Shown one piece after another: positions 1 to 64,000 of a DNA stretch of 64,000 nt. A program made the position numbers and the translations under genes. This stretch comes from a virus: IMG/VR virus record IMGVR_UViG_3300039190_000120, positions 32,324 to 96,323 of that record; one strand, given 5' to 3'. Within the stretch, counting starts at the first letter, position 1. Each line of letters begins with the position of its first letter. A model generated the notes under the pieces. It did no database searches. It was not told the origin of the DNA and saw nothing but the letters and a program-made list of their open reading frames with translations.

Positions 1-967
1 TAACGTCCATGTAGAACTCGTACCCGATGATCTCAGATACCTGATTGGCGACGTTGAGCTTCGTCTCAAACTCGGATGCTAAGACCTCAGCACCCATGTT
101 GCCATAATTCAGCGAGAAGGGAGATACCTTGGAGAGGTCGAGGTCCCCCTGCTTGAACGGCTTGTGGAACTTAGGGTCGTAGCTTGCCGCCTTACCTTTC
201 TTACCTTTCTGGAACTTCGAGCGGTCAACCACATGATCTAGAAGGTCGCCCTGCAATACGTCTCCTTTAGGGCCGAACATACGTAGAGAGTTGGAGATGC
301 GGCCCCATCTAGCAGTCCAGTAGGCCATCAATCGAAGCCGCTCCGTCTGAGTAGGCTCCGACCGGTGGTTACGGTTGCCGAAGTTCATGTTACGCACGTT
401 CATCGAGTTACCGTGCACCTGCTGGCTCAGGTTGTAGATGATCGAGAAGGGGTTCTTGCCTGTGAAGAAGTTGCCCTCCAGATTGAAACGTGCCTGTTGA
501 TCCGCCCTTGCCGCCAGTACAGACGGGTTGAGGTTGACCTGCTGAATGTTCCACCAGTATAGAATGTCGGAGCAGGCAAGAGAGACCGTTTGTTCACCGG
601 CGCTATAGTTCTCGTCTACCGATGTGACGATACCCCAGAAGACCGGATAGAACATCGGGGTACCACCCACGGTGAACTGCCCCTTCATGTAGATCTGGAC
701 CTCCATCATCGTGGTAAGGGTCAGGTGCCCTCCCACGTAAATGTCGTCAAGATAGTGCTGCGGCACATGGAGGTCGAGAGATGCGGAGCCCGGAGCGCCA
801 GATACAGAGAGGTTGACGCTGACGCTGTTGATTAGGGGCTGCAAGGGGATCTTGCGGTAGGGATTATCCCCACTCGGCAGGCTCTGCTCTCCGTTGATAA
901 AGACCAGACAGTCGGGGGCCGAAGTGATCACGCTTCGGCGGTTAGCTTTGAAGGTACCCTGATACAT
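1..967 (-). CDS. Putative tail/baseplate hub-like protein (3' end outside window)
   Basis: The reading frame is open from an ATG at 967 to the left edge, at least 322 codons, so the C-terminus is missing. The N-terminus (MYQGTFKANRRSV) leads into a beta-rich stretch with short motifs such as FWGIVTSV and SLACSDILYWW. These resemble the first domain of baseplate hub or late-control-D-like tail proteins; this is judged by eye. It is the last visible gene of the virion block downstream of the tape measure, which fits a baseplate role. The ATAATCC element at 1007-1020 lies about 45 bases upstream of the start. The gene is certain; the specific role is inferred. Confidence 0.7.
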   Translation of the reverse strand, partial: MYQGTFKANRRSVITSAPDCLVFINGEQSLPSGDNPYRKIPLQPLINSVSVNLSVSGAPGSASLDLHVPQHYLDDIYVGGHLTLTTMMEVQIYMKGQFTVGGTPMFYPVFWGIVTSVDENYSAGEQTVSLACSDILYWWNIQQVNLNPSVLAARADQQARFNLEGNFFTGKNPFSIIYNLSQQVHGNSMNVRNMNFGNRNHRSEPTQTERLRLMAYWTARWGRISNSLRMFGPKGDVLQGDLLDHVVDRSKFQKGKKGKAASYDPKFHKPFKQGDLDLSKVSPFSLNYGNMGAEVLASEFETKLNVANQVSEIIGYEFYMDV

Positions 968-1006
968 TCGCACTCCAGTGGTCCAATGAACTCACTAGAG
1001 TGGTTT

Positions 1007-1020
1007 TATCGAAGGATTAT
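1007..1020 (-). promoter_or_regulatory. ATAATCC-TTCGATA element, candidate late promoter
   Basis: The minus strand reads ATAATCCTTCGATA just upstream of the tail gene starting at 967. Close copies occur at 15771-15784, 25129-25144 and 55212-55225. No TTGACA-type promoter is visible in the virion block, so this may be the late-gene signal. The function is inferred only from recurrence and position. Confidence 0.35.
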
Positions 1021-1352
1021 GAGAGGTCCAAGTGACCCATCTCTAGCATACGGTTCCACGACGTGAACCAGCTCTGGATATTCTCACGGCCACCACCGCT
1101 ATTCGCCGTGTGGATATTGATGCCCACCTCACGAAGGTCCCAGCCTTCTGAGATAGCCAGCTCGACGAACCACTTGGCTGCATCTTTACCCTCCGGGACG
1201 TCTTCCCCCAGATCGTGGTCAAAGGACACATAGGAGGGACAACCACGCTCTTCCACGGTCTGGACGAACTCGTCATAGCTGCGGACCACCACCCAATCCC
1301 GGTCCGTCTTCGGGTCCCGCTCGTCATCTAAGTACAGGGAATAGGTCATCAT
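1017..1352 (-). CDS. Cyclic-phosphate-processing receiver (cREC)-like protein
   Basis: The 111-residue product has the signature of the small receiver-like family tied to RNA-end (cyclic phosphate) processing: LYLDDERDP near the N-terminus (acidic pocket), RSYDEF, then FDHDLGED and a C-terminal HTANSGGGRENI. These correspond to the receiver-fold acidic residues plus family-specific His and Arg positions. Family knowledge predicts a soluble protein acting on 2',3'-cyclic-phosphate RNA ends; no activity is proven here. The start overlaps the stop of the upstream paralog gene (ATGA-type overlap), so it is translated with the MPLLH cluster. A Tpt1/KptA-like gene at 22.5-23.0 kb is a possible functional partner. 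Confidence 0.75.
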   Translation of the reverse strand: MMTYSLYLDDERDPKTDRDWVVVRSYDEFVQTVEERGCPSYVSFDHDLGEDVPEGKDAAKWFVELAISEGWDLREVGINIHTANSGGGRENIQSWFTSWNRMLEMGHLDLS

Positions 1353-1810
1353 ATTCTCAGAAAGTCACTGGTAAGTATTTCCGCAGCCTCGTCTCTCCGC
1401 GCTCTAAAACCCTCCATGCACCGCTCGTAGATCGTGGAGTGGTACCTCTTTGCTACGCGCTTCAAGAACTTCTTTGTAGCATAGAGGTCGTCTACCTCCA
1501 AGGGTCCAGACACGCGCCCTAGAATATCCCCGTAAGAGGCTCCACATTTTCTATTGTGGTATCGGAACTCTCTTCGTATCTTATAACCGCCACCAGAGTA
1601 GGGTGTAATACGTAGCTTGGCGTTAGCCCCCACAAGTAGTCCCTTAGCCTCAGAGCCTAGATAGCTTATGACTGCCGCCATCAAGTCCGTCTGGATAATC
1701 CAGTCATCATATCGGAAGTGTCCTCGTTCCTCGTTCGGCTTTGAAGAGGGCTTCGCACACACTATGAGATCACCCGGATGGTATTTAGAGGGTCGGTGTA
1801 GTAGGGGCAT
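1349..1810 (-). CDS. MPLLH-family paralog 5
   Basis: A 153-residue protein of unknown function, last of five tandem paralogs. It has the family N-terminus MPLLHRPSKYHPGDLIVCAK and the conserved C-terminal segment around KKFLKRVAKRYHSTIYERC. The middle is divergent and beta-rich. The ATG at 1808-1810 shares a base with the upstream stop (TAATG), so translational coupling is likely. The start is set by alignment with the other four members; an in-frame ATG 18 bases upstream adds six unconserved residues. Confidence 0.8.
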   Translation of the reverse strand: MPLLHRPSKYHPGDLIVCAKPSSKPNEERGHFRYDDWIIQTDLMAAVISYLGSEAKGLLVGANAKLRITPYSGGGYKIRREFRYHNRKCGASYGDILGRVSGPLEVDDLYATKKFLKRVAKRYHSTIYERCMEGFRARRDEAAEILTSDFLRI

Positions 1811-2253
1811 TAGCGTACGTGGCTCCAAGTATATTGGCTTTTCTTGAACATGCTAAAGCACTGCTCGTAAATGGCGGTATGGTACTTCTTGACCACGCGC
1901 TTTAAGAACTTTAGGGCAACATACGGGTCCTCCCAATCCAAGTGACCCCGGACTACACCTAGCGGGTGCCCATTAATAAGGTAGGCCGTCTCCTCTAGTG
2001 AATGGTAAGTATTAACCAACCGGAAGCCTCCACCCATATAAGGGGTGATAGTGATCCCAGCATGGCCTTTAGAAACCAACCCATACTTCCCCTGCTTCCG
2101 ATGGACCTTGGACAGGGATATTTTCGTCTGAATATCCCACTCCTCGTAGATAATATCACGCACAGAACCATCTCCGGGACGGGAGCAGGGGTCGGAGCAA
2201 ACAAGTAGATCCCCGGCTCGAAGAGTTCTATCTGGCATATGGAGTAGTGGCAT
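1810..2253 (-). CDS. MPLLH-family paralog 4
   Basis: A 147-residue paralog of its neighbours, starting MPLLHMPDRTLRAGDLLVC and carrying VALKFLKRVVKKYHTAIYEQC near the end. The start overlaps the previous stop as TAATG. The central region differs strongly from the sister genes while both ends are conserved, which suggests a common fold with a variable face. No catalytic motif was recognised. Confidence 0.8.
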   Translation of the reverse strand: MPLLHMPDRTLRAGDLLVCSDPCSRPGDGSVRDIIYEEWDIQTKISLSKVHRKQGKYGLVSKGHAGITITPYMGGGFRLVNTYHSLEETAYLINGHPLGVVRGHLDWEDPYVALKFLKRVVKKYHTAIYEQCFSMFKKSQYTWSHVR

Positions 2254-2666
2254 TACAGGTCCTTTCGCACACGGAGCCATTCGTCCACTGCCAGCTCATG
2301 GAGGTAGCTGGAGTATCGTTTTGCAACCCGCTTCAGGTACTTGTATACAACGTAGGAGTCCCGGCAGTCAAGAGAACCGGACACACGGCCTAGCAGTAAG
2401 TCAGAGGTCCTGATCACCTGACTTTGCACGTCCCATCGACCCCTCTCTGTCAGCCGGTATCCACCCTTACCATAAGGGATCACGGTGATAGAGCCTAGAA
2501 GGTCCATTTGAAAATGATTATCAACCCCCGCATGACGGTAGGTACCTAGAGCCAGACGAACTTCCGGCTCAGCTTGGTGTGCGAATAGATACCGATCAGC
2601 TTCGGCTTCAGCGAACAGCACGAGATCTCCCGGCTGGTACCTCTTAGTCTTGTGGAGTAGTGGCAT
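2253..2666 (-). CDS. MPLLH-family paralog 3
   Basis: A 137-residue paralog beginning MPLLHKTKRYQPGDLVLFAE and ending with the conserved VVYKYLKRVAKRYSSYLHEL motif. The longer frame upstream of this ATG is only the out-of-frame overlap with paralog 2, so the family start is used. Its function is unknown. The stop overlaps the next start as TAATG. Confidence 0.8.
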   Translation of the reverse strand: MPLLHKTKRYQPGDLVLFAEAEADRYLFAHQAEPEVRLALGTYRHAGVDNHFQMDLLGSITVIPYGKGGYRLTERGRWDVQSQVIRTSDLLLGRVSGSLDCRDSYVVYKYLKRVAKRYSSYLHELAVDEWLRVRKDL

Positions 2667-2667
2667 G

Positions 2668-3084
2668 TTATCCCTCGATCTGCGTTGCAGCATACCACAC
2701 TTGGAAACAGGAGTCGTAGATAGCTGCGTGGTATCTCTTAGCCACCCTACGGAGGTACTTTTCCATCGCATACGTGTCGGAGCAGTCAATCGTTCCTGAC
2801 ACACGGCCTAACAAGTCGGAGAACTCACCCCAGATTAGTGCCCTACCACCGCATGGATGCCGGTTAAGGAAACGGTAGCCTCCTGAGAGATAGGGAGTGA
2901 TTGCGATACACGCCTGCCGGTAATGGAAAATACCCCCCATAGCAATCTCTTTGTGACGAGCCAAAACTAGAGTGGTCTCCGGCTCAGGCTCCATACCTAC
3001 CTCAACATATACATGGGCCTGAGGCTCTGCTAAGACTATGAGATCACCCTTGTGGAGCTTCTCCGCTTTGTGAAGCAATGGCAT
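2668..3084 (-). CDS. MPLLH-family paralog 2
   Basis: A 138-residue paralog with N-terminus MPLLHKAEKLHKGDLIVLAE and C-terminal AMEKYLRRVAKRYHAAIYDSC. The stop lies one base before the next start (TAACATG) and its own start overlaps the previous stop as TAATG. The function is unknown. The conserved RVAKRYH block is basic and could bind nucleic acid or protein; this is speculation. Confidence 0.8.
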   Translation of the reverse strand: MPLLHKAEKLHKGDLIVLAEPQAHVYVEVGMEPEPETTLVLARHKEIAMGGIFHYRQACIAITPYLSGGYRFLNRHPCGGRALIWGEFSDLLGRVSGTIDCSDTYAMEKYLRRVAKRYHAAIYDSCFQVWYAATQIEG

Positions 3085-3590
3085 TAGTAGCCCGGCTCTT
3101 CAAAAGGGGTGTAGTGGTAGACGTAATGAAGCTCTTCTTTGAAGAAGTCACGGTACCGCTTCGCCACGTTGCGGAGATAGGCACGACAAGCATACGGATC
3201 TTGTGTGTCCAGCTTGCCCGCTACCGCTCCCATGACGGCATCAGATACTACCACGTCACCGAACATTTGTCGAGCCCTTCCCGAATAGTGATCAAAATAC
3301 CGGCACACATAAGAGGAGGGGGTGATCTCCACATCTGCGATAATATTGACCGTGATAAGTTCCTGCTCCATCCACTGAATATCACGCATACCCTCTGGAG
3401 GTTGTAGCACGCGGGTAGACTGGTATTCAGCGACGGTGAGGGTGCCTACAGGAGTGACCTCGCTCCGTAAAAGAGAGGCCCACTCTCCAAAGACATTGGG
3501 CTCGTATGCTTCATCTTCCTCGAAGTCGGTGTAGTAGTAGACAATGAGGTCGCCCTCATAGTACCGATCACTCGGGTGAATCAAGGGCAT
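3084..3590 (-). CDS. MPLLH-family paralog 1 (MPLIH variant)
   Basis: The longest member (168 residues) and first of the five, starting MPLIHPSDRYYEGDLIVYYY. The C-terminal block is ACRAYLRNVAKRYRDFF. Its start overlaps the stop of the distal-tail gene 3590-4777 as TAATG, so the cluster is probably cotranscribed with virion genes. This places the family among late proteins. The function is unknown. Confidence 0.8.
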   Translation of the reverse strand: MPLIHPSDRYYEGDLIVYYYTDFEEDEAYEPNVFGEWASLLRSEVTPVGTLTVAEYQSTRVLQPPEGMRDIQWMEQELITVNIIADVEITPSSYVCRYFDHYSGRARQMFGDVVVSDAVMGAVAGKLDTQDPYACRAYLRNVAKRYRDFFKEELHYVYHYTPFEEPGY

Positions 3591-4777
3591 TAAGACCTCT
3601 CAAGTCGCTGCTCATATCGAACAGTGAAGGACCAGTTATAGTCAAAGGTGAAGGGACTACTCTCAGAATGCGTGAGGGAGAAGGAATCGAAGGAGCCCGT
3701 GTAGATCGTGCCATCATAGAAGATGGACACAGCGCCCACAAGGGAGATCCGGTGATCCGTGTTGTAGATGTAGCCGTTACTCCGGTAGACCTGATACAGA
3801 GAGAGGAACTGCTGGTAAGCATAGGAGCCTTTCCTAGAGCCCACAGCAAGGCCGCCAGCCGGATTCCCCAAGCTATCCTTTCTGTTGATATAGAAGACGC
3901 CCACCTTACCACTAGCGTTGATCTTAGGCTGTTGCTCGCCCCAGAACTCAACGGTGAAGCCATCCCTCGTGTGGTTGGCATCGCTCACGATAAACTCGTA
4001 GCTCTTCGAGAACGTCTCCGGGTTCACGTACATGAAGAGCGGGGGGAGCTGTGACATATAGAGCGCCTGCTCACGCAAGAAGTCCAAATCATCCTGTACC
4101 CGTGAGCGTCGAGCCCTCTGAATGTCATTATTCTCGCTGAAAGGGTCTTCCAGCGCTCTTCGAGCTTTGCCCGTAATCGGGGTATTCATCTCGGAGAGAC
4201 GAGAGCCTGCTTCTCTAGAAGAGTTCTGGAACTGCTCATAGCGGTTACGCATCTCCGTCAGGTAGTAATTACGGGCATCCTCTTGGCGCTGGTGCTTAAT
4301 CAAAGCCTCTCCACCATCCAAGAACCGGGGGTCGTCTGCATCCAGACCGTCGTCATTGTAAGCCGGGACCTCTACCTCCATCGTCGTAGAGGGAGACGTG
4401 GCAACTACTTGATCTACAGTAGTCGTAGAAGCCCCCTTGGCATCCTCGGTGGAGAACCTCTCAGACATACCAGAGAGACGGACATTGGCGGTCTGAGGAG
4501 AGGGTATCCTCTTGGTGGTCGTGTTGCCGGTGGGGAAGTTTCGGGGAGGCACGATAGAGATCATCATAGGAATCAGAGGACGCTTAGCGTGCCCCACTGA
4601 CTGTACCGGACTAGGGAAGGCGTTGAAGTCGTAACCATGCCCCGTCACCAGACCGGAGTAGTATTCCACGACGGAATTCGCCTTCTCGAAGCCTCGCTGA
4701 AGCTGTGGCTCTTGGTCCGGGTTGTACGTGTTACCGGTAAGGGCCTCTAGGATTTCTTCGGTGGTAGCCACAATCAA
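3590..4777 (-). CDS. Distal tail/baseplate-associated protein, long paralog
   Basis: A 395-residue protein. The N-terminal two-thirds is polar with low-complexity Ser/Thr stretches. Its last ~150 residues (from PPLFMYVNPETFSKSY through FYDGTIYTGSFDSFSLTHSE) are related to the whole of the neighbouring 183-residue protein, giving an ancient duplication with an N-terminal extension in this copy. Position downstream of the tape measure suggests a distal-tail or baseplate component. Family membership is by eye only. Confidence 0.7.
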   Translation of the reverse strand: MIVATTEEILEALTGNTYNPDQEPQLQRGFEKANSVVEYYSGLVTGHGYDFNAFPSPVQSVGHAKRPLIPMMISIVPPRNFPTGNTTTKRIPSPQTANVRLSGMSERFSTEDAKGASTTTVDQVVATSPSTTMEVEVPAYNDDGLDADDPRFLDGGEALIKHQRQEDARNYYLTEMRNRYEQFQNSSREAGSRLSEMNTPITGKARRALEDPFSENNDIQRARRSRVQDDLDFLREQALYMSQLPPLFMYVNPETFSKSYEFIVSDANHTRDGFTVEFWGEQQPKINASGKVGVFYINRKDSLGNPAGGLAVGSRKGSYAYQQFLSLYQVYRSNGYIYNTDHRISLVGAVSIFYDGTIYTGSFDSFSLTHSESSPFTFDYNWSFTVRYEQRLERS

Positions 4778-4785
4778 GGCTCCTA

Positions 4786-5337
4786 TTAAGTGATCAGGTT
4801 GACAACCTCTTCCTCTGCCCGGAAAGCGAAGTCCCCGGAGAGCATGAAGGGTTGGGAGGACGACTCACTGACATTGAAGCTGCGGAATGAGCCGTCGTAA
4901 ATGCCGCCCTCGAAGATCATTCGGATGCGGCCACGGTACTGCACATTGCCTTGGGTGTCGTAAATGAGACCGTTGTTATGGAAGAGATCGAGGAGGTGGT
5001 GGAACTTCTCGTAGGCGATCGTCTCTCGGCGGTTCTGTACCGCGAGCCCCGTGTCCACGTTGATGAAGGCACCGGACACGATTTCGGCACTTACGTCCAC
5101 GAGCTGATCCCCGAAGTGTTGTTCATGCCAACCGCCCCTCGTCTGGATACGCTCAACCACCTTTGAGTAGTTGAGGCTCAGGGAGGTGGGGTTGATATGA
5201 AGGTACAGCGCCTCTGGAAGCAGAAGGCTCTCGTAGTCAATAGAGAGCACCTGAAACAGGAGGGGGATCTTATCTCCTCCGTCAGTGGGGCCTCCGAAAG
5301 CACTCGGGATCGAGGCGTTAGAATATCCTGTTGGCAT
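4786..5337 (-). CDS. Distal tail/baseplate-associated protein, short paralog
   Basis: A 183-residue protein with the core LYLHINPTSLSLNYSKVVER, TRGGWHEQHFGD and FEGGIYDGSFRSFNVSESS. It aligns with the C-terminal half of the product of 3590-4777. It lies immediately downstream of the tape measure, where proteins joining the tube tip to the baseplate are often encoded. The TAAGTCATGCC context and an AGGAGGTAAG ribosome site support this start. Confidence 0.72.
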   Translation of the reverse strand: MPTGYSNASIPSAFGGPTDGGDKIPLLFQVLSIDYESLLLPEALYLHINPTSLSLNYSKVVERIQTRGGWHEQHFGDQLVDVSAEIVSGAFINVDTGLAVQNRRETIAYEKFHHLLDLFHNNGLIYDTQGNVQYRGRIRMIFEGGIYDGSFRSFNVSESSSQPFMLSGDFAFRAEEEVVNLIT

Positions 5338-5348
5338 GACTTACCTCC

Positions 5349-8300
5349 TTATGACATACTGCGGGCTCGTTCCCATTCCTCAAGTACCTTGAGGATGGTC
5401 CGGCGGATCTCACTCTGGTTCCCGCCGTTGATGAAGAAGTTGGCGTGCATCGTGTTTCCACCACCCCCACCACCGCCACTCGAACCACCGGATGCTCCAG
5501 CCTTTTTGAGAAGCTCGGGTACGAACTGACCCTTAGAACCGGCCACCGTATTAGCGAGGGATTCTTGATCAACCACAATGTCGCCCGGCTGTAGGCTCAG
5601 GAAGGGGATACCCTTCGTCATAATACGAGCATCACCGGCTTCTTTGGGCTTAGCAGGCCTGATCCCGTAAGAGTCCACAATATCCTTCGCAAGAGGATTG
5701 TTCTCGAACATCTTGATGGCATCTTTATTGCCTGCCTGATATTCGTTAACCAAGTGCGCTGCCTCATCCCTAGAGACCTCGAAATCTGCTGCCAAGTCTG
5801 ATACAGCTTGTTTGTAGGTCTGGGCTTTAATCTGCCGGTCAACCAGCTTCTTAATCGCCTTGTCAGAAAGCATGATACCTTTTTCTTCCAGCACTGCCTT
5901 CGTTTCCTTTTGTATCGTCTCAGAGTCCTCTGCAAAAACATTGCCCTCGTCCAGCTTCTTTTTCATCACCTCGTCCAGCTCGTCACGAGCCTGAGACAGC
6001 ATGATGGCCTCGTCTAGAAGTTTTTTGAGGTCCTCCCCCTCGTAGGTCTTACCGTCTCTGATAACCTTCGTTAGCTTTCCATAGTTTTTATCTTTTCGTC
6101 CACGGAAGTTGTCTACCCATTCATCCCCATACTTGAACCTCTTAGTTCCGTCAGCGAGGCTTTGGTCAAGCAATGCCTTCCCGGATGCAGCGTGTTTGTC
6201 ATACTCTTCCCGTGATTTGATTCCAGTACGGGCAGAGCGTCCAGCATCCTCAATCCCCATCCCGGAATCTAGCAGGCGGCGCTCTGCTGCGTTCTGACGG
6301 AGAGAGCCCTCCAGCTCTGCTATCCGCTCACGAGCAGCGGTGGCACTATCTTCATCGCCATCCTCCTGAGCCAGTTTTAGAGTCTCTCTCGCAGAACGGA
6401 GGCCTCGTCGAGTTTCGGCATCCTCCTTCATCAGGTTGACCCGGCGCTCCTTCTCGGGACCTTGCCCCCCAAAGAAGTCGACGATAGCGCTGTAAATGTC
6501 CAACACTACCTCGTAGATCCCGGATACTAGATCCATCATCTTGTACTTGAGGGTGTCCAGCATGGACCTCTGCATATCAGCCTGCTTTTCAGCCAGAGTC
6601 TTCTGGTTCTTCTGCTCTTCCAGCATCTCCTCCTGTTTATCCTTCGTCATGTACTCCATCAAGTCGGACCAGTTCATGTTCTGTAGTTCAGCGGCCTCTA
6701 CAGAATAGCCCATCTTCTCAGCCATCTCTTGGAAGGACTCAGGATCTTCTGCGGCGGCCTGACGGAGAAGCTCAAGATCACCGGACATAGAGGACTTGAG
6801 GCTCTTGAGCATACGAAGCTGGTCCTCACTGTATCCCTGTGACTCGGCAAGAACAGAGTTGATGTTCTCCAGCGGCATCCCCAGCTTCCCTGTGAGGTCT
6901 CCAATCTGGAGTGCAATCTGATCTCCCAGAGCGAAGTCTCCCATGATACCCTGAAGCTCCAGCTCATTGTTCTTGTCGGCCTCTAAGATACGGCGGTACT
7001 TGTCAAACTTCTCGCCGGTCTTGTTGTCGAGGCGGTTGAGTGTGGCGTCAAGCATGTTCTTTTGCTTGGCCGTCATCTTTTCCATCGCACCCTCAAAGCC
7101 GAACTTATCAAAGAGCTTCTCAGCACCTCCACCCATCTTCTCAAAGGCTTTCTGAATCACCTGAGGATCGAGGGACTTCTCCACCGACTTCTGGGCCTTT
7201 TCAGCCATCTTAGCTACTTTGCTAATGCCGTTAACCGCGATCATCGAGACACGCTCGACGGCAGACATATTTTTGATTGCTGTGGATAGCGTCTGGACAA
7301 AATCTTCGGCACTCTTGGCGTCCATGATATTGGTGAGCTTGCTGAAGAGGGCCGCCGTCTCTTGGATCTTGTAGTTGTAGAGGCCCATCTCACCTACCAC
7401 ATTCTGGACGGTGGAGTAGAACTTCTTGGTACTCACACCGGCCTCTTGTGCAAATGAGATCACCTGAGTCATGGTATCCATCGCCTCGTCAAACGACTGC
7501 TGTGTTACATCACCCAAGGTACCAATCAGCTCGGCAGCCTCGGTGGCATCCACACCAAGTGCTAGCGCTCGGGTCTGAACCTCCATCAGCATTTCCTTTG
7601 AGCTGACACCTTCATCACGAATATCCCCCATAAGCATACCAGCTTCATGGAGGCCAGTCGTAATACCCGCCATCTCTTCGGGATCTAGACCCATCATCCG
7701 AAGGTCCATATCCGTCATGACGGTATTACGGAACTCACGCATAGCCTCTTCTGAGTCTGCCAGCTTGTCCTCAAAGTTCGTGTAGTTGGTAGAGGCCATC
7801 TCCACGAGCGAGACGTTCTTGAGCATGGACTTGTTGATGTCCTTGACCTTGGCGTCTAGATCTAGGAACAGCTTGACAATGGTGCCAATAGCTCCTGCAG
7901 CGATAGCCAGAGGACCGGCGATCTTGGCAAACTTACCTAGCGCTCCTGCCAGCTTACCTGCGGTGCCCCCAGCACCCCCCTTCATCTGGGCATCAAAGGC
8001 TCGCTTCTGGCCCTGCTCCCCGATGTTTTTAGCCCCGGACCCCAAGGTCTGTGCAAACCCCTTCACATCGCCCGACCGGAGAGCTTGGATAGCGTTCATA
8101 CCGCCGCCCAGAGCATCCCCGCTCAGGTCTGCTAGGGACTTTTTCTCGGTATTGACGAGCTTATCAAACTCCTTCTGGTGCTTCTCAAAGACCTTTCCCG
8201 TCTGGGCCATCTCGAAGGCATAGGCCTTCTTGATCTCTGCGAACCTCTCTTTGGCGGCCTTCTTGGAGTCCTCGTCACCGGCCTGCATCACCTTGGCAAG

Positions 8301-8609
8301 ACCGTCCATCTCCCCTTTCATATCCCGTAGACGCTTCTCTTGGCGGCGCATCTTGCCGGAGCTGAACATACCTCCCCATTCTTTGGATGCACTGGAGATA
8401 GACCCCTCTAGCTCCGTGATGGAGCTGCGCATCCCCATAAACTGATTTTCCAGAGAGGCATTAGACTTCTTACCCTCCGAAGAGAATTCTTGGAAAGTAG
8501 AGAGCGCCCCTTTCAGTGACCTCTCGACATTACCAAACTGCTTCTCGACGGAGGCAGCACCCTGCTGCTCCACCTCGAAAATCAACTTTGTCAGTTCTTG
8601 ATCAGCCAT
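5349..8609 (-). CDS. Tail tape-measure protein
   Basis: At 1086 residues this is the longest gene in the window. It is rich in Ala, Lys, Glu and Met with long predicted helices. A hydrophobic Ala/Gly/Leu/Ile stretch lies at roughly residues 215-252 (GKFAKIAGPLAIAAGAIGT). The C-terminus has a Gly/Ser-rich linker followed by a helical end. Large size, coiled-coil-like composition, internal hydrophobic segment and position between chaperone-like and distal-tail genes identify a tape measure, which sets tail length and helps DNA entry. Using the usual rule of about 0.15 nm per residue, the tail would be around 160 nm; that is inference. Confidence 0.88.
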   Translation of the reverse strand: MADQELTKLIFEVEQQGAASVEKQFGNVERSLKGALSTFQEFSSEGKKSNASLENQFMGMRSSITELEGSISSASKEWGGMFSSGKMRRQEKRLRDMKGEMDGLAKVMQAGDEDSKKAAKERFAEIKKAYAFEMAQTGKVFEKHQKEFDKLVNTEKKSLADLSGDALGGGMNAIQALRSGDVKGFAQTLGSGAKNIGEQGQKRAFDAQMKGGAGGTAGKLAGALGKFAKIAGPLAIAAGAIGTIVKLFLDLDAKVKDINKSMLKNVSLVEMASTNYTNFEDKLADSEEAMREFRNTVMTDMDLRMMGLDPEEMAGITTGLHEAGMLMGDIRDEGVSSKEMLMEVQTRALALGVDATEAAELIGTLGDVTQQSFDEAMDTMTQVISFAQEAGVSTKKFYSTVQNVVGEMGLYNYKIQETAALFSKLTNIMDAKSAEDFVQTLSTAIKNMSAVERVSMIAVNGISKVAKMAEKAQKSVEKSLDPQVIQKAFEKMGGGAEKLFDKFGFEGAMEKMTAKQKNMLDATLNRLDNKTGEKFDKYRRILEADKNNELELQGIMGDFALGDQIALQIGDLTGKLGMPLENINSVLAESQGYSEDQLRMLKSLKSSMSGDLELLRQAAAEDPESFQEMAEKMGYSVEAAELQNMNWSDLMEYMTKDKQEEMLEEQKNQKTLAEKQADMQRSMLDTLKYKMMDLVSGIYEVVLDIYSAIVDFFGGQGPEKERRVNLMKEDAETRRGLRSARETLKLAQEDGDEDSATAARERIAELEGSLRQNAAERRLLDSGMGIEDAGRSARTGIKSREEYDKHAASGKALLDQSLADGTKRFKYGDEWVDNFRGRKDKNYGKLTKVIRDGKTYEGEDLKKLLDEAIMLSQARDELDEVMKKKLDEGNVFAEDSETIQKETKAVLEEKGIMLSDKAIKKLVDRQIKAQTYKQAVSDLAADFEVSRDEAAHLVNEYQAGNKDAIKMFENNPLAKDIVDSYGIRPAKPKEAGDARIMTKGIPFLSLQPGDIVVDQESLANTVAGSKGQFVPELLKKAGASGGSSGGGGGGGNTMHANFFINGGNQSEIRRTILKVLEEWERARSMS

Positions 8610-8623
8610 ATAGGTACGTTAGG

Positions 8624-9808
8624 TTAGGACTCGTCATCCCACTCAGAGCGTGGGTAGGACGGGCGCATTTGGTTAAGGTCATCGGAGACCCGCTCATAAT
8701 GCTCACGTATGAGTGGATTCTCGGTAGACGGCTCTTCTTCTGGCTGCGTAGGTCGCCTATCAGCGGGGACGTCCTCTTCATCAATGAATCCCCACCGCAA
8801 TAGAGCCGCCTCACGCTCCTCTACAGACGGCTGTTCCTCAGAGTCCCTGAGACGCTTCCTACGCTCGTAGTCCGTCATATCTAGGTAGTCCGCAATCTCG
8901 TCTTCTGAGTATCCCTCACGTACAACACGGGGCTCCTCATGGCCTTTAGAGTCACGGCGCTCGACCGCTTTACGACGGCGCTCCTCCTGCTCATGCTTCT
9001 GTTTGAGGTAGGCATCCCGGACCTTCTTCTGGTGCTGCTCAATGATCCAATCGTGGAAGTCCTTCTCTTCCCGGTTAGCCCTTTCCATCTGGTCAAGAAG
9101 CTCTTCGGCTGTTTCGTTGGTAATGCGGATCTGATTGTTGGTGGTAACGAGGCCCGGATCTCTCCCCTCGTAGAGCGCTTCCCTACGCTTCTCCCGCTGC
9201 TTCATCTGCTTGCGGTCCGACTGGTCCATCTCTTTGATCTGCTTAGGAGCGTGCGGACTGACGCTGAACTTGGCAAGCTGGTACCTCTGGAGGTACTCTT
9301 CCTCTGCGTCCTCCATCGTATTGAAGTAGACCCACAGGCGTTGGTGCATGTTGACACCCATATGCTCCGTACCCTCAAAGCCGGTGCATCTGGGGTCACA
9401 GGGAGAATTACCCTTGAGCATGTACCACGACTGGCGGCTCTGGGGACCATAGGAATACCCCTCTACCATCCTTAGGCACGACGCAGCTCTCCTGTTGATA
9501 TTGTCAGCACAGGTGAGGAGAGCGATCAACACCCGGTCGGGCAGAGACATATAGATCTCTGCTAAGGTGGGTACATGCTTCCTTCTCTCGGGGAGGATGC
9601 TTTCGTGGTTGAAAAAGAGGGTGGAGTACGCCAAGAAAAAAGAGGCCTGACGCTTCCAACCCTCCTCTTCGGAATAGGATTGGAGGTCGATCAGCTCGTA
9701 TTCAGATTGATTCACGGTCTTGAGGACGATAGGCACTCCAGCCACATCGACCTCAGTTGTCAAGAATCCTCGGTACAGGAGTTTCTCAAGGCGGTTATAA
9801 TCGGGCAT
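8624..9808 (-). CDS. Tail assembly chaperone-like protein
   Basis: A 394-residue protein directly upstream of the tape measure. The N-terminal half is folded-looking (MPDYNRLEKLLYRGFLTTEV). The rest is very charged with long Glu/Arg/Lys helices and a disordered acidic tail. Together with the next gene it occupies the place of the two tail-assembly chaperones of other tailed phages. No classical -1 slippery site links the two genes: they are separate ORFs about 20 bases apart. The role is inferred from position and composition. Confidence 0.6.
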   Translation of the reverse strand: MPDYNRLEKLLYRGFLTTEVDVAGVPIVLKTVNQSEYELIDLQSYSEEEGWKRQASFFLAYSTLFFNHESILPERRKHVPTLAEIYMSLPDRVLIALLTCADNINRRAASCLRMVEGYSYGPQSRQSWYMLKGNSPCDPRCTGFEGTEHMGVNMHQRLWVYFNTMEDAEEEYLQRYQLAKFSVSPHAPKQIKEMDQSDRKQMKQREKRREALYEGRDPGLVTTNNQIRITNETAEELLDQMERANREEKDFHDWIIEQHQKKVRDAYLKQKHEQEERRRKAVERRDSKGHEEPRVVREGYSEDEIADYLDMTDYERRKRLRDSEEQPSVEEREAALLRWGFIDEEDVPADRRPTQPEEEPSTENPLIREHYERVSDDLNQMRPSYPRSEWDDES

Positions 9809-9828
9809 ATCATTGATCCCCTACCCCC

Positions 9829-11040
9829 TTAGTGTTCCTTGAAGTGGGGATTCTCGTTACCTTTAGGTGGCTGATTGAAGGAGTCCTCTCCCTCTTCCTT
9901 ACCCTGCTGAGTGCGGCGGTTGAGGCGCTGGGGGTTGGCCTTCTCAAACCCCTCTGCTATCGGCAGATCACTCGTGTCAATCTGAGACTTGCGGACAACC
10001 GGTGCTTGCTGTGCCTGCTGCTGGGAAGGTAAGTTCCCTTCTTCCACACGAGGGGTCACACGGTTCAGAGGCTGCCGACGTCTCTTGTTGAGGTTCGCCT
10101 GTGCATCTTGTTGGCGTCTACTATTCACGGGCTCCTGTGGGCGCTCTTCCTGCGGGGCTCCACCGTTACGCTCCTGCAAGATCTTCTCTTGCTCTTCAAA
10201 GTAGGCCTGCTCCTCTTCCGTGTAGGGAGTTTCGGGATCGTCAAGACGGATAAACCTTCCTCCGTCCTCTTGGGGTTCCTGAGGTGGTGCTGGCTCGTCA
10301 GGTACCTGTGAGCTTTCGTGCTCTACACTGATCGAGCCTCCTTCCATTTCCCTTTCCGCTAAGGCCTGTCGAGCTTCCTCTTCTGTGAGTGACCCAAACA
10401 GGGACCCCCTCAGATCATTTTCACTAAGATCCTCGCTTGGTTCTTTGGCAACACCAAGCTCCTCTTCCTCAGGCTCAGCCTCTGCGGGATACAGCTCGTC
10501 CTCACGGCCCAGCTCTTTGTAAAGCTCTTCACGGCGCTTCTCAACACGACGTAGCTCTTCTTCCGGGTCACGGAACTTGATCTTCTCTGCGGCCTTTTCC
10601 TCCGACTCAGACAGCATATCTGCATACTTGTTATGGAGGGCGTCGATCACGGAGGGGTCCATATCGTAGAGGAGATGGCGCACAAAAACGTGCTTCTCCA
10701 TCTTGAGGGGAACACCTTCTTCATTGACCTCTCCGGTTTCGATATACTCGATGCCTCGAAAGTCAATATCACCGATACGCATAATGGCGTGAGTAAGAGG
10801 CTCTGCCTTACGGACTGCGAAGAAGTCCATCGTAGCGTCGATGGCAATCGACTCTGCCTCTTCCTCGTACTGATCCATGTAGGATGCGACGTACTGGTTG
10901 ACCAGCTTGTGTTCACCCTGTTTGAGGGTTCGCAGGTCGATCTCCATGCCGTGGATCTCGACGGTATCTTCTAGGATACCTAGATTTTGGAACTTGCTTA
11001 GGCCGTTTTTGATACGGTCAAAGGTAAGGACGTTACTCAT
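9829..11040 (-). CDS. Tail assembly chaperone-like protein, upstream partner
   Basis: A 403-residue protein. Its first ~140 residues look like a compact domain (FQNLGILEDTVEIHGMEIDL). Residues beyond ~150 are a long Glu/Gln/Pro/Arg-rich, probably disordered tail. It precedes the other chaperone-like gene and the tape measure, so it probably helps fold or load the tape measure. A structural role cannot be excluded. Confidence 0.58.
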   Translation of the reverse strand: MSNVLTFDRIKNGLSKFQNLGILEDTVEIHGMEIDLRTLKQGEHKLVNQYVASYMDQYEEEAESIAIDATMDFFAVRKAEPLTHAIMRIGDIDFRGIEYIETGEVNEEGVPLKMEKHVFVRHLLYDMDPSVIDALHNKYADMLSESEEKAAEKIKFRDPEEELRRVEKRREELYKELGREDELYPAEAEPEEEELGVAKEPSEDLSENDLRGSLFGSLTEEEARQALAEREMEGGSISVEHESSQVPDEPAPPQEPQEDGGRFIRLDDPETPYTEEEQAYFEEQEKILQERNGGAPQEERPQEPVNSRRQQDAQANLNKRRRQPLNRVTPRVEEGNLPSQQQAQQAPVVRKSQIDTSDLPIAEGFEKANPQRLNRRTQQGKEEGEDSFNQPPKGNENPHFKEH

Positions 11041-11070
11041 TGGATTCCTCTACTCAAAGGGAGAATACTC

Positions 11071-11739
11071 TCACAGATAATCTTCGACGCCTTCAAACTG
11101 GCGGTCATACTCTTCGACGAGCTGCTTGAAAATGCCTAGCTCTTTCATGTTGGCGATCTTTTCGCCTTCATCGGAGTTAGGCCACTTGTACTCAGCACCA
11201 TGCAATAAAAGCTCATAACCGGCACCACCGGGGTCGAGGATATAAGGTCCCCACACCTCACTATAGCGGCGGGAGTGATAAGTGAGCCCTACCACCTTGT
11301 CAGTACGCCCAAGCGGGTCAATGGGACGGTTCTTGAAGACGCTTACTGTGATGCCCTCGTACACACCGAAAGCCGGAACATCGAGGTGATCTTGCCACGT
11401 CTGAATCACTGCATTGACGAGCTTACGCATCAAGTAGGGAGGGACGTAGTAATCATCACCATGAAAAGAAAACTTGACGCCCGACACTGAATACTCGAAC
11501 TTGGCACGTTGATAGTACCACGTGATGGCCCTCACAAAGATACCAGCACCCACTACAGTGACGCCTGCTGTTGACCAGACGAGGCCCGGATCGTTGAAAT
11601 CTAGGGCAGCCCAGATGGTGCACAGGATACCAATGATGGTAAAGGCTCCTGCCGTCCAGCTCATATTACGAGCGAACCGGAGGCGCTTGGCATCCTCATT
11701 GGGTACCGGATACTTGTCTGCGGTAAGTAGCTTCGACAT
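11071..11739 (-). CDS. Two-helix membrane protein in the tail gene block
   Basis: A 222-residue protein with two predicted transmembrane helices at about residues 28-46 and 53-73 (MSWTAGAFTIIGILCTIWAA is the first), followed by a ~150-residue soluble domain. No enzyme motif was found. Its stop lies 30 bases before the downstream chaperone-like gene, and its start overlaps the intein gene's stop region. It may be an envelope-contacting tail component or a late membrane protein; the function is unknown. Confidence 0.7.
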   Translation of the reverse strand: MSKLLTADKYPVPNEDAKRLRFARNMSWTAGAFTIIGILCTIWAALDFNDPGLVWSTAGVTVVGAGIFVRAITWYYQRAKFEYSVSGVKFSFHGDDYYVPPYLMRKLVNAVIQTWQDHLDVPAFGVYEGITVSVFKNRPIDPLGRTDKVVGLTYHSRRYSEVWGPYILDPGGAGYELLLHGAEYKWPNSDEGEKIANMKELGIFKQLVEEYDRQFEGVEDYL

Positions 11740-14375
11740 TAGAGATCCTCGTCATTCAGATAGGTGGTGGCGACCTTGGAGGCAAGCGTTTTGAATCCCG
11801 TAGAGTCTGTGATTTCCGCCATATAGGCTTCGTGTTCCTTCACCATGCGCTCTAGGTGGGGATAGAACCACTCACGTAGCTGCGTGCTATTGATTCCATC
11901 ACCCGCTTCAAATGCGTGAGGTAGGATCTCTAGCATATCACTTCTATGCAACACATCACGTGAGGTATTGAGTAGGAACTCCAGACGCTCGACAGCCTTT
12001 TCCTTAGAGTAGTCAGAGTCTGGCAGCTTCGAGTCGTAGTTGCTGTGGCTGAACATGTGGGAGCCGTCATTAAACCTGACGGTAACACCGCCATGCGTGC
12101 TCAGCTCAACACCAACGACTTCGGCACCCCTCTGCGGAATACTCTCCAAAGAGGTGGTGATAGCGGCCTGCTTGTTGATCGAGCTATCACGGCCCTCGAA
12201 GTAGTTGTCCTTCTTGCAGCGAGGGGAGCCGGGTTTCTTGTATTTGCAGTTATGGGCAATCATTCCATTTGCCACAAAAGATACATCTTCGGGAACACTA
12301 ACGTCATACACATCAGTCTCCCCTTGAGCCTCTACCTGTGTGACTCTATCAAAGTAATACCCATGATTCATAAGCTCACGAATATTATCAACAACACCTT
12401 CGGTGCCTCTACAGGATTCTAAGGCGTCCCACTTGCGGAGTAGACGTGAGAGGCTCACCCTTTTGGTGCCGGGAAATGCTGACCTAACCTTGCTACCTAA
12501 TTTAAGAAGGGACTCAGCCGGGATCATCTCAAACTCGGACCCCCTCTGACGCTGGCGATCTCCAGATACGGCCACCTTCTTAAATGCCGTTCCTATCTGA
12601 TCTCGGTATTTCACCACCATAGGCTTACTGTGTACCCGGACATTAAAATAGCCACGAGCGTTACATTCGAGACTGGCAGGTATACCAAAGTTCAGTAGAA
12701 GCAGGTGTAGCTGACGGGCTAGAGGCTCAGAGGAGGTAGACAAGTCAACACGGTTCAGGTGGTCGGAGTCTCCAGTGTACCCATCACCCTCGACGAAACC
12801 TACCAAGAATTCCCTCACCATCTCACGAGGCGCTTCCATAATAATGGAAGGTACCTGCTTGTCGTGAGCTGTTCCCGGAGGTAGACCTAAAGCCTCAAAA
12901 AACTCTCTATACCAGCGTGTTCTGAGACGAACCTTCCCGCAATCTTTCCACCCTTCCTCGGACCTATCTCGCCACTCTACGATAGGCTCCTGTCCAAATA
13001 CCTCTTTTGAGCAGCGAACAAAATCCCTAATGAGTCGGGGATCGGTGTTGGAGAACTCCACACCTTCTTCCGTTACAGATCCTTCAGCAACTAAGTAGCC
13101 CAGCAATCTCGCTAGAGCAGGAGATAGTTCTCGTGGCTGCCTAAATGGAATGACATTGTTCCATGTGTTGGTTTCATACCCGATCTCAGGTAGTGTGGTA
13201 CGTGCTCCCCATACACCATGCGTAGGTAGCACTGCATAGCGTCCTAGAGCTTCCTGAGCCTCTACCCATTCCGTACTGTAATCATTCTCGTTAAGTACGA
13301 GGATCTGGTGGTCCGGGGTACAGGTGAGGGAATAACCATGTTTAGTGTTTACGGACACCGTGGACTTGGTACCTGTATAAATGATATGGCTAGAAGCGGC
13401 CTCTCCATATCGGGAGGCCAGTCTTACACGGGTTGGTTTAGCTTCTACCCCATCGGAGTGCATTACCTTTTGACCCGCAGCTTCGTTGTATAACTCCTCC
13501 ACACTTTTAAGTCCGTTCTGTGTAGGCACTAAGGTGTTGCCTGCCACACAGTAGCGGGACCAAGCGATAGCCCACGCCTTGTCCTCGTCCATCCCCTTGT
13601 CTTTGTGCTCTTTGACGTACCGCTCGACAGTCTTAGGAATGTCCTTTGCTCTCCGTGCCATACTAGCGGCACGGGAATCCTGAGAGAGGTAGGACGCCAG
13701 TAGACCGTTCATCTGGTCAGATCGGACTGCAATGTCCAACTGGAGATGATCGAGCAGAGCATCTAGGATCTGGAGTGCCTCATACTCTTTGACCACCAAA
13801 GCACGTTCCAACAAGCGGACCGCTTTGTCCTGAGCTTTGAGAGCACCACGTGAGGGGTCACGCTGGATACCCCCTACCATATCAGACAGGAGAGCAGTCA
13901 GGCGGCCTTCAGCTACCCCTCCAGTATCCACACCGTCAAGTACCTCGGAGGCTGCGGACTCCACAGAGCCGGTAGGCAGGCCGATCTTGAGGTACCCGAT
14001 TAGGGAGCGAATGAACTCGTGGGCGTCACGGTTGGAGAGGGAGGCATCATCATCCAGCTCTTCCCGCACCATCTGAGCCAGCTTCGTCTCGGCACGCTGC
14101 GGATCTTTGCTGGGAAAAGGGGAGAGTGCCTGCAGGATATAGCTCTTGATACCCTCGATCAGCTTCTTCTGGAAGCCATCGGACAGGTTAGGGAGGTAGG
14201 TAGCCCGGAGGTATCTAGAGGAGACCTTGGAGGCCAGAGCGCCTTCACGGCTTCCTGTCACGACGGAGGTGCCGTTCTCTTCCATGTAGTCGAGAAGACT
14301 ACGGATCGGAACCTTGAGGCCGGGCTCACGGGCTCCCATAGCAAGCAGGAGGCGTTTCAGATCGTCGGGATTCAT
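11739..14375 (-). CDS. Virion-block protein interrupted by a LAGLIDADG intein
   Basis: The 878-residue precursor has exteins 1-275 and 710-878, so the spliced protein is 444 residues. The extein junction AWSRY/CKYKKPGSPRC belongs to a short motif seen in phage virion-maturation genes (AWAIAWSxYCKYK-type); the exact role is unclear. The N-extein is helical. The intein sits exactly before Cys710, which would be the +1 nucleophile. The ATG is followed by MNPDDLKRLLLAMGAR, and the gene overlaps its downstream membrane-protein neighbour by one base. Confidence 0.82.
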   Translation of the reverse strand: MNPDDLKRLLLAMGAREPGLKVPIRSLLDYMEENGTSVVTGSREGALASKVSSRYLRATYLPNLSDGFQKKLIEGIKSYILQALSPFPSKDPQRAETKLAQMVREELDDDASLSNRDAHEFIRSLIGYLKIGLPTGSVESAASEVLDGVDTGGVAEGRLTALLSDMVGGIQRDPSRGALKAQDKAVRLLERALVVKEYEALQILDALLDHLQLDIAVRSDQMNGLLASYLSQDSRAASMARRAKDIPKTVERYVKEHKDKGMDEDKAWAIAWSRYCVAGNTLVPTQNGLKSVEELYNEAAGQKVMHSDGVEAKPTRVRLASRYGEAASSHIIYTGTKSTVSVNTKHGYSLTCTPDHQILVLNENDYSTEWVEAQEALGRYAVLPTHGVWGARTTLPEIGYETNTWNNVIPFRQPRELSPALARLLGYLVAEGSVTEEGVEFSNTDPRLIRDFVRCSKEVFGQEPIVEWRDRSEEGWKDCGKVRLRTRWYREFFEALGLPPGTAHDKQVPSIIMEAPREMVREFLVGFVEGDGYTGDSDHLNRVDLSTSSEPLARQLHLLLLNFGIPASLECNARGYFNVRVHSKPMVVKYRDQIGTAFKKVAVSGDRQRQRGSEFEMIPAESLLKLGSKVRSAFPGTKRVSLSRLLRKWDALESCRGTEGVVDNIRELMNHGYYFDRVTQVEAQGETDVYDVSVPEDVSFVANGMIAHNCKYKKPGSPRCKKDNYFEGRDSSINKQAAITTSLESIPQRGAEVVGVELSTHGGVTVRFNDGSHMFSHSNYDSKLPDSDYSKEKAVERLEFLLNTSRDVLHRSDMLEILPHAFEAGDGINSTQLREWFYPHLERMVKEHEAYMAEITDSTGFKTLASKVATTYLNDEDL
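12249..13550 (-). other. Intein with LAGLIDADG homing endonuclease domain
   Basis: This segment encodes residues 276-709. It starts with Cys276 (CVAGNTLVPT, splicing block A), has a block-B-like TPDHQ region, two LAGLIDADG-type helices (LLGYLVAEGS and LVGFVEGDGY) and ends VANGMIAHN before Cys710 (block G with the terminal His-Asn). All residues expected for protein splicing and two active endonuclease helices are visible, so it looks like an active mobile intein. Confidence 0.93.
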
Positions 14376-14396
14376 ACTCTAGACCTAGTGGTTAAG

Positions 14397-14433
14397 AAAA
14401 GGGGGAGAGGCCCTTAGAGAGCCCCTCCCCGCT
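14397..14433 (-). terminator. Intrinsic terminator after tail-tube gene
   Basis: The minus strand reads GGGGAGGGGCTCTC-TAAG-GGGCCTCTCCCC followed by TTTTC. It lies just downstream of the 14447-15115 stop and separates it from the intein gene. Confidence 0.7.
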
Positions 14434-14446
14434 CATTGATCTCGGA

Positions 14447-15115
14447 TTAAGCGAGGCCAGTCGGTGCGCCCTGTCCGTTGGAATAACGGATCGAGCTGCT
14501 GGAATCCTCAAACGGGTTGTTACCCGTGCTGATGATCTCGCCGTAGGAGCTGGTACCGTCAATAATGTCAGTGACCTTGATACCTACGTTCTCTTGGACC
14601 AGTGCAGAGTCCGAAGAGTAGTCAGCACCCCAGCTTTCCATCCAGCACGCCTCGTAGAAGGTGAGGATGGCTTCATTCACGCCGTCAGACGACGGAGTAA
14701 CGAGCTTGGGGCTTACCGATTCGTTGGTAGCAATCCGGCTGAATACCAGCTCTTGCTTAATGTCGAAGGGCCAGCGGTGGTGCTTGAGCGAGCGCACAAG
14801 ACCGTCCGTACCGGCTTTGTATCCGAATACCTGCCAGATGTTGCTCAGGTACAGGAGGGTACGAGTGACGGAGATCGACATTGAAGGCGTGGTGCCGGGC
14901 ACCAGCTCTGCAATTTGATCACCATAGCCCATACCACGAACCTCTTCGATGGTACGGCTCTCACTCAGGCCAAAGGAACTGAGCACGCCAACCTGACTGA
15001 AAGCAGACTTGCCGGTCGGAACAGAAAAGACCTTGTTCTTCTGGCTTACCGCAATCCGGGTGTTGGGCGTGGTTCCACGGCGGTAGATGTAACTATCATT
15101 GTCTCGCATGGACAA
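14447..15115 (-). CDS. Tail tube-like protein
   Basis: A 222-residue protein with a beta-rich core and the segment EEVRGMGYGDQIAELVPGTT, which resembles tail-tube/inner-tube proteins. Its own terminator downstream and a good ribosome site upstream are consistent with high expression, as is its simple composition without long charged tails. Position upstream of the chaperones and tape measure fits. The identification rests on motif resemblance and order. Confidence 0.62.
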   Translation of the reverse strand: MSMRDNDSYIYRRGTTPNTRIAVSQKNKVFSVPTGKSAFSQVGVLSSFGLSESRTIEEVRGMGYGDQIAELVPGTTPSMSISVTRTLLYLSNIWQVFGYKAGTDGLVRSLKHHRWPFDIKQELVFSRIATNESVSPKLVTPSSDGVNEAILTFYEACWMESWGADYSSDSALVQENVGIKVTDIIDGTSSYGEIISTGNNPFEDSSSSIRYSNGQGAPTGLA

Positions 15116-15147
15116 CCTCTCTAGGTTAAGTTAAGATCGGATCTTGA

Positions 15148-15717
15148 TTAAATGTCGAGGTCCATCAGGTCAGGGGCATCAACCCACTCACCATCATCCT
15201 CAAACGCCTCTTCAACGGTTTCTTCAACTTCCGCGTAATCCGACCAATTGGACTTCTTCTTGTTGCCACCACCCAGCATCATCTCTTGAACCACGTCGTG
15301 GTCCTTGTTGCGGAGGCGGGCTTCCCACTCACTACCGCTCGTGTTGTATTCCTCAGGCTCGTAGGTCGTCAGGTCCTTCATCTGCTGAAGCTCTTCTTCC
15401 CCGGCAGACTTCCGGCCAAAGTAGTAGGTCCCATTAGCGCTCTGGTCGCCGTAAATAGCGTCAACTTCGCGCTCGACAATCTCCAGAGACTGCATACTGG
15501 AACTCTCAGCCTCGACTAGCTTGGCAAGACGGTCGAGACGGCGGCACGTAGCTACCTTCTCCTCAGTGAGGTCGTTGCCTTCACCAAGCGTGTCAAGCAC
15601 TAGACGGCTGATCTTCTTGGCAATTCTAGCTTCTGTATCGGCCTTGAGTTGCTTCATATCTCGGAGATTTGTCTCAATCTCCTCGATCCATCGGCTGATT
15701 TTATTGAATTCACTCAT
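15148..15717 (-). CDS. Tail-region protein of unknown function
   Basis: A 189-residue protein starting MSEFNKISRWIEEIETNLRD. The GGAGA site five bases before this ATG decides the start; an upstream in-frame ATG has none. The N-terminal half is a long amphipathic helix, and the C-terminus is acidic and ends with Asp-rich residues. It is first in the late unit behind the ATAATCC element at 15771-15784. A neck or tail-completion role is possible but not shown. Confidence 0.65.
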   Translation of the reverse strand: MSEFNKISRWIEEIETNLRDMKQLKADTEARIAKKISRLVLDTLGEGNDLTEEKVATCRRLDRLAKLVEAESSSMQSLEIVEREVDAIYGDQSANGTYYFGRKSAGEEELQQMKDLTTYEPEEYNTSGSEWEARLRNKDHDVVQEMMLGGGNKKKSNWSDYAEVEETVEEAFEDDGEWVDAPDLMDLDI

Positions 15718-15770
15718 TTGATCTCCAACTGTCTGGGGTCCTCTGGTCAATGCGGCCACCCAACAGTGAC

Positions 15771-15784
15771 TATCAAAGGATTAT
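15771..15784 (-). promoter_or_regulatory. ATAATCC-TTTGATA element, candidate late promoter
   Basis: The minus strand reads ATAATCCTTTGATA about 55 bases upstream of the 15717 start and just downstream of a terminator, which is the expected place for a new transcription start. Confidence 0.4.
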
Positions 15785-15802
15785 TTGTGGGGAGGAGATC
15801 AC

Positions 15803-15836
15803 AAAAAAAGCCCCCCTGAGAAAACAGGAGGGCTAG
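15803..15836 (-). terminator. Intrinsic terminator after HTH gene
   Basis: The minus strand reads AGCCCTCCTG-TTTTCT-CAGGGGGGCT followed by seven T. The stem is near perfect and ends transcription from the 15861-16418 gene. Confidence 0.9.
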
Positions 15837-15860
15837 GGTACATCTAAATGTGGAGGTGGG

Positions 15861-16418
15861 TTAGGAAGCGAGGCCCATCTGGTTCATGGCTTCCTTTCGC
15901 CACTCGGTACGAATGTCCCCGGACGCTGCACCTTGAGGACGCATAGGCACACCCAGCTCTTTGAGTGTCTTAGAGAGGGTCATCTCAGACACATCGGGAT
16001 ACACCTCTTGGAGTTCCGCCAGTGATAGGTCCTCTACCACATACAGACGAATAAGTCGCTCAGAGTCGACTTTCTCCATGAAAGGTACAGGCTCTTCGTA
16101 ATAGCCCAACTCTTCCATGATAGACTTGGCAACGTCCCAAGAACATTCAAGATGCTCAGAGAGGTCTTTGATGGTCATATCGGGTTCCTCTGCCAAGAGG
16201 CCCGCTGCCTTCTCCCGTCTCTGGGCATGTAGCTGCTGATGGACGGGAGGTTCTTGCCTCTCCAGTCCCATCTTTCGGACGTGATACCAGACTGTTTGTT
16301 TGGAGACGCCTTCCCCGATACGCTCCCCAATCTCACTCAGGCTCAGGTACTCTTCCCCCTTCCGATCGAAGAGTACCTTAATCTTCTGCTTGTCTTCGGT
16401 GCTCACTCGTTGTCCCAT
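15861..16418 (-). CDS. Helix-turn-helix DNA-binding protein
   Basis: A 185-residue protein with several HTH-like units: LSLSEIGERIGEGVSKQTVW near residue 24, TIKDLSEHLECSWDVAKSIM in the middle and LSLAELQEVYPDVSEMTLSK later. This repetition suggests two or three DNA-binding modules as in small-terminase-like or regulatory proteins. AAGGAG lies upstream of the ATG and a strong terminator follows, so it is a single-gene unit between early-type and late genes. A regulator of late genes or a small terminase subunit are both possible. Confidence 0.7.
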   Translation of the reverse strand: MGQRVSTEDKQKIKVLFDRKGEEYLSLSEIGERIGEGVSKQTVWYHVRKMGLERQEPPVHQQLHAQRREKAAGLLAEEPDMTIKDLSEHLECSWDVAKSIMEELGYYEEPVPFMEKVDSERLIRLYVVEDLSLAELQEVYPDVSEMTLSKTLKELGVPMRPQGAASGDIRTEWRKEAMNQMGLAS

Positions 16419-16517
16419 TGGTGCTCCTTATAGTGCTCACGTTACGACCTCCATGCCTTTGTCTACAATCGTGAGAAACTTGTCTATCTCCATAGATACC
16501 ACAAGAGAGGAAGTCCG

Positions 16518-17096
16518 TCAAAAGGGAAATTTATCTGCCAAGACGTGGCTTGGCGTCCTGTCACGCCAGTATCTGACCTTGATTTTATTCAGGCCGGAAC
16601 GGAAGTCAAAGTTGAGCGCCTCTGCACACCCCTTAGAGAGGTCCATCACGCCCCTCCACCGGCCCGGACTCTCGTCCACATACCGCTTAGGACCCCACCC
16701 ACCACCTTCTCTCTGCCGTACCAAGTATTGTCCCCCAGAGATGGGTACTTTGATGCCCCAGCCCCCTTCATGGAGGTTAGCTCCGTAGGGGCCACGGTCA
16801 TTAACCCGACAAAAAGCTCGGTTTCCGGTCTTCACAACTTCCACGAGGACCATTGTGTTGAGCGGGATACTTCGGGACGCACATGTACGCAGAGAGGGGT
16901 CAAATAGCTCCCCGGTTGCTGTACGACGTCCGTGCATTCCATTGTCCCCGGAACCTCCACCATACCACGAGGCCACCCCCGCCTGCTGGACAGGAGGGAC
17001 TTGGACGGAGGGGAGGTCAACAGGCTCACCGGCTTGGTAATGCGCAAACATTGCCGTGAGAACCATTAGTTTTACAACACTCATACGTATCACCAT
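16518..17096 (-). CDS. RlpA-like double-psi beta-barrel protein, exported
   Basis: A 192-residue protein with an N-terminal hydrophobic signal (SVVKLMVLTAMFAHYQAG). The RlpA signature follows: GVASWYGG, RTATGELFDP, LNTMVLVEV and RVNDRGPYG, with the Asp of NDRGPY matching the catalytic Asp of RlpA transglycosylases. A C-terminal MDLSKGCAEALN matches the family's IDLS-AA motif. RlpA proteins cleave denuded septal glycan in the periplasm, so this may help lysis or wall remodelling. It has its own TTGACA-N17-TATGTG promoter. Confidence 0.82.
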   Translation of the reverse strand: MVIRMSVVKLMVLTAMFAHYQAGEPVDLPSVQVPPVQQAGVASWYGGGSGDNGMHGRRTATGELFDPSLRTCASRSIPLNTMVLVEVVKTGNRAFCRVNDRGPYGANLHEGGWGIKVPISGGQYLVRQREGGGWGPKRYVDESPGRWRGVMDLSKGCAEALNFDFRSGLNKIKVRYWRDRTPSHVLADKFPF

Positions 17097-17121
17097 GTAT
17101 CAAAGGTCATCTAACTAGGGT

Positions 17122-17150
17122 CACATACCCTAAGATCACGCCCGTGTCAA
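17122..17150 (-). promoter_or_regulatory. Promoter for the RlpA-like gene
   Basis: TTGACA (17145-17150), 17-base spacer ending AGGG, then TATGTG (17122-17127), 26 bases upstream of the GTG/ATG region of the RlpA-like gene. Confidence 0.7.
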
Positions 17151-17199
17151 ATATCCTTTTGTAACGCTTAGAAGTACCTAACTTACACGAGGCACCCGA

Positions 17200-17403
17200 A
17201 TGTCCAAAAAAGCTCCCCTATGTCAGATCATCAAGCCTGCCCCTTGGCAGAGCAAACCTTCGGATACCTCAGAGGGGCTTTACTGGCGTCAAGACGAATT
17301 CCAGACCCCCATCTCAGAAGTCAGCGAGACAATAGCTAAAGAGGAGGCCCCCACCAAGGAAATAGACACGAGGCTGCCGATGCCACAGATAGAGGAGGAC
17401 TAG
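17200..17403 (+). CDS. Small acidic protein of unknown function
   Basis: A 67-residue plus-strand gene (MSKKAPLCQIIKPAPWQSKP) with a GAGG site about eight bases before the ATG. It is Pro-, Glu- and Thr-rich with an acidic end, so probably unstructured. It diverges from the RlpA-like gene. No family was recognised. Confidence 0.55.
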   Translation: MSKKAPLCQIIKPAPWQSKPSDTSEGLYWRQDEFQTPISEVSETIAKEEAPTKEIDTRLPMPQIEED

Positions 17404-17488
17404 GGGAGTCCCGTATTCTGTTTATATATACCAACCTACAGCATGTAGGTATCTCTCACTATTTTGACGATCTTCGGCAGGTTTTGGC
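17404..17488. other. Short intergenic gap with a small hairpin
   Basis: Contains the inverted repeat CCTACA-GCA-TGTAGG (17434-17448) preceded by an AT-rich TTTATATATA stretch. It may be a weak terminator or promoter region; neither can be decided from sequence. Confidence 0.3.
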
Positions 17489-17924
17489 ATGGCATTCCCC
17501 CCAAACTCCCTGTTTATCAGGGTGCGGCATTTGAAAAATAATGCAGGGTCGCTGTACCTAAACGATCTGGACACCCAAGATAACAGGAACCAGCACCTCA
17601 AGATTCCTGTCTACGTGCCCTATGGTGCTACGGTCGACATTCCCCTGAATGATGCCGTGCTCATTTCGTACAAGCGCGGGTTGGATTGAGGTTAATAGTG
17701 TTGAGGTATCGGGAACTAGAATCCGTCACACTGCTGGAGACGCCACGGCCCAAATTAATCCGTGGTATGGATCAGTCACATGGAATCGGGTGATATTAGA
17801 TGTAGGTAGTAGCGATATTATCCGCATTGTGGTTGATATTGTGGATCACGGTGCTATTGAGACGGCCATTGAAACTGTGTCAGTGACCATCACAAACCTA
17901 GAGACCACCAACACGACGCCCTAA
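17489..17924 (+). pseudogene. Frameshifted beta-rich protein, possible virion/adhesin-like
   Basis: The first frame (17489-17689) ends LISYKRGLD. The +1 frame continues smoothly as WIEVNSVEVSGTRIR to a stop at 17922-17924. Together they give one ~144-residue beta-rich product full of Thr, Val and Ile. The break falls in GCGCGGGTTGG, so a one-base loss in the G run is the simplest cause. A programmed +1 shift or a sequencing error is the alternative. The role is unknown. Confidence 0.6.
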
Positions 17925-18742
17925 AGCACCCCTTTGAGTGTCTCAATAATTTCCGCACTCCCCAATGCAGTATCGGAGCCCACCACGGCCCCGGAGGAGA
18001 TAGACCAGTCTCCTTCGGGGTCTACTTCATTGAGACGCCCTAGTACCCTCTCGGGGTCAAGATATGGGACGAGCCCGCTCTTCCTTCCTACCCTCACCTC
18101 TTCCTCTCGGAACCAGATCCCACACGTGTATCCCTCCTGATAAAGGAGATCCCACACGTAGTCTTCGGACTCGAATGCCACGAAAGGCCCCAGCTCGTCT
18201 AGAACAGTATACTCAGGATCGGGCATCTCTACAGGCGGTAGAATGCCGTCCTCTACATACCCAATGATCATCTGAGCACACTGCGAGATCGTCTTCAGGA
18301 TTTTTTCCACAGGGACTTGACTCCCTACGTACTGATCTGTAAGGTTCTTTAGCGTATACGTCAGCTCCATGTGTTCCAGTGGGATATGCCCAAAGGCCGG
18401 AGGCCCTAAGCGACTCACCAGATCAATGGAGCTGACTAGAGTCGTACAGCTAGGTTTGAGTACGATCCGTGGCTGGATGAAAATCGCAGCCGCCATCAAA
18501 GCATCGTACCTGCTCCAGTTGGTAAGTACCAGTACAGAAGGCATGTCTTGGCCCAACAACACACGCTCATGAAACAACCTCAAGGCACCGGGATCGAAGG
18601 GGGTAAACCCTTCACCATGATGCTCAAAGGCATAGAGACTCAGATCACGAGTCTCTTCGGGAGAGCACTGCGTTTCAAAGCAGATCACGCCCTCTTGGTA
18701 GCCGGTGAAACTTGGAAGAATACGAATCTGACGGTCAGACAT
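17921..18742 (-). CDS. Unknown protein, distantly DHH/MYG1-hydrolase-like
   Basis: A 273-residue protein (start MSDRQIRIL chosen for its GGGAG site). Features include EHHGEGFTPFDPGALRLFHE, an His-rich segment reminiscent of DHH or MYG1-type phosphoesterases, and a C-terminal SISSGAVVGSDTALGSAE. Classical DHH triads are not clear, so assignment is tentative. It converges with the broken plus-strand gene (overlap of a few bases). Confidence 0.6.
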   Translation of the reverse strand: MSDRQIRILPSFTGYQEGVICFETQCSPEETRDLSLYAFEHHGEGFTPFDPGALRLFHERVLLGQDMPSVLVLTNWSRYDALMAAAIFIQPRIVLKPSCTTLVSSIDLVSRLGPPAFGHIPLEHMELTYTLKNLTDQYVGSQVPVEKILKTISQCAQMIIGYVEDGILPPVEMPDPEYTVLDELGPFVAFESEDYVWDLLYQEGYTCGIWFREEEVRVGRKSGLVPYLDPERVLGRLNEVDPEGDWSISSGAVVGSDTALGSAEIIETLKGVL

Positions 18743-18875
18743 ATGGTTTGCTCCCTGACGTTTTCGACGGATGGGGGCGTAATTCATTTATATCCGCGAC
18801 GTATAGATGCTGTACCGATAACTAGATCGACGTGCAGACATAAACTGAGCGGAATCCGTCAATTAGGAGGTTGTC

Positions 18876-19823
18876 TTGAGTAAGAAGTGGACACAAGATC
18901 GAATCAAAGAAGCCCTCACCATTCTTAGCAAACACCATGAGTATAGTCAAGCTCTAGAAGAGATTGACGAGTCCTCTAACTCGCTTGGATCTGCCTTCCA
19001 GAGAGGTGGTCTCGAAGCGCCCACCACCTACCTCGCAGAGGATGAAAAGGAAGCGCTCTTCCGCCGCAACAGTCATTTGCCGGAAGGCCTGCGTAGCATC
19101 GTGGTGTTCAATGACGTGCACGTTCCCTTCCACAACAAAAACGGCGTGGAGGCTGTGCTCGACTTCTGCCGGGATAACCAACCGGACGTGATCGTGATCA
19201 ACGGGGACTTCCTCGATTGCTACTCGATCAGTGACTTCCACAAGGCTCCGGGAATGCCCGTTCTACAGGACGAGCTGGACGAGGGGCTGGAGATCTTGGA
19301 GAAGCTGCGGCGCTACTGCCCACTCTCAGAGATCTGGTACACAGAGGGCAACCACGAAGAACGCCTTCGCCGTCTGATCAAGCAGCAGCACGGGCTTTAC
19401 GGGCTCAAGGCCTTTACCCTCGAATCTCTGCTTGAATTCGACCGCCTCGGTATCAACTACAAGCAGTATGGTGACGTCGTTTGGTTTGGCGATCTCGCCA
19501 TCTACCACGGCACGCACATCAGTGGTCACGCTGCTTACTCGGCTCGACGTGAGCTGGAGCGTGGTGGCTTTAAGTATTGCATCACCGGCCACGTCCACCG
19601 TCTCGGGTTTCACCACCGCAAAGGCTACACGGGGAACCGGATGGCCCTTGAGAACGGCGGGCTCTTCGACATTGAGCAGTGTGACTACATGCTGAATCCG
19701 AACTGGATGAATGGCTTCTCCATCGTCTACCAAGACGTAGAAAAGGATTTCATTCAGATCAACCCGATCCCGATGGAGTATGACGGGACGTTCATCTGGA
19801 ACAACAAATGGTACGGCTGCTAA
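18876..19823 (+). CDS. Calcineurin-like metallophosphoesterase
   Basis: A 315-residue protein with the full metallophosphoesterase signature in order: FNDVHVPFH (D-x-H), INGDFLDCYS (GD-x2-D), TEGNHEER (GNHE), IYHGTHISGH and ITGHVHRLG (GH-x-H). The start is TTG at 18876, supported by AGGAGG eight bases upstream; no ATG is available nearby. The substrate cannot be told from sequence (phosphodiester, nucleotide or RNA). It is followed 31 bases later by dTMP kinase on the same strand. Confidence 0.9.
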   Translation: MSKKWTQDRIKEALTILSKHHEYSQALEEIDESSNSLGSAFQRGGLEAPTTYLAEDEKEALFRRNSHLPEGLRSIVVFNDVHVPFHNKNGVEAVLDFCRDNQPDVIVINGDFLDCYSISDFHKAPGMPVLQDELDEGLEILEKLRRYCPLSEIWYTEGNHEERLRRLIKQQHGLYGLKAFTLESLLEFDRLGINYKQYGDVVWFGDLAIYHGTHISGHAAYSARRELERGGFKYCITGHVHRLGFHHRKGYTGNRMALENGGLFDIEQCDYMLNPNWMNGFSIVYQDVEKDFIQINPIPMEYDGTFIWNNKWYGC

Positions 19824-19854
19824 GGCCACCACCCACTACCAAGGATAAAGCACG

Positions 19855-20571
19855 ATGCTACTACTAATAGACGGTATTGACGGTGCGGGGAAGAGCACTC
19901 TCCTAGAGGCACTGCTCGACCTCATTCTCGAAGTCGACCACGACTACCACGACGGATTCAAACACGTCGTCAATACCTTCCAGTTCCCCTCTCGTATGCC
20001 GCAAGGCCCGGAGAAGGCAGATGCGTTCAGTCGGACCATGTTCCACCTGAATGACTTCTTCGAGACGATGCGAGATCACAAAGGGTTTGACGACATTCGC
20101 ATCTGCGACCGGTCGTTTATCACCACAATGGCCTACCAAGGTTTCAATGAGAAGGCGGGGGAGGCTCTCTTGAGTCACCGCTTCGAGTCGATCATGACTC
20201 TTGGAGCAGAGGCCATGCTCACCACACGGAATCCCTCGGATATGGAGAGCACCAAAGACGTATTCTTCCTGCACGTCAAGTGTGACCCGGAAGAAGCCGC
20301 CAAGCGTATCCTAAGCCGTTCTACGGATAGGGTAGGTGAGATCGAGCAGGAGTCCAACCCCGAAGCCCTGAGAGAACGTCTGGCGACGTTACAGGACCGT
20401 CTGAACCTGTGTTATGCAGAGACTCGGATGCGGATTGACCCTCTACTCCCCCAGCACAACTACTTCTTTCTCGAAGTGGATAGCACGGAGACGGGAACCA
20501 AAGAGATGGCTGAACAGGTTATGGACTTGATCAAGCCTATCAAGTGGCCCCAACAGACCTCAATTTTCTAA
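19855..20571 (+). CDS. tmk: Thymidylate kinase (dTMP kinase)
   Basis: A 238-residue P-loop nucleoside monophosphate kinase: IDGIDGAGKSTLLEALL at residues 5-21 (Walker A), ICDRSFITTMAYQ (DR motif), and a LID-like ILSRSTDRVGEIEQE region. It phosphorylates dTMP to dTDP, linking the ThyA and thymidine kinase products in this window to dTTP. It follows the metallophosphoesterase on the plus strand. Length is slightly above the bacterial ~210. Confidence 0.85.
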   Translation: MLLLIDGIDGAGKSTLLEALLDLILEVDHDYHDGFKHVVNTFQFPSRMPQGPEKADAFSRTMFHLNDFFETMRDHKGFDDIRICDRSFITTMAYQGFNEKAGEALLSHRFESIMTLGAEAMLTTRNPSDMESTKDVFFLHVKCDPEEAAKRILSRSTDRVGEIEQESNPEALRERLATLQDRLNLCYAETRMRIDPLLPQHNYFFLEVDSTETGTKEMAEQVMDLIKPIKWPQQTSIF

Positions 20572-20876
20572 TCTAGCCACAGGTCAAGTATCTCTTTGAC
20601 CACGGCAGTGCCGAAATGTTCGGTCCCAGCATACAGATGGATAGAGGTACCCACCTCAATAGCCCGGTGTTTCTCGGGTCCGGTTACTAGGAATGACAGC
20701 CGGGCTTCCTGAGTATCACCGGGCTCCAGTACCCCACCCTCCCCGAAGTCAACCCTAACCGTCCACATATTAGAGGCACCCTCGTAATCAGAAGGTACGA
20801 TGATACCGGTCTTGATAGGTCGGGTGTGTATGCCACCCTCGTGGTACGTGAAGTCTACTAGCAGATCATACTTCAT
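20568..20876 (-). CDS. EF-Tu-like beta-barrel domain protein
   Basis: A 102-residue protein whose pattern matches the C-terminal barrel of EF-Tu-type proteins: FTYHEGGIHTRPIKTG, MWTVRVDF, LEPGDTQEARLSFL and FGTAVVKEIL. The GTPase domain is absent. Such stand-alone domains of unknown role occur in bacteria and phages. A terminator lies just upstream, so it is expressed from elsewhere or from a weak promoter. Confidence 0.6.
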   Translation of the reverse strand: MKYDLLVDFTYHEGGIHTRPIKTGIIVPSDYEGASNMWTVRVDFGEGGVLEPGDTQEARLSFLVTGPEKHRAIEVGTSIHLYAGTEHFGTAVVKEILDLWLD

Positions 20877-20885
20877 AGGGGTCCT

Positions 20886-20920
20886 CTAAAAGCAAAGCCG
20901 GACCTCCTAGAAGGCCCGGC
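20886..20920 (-). terminator. Intrinsic terminator after the 59-residue gene
   Basis: The minus strand reads GCCGGGCCTT-CTAGG-AGGTCCGGC followed by TTTGCTTTT. Confidence 0.8.
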
Positions 20921-20946
20921 GAAGGTACAAGTGGGTTAGGCGGTGC

Positions 20947-21126
20947 CTAGAACTGCAGGATAGTGACACCACGGTTGGACTTCTCCTCGTCCTCTTCCTT
21001 ATGCTCTTCCCAATTCTCACCGGAAGCTGGGGGAAGGGGGAGGTCTATCTGAGGACGCTCACGTTCTCTCTCACGTTCACGGTCCTTTTTGATTTTGTCG
21101 TATACAATGTAGTCAGGCAATCGCAT
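20947..21126 (-). CDS. Small charged protein, 59 residues
   Basis: The product starts MRLPDYIVYDKIKKDRERER, with an Arg/Glu repeat, a Pro stretch and a C-terminal VTILQF. GAGGAG lies seven bases before the ATG, a promoter (21170-21198) lies 44 bases upstream and a terminator follows, so this is a complete one-gene unit. Its function is unknown; the short conserved C-terminal tail could be a peptide docking motif. Confidence 0.75.
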   Translation of the reverse strand: MRLPDYIVYDKIKKDRERERERERPQIDLPLPPASGENWEEHKEEDEEKSNRGVTILQF

Positions 21127-21169
21127 CGTTTACTCCTCAATGAGAGGACAACTAAACTCTCTCTAGTGT

Positions 21170-21198
21170 CTAATACCCTAGAGAGACTACTGCGTAAA
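21170..21198 (-). promoter_or_regulatory. Promoter for the 59-residue gene
   Basis: TTTACG (21193-21198), 17-base spacer ending AGGG, TATTAG (21170-21175). Confidence 0.65.
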
Positions 21199-21200
21199 AT

Positions 21201-21419
21201 TTATCCAGTAACTACGGACGACACCAAGAGGTCAGGGTCCACGTCCTTTTGGAGGTACGCTTCCAGCTCTCTAATCACTTTCACATCGAGGCCCTCAAGG
21301 CGCTCTACAAATACGGTCTGAAGACTAGCGTCATAGTCCTCATAGACGACCAGTTCTTGGTCGGTGGTAGGCAGGCGTTCCTGCCAGTTGAGAAAAGCGG
21401 TTTCTATCTGATCCCTCAT
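21201..21419 (-). CDS. Small protein of unknown function
   Basis: A 72-residue protein (MRDQIETAFLNWQERLPTTD) predicted mostly helical. It lies downstream of the GIY-YIG gene, four bases after its stop. No family was recognised. Confidence 0.6.
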   Translation of the reverse strand: MRDQIETAFLNWQERLPTTDQELVVYEDYDASLQTVFVERLEGLDVKVIRELEAYLQKDVDPDLLVSSVVTG

Positions 21420-21423
21420 TGGG

Positions 21424-22275
21424 TCACTCCGTATATAGCTTATCCTGAGCTTTCCGGTAAACGTGCTTCCACGTCTTGCCTCTCAGGATATTGTGCATTG
21501 ATGATGAATTAATTCCGAACATCTGAGCCAGATCCTTCTGCTGAAAGTCACCGGTAGAGTATCTACGGTGGGCCTCCCAAACCTGATCTTCGGTGAGTTT
21601 GGAGACTTTCTCACAAAGGTTCCTTTTCTCCGCAGAGGATTTCGTGTGCCCTTTTGCGGGGCTTTCATGGTGCTCGTAATATTGTTGGAGTGACTGGCTA
21701 ATCTTTTCTCGTACTTCGGGTTTGCGTTCCTTCCCATAGTAGTGATGATTTTCACCTGAGTAATTGGGCCGCTTCTTACCTTTCCAAAAGCCCGCTGCAA
21801 ACTCGGGGTTAGCTTTGCGGATAGCCTCCTTATGCGCCTCTGACAGATGCCTTCCGGACTTCGCCGCAGATAGCTTTTGCTTTGTACTTTCAGGGAGGCT
21901 CTTACCCCAGAGATAGTGATTCTCTCCTGCTATATCAGGCCGCTTTTTACCTTCCCAATACTTGGACGGTGTTTCTGCATCCTGAGCAATGTTGTATAGC
22001 TGATCCCACCTATCCGATTCCAGATAGACATTGAAGTACATTTGTTCCCGCACAGATAGAGCAACTACCGGACACTCCTCAACCAGACGGAACTCAAAGG
22101 CATCCTCACCATATTTGTTCCAAGCATTTTGAAGATGTTGGTTCACATGCCTCCCGGTAATTAGGCGGTACTTATGTGTGACGTACCGCTTCGATACGTT
22201 TTCTGACTGCCCTATGTACCTCTTGCCTGTCCGCACATTTACTATCTGGTAGATGCCGCTGGTCATGCTAATCAC
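21424..22275 (-). CDS. GIY-YIG homing endonuclease with NUMOD3 repeats
   Basis: A 283-residue protein: the GIY-YIG domain is at the N-terminus (SGIYQIVNVRTGKRYIGQS), then two NUMOD3-type DNA-binding repeats (GENHYLWGKSLPE, GENHHYYGKERKPE) and a C-terminal HTH (QQKDLAQMFGINSSSMHNIL). It is free-standing and inserted between small genes. GTG at 22275 overlaps the previous stop; the ATG at 22266 is an equally possible start. It makes sequence-specific breaks that spread its own gene. Confidence 0.92.
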   Translation of the reverse strand: MISMTSGIYQIVNVRTGKRYIGQSENVSKRYVTHKYRLITGRHVNQHLQNAWNKYGEDAFEFRLVEECPVVALSVREQMYFNVYLESDRWDQLYNIAQDAETPSKYWEGKKRPDIAGENHYLWGKSLPESTKQKLSAAKSGRHLSEAHKEAIRKANPEFAAGFWKGKKRPNYSGENHHYYGKERKPEVREKISQSLQQYYEHHESPAKGHTKSSAEKRNLCEKVSKLTEDQVWEAHRRYSTGDFQQKDLAQMFGINSSSMHNILRGKTWKHVYRKAQDKLYTE

Positions 22276-22454
22276 TCAGGGTAATCATTCACATGGAAGC
22301 CCGGACCTTCTAGCTTAAATGAGGGTGCGGAGATTAACTTCTTGGTTTCGCCCTCGCATTCGGGGCACTCAGGGTCGGGATCGTCGTGCTTGGATAGTTC
22401 TTTGAACTCGTGCTCACATTCGGCGTTGGTACACTGATAACGGTATATAGGCAT
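22272..22454 (-). CDS. FmdB-type zinc-ribbon protein
   Basis: A 60-residue protein, MPIYRYQCTNAECEHEF, with a second CPECEG knuckle, giving the four Cys of a single zinc ribbon. FmdB-like proteins of this size are putative regulatory or stress proteins. It lies between the KptA-like gene and the homing endonuclease. Confidence 0.8.
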   Translation of the reverse strand: MPIYRYQCTNAECEHEFKELSKHDDPDPECPECEGETKKLISAPSFKLEGPGFHVNDYPE

Positions 22455-22455
22455 A

Positions 22456-22995
22456 TCATTGACTCTCGACTTGGATACTAAAGGGACTGGCGTCCTCGCA
22501 GTACCACGTATCACAGAAGAAATGGAAGGTAGTAGCATCAGGGCTGATACGTAGGACTACTGGCTTCTTAACACGGCGGCGGCCTTTCGTGTCAAGTGCA
22601 TCGGCCACCGACGTCTCTAGCATGAGGTATCTCTTCTTGCGTAGGATACCAAGTCCCTCTTCCTGTACGGCTTTCAGGTCACGCCCGTTAATCAGGTAGA
22701 AGAGGTCTTGCTCAGGGGCGGCTATGGGGTAGTCAAACTGTTCAGTCGTATGCCCTGTGAGCGCCCGGTATTGGTTTCCATCTCTTACATCGAAGTACGT
22801 ACCTTCTCCATCTTCGAGGGCCTCTTTAATGAGGGCCTCTGGAAGCTCCATCGGCTGGGACAGTTGGAGCCCGTAGACGATGCTCTCTGTGTCGACGAAT
22901 CCCTCTTCGTCAAGGTACAGGTCGTACCTCTCAGGGTCGTGTCGGAGAGCATCGAGAAGCATCTTGCGTACTTGTGACTTCGTTACGTCAGTCAT
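22456..22995 (-). CDS. kptA: Tpt1/KptA-like RNA 2'-phosphotransferase
   Basis: A 179-residue protein. ALRHDPERYDLYLDEEGFVD matches the Tpt1 N-terminal Arg-His motif. YRALTGHT matches the R-x-x-x-GH motif, and KGRRRVKKPVVLRI matches the C-terminal Arg region, so the Arg-His-Arg-Arg catalytic set is visible. The usual LYHGT loop is changed to LFYLING, a real divergence. Tpt1 enzymes transfer a splice-junction 2'-phosphate from RNA to NAD. In a phage a role in repairing or modifying cleaved RNA, or in defence evasion, is inferred. Start ATG overlaps the methyltransferase-like stop. Confidence 0.82.
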   Translation of the reverse strand: MTDVTKSQVRKMLLDALRHDPERYDLYLDEEGFVDTESIVYGLQLSQPMELPEALIKEALEDGEGTYFDVRDGNQYRALTGHTTEQFDYPIAAPEQDLFYLINGRDLKAVQEEGLGILRKKRYLMLETSVADALDTKGRRRVKKPVVLRISPDATTFHFFCDTWYCEDASPFSIQVESQ

Positions 22996-23792
22996 CACGA
23001 CCCCCTCTGGGTAAGCGTCGTCAGGTATCCGTTCAGAGCGTCTAGGGTAGTAGCTTGGTAGAAGAACCGGGAGGCTCCACCTTCGTCCCCTGAATCAGGC
23101 TCATTAGCATAGTTGCCTCCCGTAACAAACCAACTGGAGGGGTTACTCTTACTTGAAGTAAGGTTTCCTCTACCTCTAGCCCTAAGCATACCACTCTGTT
23201 GATCCAGTAGGTGGACGGGGCAGTCAGGTTGGCATCTCCAGTCGTCTACTTCCTCTGTACCATCATCATTGACCAGCCACTTAGAGCGAGCATCCTCAAA
23301 CTCTTGACCAGAGCCCTGCATGAACATGGAGTTGGTTGTAAGCCCGCTCTTAGCGCCGATCTTGCCGGAGCCATTGGAAGGCTTTACGTTCTTCGTACCT
23401 ACGCACTCACATTCGGGACCATGTACTAGGAGGAAATTAGAGGGGAAGCGACCGTGATCTTTAATCTCAGTCTCAGTTCCAGTCACAAACCCATCGACGA
23501 AGCCGGTGCGGTCTGCTTTTGGCTTTGAGGCATTGGTCCGCGTAGTGTTCCCAATACGACCAGAAGCAATGTCGAGATAGCCAGTCCCCTTACGCACCGC
23601 TTGGCTCACTATGGTATCAGCTAGAGGTGCCCGGAGAAGAAGGCCCATTGTAGGTCCGTTAGGGGCTTGGATAGAGAAGCAGTCTCGCACTTCTAGCCCC
23701 GCACGCCTCGCTTGGAAACCGGCACGATCGACGGTGATAGGGTCCGTTAGAAGGACTAGGTACTCGCCTGCTTGTAGGCTCAAGTCAGTCAT
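22995..23792 (-). CDS. DNA methyltransferase-like protein A
   Basis: A 265-residue protein resembling the C-terminal part of phage/bacterial N4/N6 DNA methyltransferases: ARRAGLEVRDCFSIQAPNGP, KGTGYLDIASGRI, GRFPSNFLLVHGPECE, a WRCQPDCPVHLLDQQSG Cys/His segment, and GGASRFFYQ. No clear DPPY/NPPY motif is seen; LLTDPITV stands near the start, so activity is uncertain. It is paralogous to 27774-28640 and to a fragment at 25164-25331. The start is the ATG overlapping the upstream gene's stop. Confidence 0.75.
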   Translation of the reverse strand: MTDLSLQAGEYLVLLTDPITVDRAGFQARRAGLEVRDCFSIQAPNGPTMGLLLRAPLADTIVSQAVRKGTGYLDIASGRIGNTTRTNASKPKADRTGFVDGFVTGTETEIKDHGRFPSNFLLVHGPECECVGTKNVKPSNGSGKIGAKSGLTTNSMFMQGSGQEFEDARSKWLVNDDGTEEVDDWRCQPDCPVHLLDQQSGMLRARGRGNLTSSKSNPSSWFVTGGNYANEPDSGDEGGASRFFYQATTLDALNGYLTTLTQRGS

Positions 23793-24066
23793 CTTCGGGT
23801 ACAACCACTTTGATGGTGCCGTGTTCTTCGAGGTCGAGGATATGACCGCCGCCTCCAGTGACGCCCTCTTCTTGGTCAGGCCATCCCTCAGGCAGCTCGT
23901 CTGCGAACTTGTAGCGAATCCACCGTGGACCTCTGGAATGTTCCTCGAACTCCATCTCCGGGAAGCAGGCCTGCACTGCCAACTCAGGCTCGGGGGCCGC
24001 CACATAGTCGGCCTTCTTGAGAGGCAGGGAGATGCGGTACTTATTTAGGTCGGTGGATTCGCACAT
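23785..24066 (-). CDS. Unknown 93-residue protein
   Basis: Starts MCESTDLNKYRISLPLKKAD with GAGG upstream. It has FADELPEGWPDQEE and a Gly-rich GGGGHILDLEEHG. It overlaps the methyltransferase-like start by eight bases, so they are translated together. No family was recognised. Confidence 0.65.
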   Translation of the reverse strand: MCESTDLNKYRISLPLKKADYVAAPEPELAVQACFPEMEFEEHSRGPRWIRYKFADELPEGWPDQEEGVTGGGGHILDLEEHGTIKVVVPEDD

Positions 24067-24077
24067 AGGAGGTACCT

Positions 24078-24644
24078 CTACTCGTTGATTATCTCGTAAC
24101 ACTGTCTACACAGGGCTTCGTACAGATCCCCAGAGCCCTCTACAATGCGTGAGGAAGACTCTACTTTCAGGTGATTGCGTAAGGCCGGGTTTCCACAACG
24201 GGTGCAGATAGCCAGCATCTTACTGACGTACTCTGCTTCGGCCATCAGGCCTAGTGTGGTTTCAAAGGGCTCTTTACGGAAGTCTTGGTCGAGCCCCGCA
24301 CAGATGATGCGCTTACCGGCCAGAGCCCACGAGCGGCATACTTCCACGAGGTCGGTATCAAAGAACTGCACCTCGTCAATGCCCACTACCTCTACGGTCC
24401 GGTTCTCTGACAGGAGGCGGTCAACGTCTTCGGCGCTCTCTACGTAGTGACCCGTAAGGGATTGCTCCGTATGCGTAGTGATAGCGCCCTTCTCGTACCG
24501 GGCATCCTTACTGAATGCTACCACATCTTGGTTAGCTATCAAAGCCCTTTCCAGCCGCCTCAGGAGTTCGGTAGACTTGCCACCAAACATGGTGCCCGTT
24601 ACTACTTCAATCCAGCCTCTATTTTGTCCGGGTCTAATGTCCAT
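24078..24644 (-). CDS. tdk: Thymidine kinase (type II)
   Basis: A 188-residue protein. GTMFGGKSTELLRR is the P-loop, GIDEVQFFDTDL the catalytic Asp-Glu region, AGLDQDFRKEPF the lasso-adjacent motif, and two CxxC pairs (CTRC, CRQC) form the zinc site. It phosphorylates thymidine to dTMP, feeding dTMP kinase at 19.9 kb. Length and motifs are typical of bacterial Tdk. Confidence 0.93.
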   Translation of the reverse strand: MDIRPGQNRGWIEVVTGTMFGGKSTELLRRLERALIANQDVVAFSKDARYEKGAITTHTEQSLTGHYVESAEDVDRLLSENRTVEVVGIDEVQFFDTDLVEVCRSWALAGKRIICAGLDQDFRKEPFETTLGLMAEAEYVSKMLAICTRCGNPALRNHLKVESSSRIVEGSGDLYEALCRQCYEIINE

Positions 24645-24653
24645 AGTCGTCTC

Positions 24654-25097
24654 TCAGAGAATCACAGTCTGTTCGGAGTCGGGGTTGGTCGTGCCAATGA
24701 TACAGGTGGTGTCATCCCCTTTGGTACCGCCTACAATGATCGTATTGCGGCGAATGCGGGGGTGAGCATAGAAACGGTGTCCCAAGAAGGTACCGGAGTA
24801 GCCTTTATCAGGATCGTGATGTTCGATAGAGATGGCGTCTGAGCAGTGGAGCCGCAGCAGGTAGTAGATCTTGCTGTGCATGAAGATCCCCAGCTTGTCG
24901 AGCCCGGTAGTACCCTCTGCGAGGTCGAGCAGATTCAAAAAGGTTGCCAGCAAGACAGACCGGTTCTGGAACGCCTCAGGCTTGATACGACGATACTGTT
25001 TACGCTGTGATCCTGCGTGTAGCAGCGCCGTGAGGGACGTGCTGGCTTCGGGGAAGGTTTTGACTTCCATCTGGAAAGTAGGGCTAACCAGATCCAT
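24654..25097 (-). CDS. Unknown 147-residue protein
   Basis: Starts MDLVSPTFQMEVKTFPEAST; the ATG at 25097 has AGGAG at the correct distance, while the earlier in-frame codon does not. C-terminal motifs include GTFLGHRFYAHPRIRRNTII and a TTCIIGTTNPDSEQ. It stands first behind an ATAATCC element (25129-25144). The function is unknown. Confidence 0.68.
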   Translation of the reverse strand: MDLVSPTFQMEVKTFPEASTSLTALLHAGSQRKQYRRIKPEAFQNRSVLLATFLNLLDLAEGTTGLDKLGIFMHSKIYYLLRLHCSDAISIEHHDPDKGYSGTFLGHRFYAHPRIRRNTIIVGGTKGDDTTCIIGTTNPDSEQTVIL

Positions 25098-25128
25098 ACT
25101 CAACTCCTAGTAGATACTATTCATAGTG

Positions 25129-25144
25129 ATAACAAATGGATTAT
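25129..25144 (-). promoter_or_regulatory. ATAATCC element, candidate promoter
   Basis: The minus strand reads ATAATCCATTTGTTAT, about 30 bases upstream of the 25097 start. It resembles the elements at 1007 and 15771. A GGGTGATCACCC palindrome (25159-25170) lies upstream. Confidence 0.35.
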
Positions 25145-25163
25145 CTGCGATATTCTCGGGTGA

Positions 25164-25331
25164 TCACCCAAAAAGATCGCCAAAGCCCACTTCTTCGGGC
25201 TCTTCGGCGTCAGTATCGGCATCCTCAAAGCCTGATCGTCGAGCCGTGAAGCCAACTCTATCTACAGAAGTGGGGGCACAAAAGACAACCAGATGTTCAC
25301 CGTCACCGTCATATGTGTCCGGTGTGATCAT
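25164..25331 (-). CDS. N-terminal fragment of the methyltransferase-like family
   Basis: A 55-residue product. GEHLVVFCAPTSVDRVGFTA and the following ARRSGFE align with the start of both larger paralogs (GEHLVLLVDPTSVDKAGFSA in 27774-28640). After that it ends in an acidic tail. It is a truncated third copy, or a small protein that kept only the N-terminal element. The start overlaps the upstream stop as ATGA, so the reading frame has been kept in the operon. Confidence 0.75.
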   Translation of the reverse strand: MITPDTYDGDGEHLVVFCAPTSVDRVGFTARRSGFEDADTDAEEPEEVGFGDLFG

Positions 25332-25576
25332 CTGTCCTTCACCAAGTGATCTGGCATTCGGAAAGAGTATGAAGTGCCCTTCTCGTCAGACTCGACTACG
25401 ACGTCCCAGCCAGCCTCTTCATAGCGATCTAGTAAGGGGCTTATAGACTCAGGGTTCATTGTGAGCGGCACGTAGCACACCGGATCTATTGCCCACTCAT
25501 GACTTCTGAGGTAGGCGTCAATGGTCTGTTCCCAGAGCAGATAATTTCGGTGTGCTACTTGGTGTGGGTGAATCAT
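25328..25576 (-). CDS. Unknown 82-residue protein
   Basis: Starts MIHPHQVAHRNYLLWEQTID. It is predicted helical then beta, with ATGA overlaps at both ends that indicate translational coupling. No family was recognised. Confidence 0.65.
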   Translation of the reverse strand: MIHPHQVAHRNYLLWEQTIDAYLRSHEWAIDPVCYVPLTMNPESISPLLDRYEEAGWDVVVESDEKGTSYSFRMPDHLVKDR

Positions 25577-26124
25577 TCAGAGTCCTCAGGGTAGCATGAA
25601 TTCATGAACATATCATCTTGCGGAAGATCCCCCAGCTTCCACTTCTGGACGAGACGTACTGGATAGTAGATTTCCCCACTGTAGCTCTCATAGGGGTCAT
25701 CCGTGAAGAACCTCGCTTCGGGGTCCACGGGGTCGTTATTGAAGCCCTTGTAGACCTCGAAAGTCTCTTCGTCTAGGTCTACGACGTAGGCCCACTCGCA
25801 AAAGAGACTGTCCCTAGCGAAGTCGAGGGAGTCGGTAACAGGCACCTCTCCCTCACTCTCCTGAATGTAGGGGAGAATGTCGGTACCCATATCACGGTGG
25901 AGAGAGGGCCAACGCTCTTTGAAGGTGTCGGACTGCTCCATCGTAGCCCTTCCGTCTTTAGCGCCCACCTGAGCCCATCGCTTCTGTAAGTCTCCATGAA
26001 TCGTCTTCACGTTCTGGAGACCGGCCTCGAACTGGTCACGATCGAACTCGTCTCGTAGGAAATGCAGCGCCTGAATACCTTGACCACCGGGATAACCGTC
26101 CCACTGGCAGTATTTGGCGACCAC
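25573..26124 (-). CDS. Phage protein with YCQWDGYPGGQG motif, unknown function
   Basis: A 183-residue protein starting at GTG (26124) with a GGGGGAG site. KYCQWDGYPGGQGIQALHFL near the N-terminus is a pattern I recognise from uncharacterised phage proteins (YCxWDGYPxxxG). The acidic C-terminus follows. It is driven by a promoter at 26216-26244. Confidence 0.72.
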   Translation of the reverse strand: MVAKYCQWDGYPGGQGIQALHFLRDEFDRDQFEAGLQNVKTIHGDLQKRWAQVGAKDGRATMEQSDTFKERWPSLHRDMGTDILPYIQESEGEVPVTDSLDFARDSLFCEWAYVVDLDEETFEVYKGFNNDPVDPEARFFTDDPYESYSGEIYYPVRLVQKWKLGDLPQDDMFMNSCYPEDSE

Positions 26125-26215
26125 ATACTCCCCCGTCCTTCACAACGCACGTCAGATTTCTCGTACCCATACTGATTCTCCTACCACGTAGTAAGTATCC
26201 TAAAACCTACCACAT

Positions 26216-26244
26216 TACGTACCAAAACTTTGGAGGCTCGTCAA
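26216..26244 (-). promoter_or_regulatory. Promoter for the 26124 operon
   Basis: TTGACG (26239-26244), 17-base spacer ending TTGG, TACGTA (26216-26221). Confidence 0.55.
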
Positions 26245-26246
26245 GG

Positions 26247-26390
26247 CTACTCTGCGGGAGGGGGAGTCATAATGAGGGCAATCTCGTCCTCGTCAAAACC
26301 GTAGCTGTCGAGGATAGTAGGTATGTCCGGCACGTCTTTGAGTACGTCCTGACAGGCACCAATACTCAGGTCTATTTTGATAGTCTTCAT
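26247..26390 (-). CDS. Small acidic protein, 47 residues
   Basis: MKTIKIDLSIGACQDVLKDV, then an acidic middle and a Pro-rich end (MTPPPAE). It lies divergent to the plus-strand gene at 26483. No clear ribosome site, so moderate confidence. Confidence 0.45.
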   Translation of the reverse strand: MKTIKIDLSIGACQDVLKDVPDIPTILDSYGFDEDEIALIMTPPPAE

Positions 26391-26482
26391 ATGTCGAGCC
26401 TAAGATCCGCTAATAATCTGTTTATGAGGACCGGAAGTAGTAGGTAGATAGTCCCTTGGAACGCCAAAAGGTAAGACACGTC

Positions 26483-27115
26483 ATGGACCAACTCAAGATC
26501 TCAGTATCATCTCTTCCGGGCCACGAGCGATCTCTGTACGATCATAGCATCAAGATGGCGTACTCGCAAGAGTCCCTTCGCCCCTATCTTCTCCCGATCA
26601 TCAAAGAGGCTGCAAGGTCCATCGGCCTCAACAAGCTCAAACAGCTTCACGAGAAGAGGGGCACATTTGCTATCCTCTCGGCGTACCGTCCTCTCTCCAA
26701 GAGCGAGAACCAAGACCGGCATGGCGAGTTGATCCGGGACCTACAAATCATGGGGTACCGTAAGTGGTATGACGCCAAGGGCTACTGGACACATACAGAG
26801 AAGAGCCTCTTGGTTCCAAAAATGAACTTCGGGGACGCCATGCAGATGGGACACAAGTACGACCAAGATGCTGTTGTGTTTAAGTCTATGGACGGTATTA
26901 TCGGGATCTACTACATGGCTGATCGTACGGTTCAGTTGGTAGGCCCTGATATTGAGATGGAAGCGGAAGACGATGATGCTATCACCAACTTCCGTAACAC
27001 CGGACTCACGTACGACCTGTATGACGAGCGCATTCCCTTCCGTGGCCCCGTCACGAAGAAGTACCTTGAGCAGAAAGGGTATGCAGACGACTATCCCGGC
27101 CTGATGGCTATGTAA
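26483..27115 (+). CDS. DUF3293-like protein
   Basis: A 210-residue protein with FAILSAYRPLSKSENQDRHG, then ELIRDLQIMGYRKWY, EKSLLVPKM and KYDQDAVVF. This is the DUF3293-type pattern (SAYxPxS..EN..R..L..L...G..E.S.LV). The C-terminal ~60 residues are extra. The start is the ATG at 26483; a TTG 27 bases upstream is less likely. The function of the family is unknown to me. Confidence 0.7.
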   Translation: MDQLKISVSSLPGHERSLYDHSIKMAYSQESLRPYLLPIIKEAARSIGLNKLKQLHEKRGTFAILSAYRPLSKSENQDRHGELIRDLQIMGYRKWYDAKGYWTHTEKSLLVPKMNFGDAMQMGHKYDQDAVVFKSMDGIIGIYYMADRTVQLVGPDIEMEAEDDDAITNFRNTGLTYDLYDERIPFRGPVTKKYLEQKGYADDYPGLMAM

Positions 27116-27725
27116 CAGTCGCTGTGAAGACGTCCGGGCCTTCCAGAACCTGACCACGCACAAACGAAGATCCACCCTCAAATAGGAGAAGCTCTTGCTC
27201 ATTGAATACGAGCAGGACTTCTCCTATTGGGTTTGACCTCACCTCGGTTAGCGTGGCCCCCAGCAAGGGTGTGAGCGTATGTGCCACCTGAGGACTGTCT
27301 TCTTCGGAGGTAGCCCAGACACGCACGTCATCGTCCTTTAGCAGCTCAGAGCGGCTACGGTCCAGATAGACGAGATGCTTTCGGCTCTCATATACATTGA
27401 ACCGGATAGGCGTATCCATCTGGTCCTGAGGCTCGAAGTACAGGAGAAGTGCCTCGTCATAGGTCTCGAAACCGTAGAGCCGGTGGCCCAACGTGGTCAC
27501 AACCGTCTGGACGTACCTGTACTTATCGCCAGTGGCCCCGAAGGGAAGCCACTTGACCTCTCGAAAGGTGGTAGCAGGGTTGGAGCCGGGCCATGATAAG
27601 GTCCGACCCGTATGTCCCTTACTCTCCATCGCCTCACGTACGAGATCTTCTACCTCGTCATCATCGAGGCCGTGGTAGCTAAGAGGCTCCCCGTTCCGCA
27701 ATCGTTTTTTATTTAGCTCGTCCAC
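27108..27725 (-). CDS. Unknown 205-residue protein
   Basis: Starts at GTG (27725) as MDELNKKRLRNGEPLSYHGL. It is beta-rich with an acidic N-terminal helix. It converges with the plus-strand gene (8-base overlap) and has its own promoter at 27766-27794. Confidence 0.65.
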   Translation of the reverse strand: MDELNKKRLRNGEPLSYHGLDDDEVEDLVREAMESKGHTGRTLSWPGSNPATTFREVKWLPFGATGDKYRYVQTVVTTLGHRLYGFETYDEALLLYFEPQDQMDTPIRFNVYESRKHLVYLDRSRSELLKDDDVRVWATSEEDSPQVAHTLTPLLGATLTEVRSNPIGEVLLVFNEQELLLFEGGSSFVRGQVLEGPDVFTATVT

Positions 27726-27765
27726 AGCGTACTGCCTCAGTCTTCTAGGTATACAGTCCCAATGG

Positions 27766-27794
27766 AATATACCCTAGTAACGGGTGGGCGTCAA
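27766..27794 (-). promoter_or_regulatory. Promoter inside the end of the methyltransferase-like gene
   Basis: TTGACG (27789-27794), N17 ending TAGGG, TATATT (27766-27771). The -35 lies in the last codons of the upstream gene. Confidence 0.7.
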
Positions 27795-28640
27795 ACAAGT
27801 TAGACCCGTGAGGTACTGTTGAAGGTCGTCTAGTGTGGTTGCCTGCTTGAAGAACCGGGAGGCACCTCCCTCGTCTCCGTACCGTGACATATTCCGGTCA
27901 GGCCCCATCTCATAGGCATTCGCATCGTAGGAGTCGGCTACCACGGCTGTAGAGCCATCTCTAGCATGACCGGCTGCGTGCATCCCACCTGCCAAGCTCT
28001 GGACGTCTAGGTGCCTCACGGGACACGAGGATTGGCATCTCCAGTCGGCTACCTCCTCTTTTCCGTAGTCTGAGGGGTCGGTGTAAAACGGAATTGAACC
28101 TTCAAACTTCTGATCCGACGATCCAAACCCCACGCCCCGTTCAGTGGTACCTTCATCCTCACCACCACGACCGGGTTGGTTGGAGGCTTTCACCTTCTTC
28201 GTACCAACGCACTCACAGTTGGGACCGTGAAGCAAGAGCACATTCGAGGGGAACCTACCCAGAGACTCCGCTCTCTTGACCTTCTCGACGGCCTCCACCT
28301 TTCGTGCCTCCAGCACCTCTTCATCGTGCATCCAAGGGCGATCACCATACAGCTCGCTGCGTTTCCCGTTCGCAGTGTCCCCGCCGTCTAGTGAATCAGT
28401 GGTGCTAATACGGCCAGCATCAATGTCAAGGTAGCCGGTGCCACCACGAACCACTTGACCCACGATGGTGTCCTCAAGAGGTCTTCGGAGTAGGAGCCCC
28501 ATCATTGGTCCTAATGGACCAAGAATAGAGAAGCAATCCCGTACCTCTAGTCCAGCACGTCTGGCAGAGAAGCCTGCCTTATCGACAGAGGTGGGGTCTA
28601 CTAAAAGCACCAGATGTTCACCGGGTACTAAGTCATTCAT
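27774..28640 (-). CDS. DNA methyltransferase-like protein B
   Basis: A 288-residue paralog of 22995-23792 with the same landmarks: GEHLVLLVDPTSVDKAGFSA, ARRAGLEVRDCFSILGPLGP, GGTGYLDIDAGRI, GRFPSNVLLLHGPNCE, WRCQSSCPVRHLDVQS and GGASRFFKQ. The Cys/His segment is retained. A canonical DPPY motif is absent. The ATG overlaps the stop of the MIRN-family gene upstream. It could modify phage DNA or be a catalytically dead decoy; this is not resolvable here. Confidence 0.75.
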   Translation of the reverse strand: MNDLVPGEHLVLLVDPTSVDKAGFSARRAGLEVRDCFSILGPLGPMMGLLLRRPLEDTIVGQVVRGGTGYLDIDAGRISTTDSLDGGDTANGKRSELYGDRPWMHDEEVLEARKVEAVEKVKRAESLGRFPSNVLLLHGPNCECVGTKKVKASNQPGRGGEDEGTTERGVGFGSSDQKFEGSIPFYTDPSDYGKEEVADWRCQSSCPVRHLDVQSLAGGMHAAGHARDGSTAVVADSYDANAYEMGPDRNMSRYGDEGGASRFFKQATTLDDLQQYLTGLTCLTPTRY

Positions 28641-29223
28641 CCCCGAACCTCTCAACAAATACAGGTGTCCTCTCCCCATAATAGGCCCCGATCACGTTGT
28701 ATTCAAAGAACTCAGTAGCCTCGGAGCGAGACATTGTATCCCGTTCCATGAGGATCTCGATACAGGCGTCGTAATCGTAAGCGACCAGAGGGTCCGAACC
28801 GGCTCGACGTGAGACACCTAAGATAGCCTCGTCAAAGCCGTCCGCAAACCACAGATCATCATACTCCTGTGCTAATCGCTCTCGCCGGGTGGGAGGTGGC
28901 TCCTCTACCTGAAACAGCTCGTGTATCGTATCCTCTGTGATCCTATTTGCCAACTCGTGACGACCTCCAGCCGTCTTGAGAAGCTCATAGATCTGGGGGG
29001 TTGCCCCGCTTTCCTTTAGCTGTGTAAGACTCACTTCCCACCTATACTCCGCACTAGAGTCACAAAACCCGATGGTCCGGGCAGCCGGGTTATCACTACA
29101 ATATATCCGGGACCCCGTAGTCCTAGCATGGTCGTAAGCCATCTGTACTAACCGATCCCCCGCCTTGCTTGACTCACGGAACACACTGTAGGCCTCGTCC
29201 ACGTCAAAGTAGTTGCGAATCAT
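28633..29223 (-). CDS. MIRN-family N-terminus fused to a conserved phage domain
   Basis: A 196-residue protein that begins MIRNYFDVDEAYSVFRESSK, the N-terminal cassette of the 41-57 kb array. It ends with a different conserved phage domain, DGFDEAILGVSRRAGSDPLV, then EILMERDTMSRSEATEFFEY and YYGERTPVFV. It shows that the cassette can be joined to unrelated bodies. Overlaps by ATGA on both sides. Function unknown. Confidence 0.75.
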   Translation of the reverse strand: MIRNYFDVDEAYSVFRESSKAGDRLVQMAYDHARTTGSRIYCSDNPAARTIGFCDSSAEYRWEVSLTQLKESGATPQIYELLKTAGGRHELANRITEDTIHELFQVEEPPPTRRERLAQEYDDLWFADGFDEAILGVSRRAGSDPLVAYDYDACIEILMERDTMSRSEATEFFEYNVIGAYYGERTPVFVERFGDE

Positions 29224-29705
29224 TCGTCCTCCAAGGATACACCCAGCTCCGCAGCCATTTTCTCGTAAGCATCTGAGAGGTAGGAAGCACGAGTCACGTA
29301 GGTGTCAGCACCAACCGTAGCAGTAAGCTGGAAGCCTACAGTCCTCGTGTTGTAAGGCTGGCCGTCTTTGAGCCTCTTTTCCAGGATCTGGGCGATACTG
29401 CTCACACGTCGTTTCAGTTCGTCAAGATCCATCGTTTTCTCCTCTTCAAACTTCTCTTTGATTGCCAAATACAGAGCGTCGTCTAGGGGGAGGGAGTCGG
29501 GGAACACAACGTCTATGATGCGGCTTAATTCAGCCTGTAAGCTCTTGATGTGCTGGTCGGCATACCCGACACCACCCTCTAAGGCACGGATACGTTTAAG
29601 TGCCCGCTGGAGAAGGGGATCTGAGGCTCGACCCTCCAACGCCTCTTCTATGGCAGCGCCGCACTCGACGTCATGTAATCCTTCAAGGTCTAGTTGATCA
29701 TCCAT
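29220..29705 (-). CDS. Coiled-coil protein of unknown function
   Basis: A 161-residue protein (MDDQLDLEGLHDVECGAAIE); the start overlaps the upstream stop. The middle (residues ~45-110) is a long helix with heptad-like Leu/Ile spacing, followed by a short beta region. Confidence 0.68.
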   Translation of the reverse strand: MDDQLDLEGLHDVECGAAIEEALEGRASDPLLQRALKRIRALEGGVGYADQHIKSLQAELSRIIDVVFPDSLPLDDALYLAIKEKFEEEKTMDLDELKRRVSSIAQILEKRLKDGQPYNTRTVGFQLTATVGADTYVTRASYLSDAYEKMAAELGVSLEDE

Positions 29706-30093
29706 TTGAAGCCTCAGGTACAACTACAGGGAAGTCCCGTCTAGGTTCAGGCACGCCGTCGTCTGAGATATATAGGTATCCCAGCTCATGCCACCACGCC
29801 TTGGTAATGGTTCCACCGAAACAGGTGTTCACGTAGCGAATATCGAGAGGCCCTTCGTGACCCCGGAGGGCCTCGATTACCTCCCGTGTTGAGTAGGCGG
29901 GAGGATCGCCCCTGTCAAAGGCACGATCATACATGTAGTTCCTCGAATCTTTGTACTCGACCCACAGGACGTCCTCCCTCCATTCGAGAGACAGTACGAC
30001 ACCCGATATTTCTCTATCCATGCTGATGAAGACAAAGCGGTGATCCGGCTTATCAGATTGCTCCAATACTTCAATGAATTCCGATACGTCCAT
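29698..30093 (-). CDS. Unknown 131-residue protein
   Basis: MDVSEFIEVLEQSDKPDHRF, with a mixed alpha/beta pattern and a Pro/Arg-rich end. It lies four bases downstream of the topoisomerase gene and overlaps the next gene by eight bases. Confidence 0.65.
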   Translation of the reverse strand: MDVSEFIEVLEQSDKPDHRFVFISMDREISGVVLSLEWREDVLWVEYKDSRNYMYDRAFDRGDPPAYSTREVIEALRGHEGPLDIRYVNTCFGGTITKAWWHELGYLYISDDGVPEPRRDFPVVVPEASNG

Positions 30094-30097
30094 GACT

Positions 30098-32374
30098 TTA
30101 CTCCCCTTGGCGAATCTCTACCGGCTGGCGGTTCCAGCGAATGAGGTGGCCTCTCTTGATGATCTGGTAGCCCTTGTTACCGCGCTTCGTCGGCTTGTAC
30201 GTCTGGTGAGTAACCATGCGCTCCGCACCACGATTTGTCTCGACGTGTAGATTGGCCCCCTGATTCTCCCCACAAAGGGTGTAGGCCAGTACCTCGTCCT
30301 TATCTGCAAGGCTGATCGCCTTCACGCCTTTGCCAGCTCCCTTGTAGAGCTTGACCTCTTCTGCATCGAAGGTTGTACCCCTACCACCGTGGGTAGCAAG
30401 CACCACATAGTCCTCAGGCCTAACGAGGCAGCAGTTTATCACGGCATCATCGTCATCGAGCCGCTGGTACGTTCGTCCAACCGTGGTCGACGGATCTGTG
30501 AAGCCTTCTAGGTCAAAGCGGACAGCACTGCCACTCTTGGTGACGGCCAACATAATCGCATCCACCGGGTCGGTAGAGGCGGGTAATACGAGGTCGTCAA
30601 TAGTCACCACGTTGACGACACGCTCACCGTCCTCAAAAGAGAACATGGCTTGGATGGGATCTCCATAGCCCGTGGTCAAGGGGAGGTCCGCAACACGAGC
30701 TGTGTAGCACTTACCTGCCGACGTGAAGAAGAGGGCGGTATCCTTAGTGTTGCCGGGGAGTACCCAACCAATCTCGTCATTGTCTCGGCAGCGAAGACTG
30801 GTGAGGTCGCCGTACGACTTCTGGGTACGCACCCAACCGTCACGTGATACGATTACATTCACGTCCTCCGACTCAATGTAGTCCTCTTCGTTGAAGTCGA
30901 AGTCATTGACCTCCACTTCGACGGACGTGCGCCTCTTGTCCCCATACGCTCGTGAGAGTTCTCTCAGCTCGGAGCGGATAAGGGACCAGACAGCTTCATC
31001 ATCGTCGAGGACCTTCCGTACCTGCTTGGCCTCACTCCTCTTGGCAGCCAGCTCGTCCAATACGCTCTGCTTCTCAGTGTTCGCCAGACGGTAGATAGGA
31101 AGAGAGATGATCGCCTCTGCCTGATCTTCGTCGAAGTCAAAGGCTTCCTTCACCGCTGTGCGGGCTTCCCCCTTGGAGGACGCCGACTGGACGATCTTCA
31201 AGAGCTTCTGGGTGTTACTGAAGGCCACCTCGTAGGCTTCGAGCACGTGGATACGCCGCTCTAGTCCGTCAAGTTGGTGCTGGAGTCTGCGGGTCGTCAC
31301 CTCGAAGCGGAAGTCGAGGAATGCCTGCAAGATCTCTTTGAGGTCTGCCCTCTTGGGCTCAGGAACCGGCAACTCGTCCGTGGGGAACAGGCAAGTGAGG
31401 TTCATGTGGAAGCGATCTTCCAGTGGAGTCTTCTTGAAGAGGTAGGCCAGTGCCGCCTCGTGGTCAGCTCCCCTCTTGAGTTCGAGGACAATACGCACCT
31501 CGTCTGTGCTCTCGTCCCTCACGTCTGTCACCTGAGGGAGGTCGGAAGTAGCCACGTGAGAAGCAATCTTCTCGATCATGCTACTCTTGTTGGCTGCGTA
31601 CGGGATTTCAGTGATGATAATGGCCTTCTTGCCCCGGCCCATATCTTCGATTTCCCGCTTAGCCCGGATGGTGAACGAGCCCTGCCCTTCTTCATAGAAG
31701 GACGTAATCTCGTCTTGGTTCTCCAGAATGACGCCGCCTGTGGGGAAGTCCGGTCCCTTGATGTGGTGCTTGACAAGGGTGGAGATGCGTCGGGTCGGGT
31801 TAGAGATCAGATCAATACAGGCGTCGAGCACTTCCTTTGCATTGTGGGGCGGGATATTCGTCGCCATACCCACCGCAATTCCCGTGCCTCCATTGATCAG
31901 GAGGTTCGGTACCTGAGCAGGTAGGACGTCCGGCTCTTCTTCGGTGTTATCGAAGTTGGTTCGGAAGTCCACCGTGCCATCTTTGAGTTCCTCCAGCAGA
32001 CGCTCTGCCATCGGAGCCAGACGGGCCTCGATATACCGCATAGCTGCAGCCCCATCACCGTCGATCGAGCCGTAGTTGCCGTGGCCGTCCACGAGGGGAT
32101 AGCGCATCGAGAAGTCCTGAGCCATTCGTACCAGCGTGTCGGCAATACTCTGATCACCGTGAGGGTGATAAGCAGCCATGACACGCCCGACGATAGCGGC
32201 GTTCTTCCGGTACTTGGCTGACGAGGAGAGTTTGAGGTCATTGTACATCGCGTAGAGAATCCTACGCTGCACCGGCTTCAAGCCGTCTCTCACGTCAGGG
32301 ATTGCCCTCGACGTGATCACGCTCATAGCGTAGCTCAGGTATCTCTTGCGGATTTCTTCGTGCATCAAAGCCAT
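30098..32374 (-). CDS. parC: DNA topoisomerase IV/gyrase subunit A
   Basis: A 758-residue breakage-reunion subunit. RYLSYAMSVITSRAIPDVRD and DGLKPVQRRILYAM are the conserved N-terminal motifs. AAMRYIEARLAP holds the catalytic Tyr. GTGIAVGMATNIPPHN and a six-bladed C-terminal beta-pinwheel-like region follow. With a B subunit (not in this window) it would relax or decatenate phage DNA. Whether it is gyrase- or topo IV-type cannot be decided; the GyrA-box is not evident. Confidence 0.92.
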   Translation of the reverse strand: MALMHEEIRKRYLSYAMSVITSRAIPDVRDGLKPVQRRILYAMYNDLKLSSSAKYRKNAAIVGRVMAAYHPHGDQSIADTLVRMAQDFSMRYPLVDGHGNYGSIDGDGAAAMRYIEARLAPMAERLLEELKDGTVDFRTNFDNTEEEPDVLPAQVPNLLINGGTGIAVGMATNIPPHNAKEVLDACIDLISNPTRRISTLVKHHIKGPDFPTGGVILENQDEITSFYEEGQGSFTIRAKREIEDMGRGKKAIIITEIPYAANKSSMIEKIASHVATSDLPQVTDVRDESTDEVRIVLELKRGADHEAALAYLFKKTPLEDRFHMNLTCLFPTDELPVPEPKRADLKEILQAFLDFRFEVTTRRLQHQLDGLERRIHVLEAYEVAFSNTQKLLKIVQSASSKGEARTAVKEAFDFDEDQAEAIISLPIYRLANTEKQSVLDELAAKRSEAKQVRKVLDDDEAVWSLIRSELRELSRAYGDKRRTSVEVEVNDFDFNEEDYIESEDVNVIVSRDGWVRTQKSYGDLTSLRCRDNDEIGWVLPGNTKDTALFFTSAGKCYTARVADLPLTTGYGDPIQAMFSFEDGERVVNVVTIDDLVLPASTDPVDAIMLAVTKSGSAVRFDLEGFTDPSTTVGRTYQRLDDDDAVINCCLVRPEDYVVLATHGGRGTTFDAEEVKLYKGAGKGVKAISLADKDEVLAYTLCGENQGANLHVETNRGAERMVTHQTYKPTKRGNKGYQIIKRGHLIRWNRQPVEIRQGE

Positions 32375-32391
32375 TCGTGTGTCCTATCTGT

Positions 32392-32595
32392 CTAATCTAA
32401 TTGGAGGTAGCTTCCCCGCCTCGGAGGAATATTGAGCTTTTCCCCGTAAACATTCATATCCATCCCATCCACTTGCAGAGTTACATACACGTGTATATAG
32501 GAATAGGTATCCAGACCTTTGTGTAAATAGATTTTACCGGGTCCTATTAGGTCAGGGATTGCCCGGCCCAGCACGTTGAAAAGGTTACGTATCAC
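32392..32595 (-). CDS. MIRN-family short protein (67 residues)
   Basis: Starts at GTG as MIRNLFNVLGRAIPDLIGPG. The upstream gene's last codons are TCC CGT GAT ACG TAA, so the cassette's DNA supplies that gene's stop, as in the main array. The body is beta-rich and short. Confidence 0.7.
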   Translation of the reverse strand: MIRNLFNVLGRAIPDLIGPGKIYLHKGLDTYSYIHVYVTLQVDGMDMNVYGEKLNIPPRRGSYLQLD

Positions 32596-33178
32596 GGGAC
32601 TCCAGTATCTTGTCGAGCATCAGGGCCAGTACAAAGGCGTGGCCCATCTTCTTGTCGGGACTGTTGAAGACCTCGTTGTACGTGAGCCCTTTAGCTTTAT
32701 GGTCGTACCCGTCGAAGTCTCGAAGGGCAACCTTTGTACCACCCAGAACCATCTTGGTCAAGCGTCGGAAGGCATACGTATCACGCAGAGCCTGCGAGTA
32801 GATCCGGGTGTAGATCTTCTTTCGAGCCTCTGTGTAGGTAAGACGTTCGCCGTCCCACCAACTGAACTCCGGCTTAGCACCCTTACCCATCGGGTACCGG
32901 TGAGCATAGCTATCTGCCCAGCCTTCTGTGGCCCACTCCCAATAGAGATCATTGGGCTCGCCATCTTCACCGACGTGCTCTAGGTAGACCTTGCTGAACT
33001 GCCAGCCGTTCTCGACGTTCTGCGCCACGTGCCCGTCATATAAATCTACAGGAGCGGCGACGAAAGGACTGAGGCCCTTCGTCCAGTTCTGTGATCTGGA
33101 AGTGGTTACGATCTCCTCGTAACCTTCGGGTACAGGGTCACGATAGCTGATTACTCTAACAAGGGGGTCGTCACTCAT
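32585..33178 (-). CDS. Conserved phage protein of unknown function
   Basis: A 197-residue protein with a strongly patterned sequence: VENGWQFSKVYLEHVGEDGE, HRYPMGKGAKPEFSWWDGE, ARKKIYTRIYSQAL and KMGHAFVLALMLDKIL. I recognise it as a recurrent uncharacterised phage/bacterial family with conserved Trp, Lys, Arg and a terminal GHAFVLA block, suggestive of an enzyme. It ends ...SRDT at the MIRN cassette. Confidence 0.7.
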   Translation of the reverse strand: MSDDPLVRVISYRDPVPEGYEEIVTTSRSQNWTKGLSPFVAAPVDLYDGHVAQNVENGWQFSKVYLEHVGEDGEPNDLYWEWATEGWADSYAHRYPMGKGAKPEFSWWDGERLTYTEARKKIYTRIYSQALRDTYAFRRLTKMVLGGTKVALRDFDGYDHKAKGLTYNEVFNSPDKKMGHAFVLALMLDKILESRDT

Positions 33179-33438
33179 ATGAGGTCGATAAGGTCTTCAG
33201 GTGGGGTGAGGTCAAGCTCTTGGCCGTCCCAAAAGCGGACCTTCGTTTTCGTATAGAGGGCGGTAGGCTGGAACTCGTAGAAGAACCAGTTACTCCGGGT
33301 CGTGTGGATAGGCTCTTCGAGGGAGGTCAGCCATCTTCTGATTTTGCCTTCCTCACGTTCTCCCTGCTCTTGCCCCAGAAAGCGACTGAGGTGGCGCATA
33401 ATGATGGGGACGGTCTGCTCTACTAGTGCTTCATCCAT
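33175..33438 (-). CDS. Unknown 87-residue protein
   Basis: MDEALVEQTVPIIMRHLSRF, helical N-terminus then strands with several Trp/Phe. ATGA overlap with the next gene. Confidence 0.62.
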   Translation of the reverse strand: MDEALVEQTVPIIMRHLSRFLGQEQGEREEGKIRRWLTSLEEPIHTTRSNWFFYEFQPTALYTKTKVRFWDGQELDLTPPEDLIDLI

Positions 33439-33439
33439 T

Positions 33440-33646
33440 CTAACTCTCCTGCTCCGAATGCCACTTCAAGAACTCAAGGGCCTCCGACCGGTCCACAAGA
33501 AGGTCGACACCTCCAAAGACGAGGACGTAATCCTTACTGTTCTGACCGCCCCTGTTCTTTTCCTCCGGCGTCGTAGGTCGGAGCGTCCACTCCACCGTGG
33601 GGTGCAGCTCCACGAGACTGATTGCTGGGTTGTTGCTTATCTCCAC
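33440..33646 (-). CDS. Unknown 68-residue protein nested start
   Basis: GTG start (33646) as MEISNNPAISLVELHPTVEW, with GGAGG ten bases upstream. Its first 113 bases lie inside the membrane-peptide gene 33534-33803 in another frame, an unusually long overlap for this genome. Confidence 0.58.
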   Translation of the reverse strand: MEISNNPAISLVELHPTVEWTLRPTTPEEKNRGGQNSKDYVLVFGGVDLLVDRSEALEFLKWHSEQES

Positions 33647-33803
33647 GTACCTTTACCTCCACTCCACGGTCCTCCGAACACCCATCAAGGGCATAGTGCT
33701 TCTCTCCAAACGTAACCCCAAATAGGAGCGCCCAGAAGACTAGGAAAATGATGATGAAAAACAAGCAACCACCACAGTTGCATCCGATCTCTACGTCAGC
33801 CAT
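33534..33803 (-). CDS. Small single-pass membrane protein
   Basis: An 89-residue protein: short N-terminus with CNCGGC, one strong transmembrane helix (FFIIIFLVFWALLFGVTFG, residues 15-33), then a polar tail. The tail overlaps the next gene. Size and topology would suit a holin-like, superinfection-exclusion or accessory peptide; nothing decides between these. Confidence 0.6.
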   Translation of the reverse strand: MADVEIGCNCGGCLFFIIIFLVFWALLFGVTFGEKHYALDGCSEDRGVEVKVRGDKQQPSNQSRGAAPHGGVDAPTYDAGGKEQGRSEQ

Positions 33804-33815
33804 GCCGAATCTCCC

Positions 33816-33983
33816 TTATTCAGGTGCCTCAGATACCTCAGGGGGTGCCTCTTCTCCGCCCCCGGTGGTCGAGGTACACATGCTCGTATAGATAACAAGG
33901 GTGAAAACAGCCCAGAGGAGTACGAAAGCCCTAAACACTCGCCCCCAAAACCCCTTGCTCTTCTCTTTGATTTCAACTTCCAT
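33816..33983 (-). CDS. Small single-pass membrane protein
   Basis: A 55-residue protein, MEVEIKEKSKGFWGRVFRAF, then a hydrophobic helix to SMCTSTTGGG and an acidic Pro-rich tail. Its topology resembles its neighbour at 33534-33803, so the two may act together. AGGAGATATG precedes the start. Confidence 0.6.
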   Translation of the reverse strand: MEVEIKEKSKGFWGRVFRAFVLLWAVFTLVIYTSMCTSTTGGGEEAPPEVSEAPE

Positions 33984-33993
33984 GACATATCTC

Positions 33994-34812
33994 CTATAAC
34001 GAATTAAGATGGTCACTAGCTAGCTTATATTTCCGGGGGAGGTAGCGGGTAGCTTCCGCATACAACCAGTTAAATATCCGTCTTGTCTTTACATTACCTT
34101 CACACTGTAAAGAATAGGCATTTGCTACCGAATCAGAGCACACCTTACCCAGACTCACACCCACATTCTGTTGTATCTTATCCTTCACATGCAAAAGGTA
34201 ACTTTCAGTGGACGAGCGTAATGCGAACACTAGTTGCGGCGTGACAGCTTTTTTGCGCAGGTAAAAGGACCCATCGCCCTCAAAGAATCCCCTGAGGTAA
34301 TGATGGTATAGATTTTCGGGTAGATCCGGCGCTTGGAGATGCTTGGTTTTGTTAGGTATGACACCCCACCCCTTTAGATCATCAACTAGCTCCTTCCTGC
34401 TAATGGAGATAGCACAATAGGGATGCCCATTTTTAGTGACACCCTCTCTGAGTTTATGACCGGACTCAATATCTCTCTTGAAGTTAGCAAGGTGTTCCTT
34501 ATCCTTACCAGATAGTCTAATGCTTAGATGCCAACTACCACTCCCACCTTGAGACACACACCCGTCTGCCGTAATAAAACCCAGCCAATACGCTGATTCC
34601 TTCGTTAGCTTATTAAAATACTGATCATTACAGCGAAGAAGATTACGGGGACCGTGTTTTCGGTCTCTGGAAATGCCCCTACGCTTGAGAATTCGCCAGA
34701 CCGTAACCGAACTAATCCCAGATTCCTCTGCTATATTAGCTACAGACATATCATCCGTTTGGTAGAGATTACACACCAAAGTCTCTACCTCCCGGCTGGT
34801 TCTCTTACCCAT
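33994..34812 (-). CDS. Free-standing LAGLIDADG homing endonuclease with HTH
   Basis: A 272-residue protein: N-terminal HTH (MSVANIAEESGISSVTVWRI), then two LAGLIDADG-type motifs (SAYWLGFITADGCVS and YLRGFFEGDGSFY). It lies next to the split ATP-grasp gene and the small membrane genes. It uses fewer Gly/Pro-rich codons and more A/T than flanking genes, consistent with transfer. Confidence 0.9.
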   Translation of the reverse strand: MGKRTSREVETLVCNLYQTDDMSVANIAEESGISSVTVWRILKRRGISRDRKHGPRNLLRCNDQYFNKLTKESAYWLGFITADGCVSQGGSGSWHLSIRLSGKDKEHLANFKRDIESGHKLREGVTKNGHPYCAISISRKELVDDLKGWGVIPNKTKHLQAPDLPENLYHHYLRGFFEGDGSFYLRKKAVTPQLVFALRSSTESYLLHVKDKIQQNVGVSLGKVCSDSVANAYSLQCEGNVKTRRIFNWLYAEATRYLPRKYKLASDHLNSL

Positions 34813-35834
34813 AGCACATCTCCCAGAGCCGACTATAAAAACCTTCGGGAGAGTTCATAGACAAACCTGATTGCTGAAAGTCATTGATTTCAACCACGAT
34901 CCACCGGCCCTCTTCTGTCTTAGCCACGTCAACCACAAAGGCTGGTACCTTCGGGGCCAATCGAGCAGCTACCAGATCGGCCAGCTCTCGTGCTTCCTCA
35001 GGGAGAGGTCCCATCTGTTCGGCACACTCAGCTTGGGACCAGTAGTAGGCCGCACTCACGAGGTCAGTGCCCCAGAAGAAACAGCGCCACTCATTGGTGA
35101 TGGGCATCCCATTGATACCCTCTTCGAGCTTCTCAAGAGGCACGTACTCTCTGATTGCCAAGCCTTGGTCTGCCAAGCAAGGGGTCGTCATACAGGCGGC
35201 TTAGGACGGCTCTCAAGGCCTCTCGATCTTCCGCAAACATGTGGGTATCCCACTTGAACTTACGGCTATTCGTCTTGCCCTTGACAACGTACCCATGCTC
35301 TGTATCAGGCACGTTCTTCCAGCCCATACCGAACCACGTCTGCGGAGTCAAAGAAGGTCCCAGATCGTGGTACCACTCCATATCCGCTATATACTTGTGC
35401 TGCTTATGAGTGTTGACCAGACGAGAGCCTTTCGATTCCAGCTCTTCCTCTAGATCCTTGTAGAAGGGGAGACACGAGTACCTGCCAATGACCGTGGCAT
35501 CTTCTGGTATCTCAGAGCGAAACCGCGTCAAGAGAGATCCCCAGATTCGCTCTGCGACCTCGTACTCTTCCTCGGTGTCTTGGTCACGACGGAACAGGAT
35601 ACGGTAGTCCACAGGCTCCGGCTCGTCCCCAATCAGGATGGTATACCAGTTGATCCCCACTTTCTCGGGGTCTTCATCCTCCACAAACTCACCAAGGTAC
35701 CACTCAGGTGGGCCTTCCCGGAAGGCATTGATGTTCCTCTTCCACCGCTTCCCGATGGTCGTGGCCGTGGGGAGGGAGCATGAATACTCCCGGAGCTTGT
35801 CGAACTCCTCTTGTGTCAGGCGTATCGTTTCCAT
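34805..35834 (-). pseudogene. ATP-grasp (R2K-like) protein split by a frameshift
   Basis: The N-terminal frame (35133-35834) carries VVKGKTNSRKFKWDTHMF; the C-terminal frame (34805-35191) carries LAIREYVPLEKLEEGINGMP, NEWRCFFWG and VVEINDFQQSGLS, the metal/ATP end of an ATP-grasp fold. The two overlap by about 60 bases, and skipping one base near CCCCTTGCTTGG joins them as DDPLLADQGLAIREY. It is either a one-base lesion, a programmed +1 frameshift, or a sequence error. Such phage ATP-grasp proteins are thought to ligate amino groups to peptides. Confidence 0.78.
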
Positions 35835-36295
35835 CAGGAAGCCACCTTTGCTTGGTCGTGGTATTTCAAGAGGTACAACTCGCAGTCGGCCAGAAAAGAC
35901 GACTGGTACCTTCGGAAGCGCTCATTCAGGCTAATCAAGCACTGGTAAGCCTCACTCTCCGTATTCTCCAGATCGGAGCGATACCGGCGAATGTAGACAA
36001 GAGCGTCAGATACGAGAGCCAAAATAGTGGCCGCTACTCCCGCATCCAGTACATGGTCCATATCGTCAAGCACACTGAGCAGGCGAATCCCCTGAGAGGC
36101 AAAGCCGTGCTCAGCCCAGCGAAGGAATCCACCCTCCTGAGAGAGTTGCTCATTCAGGTTGCCCAGCAAGACCGCTGCCACCTGTTGGGCTCCCAGATGG
36201 TCTAGGAACTCCGCATAGCTCCAGTCCACGCCTTCCCAGCGGGCGTACGCCTCGTCCATTAGGCGCTGATGCTCACTATCTTTCATTGCTTCCAT
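35834..36295 (-). CDS. DUF4375/DMP19-like protein
   Basis: A 153-residue protein with QVAAVLLGNLNEQLSQEGGF and LRWAEHGFAS, which match the VVLLGNLNyQVGNGGFxQWxxNGxA core of small DMP19/DUF4375-type proteins. These are acidic and some mimic DNA. GAGGTG upstream decides the ATG. It has its own promoter. Confidence 0.65.
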   Translation of the reverse strand: MEAMKDSEHQRLMDEAYARWEGVDWSYAEFLDHLGAQQVAAVLLGNLNEQLSQEGGFLRWAEHGFASQGIRLLSVLDDMDHVLDAGVAATILALVSDALVYIRRYRSDLENTESEAYQCLISLNERFRRYQSSFLADCELYLLKYHDQAKVAS

Positions 36296-36330
36296 ACGTA
36301 ACACCTCGTACCAATACGTTAACGCAAGGC

Positions 36331-36359
36331 AGCATACCGTAATGTCGGAGGGGCGTCAA
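36331..36359 (-). promoter_or_regulatory. Promoter for 36295 gene
   Basis: TTGACG (36354-36359), N17 ending ACGG, TATGCT (36331-36336). Confidence 0.65.
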
Positions 36360-36598
36360 AGGTCTTTGGAGATTTTCAGTGCCCCTTCGCAGATAGAGCA
36401 TGTACCTTCCACAGCGATACCTGCCGACACCTCTTGGACCCTACCCGTATTGTCACAGGCAAAGCAGTGATCAAAGGTTACTTTACGTACTACCACGCTA
36501 GGCCTCCCATCTTTTGGAGGCCCCACTGTGACTAGAGGCTCGCCTCCCTTCTCAAGGTTGCTCAGGTGAAGATCGAATACAACAGGCTTAGTTACCAT
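36356..36598 (-). CDS. Zinc-ribbon-like small protein
   Basis: An 80-residue protein, MVTKPVVFDLHLSNLEKGGE, with two pairs FDHCFACDNTGR and GTCSICEG that could bind one zinc. It overlaps the DHFR stop (ATGGTAACTAAG). It may be a regulator or structural zinc knuckle. Confidence 0.65.
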   Translation of the reverse strand: MVTKPVVFDLHLSNLEKGGEPLVTVGPPKDGRPSVVVRKVTFDHCFACDNTGRVQEVSAGIAVEGTCSICEGALKISKDL

Positions 36599-37133
36599 AG
36601 ACGCGGACGTAATCAACATAGCTGTGGGTGTCGCAGGTTTCGACGAAGGACTGCATCCACTGATCTTCATCAAGCTCAGGGTAGTAGACGCAGGTGTCGT
36701 CCTCTTCGACCTCTTCGTGAACGATGGTTAGACGGAGTTCGTCGGTCAGGTGCAGGGTCTGGCGATAAATCTCCCCACCGCCAATCACGTAAACCTCCTG
36801 ATAGTCCGCACAGTCAGCGAGCGCATCCACGATACTACGAGCAAAGACCACTTCGGCCCTGTCTGTCTCGACGTGGATGCAGTCCTGCTCTCCCTCATAG
36901 GTGAGGGTCTCGCCACCAAACTCCACCTCTTCCCGTCTCGACAGGACAACATTGATGCGGGAAGGTAGAGGCTTTGAGCCCAAAGACTCGAACGTAGTAC
37001 GGCCCATGATGATGGGGTGCCCCGTCGTAATCTCTTTGAAGCGACGAAGGTCATCTTTGATCATCCAAGGGATGCCGCCATCTTTGGCAATTACGTGGTT
37101 CTCACTGAGTGCTGCGACGTGATATACTTTCAT
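36588..37133 (-). CDS. folA: Dihydrofolate reductase
   Basis: A 181-residue protein: VAALSENHVIAKDGGIPWMI (substrate loop), DLRRFKEITTGHPIIMGRTT (folate/NADPH motifs) and VYVIGGGEIYRQTL (NADPH-binding GG). It regenerates tetrahydrofolate consumed by ThyA, encoded 19 bases upstream. Together they are the classical phage dTMP synthesis pair. Confidence 0.94.
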   Translation of the reverse strand: MKVYHVAALSENHVIAKDGGIPWMIKDDLRRFKEITTGHPIIMGRTTFESLGSKPLPSRINVVLSRREEVEFGGETLTYEGEQDCIHVETDRAEVVFARSIVDALADCADYQEVYVIGGGEIYRQTLHLTDELRLTIVHEEVEEDDTCVYYPELDEDQWMQSFVETCDTHSYVDYVRVYGN

Positions 37134-37152
37134 TCCATTCTCCTATGGTCCT

Positions 37153-37986
37153 TTAGACTGCAACGGGAGCTGTGATTTTGGGGTCGTGCTTGTATCCCAC
37201 GAGGTTAATGTCCTCGTAAGTGAAGCCGTCAATATCTTTGATCTTGGGATTGAGCATCAGCGTGGGAAGATGCTTCGGCTCACGGGCCAACTGCGTACGC
37301 ACCTGTTCAAGATGGTTCTGGTAGATGTGCAGGTCGCCAAATGAGTGCACGAACGTACCTACCTCCAGATCACATACCTGAGCAATCATGTGCGTAAGCA
37401 AAGCGTAGGATGCGATATTGAAGGGTACACCCAAGAAGGCGTCAGCACTGCGTTGGTAGAGCTGACAAGAGAGCTTCCCGTCGTCTACATAGAACTGGAA
37501 GAGAATGTGGCAGGGGGGTAGAGCCATCTCTTCAATCTGAGCAGCGTTCCAAGCGGACACGATGTGACGCCGGGAGTTCGGGTTGGTCTTGATGCTCTCG
37601 ATTACGTTGGCAATCTGGTCTATAGGTCGTGTGGAATAGGCAAAGTAAGGGACCGCTCTACGTTCTCGTATGTACTTAGGCCACGAGCGCCACTGATACC
37701 CATAGACAGGCCCTAGCTCACCGGTTTCATCGTCACCCCATTCATCCCAAATCGAAACGCCACGCTCCTGCAGGTCGAACTTATTGGTAGAGCCCGAAAG
37801 GAACCAGAGCAGCTCTTCGGCCACACCCCGCCACCACACACGCTTGGTGGTGACGATAGGGAAGCCCTCGCTCAGGTCGTAACGGTTCTGGTACCCAAAG
37901 GTACTGAGGGTTCCGGTACCTGTACGGTCGCCCTTCTCAGAGCCATTCTCAAGCACGTATTCAAGTAAGTCTAGGTACTGCCTCAT
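37153..37986 (-). CDS. thyA: Thymidylate synthase ThyA
   Basis: A 277-residue protein with [20 protein letters not shown] (catalytic Cys), [19 protein letters not shown] and [16 protein letters not shown], the defining ThyA motifs. It makes dTMP from dUMP with methylene-tetrahydrofolate. The start ATGA overlaps a small helical gene. Confidence 0.95.
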
Positions 37987-38141
37987 TCTTCCTCCAAGGT
38001 GCTCGCCAGCTTTGTTAGTATGTCAATGAGAGCCTCACAGAGTCGAACCTTCTCTTGGTCGGCTTGCAGTACGCCCGTCTTTTCTTTTAGCTGCTCCCGC
38101 TCAAGAATACGGCGGGCCTCTTCTAGGGTCATATCTTCCAT
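37983..38141 (-). CDS. Small helical protein, 52 residues
   Basis: [20 protein letters not shown], predicted all helical with heptad spacing, ATGA overlap with ThyA. A weak TTGACG-N17-CATACA promoter lies at 38172-38200. It may be a coiled-coil regulator or accessory peptide. Confidence 0.6.
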
Positions 38142-38210
38142 TTGCTACCTCAACGAATTGATCACGTATCATGTATGCCACGTGTATGATCACACGTCAA
38201 GGTGGCGCAC

Positions 38211-38254
38211 AAAAAGAAAACCCCGGCTACCACATAAGGGCAGTAACCGGGGTT
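38211..38254 (-). terminator. Intrinsic terminator
   Basis: The minus strand reads AACCCCGGTTAC...GTAGCCGGGGTT followed by TTCTTTTT. It ends the 38585-38274 unit before the ThyA operon. Confidence 0.88.
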
Positions 38255-38273
38255 GGTTTTGGGGCGGGAGACA

Positions 38274-38585
38274 TTACCCGCTATGTTCTTGACACCCTTC
38301 GCACAGATAGAAGAGATCGACCTCTCCCGACTCGACTTCATCCATGCTCTCAAAGAGAGCGTCCTCTCGTTGACGAGGGAGGATGGAGGAGTTGCAGGAG
38401 ACGCAGCATGAAGAGTTGTAGCTCCGTCTCAACCGTGCAGCCGGAAATTGCTCCAAGATGATTTCTTTGGGAGCCCCCAGAACGAAGTCGGCATAGGCGA
38501 CTCCGTGGATCTTCCGAAGGCAATCGTAAAACATCTGAAACACGTCGTTGTTCAGTTCATCACCCGTGAGGTACCGCGCTGACAT
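38274..38585 (-). CDS. Cys-rich protein, probable zinc-binding
   Basis: A 103-residue protein (MSARYLTGDELNNDVFQMFY) with CCVSCNSS and LCEGCQEH pairs that could form a zinc site. The start overlaps the upstream stop as TAATG. Function unknown. Confidence 0.66.
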   Translation of the reverse strand: MSARYLTGDELNNDVFQMFYDCLRKIHGVAYADFVLGAPKEIILEQFPAARLRRSYNSSCCVSCNSSILPRQREDALFESMDEVESGEVDLFYLCEGCQEHSG

Positions 38586-38890
38586 TAGTTGCCTCGTTTG
38601 ATTCGTAGTCGTCTTATTACCTTTGCTACAGGCTTGGGGTTAAGTGCATCGAGGTTAACCTCTCTAGCCTTCCTTCCCAGCCGAAGACGTATTGCTTTCA
38701 CGAAAGCATGGGGGTTTGAGTAACCCGTACGCCGCTGGGCTCGTCTGTACTCGTACCAGAGTACAGGTGAGGTAAAGAGTAAGAGAACAAGACGAAACCA
38801 GTAGAGCGCCTTCTCTGTACCCGTAAGGGGTACGGATTCGATCAAGCCGTTACCTGACCCTTCACCTGAGTCTATCTCTTTTGGTTTCAT
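38585..38890 (-). CDS. Membrane-associated basic protein
   Basis: A ~101-residue protein: a polar N-terminus, one hydrophobic segment (ALYWFRLVLLLFTSPVLWYE), then a strongly basic C-terminus (PKPVAKVIRRLRIKRGN). The topology suggests an inner-membrane protein with a cytosolic basic tail. Confidence 0.6.
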   Translation of the reverse strand: MKPKEIDSGEGSGNGLIESVPLTGTEKALYWFRLVLLLFTSPVLWYEYRRAQRRTGYSNPHAFVKAIRLRLGRKAREVNLDALNPKPVAKVIRRLRIKRGN

Positions 38891-38923
38891 TTCTATCACT
38901 TCCCTATTTCTACCACTTCCCTA

Positions 38924-38952
38924 TTTATACCCCAAAATGACCATCTAAGCAA
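38924..38952 (-). promoter_or_regulatory. Promoter upstream of 38890 gene
   Basis: TTGCTT (38947-38952), N17 ending GGGG, TATAAA (38924-38929). The same bases contain TATAAATA, which is also a T4-type late -10. A 17-bp near-perfect tandem repeat (TTCTATCACTTCCCTAT type) lies directly downstream. Confidence 0.6.
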
Positions 38953-39121
38953 GTGGATTTTTTGGATTTTTCCACCACACCTTAAATCGTCCTAGAGGCT
39001 TTATTGAACGGCAATCCCCCGCTGGGGAACAGGATTACGTCTTTATATCACGGTACACTCTGCCCATCAAGAGCGCATTAAAAATAGATAGGAAATTCGG
39101 GCCGCTCACGATCTAGCGAAC
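38953..39121. other. Intergenic region, AT-rich
   Basis: No open reading frame, RNA gene or strong motif was recognised here beyond AT-rich patches (for example 39080-39093). Confidence 0.4.
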
Positions 39122-39154
39122 AAAGAAAAGGCCGGACTTAGGTAGCCCGGCCTT
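39122..39154 (-). terminator. Intrinsic terminator after LexA-like gene
   Basis: The minus strand reads AAGGCCGGG-CTACCTAAGT-CCGGCCTT followed by TTCTTTG. Confidence 0.85.
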
Positions 39155-39182
39155 GACTCTGGATGGTATGTGGAGGTGCCTG

Positions 39183-39644
39183 CTACAGCGTGTGCAGGAC
39201 CTCGATCTTCCGGCTGAACTTGGTATCGTCCAGCTTAATCCATCCCTTGTTCTCAATCGCGTGCACAATGGTCGCAACACCCGATTTGTCCAACTCGTCC
39301 GCAATCTCGGAGTAGGTCGGACTGTGGCCGTGCTTTTCGATATGCCCTTGGATCGTCGAGAGCACTTCCTGTTGAGTGTCCGTCAGCTCAAGAGGACCCG
39401 TGCCCTTCTTCCCGCGCCCCTTACGACTACGGCTCCGGGCACGCATCGTCTTTTGAGACTTGCCTTGCGGCTCAGGCGGGGTTTCCGGCTCAGGCGGCTT
39501 GGCCTCTTGTGGAGCGGTAGAAAACCCCAACTCTTGGAAAGCCTCCATCATGCCCTGTTGGGCGGCGGCCTTCACTTTGGTCTTAACCATCTGGCGAACT
39601 GCTTCCGACTCTTCTTGCAAGTATTGCTCGAATTGCTCGTTCAT
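39183..39644 (-). CDS. LexA-type winged-helix DNA-binding protein
   Basis: A 153-residue protein. The C-terminal half (LTDTQQEVLSTIQGHIEKHG, SPTYSEIADELDKSGVATIV, IENKGWI) matches the LexA N-terminal winged-helix domain; no protease domain is present. The N-terminal ~70 residues are a helical and Pro/Arg-rich arm. GGGGA six bases before the ATG at 39644 decides the start. Promoter and terminator make it a single-gene unit; a transcription regulator is likely. Confidence 0.75.
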   Translation of the reverse strand: MNEQFEQYLQEESEAVRQMVKTKVKAAAQQGMMEAFQELGFSTAPQEAKPPEPETPPEPQGKSQKTMRARSRSRKGRGKKGTGPLELTDTQQEVLSTIQGHIEKHGHSPTYSEIADELDKSGVATIVHAIENKGWIKLDDTKFSRKIEVLHTL

Positions 39645-39698
39645 AGTAGTCCCCATCGTAGGTGTTAGTGGGTTGCTCTTACTGCTCAACCATCTAGT

Positions 39699-39727
39699 AT
39701 GGTACGCCCTAATACGTCACTTGTCAA
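39699..39727 (-). promoter_or_regulatory. Promoter for LexA-like gene
   Basis: TTGACA (39722-39727), N17, TACCAT (39699-39704). Confidence 0.6.
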
Positions 39728-39732
39728 GTGAT

Positions 39733-40131
39733 TCAGTTAAGTATGGGCTTTCTTAGTTGCACCGGTCCTCCACAGCCCTTCGACCGGCAGAAGTACGTCT
39801 TGATTGTAGCCCCCTTCTTCTTGTTCTGGTAGGCTCTCGCATGTAGCGGGTCGCCACAGTGAGAGCAGGTGTCTCTCCCGGAAAGGAAGAGTGTTTGGAT
39901 AAGAGCGGAACAGCGAGCTAGAAACTGAGTCTTCCAGTCGAGTCCTGCAGCTTTCATAGCGCTGGCCTTTATGGGTTGATAGTTGGGTTGGGAAATGACG
40001 AGGATAAGTAGATCGTCCTCCTCAGGTACCACACACAGCTCATAACAGCCTTCTATGGCCTTACAGTAACGCCCCGCCTCACGGGGCTCGAAACCTTGGG
40101 CAGATAGGTAGCTATCAACTTTCGAGTCCAT
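39733..40131 (-). CDS. C-terminal zinc-ribbon protein
   Basis: A 132-residue protein: N-terminal alpha/beta part (MDSKVDSYLSAQGFEPREAG) and a C-terminal ribbon with DTCSHCGDPLHARAY and YFCRSKGCGG. An AAGGA site precedes the ATG and a promoter lies at 40225-40253. A nucleic-acid-binding role is plausible. Confidence 0.66.
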   Translation of the reverse strand: MDSKVDSYLSAQGFEPREAGRYCKAIEGCYELCVVPEEDDLLILVISQPNYQPIKASAMKAAGLDWKTQFLARCSALIQTLFLSGRDTCSHCGDPLHARAYQNKKKGATIKTYFCRSKGCGGPVQLRKPILN

Positions 40132-40224
40132 TCTCAGGGTCCTTCATATCATGACAGTAGGTTACGGCCCCACAGCCCTTTCAGAATCGTTTAGATGTGT
40201 TATATTCCCCACATTCCAACAGGA

Positions 40225-40253
40225 AAGTTAGCAGCGAGTACGTCATATGTCAA
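40225..40253 (-). promoter_or_regulatory. Promoter for 40131 gene
   Basis: TTGACA (40248-40253), N17, TAACTT (40225-40230). The rest of the 40132-40381 gap shows only a short GTAACC-GGATT-GGTTAC hairpin and no gene. Confidence 0.6.
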
Positions 40254-40381
40254 AGGAAATGCGTATAAGTAACCGGATTGGTTACTGATATGGGAGGTAA
40301 GGCGCAGTATCTCTAGGCGAGAGGCACCTAGAAAAGTCCTCAAGAATGCTAGTGTTGGTGCATTCTGTTAAGGTACGGTAG

Positions 40382-40807
40382 TTATATAAGGCTGGTATGA
40401 CGATAGTTGCGCCATAGATTGATAACTTTTTTATTTTGCTCACGCCCTTGGTGCTGCCGCAAGGTAGAGTCCTTCCGGGCCTCTTCAAGGTCGCTTACGA
40501 ACTCTCGTGCACCATCATAGCCACCTCTCCGGTAATTACCGTTCTCCTGTCGAGTGAGGGACCCGTAAACCACTGTGTTGGTGGGTAGGTACCACTTAGC
40601 AGTGAGAGAGAGGACGCTTTGGTTGTTTTCCTTATAGACCCACGATAAGCATACGGACTTGTCCTGAGCTTCTCCCGGATGCGCTATCAGCCAAGAGTCA
40701 GACCTGATTAGATGGGGGCCGTGCTTTGTCCGGTGAACAAAGTCGCATAGCTCTTGATCAGGCCAGTCCCAAATAAGGATGCCCGTAGGAAACTTGAAGT
40801 GTATCAT
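40382..40807 (-). CDS. Unknown 141-residue protein at the array border
   Basis: MIHFKFPTGILIWDWPDQEL. It has a Trp-rich beta pattern (LSWVYKENNQSVLSLTAKWY) reminiscent of MIRN-family bodies but without the MIRN cassette. Its start lies just after the upstream stop. Confidence 0.6.
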   Translation of the reverse strand: MIHFKFPTGILIWDWPDQELCDFVHRTKHGPHLIRSDSWLIAHPGEAQDKSVCLSWVYKENNQSVLSLTAKWYLPTNTVVYGSLTRQENGNYRRGGYDGAREFVSDLEEARKDSTLRQHQGREQNKKVINLWRNYRHTSLI

Positions 40808-40809
40808 GC

Positions 40810-41271
40810 TCACGTCTCTTGTGCTTTGTGTAGTGCTCGTCGGAGCTGGGTTTCCGTTGCCCGCACCGGGTCCAGAACCCAAGCGTCATCCTGCCTGTGT
40901 TTGACCAGAACCTCTGTCCAGAATTTCAATAAGGCACGGTAGTGACTCAGAAGGATGCGGTTCGTCTCAAAAGAGGCGTAAATATGGCGCTTGGGCACAT
41001 GCCACTTTTTCTCTCCGTACTCCCGGACGTACTCAATAGACTCCCCCACCTTCCAGTCAATCTCATACCAGAGTCTGTTTCGCTGGGGTCCATCGGAACC
41101 CGACTGAAAGCCCCAAGACTCCGACTTGAAGAAGGTCCACCGAAGTTTGAGGCCTCCATCAGTAAGGTCTATCGAGGAAGGGTCTAAGACCTCCGACGTA
41201 AAGATACGCCCAAAGTCCCTGTACGGTAGGTGAGCTAAGAGGCAGGCTGTGGTTGTACGGTCTAGAACCAT
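40810..41271 (-). CDS. Unknown 153-residue protein, MIRN-body-like
   Basis: MVLDRTTTACLLAHLPYRDF, then a central LRWTFFKSESWGF and HVPKRHIYASFETNRILLSH. The W-x-F central strand is shared with many MIRN-family bodies. It is driven by a promoter at 41290-41318. Family relation is suggested, not shown. Confidence 0.6.
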   Translation of the reverse strand: MVLDRTTTACLLAHLPYRDFGRIFTSEVLDPSSIDLTDGGLKLRWTFFKSESWGFQSGSDGPQRNRLWYEIDWKVGESIEYVREYGEKKWHVPKRHIYASFETNRILLSHYRALLKFWTEVLVKHRQDDAWVLDPVRATETQLRRALHKAQET

Positions 41272-41289
41272 AACACACTCTTATCAAAT

Positions 41290-41318
41290 ACGTTATGAGA
41301 CTACCATAGCCGTGTCAA
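41290..41318 (-). promoter_or_regulatory. Promoter for 41271 gene
   Basis: TTGACA (41313-41318), N17, TAACGT (41290-41295). Confidence 0.6.
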
Positions 41319-41329
41319 AGTGACAATCA

Positions 41330-41893
41330 CTACTCATTCCCGGCCTCTCGATACAACTCCATCAGCCGATGGAGCCTCAGACCCTGCTCTAAAGGGGAAG
41401 TGCCTTCGGCATCGTCCCCGTCTTCATCGTCTAGGGGGTGTGAGAAAGGACTGCCCTCCGGGTCGTAAAAAACAGGCTCAATCCCGTTGGAGACGTGAGG
41501 TATGATCTGCGGCCTAGACCGACCAGTCGGCATGGAGTCCACCACAAATGTTCTGTGCTGTCTCTCCGGCTCCATAAAGGCGGTCCACCTGAACATCACC
41601 TCAGATGTGTAGGAGTGATAAGGAGACTCAACGGGGTCCTCTCGCCGGTTGAGTTCCAGTGTACCTTCCATCACCTCGTCCTTGAGACGCTCCTGCACAA
41701 CTCGCTTGTGATTCGGAGGTATCCGATTGAGGTCCAACTTGTAGTCGATGTAATCTGCCCTCTGATCACTGCGGCTTTGGACAGTGATCCACCTTCTCTG
41801 GAGCTTAACACCATTCTCACGCCCTTTGGTGAGCAAGATGTTGTACCCCTTATGCCGGGCTCCACGTAGGTTGTTGAAGTAGTTACGTATCAT
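41330..41893 (-). CDS. MIRN-family protein
   Basis: A 187-residue intact member, MIRNYFNNLRGARHKGYNIL. The body has RRWITVQSRSDQRADYIDY and VMFRWTAFMEPERQHRTFVV, then an acidic tail. The ATGATACGTAAC start DNA also provides the stop (GAT GAT ACG TAA) of the upstream gene. Confidence 0.75.
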   Translation of the reverse strand: MIRNYFNNLRGARHKGYNILLTKGRENGVKLQRRWITVQSRSDQRADYIDYKLDLNRIPPNHKRVVQERLKDEVMEGTLELNRREDPVESPYHSYTSEVMFRWTAFMEPERQHRTFVVDSMPTGRSRPQIIPHVSNGIEPVFYDPEGSPFSHPLDDEDGDDAEGTSPLEQGLRLHRLMELYREAGNE

Positions 41894-42122
41894 CGAACTC
41901 GAATACTCGGTAGTCGTCTAAGTGCGGATCGTACACGAGGACGGGTACTCGAAGGCGCAGGTCGCCCTGTACGAGCCGGACTCGTCCTTCTCTTTGAGAG
42001 TACCACCATACCTTATCGATCACAAGGGTGATACCGAATGATACGTCTTGGCCCTGCTGCCGAAGCTCAAACTCCAACCGTTCTTTCCGACAGGCTATCT
42101 GATTGAGCCAGTTATAGATCAT
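41883..42122 (-). CDS. MIRN-family protein (MIYNWLN)
   Basis: A 79-residue intact member, MIYNWLNQIACRKERLEFEL, ending FEFDDT inside the next cassette. The family cassette fixes the start at 42122 rather than a longer frame. Confidence 0.72.
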   Translation of the reverse strand: MIYNWLNQIACRKERLEFELRQQGQDVSFGITLVIDKVWWYSQREGRVRLVQGDLRLRVPVLVYDPHLDDYRVFEFDDT

Positions 42123-42133
42123 AACCACACGGG

Positions 42134-42430
42134 TTATGAGTCGATTATGAGACGGCCAAGGGCGTGGGGATTGAATACAGCGACTCCGATACGGGTCTGG
42201 ATACGACCTAGAGGAGCAGACCTCCCTGTGTGGGCCTCCAAGGTGAAACCACGGCCCCGAAATAGCCTTGGACCCTTGTGATGTACTATCCCCTTGGAGT
42301 CGACAAACAAGCACATAACGCCCATGCTGTTTGTCCTCGTGATCTCTATCTGGTGGGCGGGGAACTCTTCTAGGTACGTCTCCACGGGCTCCCTTCGATC
42401 CTCCAATATGTCAAACCAGTTGCGTATCAT
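42134..42430 (-). CDS. MIRN-family protein
   Basis: A 98-residue intact member, MIRNWFDILEDRREPVETYL, with a beta-rich body (NSMGVMCLFVDSKGIVHHKG). It overlaps the previous gene by 20 bases within the cassette. Confidence 0.72.
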   Translation of the reverse strand: MIRNWFDILEDRREPVETYLEEFPAHQIEITRTNSMGVMCLFVDSKGIVHHKGPRLFRGRGFTLEAHTGRSAPLGRIQTRIGVAVFNPHALGRLIIDS

Positions 42431-42977
42431 GTGAGTCTCCTAAGGTATCCTCGTAAAGTTGCTCTAGGCTGCCTGCCTCCTCGACGGCATCCTCAATCCT
42501 TTCCCGTATGACCATCACTGATCTTGCCACAAGCCGAATGCCTTCGCTGATACGGGAGCTACCACTCTCAAAGCCAATCTCTTCATGTGCTTTGAGCCCA
42601 TCAGAGAGTGTCATCAGGAAGTAGTCTAGAGGTACCTTATCGCCGCCCAAAAGGACCATCCTCATACAGGCCATGAGAAGCTCAAGGTACTGGTGAGGCT
42701 GTGTTCTGGGGTCCAGTTCAACTAGATCATTCCTCAGTCCCTCATAGATATTAGCATCAAACCCGCATTTCATATCTGCATAGAGGTCGATCTCTTCGAT
42801 CTCCCCATCTCGAACCACCACGGGTCCGTTCCACCCGTGATCACCGCTGTGAAAGTAGCAGCGGTAGGTAGAGCCGTCCTCAATCAGAGCCACCTCAGTA
42901 TCCTCATACTTACGGACGAGACGATATAGGGGCTTTCTGTTCGTGTCAAGTGCGTTGAAGTAATTAGTTATTGTCAT
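42411..42977 (-). CDS. MIRN-family protein (MTITNYFN)
   Basis: A 188-residue member, MTITNYFNALDTNRKPLYRL, with a beta N-terminal domain (GSTYRCYFHSGDHGWNGPVV) and a helical C-terminal domain. It ends HDTQLV within the next cassette. Further in-frame ATGs lie a few codons upstream. Confidence 0.72.
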   Translation of the reverse strand: MTITNYFNALDTNRKPLYRLVRKYEDTEVALIEDGSTYRCYFHSGDHGWNGPVVVRDGEIEEIDLYADMKCGFDANIYEGLRNDLVELDPRTQPHQYLELLMACMRMVLLGGDKVPLDYFLMTLSDGLKAHEEIGFESGSSRISEGIRLVARSVMVIRERIEDAVEEAGSLEQLYEDTLGDSHDTQLV

Positions 42978-43533
42978 CGTCATCATCTCCGTCCCAGCTC
43001 CATACCACGTCGCCTGAAATATGAATATCGCCCATAAGTATCGTCGAGGGTCTGTCTGAGATCTGCCTAACGTCACTCAGGTCTGGCTGCAGGGGGACGT
43101 CACCGGAGAGGACACCCAAGTATTGGCAAGTCCTCTCGTCATACGTCACTTCTATTGACGCTCTAGATGGGGTCAGAGACACGTTCTCTACCACCGCTAC
43201 GTCCTGATAAGCTACGTCGTCATAAATAACGGGGTACTGATTGATCCCACGTATGTCCTCCGGTGGTCTAGCGGGATCAAAACCAATGGAGACGTAATCA
43301 TGGGGACCGGGGTCAGGGATGCGAGACTCCAGAGCCATCTGAAAGAGTAGACCCCCATCGGCCCCTCGCACCTGATAGCAGAGGACACGAGGATCTGCGG
43401 CACCCCTTACAGCCAAGATGGAATCCCGCACACGCACCAACTGGAAGTAGGCATCGTCCGTCCGCTCCACAGAGGTCTCAATCTCTTTCCGTATGACGGG
43501 GTTTGATAGCTTATTGAACAGGTTACTGATCAT
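42964..43533 (-). CDS. MIRN-family protein (MISNLFN)
   Basis: A 189-residue member, MISNLFNKLSNPVIRKEIET, ending in a run of Asp and Asn over the next start (DDDDDNN). Start choice follows the cassette; ATGs at 43542 and 43539 are alternatives. Confidence 0.7.
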   Translation of the reverse strand: MISNLFNKLSNPVIRKEIETSVERTDDAYFQLVRVRDSILAVRGAADPRVLCYQVRGADGGLLFQMALESRIPDPGPHDYVSIGFDPARPPEDIRGINQYPVIYDDVAYQDVAVVENVSLTPSRASIEVTYDERTCQYLGVLSGDVPLQPDLSDVRQISDRPSTILMGDIHISGDVVWSWDGDDDDDNN

Positions 43534-43867
43534 GGTCATCATCCGATTCCACAGGGCATTGATCTAAAAAGAGCGCCGGTCTGGTAACATAGTTAGGTTG
43601 CAGCTCGAACGTCTCTCTAGGCCTGTTTGGAGACCCTTCAATAGGGAATCTAGGTGTTCCTCCAAATAGACTTCCCAGCACTTCAGGCAGAGGCCTTGCC
43701 TTGACACGCAGCCTCGCTCCCATAACCTCTCGATCTCCACAGTGAAGGTAGTACCGCCACTCCCTCTCACCCTCCACCACGCCGAACTCATGAGCACCGT
43801 GAGCATCCACCTCGTGTTCGATGATCCCCCGCCAACCCGCTACCACATTGAACCAGTTATTGATCAT
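43523..43867 (-). CDS. MIRN-family protein (MINNWFN)
   Basis: A 114-residue member, MINNWFNVVAGWRGIIEHEV. REWRYYLHCGDREVMGARLR resembles the YRCYFHSGDHGWNG segment of the 42411-42977 gene, so those two are closer relatives. Ends DDDHDQ. Confidence 0.72.
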   Translation of the reverse strand: MINNWFNVVAGWRGIIEHEVDAHGAHEFGVVEGEREWRYYLHCGDREVMGARLRVKARPLPEVLGSLFGGTPRFPIEGSPNRPRETFELQPNYVTRPALFLDQCPVESDDDHDQ

Positions 43868-44279
43868 CAGCATCGTCCTGACGGATCAAGGTGTGGCGCT
43901 CTGCGTCCGTCAAGAATGAGGACGGCCCGGAGGACCCATAGCGTCCGGTGTTCTCCATAAAGAAAATAGCCCCTACAGGCTGTTGCATAGGCTCTATACG
44001 CACCAGATTATGCCGTATGAGGCCCCGCTCTGTGAGCGGGACAGGACCCTCGGGGCGAAAGCGTTGACCTCCGATCTCTACGCAGGCTTCATGGAGTAGG
44101 TGATAGGGACCGGAGTCTTCCTGTTCACTGGACAGGGCACGGATATGGAGGCGCTTGTCTTTCCACAGAAGATCAAAGCGTAGGTTAGGTGCCATCTCGA
44201 ACAGCTCAGGGGCCACCCACCCCGGAAGCTCTCCTGCGTCTACCCCCGTCTGTACGAGTGCGAAATAGTTTTTGATCAT
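43857..44279 (-). CDS. MIRN-family protein (MIKNYFA)
   Basis: A 140-residue member, MIKNYFALVQTGVDAGELPG, first gene behind the 44300-44328 promoter. Ends DDADDQ in the next cassette. Confidence 0.72.
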   Translation of the reverse strand: MIKNYFALVQTGVDAGELPGWVAPELFEMAPNLRFDLLWKDKRLHIRALSSEQEDSGPYHLLHEACVEIGGQRFRPEGPVPLTERGLIRHNLVRIEPMQQPVGAIFFMENTGRYGSSGPSSFLTDAERHTLIRQDDADDQ

Positions 44280-44299
44280 ACGTACTCCTCCTAGCTGGA

Positions 44300-44328
44300 A
44301 CTATACCAGATCGGAAGAGTATCGTAAA
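44300..44328 (-). promoter_or_regulatory. Promoter for the 44279 MIRN operon
   Basis: TTTACG (44323-44328), N17 ending CTGG, TATAGT (44300-44305). Confidence 0.62.
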
Positions 44329-44332
44329 CGGT

Positions 44333-44560
44333 CTAGGCCCGCTCGATCTTCTCGAAGGCTCCCATGAAGAAGGGGAGTCCTACCGGCTCACGGGTGTCTG
44401 CATACTCCAAGCCGTAGCAGCCTTCGGAACCACAGACGTCGACCTGAGCAACAACACACTCCACCAGCGGGTACTCTTTGTTTCCTCGCTGCGTGGTACA
44501 GCCGCCTTCCATACGTTTGAGGCGCACATACACCTTATCACCCTTCTTGAGCTTCTCCAT
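44333..44560 (-). CDS. Small beta protein of unknown function
   Basis: A 75-residue protein, MEKLKKGDKVYVRLKRMEGG, with a CGSEGCYGLEYADTREP segment. KGDKVYVRLK is typical of SH3-like or KOW-like small barrels. GGAGA precedes the ATG. It has its own promoter, so it is an insertion between two MIRN units. Confidence 0.62.
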   Translation of the reverse strand: MEKLKKGDKVYVRLKRMEGGCTTQRGNKEYPLVECVVAQVDVCGSEGCYGLEYADTREPVGLPFFMGAFEKIERA

Positions 44561-44599
44561 CCGGTCTCTCCGCGTAAGTAGTGTCCCTATTGTCACTAC

Positions 44600-44628
44600 C
44601 TAATACCCTACGAAGCACGGTAGGTCAA
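44600..44628 (-). promoter_or_regulatory. Promoter for the 44560 gene
   Basis: TTGACC (44623-44628), N17 ending AGGG, TATTAG (44600-44605). It overlaps the end of the upstream MIRN gene. Confidence 0.65.
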
Positions 44629-45084
44629 ATTAAGGTCCCACACAGGATCTTCCCAAGGTGCAAATACTGGTCGAGGTATGTACGTCTCAATCATATCGGG
44701 GATTGGAACCTGTTGGTACTCCTCCTGCTCTCCATACATCTTAAAGGTGTGGTAGAGCAGGTCTTCCGTGAGATGGTACCAATCCCAAGACCGCTCATGC
44801 CGAAGGGAATCCTCGCAGCCGCCACCACGGGGGTTATAGCATTGGGAGGCTATCTCGAACTTCTGTGTTCGCACCTGCCAGATCACCCGATACTTCTCGA
44901 ATATGTTATTGCCGGTGTCGTACTGCCAGACAAAGACGACTTCAATGAGCTGATCTGTACCGGGATTAGGTACGGCCTTGACCGCAGGCCGGGGGATATG
45001 ATCAAGGTCGTGGTACCAGAGAGAGGATGCACGCTCTTTCAAGACACCCATCAAGTAGCCTACGGTACTGTGGTTTCTAATCAT
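44608..45084 (-). CDS. MIRN-family protein (MIRNHST)
   Basis: A 158-residue member, MIRNHSTVGYLMGVLKERAS. Body: EVVFVWQYDTGNNIFEKYRV and RSWDWYHLTEDLLYHTFKMY. Confidence 0.72.
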   Translation of the reverse strand: MIRNHSTVGYLMGVLKERASSLWYHDLDHIPRPAVKAVPNPGTDQLIEVVFVWQYDTGNNIFEKYRVIWQVRTQKFEIASQCYNPRGGGCEDSLRHERSWDWYHLTEDLLYHTFKMYGEQEEYQQVPIPDMIETYIPRPVFAPWEDPVWDLNLTYRAS

Positions 45085-45092
45085 GGGTAGGT

Positions 45093-45551
45093 CTACAGCG
45101 TATTGTGTTGGACAAGTTCCTCTACGGCCCTCTTAGCTTCTTTGAGAGCACACTTCGTCCCATCCCGGTACGCCTTGATGGCGTGGATCTTCCCTTCGGT
45201 GTTGTAGAGGTAGAGAATTCGAGTTTCAAAGTCCTTCTGTGCCTTTGCCTCAGGGTCTTGGTGTGAGGGGTAAAAGGCACGACGGGAAACCACCTTGATT
45301 TCGCCCTTCTCTTTGTAGGCCTCACGGTCGAGCTTCTGAGCACCCTTCACGTCTGCCAGCATATCGACCATGAGTTGGGCCTTGTCCTTCTCTGAGGGCA
45401 CAACCACCTCTTGACCCCCGTGCATGATCAACTGCACACCTTCCGGGACCACAAAGGCCACGGACACGAGAGCTGCGTCGATCAGGGCAGAATTGACTCC
45501 CTCTGCAGCATCGGCCACAAACGAGGTACTTATGTTACTGGTAGTAGTCAT
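45093..45551 (-). CDS. Protein with ribosomal L7/L12 C-terminal-like domain
   Basis: A 152-residue protein. The last ~45 residues (TEGKIHAIKAYRDGTKCALK, then EAKRAVEELV) match the L7/L12 C-terminal pattern KxxxIKxxRxxTxxxLKEAKxxVE. L12-CTD-like modules occur in some phage proteins and might contact translation factors; this is inference. Promoter at 45559-45587. Confidence 0.7.
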   Translation of the reverse strand: MTTTSNISTSFVADAAEGVNSALIDAALVSVAFVVPEGVQLIMHGGQEVVVPSEKDKAQLMVDMLADVKGAQKLDREAYKEKGEIKVVSRRAFYPSHQDPEAKAQKDFETRILYLYNTEGKIHAIKAYRDGTKCALKEAKRAVEELVQHNTL

Positions 45552-45558
45552 ACGTAGT

Positions 45559-45587
45559 ATCGTACCTTACGGGGGCAAAGGCTTCAA
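45559..45587 (-). promoter_or_regulatory. Promoter for 45551 gene
   Basis: TTGAAG (45582-45587), N17 ending AAGG, TACGAT (45559-45564). Confidence 0.55.
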
Positions 45588-46003
45588 GACGATTTCTCAA
45601 CCTCAAGGGTCTCCACCCCAAGTTCGGCATCTTCTCGGAACTTGTCAATCCAACCCTGTGCTGCCTCTTCATCAGTGAAGACTCGGGTGACAAGGGTGTC
45701 GTAGTCAGTCACAACGCAGACCGTCTGCTCAGGCTCGTACTCAGTTTCAACCACCAAGCCCCGCATCAAGGTCCAACCCTCGTCTACAGCGCCATCCTCC
45801 ATGAACGCCTCAGCCGCATCCTCGTTGGAGAAGATACGTACCCCATAGTCGTCAGGCTGGAAGGCCACGTAGAGGCTAAGGTTGCCTCTAATAACGTCCA
45901 CGAGGGATTCCAGTGTCCCCGTGAGCTTCCCAAAATTCTGGACGAAGGAAGGTACCTGATAATCCAAGAGACGCTTGCCCCATACGGTGCGGAAGAAGTC
46001 CAT
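45584..46003 (-). CDS. Unknown 139-residue protein
   Basis: MDFFRTVWGKRLLDYQVPSF; acidic, with two similar FSNEDAAEAF and FTDEEAAQGW motifs spaced ~60 residues apart, suggesting an internal duplication of a small alpha/beta unit. Confidence 0.65.
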   Translation of the reverse strand: MDFFRTVWGKRLLDYQVPSFVQNFGKLTGTLESLVDVIRGNLSLYVAFQPDDYGVRIFSNEDAAEAFMEDGAVDEGWTLMRGLVVETEYEPEQTVCVVTDYDTLVTRVFTDEEAAQGWIDKFREDAELGVETLEVEKSS

Positions 46004-46004
46004 G

Positions 46005-46514
46005 CTAGCCTCCTAAGGCTGCTCTAAAAGGGTTGTCGAAGGGTGAACTCGTATCGAAGGTGTTACGCAATGACTCAGAGTAGAACCGCGTATGGAGCTG
46101 GGCCACGTCATCTTCGGTAATAAGCGACGAACGTCGGTACATCACACCACCCATCAGGTCGCCAATATCTTCGAGGGTTAGGTGCTGACCCGTTTCTAGA
46201 GCCACGTATAACCAGTTATGGAGGACACGCTCTTTGATAGGCATACCTGCTGACTTGAACAGGGTGCTGTAGTCATACAGGGAGTGTAGCCCATCCCCAT
46301 ATCCGAAGACGAACCTGTCCATTGAAGGGTCCCAACTGAACCGAAAAAACTGTGTATCTCTACTGGAGAACTCGAAAACCCATATGAGATGCACCGTGAG
46401 GATAGCGGTCACATGCTCCTCATAGACCTCAAAGATGGGCTCCGGGAGTGTGCTTCCGATCCGCCTCTGGGCCTCTCCATACAGGAGGCCTAGTATGTAC
46501 CTATCCTGTATCAT
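46005..46514 (-). CDS. MIRN-family protein (MIQDRYI)
   Basis: A 169-residue divergent member, MIQDRYILGLLYGEAQRRIG. The body VHLIWVFEFSSRDTQFFRFS keeps the W-x-F strand, and the C-terminal half is helical. Confidence 0.7.
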   Translation of the reverse strand: MIQDRYILGLLYGEAQRRIGSTLPEPIFEVYEEHVTAILTVHLIWVFEFSSRDTQFFRFSWDPSMDRFVFGYGDGLHSLYDYSTLFKSAGMPIKERVLHNWLYVALETGQHLTLEDIGDLMGGVMYRRSSLITEDDVAQLHTRFYSESLRNTFDTSSPFDNPFRAALGG

Positions 46515-46744
46515 GGGTCGTCTTCGAGGTTCTTCGAGAAGGCTTCGTCAACCAGCTCAGGATAGTCTTTTCTGATTCTGTTCTCGATTTTGTCAGCGAC
46601 TTCCTCGGGAGTAAGCGCATCACCGAACCAGAGCCCGATGGTCCAATTGTGCACCCCGTAAGGTGAGACTACGTGGGTATCCACCCCACGATCCTCCAAA
46701 ACCTTGATAGGTTCTTTTACGTTCTTTTGGATCTGTGTTGGCAT
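46511..46744 (-). CDS. Unknown 77-residue protein
   Basis: MPTQIQKNVKEPIKVLEDRG; alpha/beta, with ATGA overlap to the MIRN member downstream. Confidence 0.62.
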   Translation of the reverse strand: MPTQIQKNVKEPIKVLEDRGVDTHVVSPYGVHNWTIGLWFGDALTPEEVADKIENRIRKDYPELVDEAFSKNLEDDP

Positions 46745-46756
46745 TCCAATCTCCTT

Positions 46757-46861
46757 TCACACGGGCTGGTCGAAGCCTACACCCACCATCCAGTAAATCA
46801 ACACGCTGAATGCTGCGTAGGTCAGAACCATCAGGATACGCTCTTTCGTCTGTTCGCTCAT
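46757..46861 (-). CDS. 34-residue membrane peptide
   Basis: MSEQTKERILMVLTYAAFSV, then LIYWMVGVGF: a single transmembrane helix. GAGAGGTCCCC precedes the ATG and a promoter (46908-46936) lies 46 bases upstream, so the short ORF is likely real. Such peptides often modulate host membrane proteins. Confidence 0.6.
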   Translation of the reverse strand: MSEQTKERILMVLTYAAFSVLIYWMVGVGFDQPV

Positions 46862-46907
46862 TGGGGACCTCTCCGTGGTCGATGGTAATAACTCCCTGTC
46901 ACACCCC

Positions 46908-46936
46908 TTTGTACCCTAAGGTAGGAGGAGCGTCAA
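46908..46936 (-). promoter_or_regulatory. Promoter for the membrane peptide
   Basis: TTGACG (46931-46936), N17 ending AGGG, TACAAA (46908-46913). Confidence 0.65.
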
Positions 46937-46965
46937 AAAAAGATTCTCGGAGAGGTCCCGTAAGG

Positions 46966-47649
46966 TCATCGGAGCTTGGATTCGTCGAAGTCCGGGAACT
47001 GCGGTGTGATTTCGTAGCACTTGCCGTCCCGGATAAAGGCCCGCCAGTAGTCCCCGGTGTCTTCCCCTTGCCCGGTCACGGTGAACAAGCCCTCGATGGT
47101 TTCGGAGAGCTTTGTGAAGAAGTCCTTCCACTGGTAGAACTTCACGTCACCGGACGAGAAGGTACGGTCCTTATGGTGGTAAAACGTGTACCCTTGCCCG
47201 GCTGTGAACATCTTATCCTCGTTTCTGTCGAGGGAGATCTCCAAGGTTTCTTCATCGACGAGAGCGATGCTGATCTTCTCATCATCGAACTGGACTGCAT
47301 CAGGAAACCTCGTGTCGGTGAACTCTTCATTGAGCCCTTCGACGAGGTACTTTGACAGTTGCCTTTTCCACCCGCCCACGTACTTCTCGATGCTGAGGTC
47401 TTCTCGGCTGTCAAAACCCTCCCGCGCAAACAGCACGGTGCCGTCCTCAATCTCGTGCTGGTGTACCACTTCCGAGGTGCTGTCACTCTTATGAAATTGG
47501 ATGACAATATTCGAAGAATAGCTGCTTCCGATCTCGAATGACTCGCCCCAGACAACCTCGTAATCTCCGACGTCAATCCGAATCGGTTGCCGAAGGTAGT
47601 GCTCCGGAAGGTCGTCAATAAATACTTTCAGGTCTTCTAGTGTGTGCAT
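46966..47649 (-). CDS. LPEHYL-motif protein, unknown function
   Basis: A 227-residue protein. The N-terminus MHTLEDLKVFIDDLPEHYLR shares its pattern with the 55341-55571 product (MFTWRDLKEQLDKIPDHYLD), and both continue with a strand. The rest is a mixed alpha/beta domain. Confidence 0.68.
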   Translation of the reverse strand: MHTLEDLKVFIDDLPEHYLRQPIRIDVGDYEVVWGESFEIGSSYSSNIVIQFHKSDSTSEVVHQHEIEDGTVLFAREGFDSREDLSIEKYVGGWKRQLSKYLVEGLNEEFTDTRFPDAVQFDDEKISIALVDEETLEISLDRNEDKMFTAGQGYTFYHHKDRTFSSGDVKFYQWKDFFTKLSETIEGLFTVTGQGEDTGDYWRAFIRDGKCYEITPQFPDFDESKLR

Positions 47650-47736
47650 GTTGCCTCCCTTATCTAATTGGTGACCTGCCTCTTCAGTACGTGGTGGTCA
47701 GTCCACGTAGACGCCCTCACTATGAGAGCGTTTCGG

Positions 47737-47982
47737 CTAGTTGTCGTCGACACACAGCACTTCGCCGTGCACCTCGTCGTCCTCGTCAGGCCCCTTGCAC
47801 TTCACGACAACACAGGGCTCATCAGGAATGGGGTTCTGGCAGCACGTCTCACCCCTGTAATCGTAGCAGAGACTGCCACCATCGGTGGTCCACGTGTCGT
47901 CATTGTTGATGTCTGACGTCGGCTCGACGCCGCCGCCACAACCAACCGCGAAAAGCATCGCAATCAGAATAATCCGTTTCAT
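47737..47982 (-). CDS. Cys-rich lipoprotein
   Basis: An 81-residue protein with a lipoprotein signal MKRIILIAMLFAVGCGGGVE (lipobox AVGC), then an acidic mature part with CYDYRGETCCQ and EPCVVVKCKG, probably disulfide-bonded in the periplasm. GGAGG precedes the start. Phage lipoproteins of this size often block receptors or superinfection; inferred here. Confidence 0.78.
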   Translation of the reverse strand: MKRIILIAMLFAVGCGGGVEPTSDINNDDTWTTDGGSLCYDYRGETCCQNPIPDEPCVVVKCKGPDEDDEVHGEVLCVDDN

Positions 47983-48042
47983 TGTTGCCTCCATGTATCA
48001 GTTGTTAGCCTGCCTCATCAGTAAGTGAGTGGCTAGTCTCAC

Positions 48043-48138
48043 TCATACGCCCGGTTGCCCGGGGGCGAAGTTCTCTTCATCGGTGATACGGGCCTTGCTA
48101 CGGCCTTGGCGAGAGAATGTCTCGTCTTCTTCACTCAT
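48043..48138 (-). CDS. 31-residue peptide
   Basis: MSEEDETFSRQGRSKARITD...; acidic N-terminus then basic. Its ATG overlaps the upstream stop (CAATGAG), arguing for translation. Function unknown. Confidence 0.45.
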   Translation of the reverse strand: MSEEDETFSRQGRSKARITDEENFAPGQPGV

Positions 48139-48383
48139 TGGGTGTGAACCTCTCGCTGAAGGCCGTAATAAATGCTTGCACGTTGCTTAGCGTTGTCACC
48201 CCAGAAGTGGTTGTTGTCCTTAGTTGTGGACCAACCCTCTTCTGGATGCGTGTAGACAATCGCCACGTGATGCTCGTTTTCGTGATTGCCACCACACTCA
48301 CCGTGAGGCCACATCTGTAGGACCAACTCACGGTCGTCATCTATTTTGGTGCTTTCCAGCACCTTCCACTTTCGGTCTGCCAT
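48135..48383 (-). CDS. Unknown 82-residue protein
   Basis: MADRKWKVLESTKIDDDREL, then WPHGECGGNHENEHHVAIVY, a His-rich segment that might bind metal. It lies downstream of the 48611 gene. Confidence 0.65.
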   Translation of the reverse strand: MADRKWKVLESTKIDDDRELVLQMWPHGECGGNHENEHHVAIVYTHPEEGWSTTKDNNHFWGDNAKQRASIYYGLQREVHTQ

Positions 48384-48392
48384 CTGGCCCTC

Positions 48393-48611
48393 TTAGCGCT
48401 TGGCGTACTTGACGATTTCGTTGTCTTTGCCGCCCACGAAGATCTCCCCAAAGATGCACTTGGAGTCACCCTCACGGAGGATCGCACCACCGTCAGCTTC
48501 ACCCTTGCGGGCAAGACCTTTGACCTTGCTGATAAGCCCGCTCTTCGTGCGAGCGTTCACAAGGTAGCCTTCCTCTTGATGGAAGACGTGGGCATAAGGT
48601 ACGTAGCGCAT
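48393..48611 (-). CDS. Unknown 72-residue basic protein
   Basis: MRYVPYAHVFHQEEGYLVNA, with a Lys/Gly-rich middle. GGAGGTTCATATG context gives a strong ribosome site. Promoter at 48670-48698. Confidence 0.68.
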   Translation of the reverse strand: MRYVPYAHVFHQEEGYLVNARTKSGLISKVKGLARKGEADGGAILREGDSKCIFGEIFVGGKDNEIVKYAKR

Positions 48612-48669
48612 ATGAACCTCCGTAGTGGGAGTTAGTGTTTGAGGAGGCGACTCCTCCCCGGCTCACTAA

Positions 48670-48698
48670 TGAGTACCATAGCTATCCTACGGCGTCAA
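48670..48698 (-). promoter_or_regulatory. Promoter for 48611 gene
   Basis: TTGACG (48693-48698), N17 ending ATGG, TACTCA (48670-48675). Confidence 0.58.
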
Positions 48699-48705
48699 AA
48701 GAATC

Positions 48706-49347
48706 TTACCGATTGGAGTCGAAGTTCTCGACTTTCTCCCTCAGGGAGTCAGGCCCCTCCTCGTCAAGACACTGTAATGCCTCGGATATTTTGAAGCCCT
48801 TCGGCAGGCCCAGCATAAGACGGACAGCATGGAGACCTCCATCAAAAGACTCCCACAACTGTTGGGCCGTGTCTTTGTCTGTCGTGTTATCCACGAGATC
48901 AGGGCTTAGCTCGATCGAAGTACCATCATCATACTGAATCTCGACCCTCACTGCTTTTTTTGTCATCTCTTTCTTCCACAGGCTATTCTGAATAGTGGCA
49001 CGATACAGGGTTGTCTCCGTACCGTCCTCGAAGTAAATGGTCACGGATCGAGGAGTCTCCCAGACCTCTCTTTGGTGCTGAGAGTGCTCCCTTTCCCTCT
49101 GAAGTTCGTTGATAAGCCGGAGCACGTAGACGCCACAGGCCATGACAATGAGGCCGCCGCCGATGTACGTCACCCTTTCTATCGTCCCACCAAGCCAATT
49201 GGAGATGGACATAAGGATGGAGACGAAAAAGCACACCTGCGAGGCGATAAAGCCATGCCTACTGTGCTTATTCTGCCAGACCGGGCTCTTCTTGAACTCC
49301 CGGATCAGGTACTTCGCTGTCTCGATCCTGTGTCCCATCGGCTTCAT
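48706..49347 (-). CDS. Two-pass membrane protein
   Basis: A 213-residue protein: two transmembrane helices (FIASQVCFFVSILMSISNWL and VTYIGGGLIVMACGVYVLRL), then a cytosolic domain with SVTIYFEDGTETTLY and VEIQYDDGTSIELS. MGHRIE at 49338 is an alternative start. Confidence 0.7.
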   Translation of the reverse strand: MKPMGHRIETAKYLIREFKKSPVWQNKHSRHGFIASQVCFFVSILMSISNWLGGTIERVTYIGGGLIVMACGVYVLRLINELQREREHSQHQREVWETPRSVTIYFEDGTETTLYRATIQNSLWKKEMTKKAVRVEIQYDDGTSIELSPDLVDNTTDKDTAQQLWESFDGGLHAVRLMLGLPKGFKISEALQCLDEEGPDSLREKVENFDSNR

Positions 49348-49423
49348 TCAGTAGGGCTATGAGGGTGCCGACTTCTTCTTGATGGAGGAGGTGCATGTAG
49401 GAGCCTAGTCTATTCCGAATCAT
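49268..49423 (-). CDS. MIRN-family short member (51 residues)
   Basis: MIRNRLGSYMHLLHQEEVGT then an acidic tail. It overlaps the membrane-protein gene by about 80 bases in another frame, so it may be a truncated copy whose original C-terminus was lost. Confidence 0.5.
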   Translation of the reverse strand: MIRNRLGSYMHLLHQEEVGTLIALLNEADGTQDRDSEVPDPGVQEEPGLAE

Positions 49424-49847
49424 GAGGCATCCTGTGAGAAAGGAGTGGTGGTACTTCCTGTAGAGCTTCCGCAAACTGATGCAAGCCCGGAATCTCTTTT
49501 CGCAAGTAGCGAGCCTCGCCCACACTGTATGAATTCTTGACGGTCACTAAGAGCTTCTCAAGGTCTGTATACTTGTGCGTGCCCCTTCGATCCCACCCAC
49601 CTAGAATCTCCGACCAAAAGTAGTGCGAGAACCAACAAAAGTAAAAGCCCTCCTGATTAAAGAGCAGGTAGTAAAAATGACGCATTGGGGGCCGGGGATG
49701 GTCAGGTATGTCGATCAAATAGCCCACCCCTATTCTCTCTGAAGCCGTCTTATGGAAGGCGGGACAACCCAAGACCTCTACGGCTCTGTCCAGCGCGTAG
49801 TGTGTCCCTAAGATCTCCTGAGTCCTGCTGAGATGATTATGTATCAT
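49410..49847 (-). CDS. MIRN-family protein (MIHNHLS)
   Basis: A 145-residue intact member, MIHNHLSRTQEILGTHYALD, with MRHFYYLLFNQEGFYFCWFS. Ends MPHDSE inside the next cassette. Confidence 0.72.
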   Translation of the reverse strand: MIHNHLSRTQEILGTHYALDRAVEVLGCPAFHKTASERIGVGYLIDIPDHPRPPMRHFYYLLFNQEGFYFCWFSHYFWSEILGGWDRRGTHKYTDLEKLLVTVKNSYSVGEARYLRKEIPGLHQFAEALQEVPPLLSHRMPHDSE

Positions 49848-50070
49848 GGCAGAAGAACTTGGAACGAGCCCCTAAGACATACACAGAGCGACGTGAGGAC
49901 TCCCCCTCGACTCGAATGACAAGGCGTGGTTGGACCTCGGGACCACGGCGATTCTGGGCCACGTTTCTATTTGCCATCTTCTTGAAGGTCCACGTCTCCT
50001 GCTCGGAGACCATACGCTTGATTCTAAGCTGGCATATATCTGCTTGGTTGAACCAGTTTTTGAGTGTCAT
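49837..50070 (-). CDS. MIRN-family protein (MTLKNWFN)
   Basis: A 77-residue intact member, MTLKNWFNQADICQLRIKRM, basic body, ends FFCHDT. ATGA overlap upstream. Confidence 0.7.
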   Translation of the reverse strand: MTLKNWFNQADICQLRIKRMVSEQETWTFKKMANRNVAQNRRGPEVQPRLVIRVEGESSRRSVYVLGARSKFFCHDT

Positions 50071-50498
50071 GACGGGCTCCCCGATACCTGAGACTTGTAC
50101 CAACCCTCTCGCTCAAACAGTTCGGGTAAGTCTTGCATATGATGCGCCAGCCTATCGAGGCGGTAGCCACTCAGGGGCATGAACCTCCCGTCTTCCGAAG
50201 CCTTGATCCACTCGGTAGGGAGGTGGAAGGTCTTCTCTTCCCCACTCTGGTAGGAGATCAGAGTATCCTCTGTCTCGGCCCAGCGATCGCAGGTGGCCTT
50301 GGGATGGCTGTAGGTAGAACCTGTCATACTTCGATTGAGCCAGACTAATGTGAGACGGGCAAAACCCAACGTCGGATATATCTCTAGCTCCGGCTGGGTA
50401 GGAAAGCCCATGATGGATACTAAATTGAAGACGCCGGGGAAGTAGCTATCCAGCTCAAGGAACTGACGAGCTTCCCTGATGTAATTACGTATCGGCAT
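50067..50498 (-). CDS. MIRN-family protein (MPIRNYI)
   Basis: A 143-residue intact member, MPIRNYIREARQFLELDSYF, with LGFARLTLVWLNRSMTGSTY and a C-terminal EREGWYKSQV. Confidence 0.72.
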   Translation of the reverse strand: MPIRNYIREARQFLELDSYFPGVFNLVSIMGFPTQPELEIYPTLGFARLTLVWLNRSMTGSTYSHPKATCDRWAETEDTLISYQSGEEKTFHLPTEWIKASEDGRFMPLSGYRLDRLAHHMQDLPELFEREGWYKSQVSGSPS

Positions 50499-50715
50499 GT
50501 GTCTCTGAAAGCTCAGCAAGTCCTAGCGTCCAACCTACGGCGTACGAGTCTTGATTACGTTTGAGATAGGGTCGCATTACAGGGTAGATAGTCACGACCC
50601 GGAAGCGCCGACCATCGTCCTTCTCGATAATGTCCCCTATCTCGTGTGGTTTGGGAACACGGGGCCGGTTGTACAGCTCTCTTTGCAACTCTTCTTTGGT
50701 CTGGGCTCTAGCCAT
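50485..50715 (-). CDS. Unknown 76-residue protein leading a MIRN unit
   Basis: MARAQTKEELQRELYNRPRV, without the MIRN cassette but ending ETHADT over the next cassette. Behind the 50754-50783 promoter. Confidence 0.65.
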   Translation of the reverse strand: MARAQTKEELQRELYNRPRVPKPHEIGDIIEKDDGRRFRVVTIYPVMRPYLKRNQDSYAVGWTLGLAELSETHADT

Positions 50716-50753
50716 CTCGTCTTCTCTCTGGTAGTCATAGAGCTAGCATCTAT

Positions 50754-50783
50754 CTGATACCACAGTGCTATGCCTGTTGTCAA
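50754..50783 (-). promoter_or_regulatory. Promoter for 50715 operon
   Basis: TTGACA (50778-50783), N18 ending GTGG, TATCAG (50754-50759). No similar promoter is seen from here to 58473. Confidence 0.6.
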
Positions 50784-50791
50784 AGAGCCCA

Positions 50792-51276
50792 ATGATACGT
50801 AACTACCTCCCCTACAGTCACATCTTTGATGAAATTAGGTACCGGTGTCCCATCGGGTATGAGGTACTCAAGAGCTGCCCAATGCCCTCTCGTATCGAGA
50901 TGCGCGGGGCGAACTGGACGGTCCTCAATTGGGTATTCGACCGATCCGATACGATACGGAAGAGTTCGTAGTGAATATCTGCTTCATGCAAACAGACAGT
51001 GGTGAGATAAAGCCCCATTGGGAGGGCGAACCAGAGCCTGAAGACTGGCATCGTTCCAAAGATTATGAAGACCACGAGGCACTCATAAGAATGGTACGCC
51101 ACTACGCACGCCAAGACTCGGTGACAAAGCGGATACTACCAATGCCCGACGAAGTGGCTCGGGAGTTCTGGGAAGGACAGCCTCCCTTTAGCCTTCTTGT
51201 CCTGTCGACCTACGAGGTACTTCGTGCAGACGTCGGAGACAGCGGACCCTCAGTACACCAACTACGTCGATACTAG
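50792..51276 (+). pseudogene. Inverted MIRN-family member frameshifted by a 5-bp duplication
   Basis: The only plus-strand member: MIRNYLPYSHIFDEIRYRCP. The frame breaks at 50948-50957, a GATAC GATAC tandem. Removing one unit gives one 159-residue ORF that reads SDTEEFVVNICFMQTDSGEI across the junction and ends at 51276. Orientation suggests a local inversion. A ribosome site is not obvious. Confidence 0.72.
50948..50957. repeat. GATAC x2 tandem duplication
   Basis: A perfect 5-bp duplication that puts the host gene out of frame; one copy restores it. Confidence 0.75.
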
Positions 51277-51289
51277 GTTTGAGTAGTGT

Positions 51290-51620
51290 GGACCCTGTGC
51301 AGACAATGGAAGGGGCAGACCGGAGCATATCAACAGGACTGCAATACTTACGGGGACTTAGTTTGTTTCCCGAAAAAGGGTTGGCAATGAAGGACCTAGC
51401 CTCGGTGTGATCAGGAAAGTAGGTTGCCTCGAAGGTCCAACAGATGCCCTGATCTTGAGGCTCCGGGGAGGAGCCAGACCCAGCAAACAACCAGAGCACG
51501 GCTCGCGCTCTCATACTCAAGGTAGGAAGGTACGCCGTGATCAAGGGTTGGGGCAAAAGCCGGGAACCTCGAAGCGACCTCGTAGAGTAGGTTCCAGTAC
51601 GTGAAGTAGTTCTCAATCAA
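51290..51620 (-). pseudogene. MIRN-family member, TTG start and C4 frameshift
   Basis: Begins with TTG in place of ATG as IENYFTYWNLLYEV, in frame with the upstream member. One C removed from CTCCTCCCCGG continues the body as PEPQDQGICWTFEATYFPDH. The 3' end runs into the inverted plus-strand gene, so the original stop is not identifiable. Confidence 0.6.
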
Positions 51621-52069
51621 AACGGCGAAGACCACGTGGTCATAGAAGTCATAATCCGTCCAAAACTCACTGAGGACGAACCTGCCATTAGCGGAGAGGG
51701 GGACGGGTTGGAGTCCTTGTTCCTCAATACGATCACACAGGATGAAGATACCATCTGTGACCTGAGCTACCTCGTTGCGTACGAAGTTCCACCCGTTCTC
51801 GCTGATCCTGATCTTCTCGTAAGTGTATACCGTATGTGCACCATAGCCCTCTTGGAAGAGGATCTCCAGTGTCCATCTCCTCTCGTCTCTAGCGCCGATC
51901 TGATCGGGGTCACAAAAGCTCCAGTACGCAGTGAAGAACTGGTTCTCTAGGAGGCTTAAATCAGATGGCGGTACACCTCCCAACTCGTCCACTACGTATT
52001 TGACCCCGTGGACTTATGGCGGTACATATTGACAAGTGCAAATCCCTCTAGGTACCTTTCCTTAATCAT
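51617..52069 (-). pseudogene. MIRN-family member (MIKERYL), G4 frameshift and fusion
   Basis: MIKERYLEGFALVNMYRHKS stops early. One extra G in CACGGGGTC would continue as VKYVVDELGGVPPSDLSLLE. The body (RRWTLEILFQEGYGAHTVYT) then reads without a stop into the next member, producing a fused frame. Confidence 0.62.
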
Positions 52070-52176
52070 GCGAACTTCCTCTCTAACCTTGAGAGACGCA
52101 GGTCAATAAGACGCTGGCGTTGACCGCGGCCTGATTCATCCATCTTCAGCTTGTAACACCCATCCCGGATGCTATG

Positions 52177-52457
52177 CTATACAAACGTCTCTAGGTCGCG
52201 GACCTCGATGTGCTCTTCCTCATTGTGGTTGAGGACCCACTGAACTTCGTGTTGGTCATAGCGTAGCGGGTATAAGTAAGCACGATCCAGTAGTCCGGGT
52301 ACTCCCTGTCTTCGTAGATCCAGTAGATCGTAAACTCGGCCTCCTGAGAGATCCCACCAATGTCCGTAGGCACACCTAGAGTGCGGATCAATCCCGGAAT
52401 CACAGGGTCCAAAAGAGCCAGTGTCCTGTAGACCGGAAGATAGTTACGTATGCTCAT
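52177..52457 (-). pseudogene. MIRN-family member (MSIRNYL), one-base frameshift
   Basis: MSIRNYLPVYRTLALLDPVI to DYWIVLTYTR. A neighbouring frame gives the real end, RYDQHEVQWVLNHNEEEHIE to a TAG at 52177. The shift falls near TTATACCCGC. The length of 281 bases is consistent with one changed base. Confidence 0.65.
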
Positions 52458-52639
52458 ATCTTGGGATCCGGCCGGAGAAAAAATGGTCGTAGGTGCATCT
52501 CCACTCTATCCTCTGTGGCCGGGCCGGGGTCTAGGCTTCTGGAAGACATAAGAGGACCAACCCAGAAAGTCACGAAGGTAGGAGGTCCACCGGCACTTAG
52601 ATACAGGAGGTATTGTCTGTTGAACCAGTTGCGTATCAT
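52454..52639 (-). CDS. MIRN-family short member (61 residues)
   Basis: MIRNWFNRQYLLYLSAGGPP; intact frame with ATGA overlap to the next member. Shorter than typical, so it may be a degraded or minimal copy. Confidence 0.58.
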   Translation of the reverse strand: MIRNWFNRQYLLYLSAGGPPTFVTFWVGPLMSSRSLDPGPATEDRVEMHLRPFFLRPDPKI

Positions 52640-53120
52640 CCCAAAGCCTCCAAGATCTTAGCATGGGCGTCCTTATTGGGCTCCTGCTTAATACCTGAGG
52701 GACCACATAGGCGTCGGTGTGCAAGAACAGACTTCTTGAAGTCGGAGCCGTCCTCTATGAGCCGCCGCCTTTCTTCGACACTGCGATAGCCACGGGATAA
52801 GGCTCTCTGGAAATAGTGATAACCCTCTACCTTCCTGTCATGGGCCGGATTGAGGATCAAGGTGTAGACGTGGTGGACGTCCGTTCTCGCTTCCTCACCC
52901 TCGGTGAGGTCTACGAGCCGGACAAAACGATGCTAGCATCCTTTTCGGTGTACCGCCACAAGATAGCAATTGCATTGTCTATATCAGAGATGGCTGAGAA
53001 ATACCCGTAGCCCAGACACCAAGGGGACCCCAACGTCGAGATGTACTCCTCCCATAACAAGGGGTGGCGGTCGAGCAGAGGACCTACGACATAATAGAGG
53101 GGTGAGGTGTCGAGTATCAT
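52636..53120 (-). pseudogene. MIRN-like member (MILDTSPL), T4 frameshift
   Basis: MILDTSPLYYVVGPLLDRHP up to EKDASI. One T added to ATCGTTTTGTCC gives VFVRLVDLTEGEEARTDVHH and an in-frame end KDAHAKILEALG at 52636. The restored length is 161 residues. Confidence 0.65.
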
Positions 53121-53518
53121 GTGAGGAACCTCTTTATGGACCCCAGCGTGTTGAGGTTGTAGGAGGGAATCATCTTACCGTACTCAGTGAGTGGGGGCGC
53201 TGCATCCAAAAAGGCATCGAGACCTACACACGTATTATTCTCGGTACTAGTACGTAGACCTTTGTTGTCGTACTCACGGTTCTCTATCCCCAAGATGATG
53301 GTCCCGTCAAGGTAGAGTCGGCAATTGTGGTCGAAAGGGACTCGAAGATGTAGAGAACCATGACGTGGTGAGTACCACCGTCTGCCTCAGGGTCCTGATT
53401 GACAGAGAGGATACACACGTAGTTGACCGTACGTCTGGAAGATAGGACCACCCATAGAGGCCCATCTCGACAGGAGGATACAACAAACCTCGTGATGGAG
53501 GAAGAAATTGCGTATCAT
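53117..53518 (-). pseudogene. MIRN-family member with two frameshifts
   Basis: MIRNFFLHHEVCCILLSRWA, then TVNYVCILSVNQDPEADGGT in a second frame and RVPFDHNCRLYLDGTIILGI in a third, ending LGSIKRFLT. The shifts compensate in total length, but stops lie between them. Confidence 0.6.
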
Positions 53519-53946
53519 AACAGGAACTCACGCTCGATTCGACCCATCATTGACAAGTCGTAGGACGGCTCGATCCTCTTGAACTTCTCGGGCATCGGGT
53601 CGCACGCTCAGGCCGAGGGTGCACCTCTCCCGCACCAAACTCTCGCTTCCGACTGTGCTTAACACGTCCCCAACGACCATCATAGACACGAAGCTCTCGT
53701 ATGTGCCTCACACGTCCAGAGGGCCACAAAAAGGTCTTGTACTCCCAGAGGCTATCCTCCGACTCAAATTGGTGGGCCACGAATACCGAATCCTCGACGA
53801 TACTAATGATGCGAGGCTAGGCTAGGCGAGGCGAGGCGAGGTCGGCCCATCACCTTGAAGATCGTGCCCGTGCCCGTGCCCAGCGAAGGCCACTTCTCTA
53901 TCAGGCCCTGACAGATGGAGTAGTGATAGAGGTAATTGCGTATCAT
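53515..53946 (-). pseudogene. MIRN-family member disrupted by a 6x5-bp repeat
   Basis: MIRNYLYHYSICQGLIEKWP is followed by GTGTGT (three in-frame GGGCAC hexamers), then six pentamers at 53812-53841. Collapsing to one pentamer gives GRPRIISIVEDSVFVAHQFE in one frame. A second lesion lies before the real end FKRIEPSYDLSMMGRIEREF. Confidence 0.7.
53812..53841. repeat. Pentanucleotide tandem array (CGAGG/CTAGG x6)
   Basis: Six units CGAGG, CTAGG, CTAGG, CGAGG, CGAGG, CGAGG on the plus strand. Six copies are out of frame; one copy restores the gene. Confidence 0.85.
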
Positions 53947-53950
53947 GCTC

Positions 53951-54215
53951 TCAGATACCTTCTATTACGGCGTAAGCAGTATCCAGTGCGTCACGTGGCT
54001 CTACATCTGTTCCCTCCACATCAGCATAGAGAGCTGCTGTCTCCCTGTGTAGCACAAAGGACATAAAGAAGGGAGGCCCACTGTACGTACCGGTGTGGTA
54101 AGACCACGTGATAATGAAGTAGTCCCCCTCTTGTGGGCAGACCTCCACGGCCTCACGGCCCCACGGCCTCGAAGAACTCCGTAAGCAGGGGTCCCAATTG
54201 CTCAGTGTCTACCAT
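53951..54215 (-). pseudogene. Small gene disrupted by a 3x8-bp repeat
   Basis: MVDTEQLGPLLTEFFEAV, then three octamers (54146-54169). With one copy the frame reads FEAVEVCPQEGDYFIITWSY to the stop at 53951, an 82-residue product. Confidence 0.72.
54146..54169. repeat. Octanucleotide tandem array (CACGGCCY x3)
   Basis: CACGGCCT, CACGGCCC, CACGGCCT. Two extra copies add 16 bases and break the frame. Confidence 0.85.
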
Positions 54216-54525
54216 TCAGCACTCTCTATCATTCCGTACAGGGCGTGCACAGCATCCCACGACTTCTTATAGGGATACCTACGCCTTTCTGCTACAGATC
54301 GCCAAGCCTTCATCGAACCATCTGACCTGTCAATCTCGAACACAAGGTACTTCATATGCGTACCACCTCTTCGAGAGACTGCTGGCGTACAGAGAAACAC
54401 GGGTCCTCTTCTGTCTCCCTCTCCCATTCGATATGCTCGAAGCGAAGGCACAGGGTAGCTTAGCTCGTCATTGAGGTGAGGTGCGGTGCGGTGCGGTGCC
54501 ATACTGTAAGGTTACGTATCGGCAT
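54209..54525 (-). pseudogene. MIRN-family member (MPIRNLT) disrupted by a pentamer array
   Basis: MPIRNLTVWH, then the array 54471-54500. Removing four units gives TVWHLNDELSYPVPSLRAYR and a 98-residue ORF ending KKSWDAVHALYGMIESAEW. A shorter product from the ATG at 54355 is possible. Confidence 0.7.
54471..54500. repeat. Pentanucleotide tandem array (GTGCG-type, 6 units)
   Basis: Units TTGAG, GTGAG, GTGCG x3, GTGCC on the plus strand. Confidence 0.82.
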
Positions 54526-54526
54526 C

Positions 54527-54733
54527 TTAGAGCGCCTTGCATTCGGAGAGATTGATACCGTGCTTCACAGCTTGTCCCTCTACGTCTGTACCTGCATAGA
54601 GAAAGGCCGCATCATCGAAGACCCAATTGGACCCTCCCGTACCGGACTGCCACACATGAAGGTAGCCCTCTGAGGTACTCCCCTTGTTGCGTGTCACGAA
54701 TACGAGGGGCTCTGAAACACGCAGATGACGCAT
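54527..54733 (-). CDS. Unknown 68-residue protein
   Basis: MRHLRVSEPLVFVTRNKGST; an AAGGAAG site supports this ATG, and an in-frame ATG lies at 54763. FDDAAFLYAGTDVEGQAVKH resembles AALYADVEGTDVEPRDALDT in the 53951-54215 product, so the two are probably diverged paralogs. Confidence 0.6.
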   Translation of the reverse strand: MRHLRVSEPLVFVTRNKGSTSEGYLHVWQSGTGGSNWVFDDAAFLYAGTDVEGQAVKHGINLSECKAL

Positions 54734-54771
54734 GTGGTCTTCCTTCTCCTCTATGTCCTGCATGGCTAGGG

Positions 54772-54813
54772 CTAGGTCTAGGTCTAGGTCTAGGTCTAGG
54801 TCTAGGTCTAGGT
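54772..54813. repeat. Hexanucleotide array (CTAGGT x7)
   Basis: Seven perfect CTAGGT units flanked by near copies, just upstream of the 54733/54763 start. Telomere-like in look, but here a microsatellite in a leader region. Confidence 0.92.
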
Positions 54814-55060
54814 AAGAGATAAGACCTGCTGCAGATAAAGACGATAGCTTATATTAGCTATGACCCCCGGTATGATTCGGTCCCCTTGTGTCCTTCGTGC
54901 CATTCGTTATGCCTCTTGTTGGTTAGTTCCTGTGTAACCACTCCTATATACCACAAAGGACGTAATAAGCGGGGTATTTATGTGGGGTCCTACGGGTATT
55001 TTAAGGGGGTTTTATTTGACCCCTTGCAGGAAGGAGTTGTGAGAGGGGGTCGCGGTCGAG
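54814..55060. other. Non-coding region, no gene recognised
   Basis: No supported CDS. A TATATA preceded by GTGG on the minus strand (about 54943-54952) is a possible weak -10. GC-poor and GC-rich patches alternate. Confidence 0.4.
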
Positions 55061-55218
55061 GGAAGGGTTGAGCTAGAGGTCAAGAACCCATATCAGAAGG
55101 GCGTGAGAGGCCGATTATCGTCCTGTGACGGAGATCAAAGGAAGGGTTGAGCTAGAGGTCAAGAACCCATATCAGAAGGGCGTGAGAGGCCGATTATCGT
55201 CCTGTGACGGAGATCAAA
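55061..55218. repeat. 79-bp perfect tandem duplication
   Basis: Copy 1 is 55061-55139 and copy 2 is 55140-55218, identical throughout, followed by a short partial third start. Non-coding. Ends next to the ATAATCC element. Confidence 0.93.
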
Positions 55219-55225
55219 GGATTAT
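55212..55225 (-). promoter_or_regulatory. ATAATCC-TTTGATC element
   Basis: Fourth copy of the element seen at virion genes, here at the right end of the 79-bp repeat and next to an A-rich stretch (55264-55305). It may mark a promoter or replication-related site. Confidence 0.3.
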
Positions 55226-55340
55226 TGATAAGGCGTCATATGTACCGGGCATTCGGATCTGACGAAACAAAAATCCAGAAAAATAATTTCAAAAAAATAA
55301 AATATTGCTTGACAACAGATTCAAAATGTGGAGGACGGTA

Positions 55341-55571
55341 TTAGTGATCGAGATCAAGGCCGGGAATCATGTGCAGGAGATCCTCAGTGACTTCGGCATC
55401 GTGGGTAAGCAGGAGAGGCTGATCATAGGTCCTAGTGATCTCCCCCTTACTGAGGATGATCACCTCGAACTCGTCTGTCTTACTCCGGTCCGTCTGAATC
55501 CAGACCTTGGAGTCGAGGTAGTGATCAGGGATCTTGTCGAGTTGCTCTTTAAGGTCACGCCAAGTGAACAT
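55341..55571 (-). CDS. LPEHYL-motif short protein
   Basis: A 76-residue protein, MFTWRDLKEQLDKIPDHYLD, related at its N-terminus to the 46966-47649 protein. It ends before the AT-rich region. Confidence 0.66.
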   Translation of the reverse strand: MFTWRDLKEQLDKIPDHYLDSKVWIQTDRSKTDEFEVIILSKGEITRTYDQPLLLTHDAEVTEDLLHMIPGLDLDH

Positions 55572-55587
55572 AGGTATTCTCCATTTG

Positions 55588-56044
55588 TCAGGTCCACCAG
55601 CAGCCCATGACGGAAACTGCTTTCTGGAGCTGGGTGTGTGGGGTTAACGCATTAGGTGGTGGATTAGTATTTCCGGCCCGGCTCTCATAGAGAGAGAAGT
55701 AGTCTTGCCACGATCCCCGTGTGTACCAGAGATACAGATCGAAGGTCGTGCGTTGAGCTTCCGGGTTATTGGTATCTTCGGCTTCGCACCACTCGACGTA
55801 CTCTTTGAATTTGAGTGGGCCTCCATATGTTCCTCGTCCACTCTGTGTTAACGAGGCACGTGAACACAGAGTGGAAAGCGACGTGATCACAATCGTAGAG
55901 GCGGCCATCCTCTTCAAGAGCCGGGATCGTCAGTTGGTTGCCTTCTATCATATCTAGCGTGGGCCGAAGAAGAAGTCGAAGTGACGGTGAGATTGGTAAA
56001 GGTTCTGCCAAGCCAAGTGGCAGGGTACAGGACGTATTGCTCAT
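55588..56044 (-). pseudogene. Array member with frameshift at a hairpin
   Basis: Starts at 56044 as MSNTSCTLPLGLAEPLPISP, overlapping the previous stop (TAATG). Near HSVFTCLV the frame moves to GRGTYGGPLKFKEYVEWCEA and ends ALTPHTQLQKAVSVMGCWWT. The switch lies in a perfect 12-bp inverted repeat (55849-55885 area). Confidence 0.62.
55849..55885. repeat. Inverted repeat, 12-bp arms, 13-nt loop
   Basis: CCACTCTGTGTT and AACACAGAGTGG around AACGAGGCACGTG-type loop, inside the disrupted gene. Approximate limits. Confidence 0.75.
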
Positions 56045-56340
56045 TACGCAAATGAAGCAAGCCAAGGTTGGGGGTACATATCTCGATACGTGTGGTGGTC
56101 CGGGGTTTGTTGAGTGAACGTGGTGTTGAACGAGAAGGGATTGTCTTCGGGCTTCTCTAACTGGAGGGTGAAGAGCCAGAGATAGCCAGTATGTGGGTCC
56201 TCGAAGGTCCAGTGGAGTTTGAGCTGATGGTCATCCGGGTACAGGGACGTAAACGAGAAGGGATGCCTGAGCTGATCCCACCATTTCGTAGTGGGGAAGT
56301 AGGAGAAGAAGGTACCTAGCTGGAAGCGTTCCTGAATCAT
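56044..56340 (-). CDS. MIRN-family protein (MIQERFQ)
   Basis: A 98-residue open frame, MIQERFQLGTFFSYFPTTKW, with LKLHWTFEDPHTGYLWLFTL (a clear W-x-F strand pair). The end PQPWLASFA resembles KQPWLAYPQW in the next member, which continues further, so this copy may be truncated. Confidence 0.65.
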   Translation of the reverse strand: MIQERFQLGTFFSYFPTTKWWDQLRHPFSFTSLYPDDHQLKLHWTFEDPHTGYLWLFTLQLEKPEDNPFSFNTTFTQQTPDHHTYRDMYPQPWLASFA

Positions 56341-56365
56341 GCGAAGGTCCTCATGCGAAGGTCCT
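56338..56365. repeat. 14-bp tandem duplication
   Basis: CATGCGAAGGTCCT twice plus eight further matching bases, covering the stop/start overlap of two array members. Confidence 0.85.
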
Positions 56366-56743
56366 CATGCGAGCTTGGTGTCATCCCTCTGTGGTGTGCA
56401 GGTCTGGGGGTTGAAAGCATTGTTGAACCTGAGGAGCCACTGTGGGTAAGCAAGCCACGGCTGCTTTAGATTATCTGAGCTGCGGCTGTAAGCAAAGTCA
56501 GGGGCTTCCTCGTAAGGATCATCTGCCTTAGGGGACCATGAAGGTCCAGACCGGCCAGAAGGAGGGAGCTGAATCAGTCACCTGAATGAAGGTCCAGATG
56601 AACTGGTAGACGTGGCAGGTATAGAGACGCCGGTATGTCCAGTTCGTCATATCGAAGGGGACGGCTGGTACAGCTTTCCTGATCAAGGGGTGTAACTGGT
56701 AATTGCACAGAGCGTACCCCGTGTGATGTAGGTCACGAATCAT
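56365..56743 (-). pseudogene. MIRN-family member (MIRDLHH), C4 frameshift
   Basis: MIRDLHHTGYALCNYQLHPL to FWPVWTFMV. One C removed from GTCCCCTAAGG gives PKADDPYEEAPDFAYSRSSD and the end RFNNAFNPQTCTPQRDDTKL. Restored length 125 residues. Confidence 0.68.
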
Positions 56744-57092
56744 GCTTCTTCCCTCTGATGTGATTCTGTAAGGCGCGTGCCCACCTCATGGAGCCTACCT
56801 CATGGAAAGCGCTGTAGGGAGGGTCAGCCGAATAGAAGCCCATCTCGAAGTCACCCCAAGACTCCGGGCTCTTGAGCAGCCGGAAGGAGAAACACATCTC
56901 GGGATAGTTGACCCCGTTGTAGAAGTGGGTACCCCCTGATAAGGTGAAGTTCCACTGGAGGACAACCATTCCGTCCTCTGTTACCCTCTTGTCATCGGGT
57001 GGGGCCGTAATTTGTTCGAGGACCTTGCGTACGTACCCCGTCTGAGCGTAGGAGGGGAGCGTAGAGTATATCCAGCGATTACTGATTGGCAT
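56733..57092 (-). CDS. MIRN-family protein (MPISNRW)
   Basis: A 119-residue intact member, MPISNRWIYSTLPSYAQTGY, with VVLQWNFTLSGGTHFYNGVN and CFSFRLLKSPESWGDFEMGF. Ends KKHDS over the next cassette. It is the clearest intact member in the right half. Confidence 0.7.
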   Translation of the reverse strand: MPISNRWIYSTLPSYAQTGYVRKVLEQITAPPDDKRVTEDGMVVLQWNFTLSGGTHFYNGVNYPEMCFSFRLLKSPESWGDFEMGFYSADPPYSAFHEVGSMRWARALQNHIRGKKHDS

Positions 57093-57426
57093 TGTAATCC
57101 CCCGGTCTGATCCACTGCTCTTCTTCGTTCGTGAGACGCCACCAATGGAGCCAGTTCCTACTGGAGATACACTTGACGGTATCGTAATTCTCACCCACCC
57201 GGCCCTCCAGATACAGAGGGCGCTCGTTATGCTTGTACTTACGGAGGGCGAAATGAGAGACTTCATCTCTATTTGGATTCTTGAATAGCCAGACGAGATC
57301 AACGCACTCCGACGCCTGCTGTACGTAGGTAGGGGGCCTCAGTAGCTTCGAGAGTATAGCCTAGCCTAGCCTCACCGCACGTGAAGGCTATGAGGTCCTC
57401 AAGTGTATGATGTAGTTACGTATCAT
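57079..57426 (-). pseudogene. MIRN-family member with one-base loss and pentamer expansion
   Basis: MIRNYIIHLRTS then stop. Adding one C after TAC gives HHTLEDLIAFTCGEA; collapsing the 57357-57371 array to one unit continues as ILSKLLRPPTYVQQASECVD to NANQ at 57079. Two lesions in one gene. Confidence 0.65.
57357..57371. repeat. Pentanucleotide array (TAGCC x3)
   Basis: Three perfect TAGCC units on the plus strand. Confidence 0.8.
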
Positions 57427-57975
57427 CTAGAGGGACTCGAAGAGCGCCTTATTGTAGTCACCAAAGCTACCGTCAACCAGCTCTTGAGGTGTGACCCACT
57501 TGACGACGCCCTCTTCCTCGCTCCCTAGCTCGCCTTCGTAGGTGGTGACGAGGTAGGTGATGCAGTCAAAGCCCGTGTTGGGAGCTGAGAAGACCGCAAC
57601 AAAGCCGGAACCTGTGAGGCCCGTCTCTTCTTTCAGCTCCCGCTTGGCAGCTTGGATCGGAGACTCTCCGGGCAGTCCGAAGTCAGTAGGGTCGTCCTTA
57701 CGTGAGACACCCAACACCTTGTAATTCCTGTCCCGGATAAAGATGGTGACAGCGAGGTCCTTGTCTTCGCTCTCGATCTTACCCTCTTCACGCAAAATAT
57801 CCAACCCCTGAAGGTAAGCGAGGGTGAACATACCGTCCTCTCTCTCAGGGAAGTGAGAGCGGAACATCTCGTAGTCCTCCTGAGAGGGGTAGAGGTACGA
57901 GTCCTCTCGGTACAGGTAGTTGGTATGCGCCGTATCCACCCCAAACTGAAGGATTGCGTTTCTCTTTACGCCCAT
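57427..57975 (-). CDS. Nudix hydrolase-like protein
   Basis: A 182-residue protein with a Nudix box, FGLPGESPIQAAKRELKEET followed by GLTG: E-x7-RELKEETGL is intact while the N-terminal Gly spacing is shortened. Nudix enzymes cleave nucleoside diphosphate derivatives; some phage members remove RNA caps or sanitise nucleotides. An N-terminal ~75-residue extension precedes the domain. Confidence 0.82.
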   Translation of the reverse strand: MGVKRNAILQFGVDTAHTNYLYREDSYLYPSQEDYEMFRSHFPEREDGMFTLAYLQGLDILREEGKIESEDKDLAVTIFIRDRNYKVLGVSRKDDPTDFGLPGESPIQAAKRELKEETGLTGSGFVAVFSAPNTGFDCITYLVTTYEGELGSEEEGVVKWVTPQELVDGSFGDYNKALFESL

Positions 57976-58225
57976 TTCGTATCCAGCTCTTCTTGAGTAG
58001 CTTCGAGCAGCTCCAGATAGACCATACCCGCACCTTCCGTCTCCGGGTCGTCCAGATAGGCCTCGAATTCACGCTTCGCCTGAGAGTAAGCCTGTTGGCC
58101 CACAAATGAGGGGCCACGATACCACTTGACCCACTCCGTTTGGAGCGTGCGCTCTTCTGAGGCTAGGCTCCGGGGTGACGCCTTTTGACCTTGAAGATAC
58201 CACTACTTTGGATGATGGTAGGCAT
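57966..58225 (-). pseudogene. Small gene frameshifted by an AGGCT duplication
   Basis: MPTIIQSSGIFKVKRRHPGA then stop. Removing one AGGCT (58160-58169) continues as SEERTLQTEWVKWYRGPSFV to ELDTKWA, an 84-residue ORF whose stop overlaps the Nudix start. Function unknown. Confidence 0.72.
58160..58169. repeat. AGGCT x2 tandem duplication
   Basis: A perfect 5-bp duplication; a single copy gives an intact gene. Confidence 0.78.
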
Positions 58226-58446
58226 TACCCTTCCTCCAACAGCTTTTTGGCTTTGTTGATAGCTCGGGTACCGGACTCCTCGGACTTCCAGAAGTCACAG
58301 ACCCAGACCGACCAGTCATACCCAGCCGGATTCTTGTGCACCGAATGCAGATTCTCCCGCTGGTCCGTCTTGGTTGGCTTGTCTCGACGTGAGACGATGA
58401 AGGTATCGCCAGCTTCGTTGGTGTCCCGGAAAATTTCAGTAGCCAT
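58225..58446 (-). CDS. Unknown 73-residue protein
   Basis: MATEIFRDTNEAGDTFIVSR, with DWSVWVCDFWKSEESGTRAI. TAATG overlap downstream. Behind the promoter 58473-58502; probably the first gene of the transcript entering the array. Confidence 0.68.
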   Translation of the reverse strand: MATEIFRDTNEAGDTFIVSRRDKPTKTDQRENLHSVHKNPAGYDWSVWVCDFWKSEESGTRAINKAKKLLEEG

Positions 58447-58472
58447 ATCCGGGTCTCTCCTCAGTAGGGGTG

Positions 58473-58502
58473 TATATACCTTAGTACGTAGTGGACCGTC
58501 AA
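58473..58502 (-). promoter_or_regulatory. Promoter for 58446 operon
   Basis: TTGACG (58497-58502), N18, TATATA (58473-58478). Confidence 0.65.
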
Positions 58503-58506
58503 GGGA

Positions 58507-58725
58507 TTAAGCACCGATGTGGTGGTAGTAGCCCTTGGACTCGATCCTGACCAGTCCGTCTCCCAGCAGCTTGACGCTATCCACGCCAGCCTCGTCTTCC
58601 TCCACCACGACCCGCACAGGGCCTTTCCAGTGGTTGTCACGGCTGTACCGTCCGTTCTCGCCCTTGAAGGCACACCTCTTGAACAGGGCGGTGTTACGTT
58701 CTTGCTTTTCATCACGGTAGGTCAT
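58507..58725 (-). CDS. Unknown 72-residue protein
   Basis: MTYRDEKQERNTALFKRCAF, then VRVVVEEDEAGVDSVKLLGD; a small beta protein. Promoter at 58778-58806. Confidence 0.68.
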   Translation of the reverse strand: MTYRDEKQERNTALFKRCAFKGENGRYSRDNHWKGPVRVVVEEDEAGVDSVKLLGDGLVRIESKGYYHHIGA

Positions 58726-58777
58726 CGTGTCTCTCCTCAGTAGGGGTTGGGGACTCCGTAGCCCCCGGACTCACTAG

Positions 58778-58806
58778 CTTATACCACAGCGACAAAGGTG
58801 AGTCAA
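58778..58806 (-). promoter_or_regulatory. Promoter for 58725 gene
   Basis: TTGACT (58801-58806), N17 ending GTGG, TATAAG (58778-58783). Confidence 0.72.
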
Positions 58807-58850
58807 AAGAATATCCCGTGAATTCCTGTCTCAAGGGGCGGTGATCTGTG

Positions 58851-58890
58851 AAAAGCGATAAAAGCCCCTGAATTTTCGTATCTCAGGGGC
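58851..58890 (-). terminator. Intrinsic terminator
   Basis: The minus strand reads GCCCCTGA-GATACGAAAAT-TCAGGGGC then TTTTATCGCTTTT. It follows the 59075-58914 gene. Confidence 0.85.
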
Positions 58891-58913
58891 ACCTACCGTG
58901 AATTTCTGTATCC

Positions 58914-59075
58914 TCAGGAGTTCAGTGCTTTCTTAGCGACGGAGCGAGCCAGCTTGCGGCTGGGACACCCCTCTTCTTCGCAGATCCAGTCCACGATCTC
59001 TTTGCGGGACTTGCCCTCTTTGTGCATATGAATGAAGTAGTTGATGGTTCCAATGTCACGGCGTTTCTTAGCCAT
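58914..59075 (-). CDS. Small basic helical protein, 53 residues
   Basis: MAKKRRDIGTINYFIHMHKE, then KEIVDWICEEEGCPSRKLAR; HTH-like helices with many Lys/Arg, so a DNA- or RNA-binding peptide is plausible. Terminator downstream. Confidence 0.62.
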   Translation of the reverse strand: MAKKRRDIGTINYFIHMHKEGKSRKEIVDWICEEEGCPSRKLARSVAKKALNS

Positions 59076-59165
59076 TCTAAGCCTCTCTATCTAATGGTAG
59101 GTGTTAGTACGAGAAGAGGCCCACCGGATCTCTCCAGCGGGCCTCTCGTGGCCTCAGGGGGCCAA

Positions 59166-59609
59166 TTACAGGACCGATTCCGGGCCGTTGGTGAACACGT
59201 CGGCGCTAACCGGGTTGAGACGCTCACCATTGCCGAAGCGACGCTTGCGTTCCGCCTTGCTCAGGGGACGGCAGGTGCGGCAGTAGCTCTGCACGTAGGT
59301 CTTGCGACCGGCCTTGACCTTGCAGTTGCGGAAACCGAAGGCCTCTTTGATGGCCTCGACACCCTCGACTTCGTGACCGCAGGACGGGCACTCGTGGTCG
59401 ACCTTGGTCCAAGGCTTGCGGCGGCCCACCATTCCACGGTGGCCTCCCCGGCTGATCTCCGGGAACTTGCGCTCCAGCTCGTCATAGAGACGGCTGCTGT
59501 CCTTCTCGTCAAACTCGGGGTGGGCGTGAACCCAGCATTCGATGAAGCTCTTACGGATGGTGAGGTTGTCATTCTTCGAGTTAGCGTCGGTCGAGATCGA
59601 GTTCGTCAT
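59166..59609 (-). CDS. Zinc-finger protein, intact paralog
   Basis: A 147-residue protein: N-terminal FIECWVHAHPEFDEKDSSRL, a central CPSCGHEVEGVEAIKEAFGF and SYCRTCRPLSK (four Cys of a zinc finger), and FTNGPE at the end. Its broken paralog lies at 62009-62376. Unknown function; possibly nucleic-acid binding. Confidence 0.75.
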   Translation of the reverse strand: MTNSISTDANSKNDNLTIRKSFIECWVHAHPEFDEKDSSRLYDELERKFPEISRGGHRGMVGRRKPWTKVDHECPSCGHEVEGVEAIKEAFGFRNCKVKAGRKTYVQSYCRTCRPLSKAERKRRFGNGERLNPVSADVFTNGPESVL

Positions 59610-59677
59610 GGTCAGTCTCCTAAGTAGTGATCGTAGTGAGTATCGTATGTGGGGAGTATCTCTCCCTCTTGCACTAA

Positions 59678-59706
59678 CCTATACCCTAGTGGGCCAAGGG
59701 CGTAAA
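59678..59706 (-). promoter_or_regulatory. Promoter for the zinc-finger gene
   Basis: TTTACG (59701-59706), N17 ending AGGG, TATAGG (59678-59683) followed by TTAGTG. Confidence 0.78.
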
Positions 59707-59737
59707 AACTTTTCTCGAAAAAACCTCAGATAAGTTG

Positions 59738-59776
59738 CAAATCGCCCTCTGACCGGCTCCAGAGGGCGATTTTTAT
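59738..59776. terminator. Bidirectional-looking terminator
   Basis: AATCGCCCTCTG-ACCGGCTC-CAGAGGGCGATT with a T-rich run on the plus side and a shorter one on the minus side. It separates the units at 59.7 kb. Confidence 0.7.
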
Positions 59777-59777
59777 T

Positions 59778-60095
59778 TCAGAGCATGGCCGCACAGAGAG
59801 CATGGCCGCACAGAGAGCATGGCCGCACAGAGAGCATGGCCGCACAGTTGGATTCCAGCCATTCCTCTGACAGATATTCTTTGAGATCCGGCATAGCAAC
59901 GGTCGGTGTGGACCGCCCCTTGAGTTCACCATGAGGGACACGACGGCTCACCTTGCTGGTACCCATCGGCATCTCGCAGCGGAACAAGCGGACCCCAATC
60001 ATATCCTCACGATCCTTCTCAACCGCTTTGTGTGCGGCTTCCTCGCTACGGTGGCGGCCTACGACACGGTAGATGTTCCTCGCATCCCCGTACAG
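59778..60095 (-). CDS. Unknown protein with 17-bp-repeat-encoded tail, start uncertain
   Basis: IYRVVGRHRSEEAAHKAVEK, DMIGVRLFRCEMPMG and VAMPDLKEYLSEEW read as a real protein. No good ATG exists; a CTG near 60095 overlapping the upstream stop, or a frameshift from the upstream gene, would give it. The C-terminus is encoded by four 17-bp repeats and still ends NCAAML-like. Confidence 0.5.
   Translation of the reverse strand: MYGDARNIYRVVGRHRSEEAAHKAVEKDREDMIGVRLFRCEMPMGTSKVSRRVPHGELKGRSTPTVAMPDLKEYLSEEWLESNCAAMLSVRPCSLCGHALCAAML
59783..59847. repeat. 17-bp tandem array (4 units)
   Basis: GCATGGCCGCACAGAGA x3 plus 14 bases of a fourth. Three extra units add 51 bases, so the frame is preserved. 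Confidence 0.93.
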
Positions 60096-60096
60096 G

Positions 60097-60480
60097 TTAA
60101 GGCAGGGTCTTACGGGTCCGCTCAGCCTCTTCCTCAGGGATAAGGTGGACCCGGAGGTAGCGAGTCTTCTTCGGTGCGTAGGAGCGTACGTAGACCAGAC
60201 CGTCACGCTGGAGGTAGACATACCCATCGGCACCGTACATCTTACCGGTACCACCGAAGCCGTCTGACTCTACGGGCTTGGCGTAGATAACCTCACCACT
60301 TGAGCGCCACGACCAGTTGGTACGCTTAGCGCCTTCCTCGTCCTTGTCACAGGCCCGGCCAAAGACCATGTAGCTGTAGTCGGAGGTTTTATCGGGGTTG
60401 TACCCGAACTCTTCCATCTCCTCGACGGGTATCGTCACAGCGGTCTTGTGTCCGTCATATCGTAGTTTTCCCCAAGTCAT
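60097..60480 (-). CDS. Unknown 127-residue protein
   Basis: MTWGKLRYDGHKTAVTIPVE; beta-rich with YSYMVFGRACDKDEEGAKRT and a basic tail RYLRVHLIPEEEAERTRKTL. GGAGACGCATC precedes the ATG. Confidence 0.7.
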   Translation of the reverse strand: MTWGKLRYDGHKTAVTIPVEEMEEFGYNPDKTSDYSYMVFGRACDKDEEGAKRTNWSWRSSGEVIYAKPVESDGFGGTGKMYGADGYVYLQRDGLVYVRSYAPKKTRYLRVHLIPEEEAERTRKTLP

Positions 60481-60526
60481 GATGCGTCTCCTAGTCGTAG
60501 AGTAAATTAGAGTGCGTTAGTCTGCG

Positions 60527-60838
60527 TTAGAGGCTCAGGTAGAGTCCCGTGTGCTTCTCGAAGAAGGTCACGAGCTGGTCAGCGTAGACGTTGGTTTCCT
60601 CTTCGACCACCTTGATGTTGACGCCGTGCGCCTTGACGAACTCCAGATCGTAGAGGTCCATCCCGTTAAGGCGGATACGCACGTAGTTGACCTTACGGCT
60701 ACCCTTGAACTTGAACGTGACGCCCCCGCCTTCGAGAAGCAGGAAGTCCTTAGCGCCCACGAAGGTTTTGAGTCGGCGCTGTCCACCAAGCTGCTGGAGG
60801 ATGGTCTGGGCTACTTGCTTATCAGTCGTGGTGCTCAT
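60527..60838 (-). CDS. Unknown 103-residue early protein
   Basis: MSTTTDKQVAQTILQQLGGQ, then KGSRKVNYVRIRLNGMDLYD. GGAG seven bases before the ATG decides the start over an ATG 12 bases upstream. It shares its MSTTT opening with 61156-61470. Confidence 0.7.
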   Translation of the reverse strand: MSTTTDKQVAQTILQQLGGQRRLKTFVGAKDFLLLEGGGVTFKFKGSRKVNYVRIRLNGMDLYDLEFVKAHGVNIKVVEEETNVYADQLVTFFEKHTGLYLSL

Positions 60839-60889
60839 GGGTGTCTCCATCTCGTTATCGGGGAGCCTCACTGGCCCCTCTTGCACTAA

Positions 60890-60918
60890 CCTATACCCTA
60901 GTGACGGGTGTTCGTCAA
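60890..60918 (-). promoter_or_regulatory. Promoter for 60838 gene
   Basis: TTGACG-type (60913-60918), N17 ending AGGG, TATAGG (60890-60895), then TTAGTG. Confidence 0.78.
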
Positions 60919-60925
60919 AAGAAAC

Positions 60926-61085
60926 TCAGTAGAGTTCCCCGGTCGCCTCTTCAATCAGGGTGTAGATCTTCTTGGTAGCCACCTTGAGGGGGATACCCGC
61001 CTCCAGCATCGTATTCATCTGCCTTGTCACAGACAGAGGGCGAACAGTTCAGGTCCTCATAGATCGAGTCGAGAAATTTCTTCAT
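60926..61085 (-). pseudogene. Small gene with one-base frameshift
   Basis: MKKFLDSIYEDLNCSPSVCD in one frame; the next frame gives QMNTMLEAGIPLKVATKKIY to ATGELY. Dropping one G from AAGGCAG joins them into 52 residues. Alternatively the second part is a separate 30-residue ORF from its own ATG. Confidence 0.5.
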
Positions 61086-61155
61086 GGTCATCATCTCCAT
61101 ACGGGGTAGCTTAGCTACGGGAGCCCCCGTCTAGGGACTCCCTGATAGCGGGGTC

Positions 61156-61470
61156 TCACTGATAGCGGAGCTTCTCTTCCACATCGGAGAGCGTCCACTC
61201 GTCCCGTTTGAGGGCGGCGGGACGGATGCCCACCTTCTCTTTGTAGCAGTCGGAGTACGACTGGAGAGCCATCTCGAACTCGTAGTGGTAGACGTTACGG
61301 AAGTCCGAAGCGATCCACTCCGACACGAGGAAGTAGCAGGTGTAACCCTCTTCTTCCGCCTGCTTCTTGTACTCAGCGTTCTGTTGCTGAATGTGCGAGA
61401 GCACGTCGGTATCTTCGAGCATCTCGACTTCTTCGGCGGTCAGGTTTTCAATCGCGGTCGTGGTGCTCAT
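61156..61470 (-). CDS. Unknown 104-residue early protein
   Basis: MSTTTAIENLTAEEVEMLED, helical; then CYFLVSEWIASDFRNVYHYE. GGAGACAGATC precedes the ATG. Promoter at 61521-61549. Confidence 0.7.
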   Translation of the reverse strand: MSTTTAIENLTAEEVEMLEDTDVLSHIQQQNAEYKKQAEEEGYTCYFLVSEWIASDFRNVYHYEFEMALQSYSDCYKEKVGIRPAALKRDEWTLSDVEEKLRYQ

Positions 61471-61520
61471 GATCTGTCTCCTGTCTCTAGGAAGGGGAGC
61501 CAACCTCCCCTCTACACTAA

Positions 61521-61549
61521 CCAATACCCTAGTAGAGAGGAGGCGTCAA
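61521..61549 (-). promoter_or_regulatory. Promoter for 61470 gene
   Basis: TTGACG (61544-61549), N17 ending AGGG, TATTGG (61521-61526), then TTAGTG. Confidence 0.75.
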
Positions 61550-61564
61550 AAACTATTTGAGAAA

Positions 61565-61909
61565 TTAGCAGAGGGTACGGATGGTACGGACGTTGTGTGT
61601 GGAGAAGTCGAGTTCCCCACTGCTGGGAACGAACCACGCCTCTTCCACGAGGTTGGCGTTGATTTCGTAGTCTTCCTCTTCGACCACCTTGAACTTGAAG
61701 GTGAGGGGCATCGTAGCAGAGCCGCTAAGGTGAGCCCGGCCAACCTCCTCAGTGAAGTTGGTCTCGATACCCTCAGGCTCGGTACCGTACGCCTTGAGAC
61801 TCTCACGCTTGGAAAAGCGGAAGGGCGCTCGACAAGACAAGGCAAGCTCGTCCTTATCCTCTGCACCCAGCAGGCTAAGCGTCTCTTTAAGGGCTTCGTC
61901 CTTCGTCAT
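61565..61909 (-). CDS. Unknown 114-residue early protein
   Basis: MTKDEALKETLSLLGAEDKD, then a beta-rich part (MPLTFKFKVVEEEDYEINAN) with a pattern like 60527-60838 (VTFKFKGSRKVNYV...VVEEETNVYAD). The two may be distant paralogs. Confidence 0.7.
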   Translation of the reverse strand: MTKDEALKETLSLLGAEDKDELALSCRAPFRFSKRESLKAYGTEPEGIETNFTEEVGRAHLSGSATMPLTFKFKVVEEEDYEINANLVEEAWFVPSSGELDFSTHNVRTIRTLC

Positions 61910-61940
61910 AGCGTCCTCTCTCGTGTCTCTAGCTCACTAA

Positions 61941-61969
61941 CCTATACCCTAAGTCTTGTGGAGCGTCAA
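61941..61969 (-). promoter_or_regulatory. Promoter for 61909 gene
   Basis: TTGACG (61964-61969), N17 ending AGGG, TATAGG (61941-61946), then TTAGTG. Confidence 0.8.
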
Positions 61970-62008
61970 AAAGCCCCTGCGGCCTTCTTACGGGCTCACA
62001 GGGGCTTT

Positions 62009-62376
62009 CTACTTAGCGCATCTGCGGCGCTTACGGGCCGGGACCGTTCCAGCTTCCGGTCCGTTCGTCCACGCCTCTTCCACGTTCACCGGGTTGATGC
62101 GGACGTTGCCGTTCTTGCTCTTACGCTTGGCAGCGCGGCACTCACGGCACCAGCTCTGCGTATACACCTTGCCGTTCTGGCGACGGAGGCCGAAGCCTTC
62201 CTTGATCGCTTCCACACCCTCTACGGTGTGTCCGCAGCACGGGTGATCTCCGGGTACTTGCGCTCCAGACGATCGTACAGAGCCGATGCGTCCTTACGGG
62301 AGAAGTTCGGGTGGTTGTGGGTCCAGCACTGGATGAAGTCTTTGCGAAGCTGCACGGTGTCTTCTTTCTTAGCCAT
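62009..62376 (-). pseudogene. Zinc-finger paralog broken by an internal deletion
   Basis: MAKKEDTVQLRKDFIQCWTH to YPEITR in frame 1; frame 2 continues CCGHTVEGVEAIKEGFGLRR to KRRRCAK. Compared with 59166-59609, about 15 residues (first CPSC side) are missing exactly at the junction. So a small deletion removed them and shifted the frame. Confidence 0.72.
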
Positions 62377-62438
62377 GATCGTATCTCCTGATCTCGTGTT
62401 CGTAGTAGTTGGTGGAGGCTTGGCCCCCTCGACACTAA

Positions 62439-62467
62439 CCTATACCCTAACCTTGGGAACCCGTCAA
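62439..62467 (-). promoter_or_regulatory. Promoter for 62376 gene
   Basis: TTGACG (62462-62467), N17 ending AGGG, TATAGG (62439-62444), then TTAGTG. GTAGC x2-3 pentamers lie just upstream (62510-62522). Confidence 0.8.
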
Positions 62468-62540
62468 AACTTTCTTCAAAAAGATTTCGACACGCTACGT
62501 TAGGGTACCGTAGCGTAGCGTAGGACCCGACTAACAAAAG

Positions 62541-62795
62541 CTAAAGATCGCGTAGCGCAGTTCCGGCGCATCGTTTCATTTGAAGACTGTCGAGCTCTTC
62601 CTTCTCAGAGTCCGTCATTTCGACGGAATCACCAGCGACATAGGCGCACTCACGGCGGTCAGAGTACGCACCGCCTGTCATCACCAGTTGAACACTTGTA
62701 CGCAACTGGTGATGATGCCTGCAAGCCCCACGTACCTTGCCTTGCCTTGCCTTGCCTTGCCTTGCCTTGCCAACTGCTTTGTAATAGCGTTTCAT
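62541..62795 (-). CDS. Small protein containing a 7x5-bp in-frame array
   Basis: An 84-residue protein: MKRYYKAVGK, a GKARQ repeat from the pentamer array (62736-62770), then GACRHHHQLRTSVQLVMTGG and an acidic C-terminus. Six extra pentamers add 30 bases, so the frame is kept. A 13-bp inverted repeat (62678-62715) lies in the coding sequence. Confidence 0.65.
   Translation of the reverse strand: MKRYYKAVGKARQGKARQGKVRGACRHHHQLRTSVQLVMTGGAYSDRRECAYVAGDSVEMTDSEKEELDSLQMKRCAGTALRDL
62678..62715. repeat. Inverted repeat, 13-bp arms, 12-nt loop
   Basis: TCATCACCAGTTG and CAACTGGTGATGA around AACACTTGTACG, inside a coding region. Confidence 0.88.
62736..62770. repeat. Pentanucleotide array (CTTGC x7)
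   Basis: Seven perfect CTTGC units on the plus strand. Confidence 0.95.
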
Positions 62796-62853
62796 ATCAT
62801 TCTCCGTCGTAAATCGTTAAGTTAAGGGGATCCAATGTCCCCATCTTCACTAA

Positions 62854-62882
62854 CCTATACCCTAGTGATCTCCTCCTGTCAA
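62854..62882 (-). promoter_or_regulatory. Promoter for 62795 gene
   Basis: TTGACA (62877-62882), N17 ending AGGG, TATAGG (62854-62859), then TTAGTGA. Confidence 0.82.
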
Positions 62883-62902
62883 AATTATTTAGTCCAAAGG
62901 GG

Positions 62903-63109
62903 CTATTTCTTTCGACCTTCTTCGAAGTACCAATCGGTATGGAGCTTGTTCAACTCCGACGATTTCTTTTTGCACGCATCCTCATCAGAGAGTAGGTAGC
63001 AGTATCCTGTATCAGCACCAAACACCCCGTAATCGCTGTACCTCTCGTCAAACTCCACATAGAAACCTACCTTGCGATCCTTTTCCAGTGCTTCAGTCAT
63101 GGTCTTCAT
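62903..63109 (-). CDS. Unknown 68-residue early protein
   Basis: MKTMTEALEKDRKVGFYVEF, then YSDYGVFGADTGYCYLLSDE. AGGAGG before the ATG at 63109 decides the start. It lies behind the 63161-63189 promoter. Confidence 0.7.
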   Translation of the reverse strand: MKTMTEALEKDRKVGFYVEFDERYSDYGVFGADTGYCYLLSDEDACKKKSSELNKLHTDWYFEEGRKK

Positions 63110-63160
63110 TGCTGCCTCCTCGCTGTGTCCGGGAAAGCCAACCCTTCCCGTCTTCACTAC

Positions 63161-63189
63161 CTTATACCCTAGTTATCTCCGCCTGTCAA
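63161..63189 (-). promoter_or_regulatory. Promoter for 63109 gene
   Basis: TTGACA (63184-63189), N17 ending AGGG, TATAAG (63161-63166), then GTAGTGA. Confidence 0.8.
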
Positions 63190-63195
63190 AATTAT

Positions 63196-63429
63196 TTAGT
63201 CACTCTCACCAATGCGGGCTAGCATGTTCCCGTCTATCACCACTGACGACAGTACCTCCGCTTGGTCCGACCATGATGCGGTACTAGGGTCTACCAGCAC
63301 CAACTGTACCTCTACGTGGCCCTCAGTGCCGTTCATGCCCCAAGAGTCCCCCTCTTCCACCCTCAACTGTAGGCGCTCACGTATGACCTCTAGTACACGT
63401 GCCTCTATGTCTTGCGATGCATCAGCCAT
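63196..63429 (-). CDS. Unknown 77-residue protein
   Basis: MADASQDIEARVLEVIRERL, helical N-terminus then strands (HVEVQLVLVDPSTASW). GGAGACAAGCA precedes the ATG. Confidence 0.66.
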   Translation of the reverse strand: MADASQDIEARVLEVIRERLQLRVEEGDSWGMNGTEGHVEVQLVLVDPSTASWSDQAEVLSSVVIDGNMLARIGESD

Positions 63430-63468
63430 TGCTTGTCTCCTAGACGTTTGTGCGCCGTCCCTTTGCCT

Positions 63469-63642
63469 TCAATTGTCTTCGAAGCGCACCAGACCTTTCC
63501 TAGCCAGATCCCTGTAGATTTTCCCCACAAGGGAGGCAGTCGACCCTACACGGTCTCCCAACTCTTGGCAGGTCTGTCCCGTGTTCTTTTGCAGGGCACG
63601 CAGCTGTTTGTCTGTCAGGTCCGGGTCCAGTTCATCTTGCAT
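63469..63642 (-). CDS. Winged-helix-like small protein
   Basis: A 57-residue protein, MQDELDPDLTDKQLRALQKN, then TCQELGDRVGSTASLVGKIY and LARKGLVRFEDN, a compact winged-helix pattern. The ATG after the upstream stop is preferred over a start inside the neighbour. Confidence 0.62.
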   Translation of the reverse strand: MQDELDPDLTDKQLRALQKNTGQTCQELGDRVGSTASLVGKIYRDLARKGLVRFEDN

Positions 63643-63643
63643 C

Positions 63644-63832
63644 TCACGCAGCTGCCTCCAGACGTTCAGCCATGTCCCCAAGCTGGTCAGCTTCCGGTGG
63701 ATACATGGAGGCCAACATCCCTCCTACCTCTTCATCCAAGGAACCGTACATGCCGTTGGCAGTCTTGAGCACATCACGCAAGCGGTCGTCGATCTTGTTG
63801 TGGTCGTCCGGGTCAATCGTAGAGAAACTCAT
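63644..63832 (-). CDS. Unknown 62-residue protein
   Basis: MSFSTIDPDDHNKIDDRLRD, acidic and helical, immediately upstream of the winged-helix-like gene; the two are likely cotranscribed. Confidence 0.62.
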   Translation of the reverse strand: MSFSTIDPDDHNKIDDRLRDVLKTANGMYGSLDEEVGGMLASMYPPEADQLGDMAERLEAAA

Positions 63833-63891
63833 GGTCCTAGTCTCCGTAGCTATGCTATGGGGGCAGGGGGTAGGCCCTCACCCCTAGTAGA

Positions 63892-64000
63892 TTAGTTTTT
63901 CGGCGCACGACATTTCTTGCACATGGTCTGCACGAACTCCGTGCCGTTGAGCTTGCGGGTGCCGAACACATGTCTCCGGGCGCTTGGCCCATTTACCACA
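63892..64000 (-). CDS. Zinc-knuckle protein (5' end outside window)
   Basis: Only the C-terminus is visible: RRHVFGTRKLNGTEFVQTMC then KKCRAPKN. The CKKC pair suggests a treble-clef or zinc-ribbon protein like others in this early region. Confidence 0.55.
   Translation of the reverse strand, partial: VVNGPSARRHVFGTRKLNGTEFVQTMCKKCRAPKN

What the first reader, a model, noticed from the sequence alone, without database searches (positions are those of the whole stretch)
1349..3590. Five tandem MPLLH paralogs with conserved ends and divergent middles
All five start MPL(L/I)H and carry a basic RVAKRYH-type C-terminal block, and their genes overlap as TAATG. As in the MIRN array, stop-start DNA coincides with a conserved N-terminus. 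They sit with virion genes, so could be variable late proteins.
Basis: partly seen in the sequence, partly recalled or inferred. Interest (0 to 1): 0.7.

Follow-up and report, generated by a model that had tools for sequence, protein, structure and literature searches.

The report
Variable paralog array in phage tail operon
One clade of very large bacterial viruses carries, in the middle of its tail-building genes, a tandem set of small fast-evolving related proteins whose number (1, 4 or 5 clear copies) and sequence differ from virus to virus; they probably serve encounters with hosts or rival viruses rather than tail construction, but that is not shown.

Summary
In detail: five homologous genes on the minus strand at 1349-3590, BLAST E down to 1e-28 between copies, with a conserved N-terminus (MPL[LI]H...GDL), a central TPYxGG island, a conserved C-terminal block and divergent stretches between. 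They match nothing in Pfam, PHROGs, PADLOC or PDB sequences. Two AlphaFold models (pLDDT 88 and 81) give one fold, an SH3-like small beta-barrel plus two C-terminal helices, with the conserved ends in its core elements. Codons at conserved residues are nearly randomised (58-60% differ, 61-65% expected), so the protein is conserved, not a stop-start DNA element. The array is an insertion, with a cREC gene, between two tail genes that are adjacent (gap 46 nt or less) in 30 of 32 array-less relatives. Array carriers group together and the sister phage has the empty site. Clear copy numbers are 1, 4 and 5, and copies diverge faster (about 30% identity) than neighbouring proteins (54-70%). Best reading: a dispensable accessory cassette of diversified binding proteins, probably made late and directed at hosts or rivals (0.45). 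A variable virion component remains a serious rival (0.30). No functional test was possible.

The parts
3084..3590 (-). g1, first array copy (MPLIH, 168 aa), most divergent, first-position subfamily
   Evidence: AlphaFold model pLDDT 81
2668..3084 (-). g2, array copy (MPLLH, 138 aa)
   Evidence: AlphaFold model pLDDT 88
2253..2666 (-). g3, array copy (MPLLH, 137 aa); joined to g2 by TAACATG, not TAATG
1810..2253 (-). g4, array copy (MPLLH, 147 aa)
1349..1810 (-). g5, array copy (MPLLH, 153 aa)
1017..1352 (-). cREC (cyclic-phosphate processing receiver domain), inserted together with the array; same neighbour in L014-L017 and L061
   Evidence: Pfam PF20274, 75.8 bits against cut-off 27
3590..4777 (-). 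T395, conserved tail-operon protein, upstream edge of the insertion slot
4786..5337 (-). T183, conserved tail-operon protein, paralog of the C-terminal part of T395
1..973 (-). HUB, N-terminal part of a large tail protein (about 1245 aa in L057), downstream edge of the slot
5349..8609 (-). Tape-measure-like protein of the same operon
   Evidence: weak TMP_N match below cut-off; synteny

Best explanation
The five genes are a lineage-specific tandem expansion of one small protein family, carried with a cREC gene as an accessory insertion in the tail operon of one clade of huge phages. SHOWN: homology, insertion at a site that is empty in the sister phage, copy-number variation, fast divergence, protein-level conservation of the ends. 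PREDICTED: one fold, an SH3-like small beta-barrel followed by two C-terminal helices, in which the conserved MPLLH...GDL, TPYxGG and GRVxG...YLKRVAKRYH segments fall in the core elements and much of the divergent sequence in loops and hairpin ends. INFERRED: the copies are co-transcribed and translationally coupled with tail genes, so made late; each copy uses its divergent surface to bind a different partner. The partner is most likely a host or competitor factor (counter-defence, host takeover or exclusion), because the family is dispensable across the wider phage group, turns over like an arms-race family and travels with a predicted conflict or RNA-repair enzyme. Whether the proteins are also packaged in the virion is open.
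For: Homology z 11-44. T395 and HUB adjacent in 30 of 32 array-less loci; array carriers group together with the empty-site phage L066 as sister, support 82/94. Copy number 5 (window, L006), 4 (L014-L016), 1 (L017, L061). Neighbours 54-70% identical between window and L014, array about 30%. One copy outside the tail operon in the 437-kb record (E 1e-11 with an independent profile). cREC beside the array, proposed to process cyclic nucleotides in jumbo-phage conflicts and RNA repair (PMC7824862). Fold from two models.
Against: No target, no expression data and no function is shown for any copy. Position inside a tail operon equally suits a virion part. cREC may be a chance neighbour. Structural matches are at background strength (best Z 5.4) and point to a general architecture only. 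Fast divergence could be relaxed constraint; silent-to-replacement tests were impossible, as near-identical strains hold too few changes and other pairs are saturated.
Confidence: 0.45

Rival explanations
1. They are non-essential, variable virion components (decoration or adaptor proteins of baseplate or tail tip), made with the tail and diversified for host attachment.
For: They lie between conserved tail genes, on the same strand, with overlapping stop-start codons, and no internal promoter or terminator exceeds chance.
Against: Absent from the sister phage L066 and all other relatives with the same tail module; one copy lies far from the tail operon in the L019 genome; copy number is as low as one.
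Confidence: 0.3
2. They are chaperones or assembly helpers for the tail proteins encoded next to them, each copy suited to one partner.
For: Tight coupling to T395 and nearness to a very large tail protein.
Against: The same tail proteins (T183 56%, HUB 48% identical in L066) are made without any copy, and copy number varies 1-5 while the neighbouring gene set stays the same.
Confidence: 0.1
3. They are packaged and ejected internal proteins like T4 IPI-IPIII, with MPLLH as the targeting peptide.
For: Shared short N-terminus with divergent bodies, small size, genome-to-genome variability; T4 IPs work that way (PMC9026906).
Against: The N-terminus is predicted as part of the fold (strand at residues 3-5, then GDL strand), both ends are conserved rather than only the N-terminus, and no shared x-x-E type cleavage motif follows it.
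Confidence: 0.07
4. The shared start is a DNA element (recombination or regulatory site) at the gene junctions, and the peptide is a by-product.
For: The stop-start coincides with the conserved N-terminus in four junctions.
Against: Codons for identical residues there differ in 60% of comparisons against 65% expected at random; the off-site copy and first copies behind other genes keep the peptide.
Confidence: 0.02

Closest known systems
SH3-like small beta-barrel domains (chromo-barrel, Tudor, Lsm, PWWP, KapB)
   Same: Predicted barrel topology; chromo-barrel and KapB also have helices after the barrel. Best Z 5.4 for both models.
   Different: No sequence similarity, Z at background level, long variable hairpin and loops, tandem paralogs in a phage tail operon. 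No ligand is implied.
T4 internal proteins IPI/IPII/IPIII
   Same: Several small, non-essential, variable phage proteins sharing a short N-terminus (PMC9026906).
   Different: T4 IPs share only a removable 10-19-residue propeptide; here both ends and a central island are conserved and the N-terminus is predicted to be part of the fold.
Lineage-specific expansions in jumbo phages (about 35 zinc-ribbon copies in Bacillus phage G)
   Same: Many diverged paralogs of a small domain in one huge-phage lineage (PMC7824862).
   Different: Here the fold is a small barrel, copies stay in one tail-operon slot with one exception, and the empty site is seen in the sister phage.
Morons and accessory insertions in phage structural operons (from general knowledge)
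   Same: Extra genes inserted between conserved structural genes, the site being empty in relatives.
   Different: The cargo is a self-expanding paralog family on the operon strand with overlapping starts and no promoter or terminator of its own above chance.

Membership tests
SH3-like small-barrel families (chromo, Tudor, Lsm, PWWP, KapB) | Barrel topology with structural match clearly above background | tested here: inconclusive
   Confident models, but best Z 5.4 and no Foldseek E under 0.001
SH3-like small-barrel families (chromo, Tudor, Lsm, PWWP, KapB) | Sequence profile match to a named family | tested here: not met
   Nothing near a Pfam cut-off, no PDB sequence match
T4-type internal proteins (capsid-targeted) | Short N-terminal targeting peptide removed at a protease site | tested here: not met
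   No shared cleavage motif after MPLLH; N-terminus belongs to the predicted fold. A cleavage rule of this phage's own protease is not known
T4-type internal proteins (capsid-targeted) | Presence inside the virion and ejection | not testable with these tools
   Needs virion proteomics
Tail structural (virion) protein | Conserved across phages sharing the tail module | tested here: not met
   Absent from sister L066 and all other relatives searched
Tail structural (virion) protein | Presence in the virion | not testable with these tools
   Needs virion proteomics
Known anti-phage defence protein families (PADLOC) | Profile match | tested here: not met
   No match for the five or for cREC
cREC_REC, PF20274 (neighbour at 1017-1352) | Score above the Pfam cut-off | tested here: met
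   75.8 bits against 27

The most novel reading that the evidence does not exclude
A previously undescribed huge-phage family in which one small-barrel scaffold with variable loops is duplicated and diversified in a fixed tail-operon slot, as a renewable set of host- or rival-directed binders (counter-defence or exclusion) made late with the tail.
Probability: 0.35. Interest if true: 0.65.

Novelty: new variant of a known kind. Interest (0 to 1): 0.43.

Why it matters
If right, this slot marks where a huge-phage clade stores fast-evolving interaction proteins, in a place (the tail operon) where such genes are usually taken for structural parts. The family has no database entry, a confident predicted fold, a clean empty-site comparison and natural variants with 1, 4 and 5 copies, which makes copy-by-copy target specificity testable.

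Tried and rejected
Known-family searches (PHROGs, Pfam, PADLOC, PDB sequences) gave nothing. tblastn of g2 in annotated phages: none. Queries with g2 or the five copies in viral contigs found only the near-identical L006; L016 copy 2 found only its own species. Relatives came from the tail-gene alignment. The wide family alignment had no stretch conserved enough for a scan. The genome-contig scan with HUB found no relative. DNA-element and T4-like propeptide readings were rejected. Polymorphism within species is too sparse for selection tests: window against L006 has 2 codon changes in the array, L014-L016 one, L017/L061 none. L061's place in the T183 tree is an artefact, as it lacks T183 and its T395 was used. 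Profiles seeded with L018/L019 members overstate how many members those phages have; an independent profile supports fewer. Foldseek against viral models gave no match below E 0.001.

Full report
THE OBSERVATION. Five ORFs of 168, 138, 137, 147 and 153 aa sit head to tail on the minus strand from 3590 down to 1349, in transcription order g1 to g5. All begin MPL[LI]H and share GDL at residues 13-15, a TPYxGG-like island and a C-terminal block (G.V.G.LD..D.YA...YLKRVAKRYH). BLAST and profile searches of the 96-kb record find exactly these five. Pairwise scores are 11 to 44 SD above shuffles. The upstream gene/g1, g1/g2, g3/g4 and g4/g5 join as TAATG; g2/g3 is TAACATG. Amino-acid identity is 58% in the N block, 51% in the C block, 49% at the island, and 18% and 7% in the two divergent stretches.

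PROTEIN OR DNA CONSERVATION? At residues identical between copies the codons differ in 60% (N block) and 58% (C block) of comparisons, against 65% and 61% expected from the codon usage of eight neighbouring genes. Silent sites are thus close to randomised. The ends are held by selection on the protein; recent gene conversion or a stop-start DNA element is not supported.

RELATIVES AND THE EMPTY SITE. The array proteins themselves find only a near-identical contig (L006). The neighbouring tail gene T183, aligned with its homolog in the 485-kb phage LR745208.1, finds 33 loci; HUB and a close-clade T183 alignment add more. In 30 of 32 array-less loci that hold both genes, T395 and HUB are adjacent, with a gap of 46 nt or less (some loci are near-duplicates); the exceptions are L035 (125 nt) and L044 (986 nt). 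The nearest array-less relative, L066 (HUB 48%, T183 56%), has the empty site. Array carriers group together (82/94) with L066 as sister in the T183 tree, so one acquisition explains the pattern. Searches of 11 whole records of array-less phages, including LR745208.1 and Tunturiibacter phage Tunturi_5, find no member, nor does a profile search of the further loci.

COPY NUMBER AND TEMPO. Window and L006 have five copies, then cREC; L014-L016 four, then cREC; L017 and L061 one, then cREC. In the 437-kb record of L019 the slot is 8.4 kb. With a profile built only from window, L014 and L017 members, two slot copies (E 2e-14 and 2e-7) and one copy about 127 kb away (G007:C1:293286-293663, E 1e-11) are clear, and three or more further MPL-starting ORFs in the slot remain suggestive only. 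L018 has one clear copy (E 2e-13) and other suggestive ones. L006 (five-copy type) and L015 (four-copy type) bear the same metagenome number, 3300035034. The family tree puts g1 with L014 copies 1-2 and L017, and the other window copies with L014 copies 3-4, but several forks are weak. Between window and L014 the neighbours are 54-70% identical (T183 70, HUB 66, T395 56, cREC 54), the best full-length array pair about 30%.

FOLD. AlphaFold2 with 14 family sequences models g2 at pLDDT 87.6, pTM 0.84; g1, the most divergent copy, with 13 sequences at 81.3 and 0.77. Both show the same order: short N-terminal strand, GDL strand, two long strands, short strands, then two helices at the conserved C-terminal block. 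The low-confidence stretches of g1 (about residues 31-40 and 91-110) fall in divergent regions. Structural comparison returns small SH3-like barrels again and again: Lsm, Tudor, PWWP and KapB for g2; chromo-barrel, Tudor, BAH and KapB for g1; best Z 5.4 in both. This is background strength and names a general architecture, not a function.

CONTEXT AND MECHANISM. The module (tape-measure-like gene, T183, T395, HUB) is syntenic with that of other huge phages. No promoter- or terminator-like site exceeds chance around the array, so co-transcription with tail genes is likely but inferred. cREC travels with the array in the three best-resolved types; Iyer and colleagues posit that this domain processes cADPr or 2'-3' cyclic nucleotides in conflict and RNA repair of jumbo phages (PMC7824862). 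In L018 the slot also holds 12 copies of a repeat, mostly 61 nt apart, whose form resembles a type I-E CRISPR array (type recalled from general knowledge). Dispensability, copy-number turnover, fast divergence and company favour an accessory interaction cassette (0.45) over a variable virion part (0.30). Sequence alone cannot settle this.

VERDICT. Observation confirmed with small corrections; interpretation partly supported. This is a new protein family and a well-resolved insertion, of a general kind (lineage-specific expansion in a phage accessory slot) that is already known.

Noticed in passing
L018:17432-18092: Twelve copies of a repeat around CCCGTGTACGCGGGGATGT, mostly 61 nt apart, that look like a type I-E CRISPR array, inside the same tail-operon slot of a phage contig. 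No cas gene was recognised among the slot ORFs tested.
   Followed up: partly
L056:5275-5664 (G007:C1:293286-293663): A copy of the MPL family outside the tail operon, among small genes in the 437-kb relative.
   Followed up: partly
window 29223, 41893, 44279, 49847, 50792, 53946 and others (start positions): Scattered genes starting MIRNYF-like (the 'MIRN array'), a second family with a shared N-terminus; relation to the MPL family not tested.
   Followed up: no
window 3590-4777 and 4786-5337: T395 (C-terminal part) and T183 are paralogs of each other, about 30% identical over 150 residues, in this phage and its relatives.
   Followed up: partly
L018 slot and L058:1553-2533: HUB lies on the opposite strand to T395 in this phage, so an inversion borders the slot.
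   Followed up: no
L044:11857-12828: The only array-less relative with a large insert in the same slot; the ORF looks like an HNH endonuclease by eye.
   Followed up: no
window 14447-15115: 44-48% identical homologs in LR745208.1 and in Tunturiibacter phage Tunturi_5, an isolate of a soil Tunturiibacter, there called virion structural protein: a lead to a cultured relative.
   Followed up: partly

Follow-up and report, generated by a model that had tools for sequence, protein, structure and literature searches.

The opa genes of Neisseria are phase-variable through slipped-strand changes in CTTCT repeats, the number of units setting the downstream reading frame (PMC5320596). Among phages, 17 pentanucleotide motifs in all were recorded in a survey of 147 mycobacteriophage genomes (PMC6426759), and the Gin and Cin systems of Mu and P1 work by inverting tail-fibre genes at specific sites (PMC4987407). 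Here we describe a five-base tandem array inside gene A, a small phage gene whose product starts MIRN, in a window (the whole 64,000-base stretch of DNA analysed) that corresponds to positions 32324-96323 of a 96,323-base IMG/VR virus record, an environmental phage contig. We consider it probable that this seeming switch belongs to a row of accessory genes that is in decay and often undergoes tandem duplication, and that it does not work as a switch. The features discussed are collected in Table 1.

The contig fits a tailed phage, on the basis of a PHROG match to topoisomerase II, an intein-bearing ORF and further ORFs which, from reading the sequence, we take to resemble thymidylate synthase, dihydrofolate reductase and a tape-measure protein. 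A second contig of the same virus, IMGVR_UViG_3300035034_000619, is 99.97% identical across 35,207 bases without a gap and stops short of the gene A locus. IMGVR_UViG_3300028377_000005 is a collinear relative (70-79% over the core) from which a counterpart of the contig's last 30 kb is absent. IMGVR_UViG_3300028377_000003 (G4) and 3300011189_000001 (G5) represent one other phage, the core of which is unrelated to that of the contig; they overlap by ~98 kb, so that the two comparisons are not independent. G4 has several early genes and a promoter-like motif in common with the contig's last 5.4 kb.

Three observations on the contig at large may be recorded here. The last 1.2 kb of the window (62845-64000) is 96% identical to positions 6514-7696 of G4, a phage with an unrelated core, pointing to either exchange of an early-gene module or a chimeric contig end. 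The intein block at 12231-13648, within the 11739-14375 ORF, is 99.0% identical to that of a relative whose other core alignments reach only ~70-79%, which suggests that the intein may have been transferred recently. The promoter-like motif CTAGGGTATAGGTTAGTG (coding strand), with a TTGAC-type element upstream, occurs in seven copies between 59672 and 63172 against a chance expectation of 0.03, preceding small minus-strand genes; it recurs in the relative and also in the G4/G5 phage, which is otherwise unrelated, and a search of bacterial genomes gave no match to it.

Table 1. Positions, in the window, of gene A, its neighbours and the tandem arrays around them
Feature	Position	Strand	Remark
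Putatively decayed segment of accessory gene array	50500..57400	-	concentrated frame breaks without start codon
Gene D' (MSIRNYL...)	52177..52457	-	frame break near 52243
Gene C (MILDTS...)	52636..53120	-	one frame break near 52930
Gene B, tandem paralogue of A	53117..53518	-	broken twice; without pentamer array
Gene A, small phage protein starting MIRN	53515..53946	-	frame broken twice; termini homologous to gene B in MIRN frame
Second frame break of gene A, approximate	53595..53612	-	from codon-usage frame path; no tandem array
Pentamer array	53811..53841	-	at first frame break of gene A; six units
Hexamer array, 3.2 copies	53863..53881	-	inside gene A; frame-neutral; encodes GTGTGT
Gene Z (MVDTEQLG...)	53951..54215	-	directly upstream of A; ATG 54215
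8-base array, 3.1 copies	54146..54170	-	at sole frame break of gene Z
Pentamer array	54475..54499	-	immediately after ATG at 54502
Hexamer array, 8 copies	54766..54813	-	just before ATG at 54763; frame-neutral
Perfect 79-base tandem duplication	55061..55221	-	stretch without coding signal
Early gene, zinc-finger-like	62009..62376	-	internal deletion disrupts frame
Sister pentamer array, 7.4 units	62735..62771	-	in open gene

TRF reports the pentamer array of gene A with a period of 5, 6.2 copies, 92% matches and a score of 48. Read on the minus strand, positions 53812-53841 comprise three units of CTCGC, two of CTAGC and a last CTCGC, that is six units, not all identical, which span codons 36-46 and put a period not divisible by three within the coding frame. 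The array is not due to chance, because 60 dinucleotide shuffles of 50-64 kb yielded no period-5 array and a mean of 0.18 arrays of any period, compared with 3 and 10 observed. From the ATG at 53946 gene A opens MIRNYLYHYSICQGLIEKWPSLGTGTGTIFKVMGRPRLASPSLASHH and meets a stop at 53803, giving a predicted truncated product of 47 residues, and downstream of the array the +1 frame reads PRIISIVEDSVFVAHQFESEDSLWEYKTFLW. Scoring by codon usage, with 33 accessory genes as the training set and 30-codon means of 7.0 in true frames versus -8.2 in false frames, gives +5.1 for frame 0 upstream of the array and +8.5 for frame 1 downstream of it. The claim of the preliminary description that a six-copy pentamer breaks a MIRN gene is thus borne out by the TRF array, the early stop and the switch of frame in codon usage. 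Its calculation that a loss of 25 bases (five pentamers) shifts the frame by one is arithmetically correct, but a loss of 10 bases (two units) does likewise; as five is 2 modulo 3, unit numbers of 1 modulo 3 share one frame outcome, and one unit is therefore not the sole number that is in frame.

The reading frame of gene A changes a second time. Codon usage follows the MIRN frame to the pentamer, +1 from there, and the MIRN frame again from near 53604, the last segment scoring 9.9 in that frame; the coding signal is weak and partly ambiguous in the middle of the gene (53736-53647). With both genes read in the MIRN frame, the end segment of A, PEKFKRIEPSYDLSMMGRIEREFLL, aligns with that of B, TEYGKMIPSYNLNTLGSIKRFLT (score 48, reached in 0 of 2000 shuffles), and the two C-termini have the pattern PSYxLxxxGxIxR in common. 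It had been proposed that one copy of the pentamer restores the gene exactly. A single unit would indeed join GRPR to IISIVEDSVFVAHQFE, but reading of the one-unit version of the gene would continue as far as a stop at 53547 without including the conserved end: one unit opens the middle and loses the true end, because the frame reverts near 53604 and the conserved C-terminus lies in the MIRN frame. No number of units yields one uninterrupted gene A that includes this end, as a phase-variable gene should allow, and with two frame changes the gene carries more than one inactivating lesion, as is typical of a pseudogene. Relatives with the same six units fixed, their downstream frame decayed as well, had been named beforehand as a finding that would speak against the original reading; the half of this that concerns the frame holds, the downstream frame of gene A being decayed, and a scan of viral contigs with the flanks of the array found no relatives that carry it. 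At the hexamer array of gene A, its paralogue is three residues shorter.

Genes A and B are paralogues, their N-termini also matching (phmmer, about 1e-7). One of the breaks in B roughly coincides in position with A's array and the other lies later, neither with an array, and an older break in gene A is possible because its paralogue is broken at about the same place without one. In gene Z, two extra 8-base units account for the frame difference; as far as the frames can tell, arrays caused the breaks in two neighbouring genes, A and Z. Most other breaks have no array. Frame changes without an available start codon number five in the 6.9 kb from 50.5 to 57.4 kb, none in 20-50.5 kb, none in 57.4-64 kb and one in 1-16.5 kb (binomial p about 8e-5 for the concentration, within the window), and breaks of the same class number two in about 107 kb of relatives. 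Neighbouring genes are hence broken above background, at 5 in 6.9 kb versus 1 across the remainder of the scanned window, in an automatic count that misses, on account of a nearby GTG, both A's break at the array and the deletion in the zinc-finger-like early gene. That early gene, outside the core decayed segment, has intact relatives in the G4 phage and in a paralogue (59166-59609) of the same contig.

Tandem arrays cluster as well: 10 of the 15 on the contig lie within the 9 kb from 53.8 to 62.8 kb, and their period is not a multiple of three in 9 of these 10, against 1 of the 5 elsewhere. All five perfect pentamer arrays of the contig (at least 3 perfect units) fall within this same segment, and by the same criterion three phage contigs that are related or co-occur have none, of which G4 and G5 overlap as stated above. 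The five arrays in 9 kb contrast with the total of 17 pentanucleotide motifs from the 147 mycobacteriophage genomes (PMC6426759). At 58-64 kb, where the flanking genes are mostly open, pentamer arrays either preserve the frame or occupy intergenic positions, the outcome to be expected of selection acting as a filter on a common supply of duplications. The perfect 79-base duplication is either recent or a product of assembly. Of the short arrays between 53811 and 62771, more have five-base units than units of any other length. A local surplus of such arrays, which are rare in phages, suggests a duplication bias that may be local or linked to the polymerase.

The preliminary description had further held that the ancestral gene had one unit and that the repeat grew by slippage. 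Growth from fewer units does seem likely from the sequences compared, because the paralogue has no array, the CTAGC pair points to duplication after mutation and G4 has about one unit at the sister array; slippage is the likely origin of this growth. One substitution followed by duplication is the simplest account of the adjacent pair of CTAGC units, and the array would therefore have changed length at least once after mutating. At the sister array, of CCTTG units, G4 has about one unit versus 7.4 here, an excess of 30 bases which keeps the gene open, and growth on the present contig would be the polarity indicated by the lone, degenerate unit in G4. At 62501-62523, between genes, G4 is ten bases shorter. 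That the ancestor had exactly one unit does not follow, B being broken at about the same place without an array, and an exact ancestral number was dropped from consideration, as the alignment of A with B cannot fix its value.

A scan of viral contigs with the flanks of the array, allowing a gap of 0-30 bases, found no other copy of the array locus, and three peptide queries of viral contigs (A's downstream peptide, the NUDIX protein at 57427 and the 51411 protein) brought up no relative of it; no orthologue of gene A outside the contig emerged from these searches. A DNA pattern for the MIRN start matched an unrelated phage only, and megablast of 40-64 kb against INPHARED gave no match. About 17 small proteins that otherwise differ (28633-57426) begin alike, on the pattern M-I-x-N-[YWFH]-[FL]-[N], and similar starts are found in G4/G5. 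PHROGs assigned one family of unknown function to 28633-29223 and nothing to seven other MIRN-array proteins scanned, and Pfam gave no match for the small accessory proteins scanned, NUDIX excepted. AlphaFold2, run on an eight-row alignment headed by 44608-45084, returned a low-confidence model (pLDDT 53.5).

We propose that gene A and its neighbours, including paralogue B, derive from intact short genes packed end to start, and that the pentamer array would be one product among several of tandem duplication in a series of small minus-strand accessory genes undergoing decay in an uncultured phage. Units would have been added by replication slippage or short tandem duplication, moving the frame of gene A at codons 36-46 and leaving a truncated, presumably functionless product, and a separate small indel near 53604 would have returned the gene to the MIRN frame. 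The array may thus be a symptom of relaxed selection and local duplication, and no reversible switch. Decay, fed by abundant local tandem duplication, explains more than a switch does because gene A and its surroundings carry further lesions. Against decay, arrays fall exactly on one break in A and on the single break of Z, so some breaks are tied to arrays, and those at 54475, 54766 and 62735 adjoin or lie near start codons, as repeats in phase-variable genes also do. If decay is the right explanation the locus is ordinary yet instructive, in that the repeat which looks like a switch is only one among several lesions, and following the frame beyond the first break decides such a case.

The breaks and repeats could alternatively stem from assembly or consensus errors in a poorly covered or strain-mixed stretch of metagenome, which we regard as unlikely. 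The contig is metagenome-derived, with the region placed towards the end, and the virus's other contig stops short of this region; yet the codon signal persists between breaks, where dense random errors would blur it, the contig is gap-free against that other assembly across 35 kb, genes on the far side of the region (57.4-64 kb) are nearly break-free, and over the terminal 1.2 kb another phage contig shows 96% identity.

Phase variation, in which a slipped-strand change of unit number at the pentamer would switch gene A on and off and several neighbouring arrays would act likewise, meets the difficulty that gene A is broken again downstream and that B, C and D' are broken without an array. 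At the array at 54475 a downstream stop lies in the later coding frame, such that no copy number opens a path, and no second copy was found in the viral-contig scan with its 0-30 base gap. Six imperfect pentamers and three imperfect 8-mers are also short beside opa tracts of mostly about 7 to 20 units (PMC5320596). Even with a period of 5 within the reading frame, five perfect pentamer arrays in 9 kb and none in the three other contigs, an array at the only break of Z, a duplicated variant unit as a trace of past slippage and the precedent of Neisseria opa (PMC5320596), we judge a switch at gene A distinctly unlikely. A broader, contingency-style version would have slippage at short repeats, chiefly those of five bases, reshuffle the reading frames across a tandem family of accessory genes with MIRN starts, each genome expressing a different subset and this contig being a snapshot with most members off; we think this very unlikely. 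Programmed ribosomal frameshifting, +1 after the array and back later to give a full protein from the present sequence, would suit the frame order common to A and B (start frame, +1, start frame), but was considered and set aside as barely credible, the +1 stretch past the array being only about 12 bases with no recognised shift-prone sequence, the second shifts of A and B differing in position, and other genes having different patterns or single breaks.

Set beside the described systems, the locus has in common with Mu Gin and P1 Cin the genetic variation of phage accessory genes; theirs is a site-specific inversion of tail-fibre genes, nothing similar to which is seen here. As in Neisseria opa, gene A has a five-base repeat in its reading frame, belongs to a paralogous gene family and has its downstream frame set by the number of units; unlike opa, it is broken again downstream, its paralogues are broken without arrays, and its own array is short and imperfect. 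The mixed indels in adjacent genes, the one intact relative elsewhere and the coding signal still readable between breaks are shared with pseudogenes that arise, under relaxed selection, through tandem duplication and small indels, from which this locus differs in that five-base units are unusually frequent, with five perfect arrays in 9 kb.
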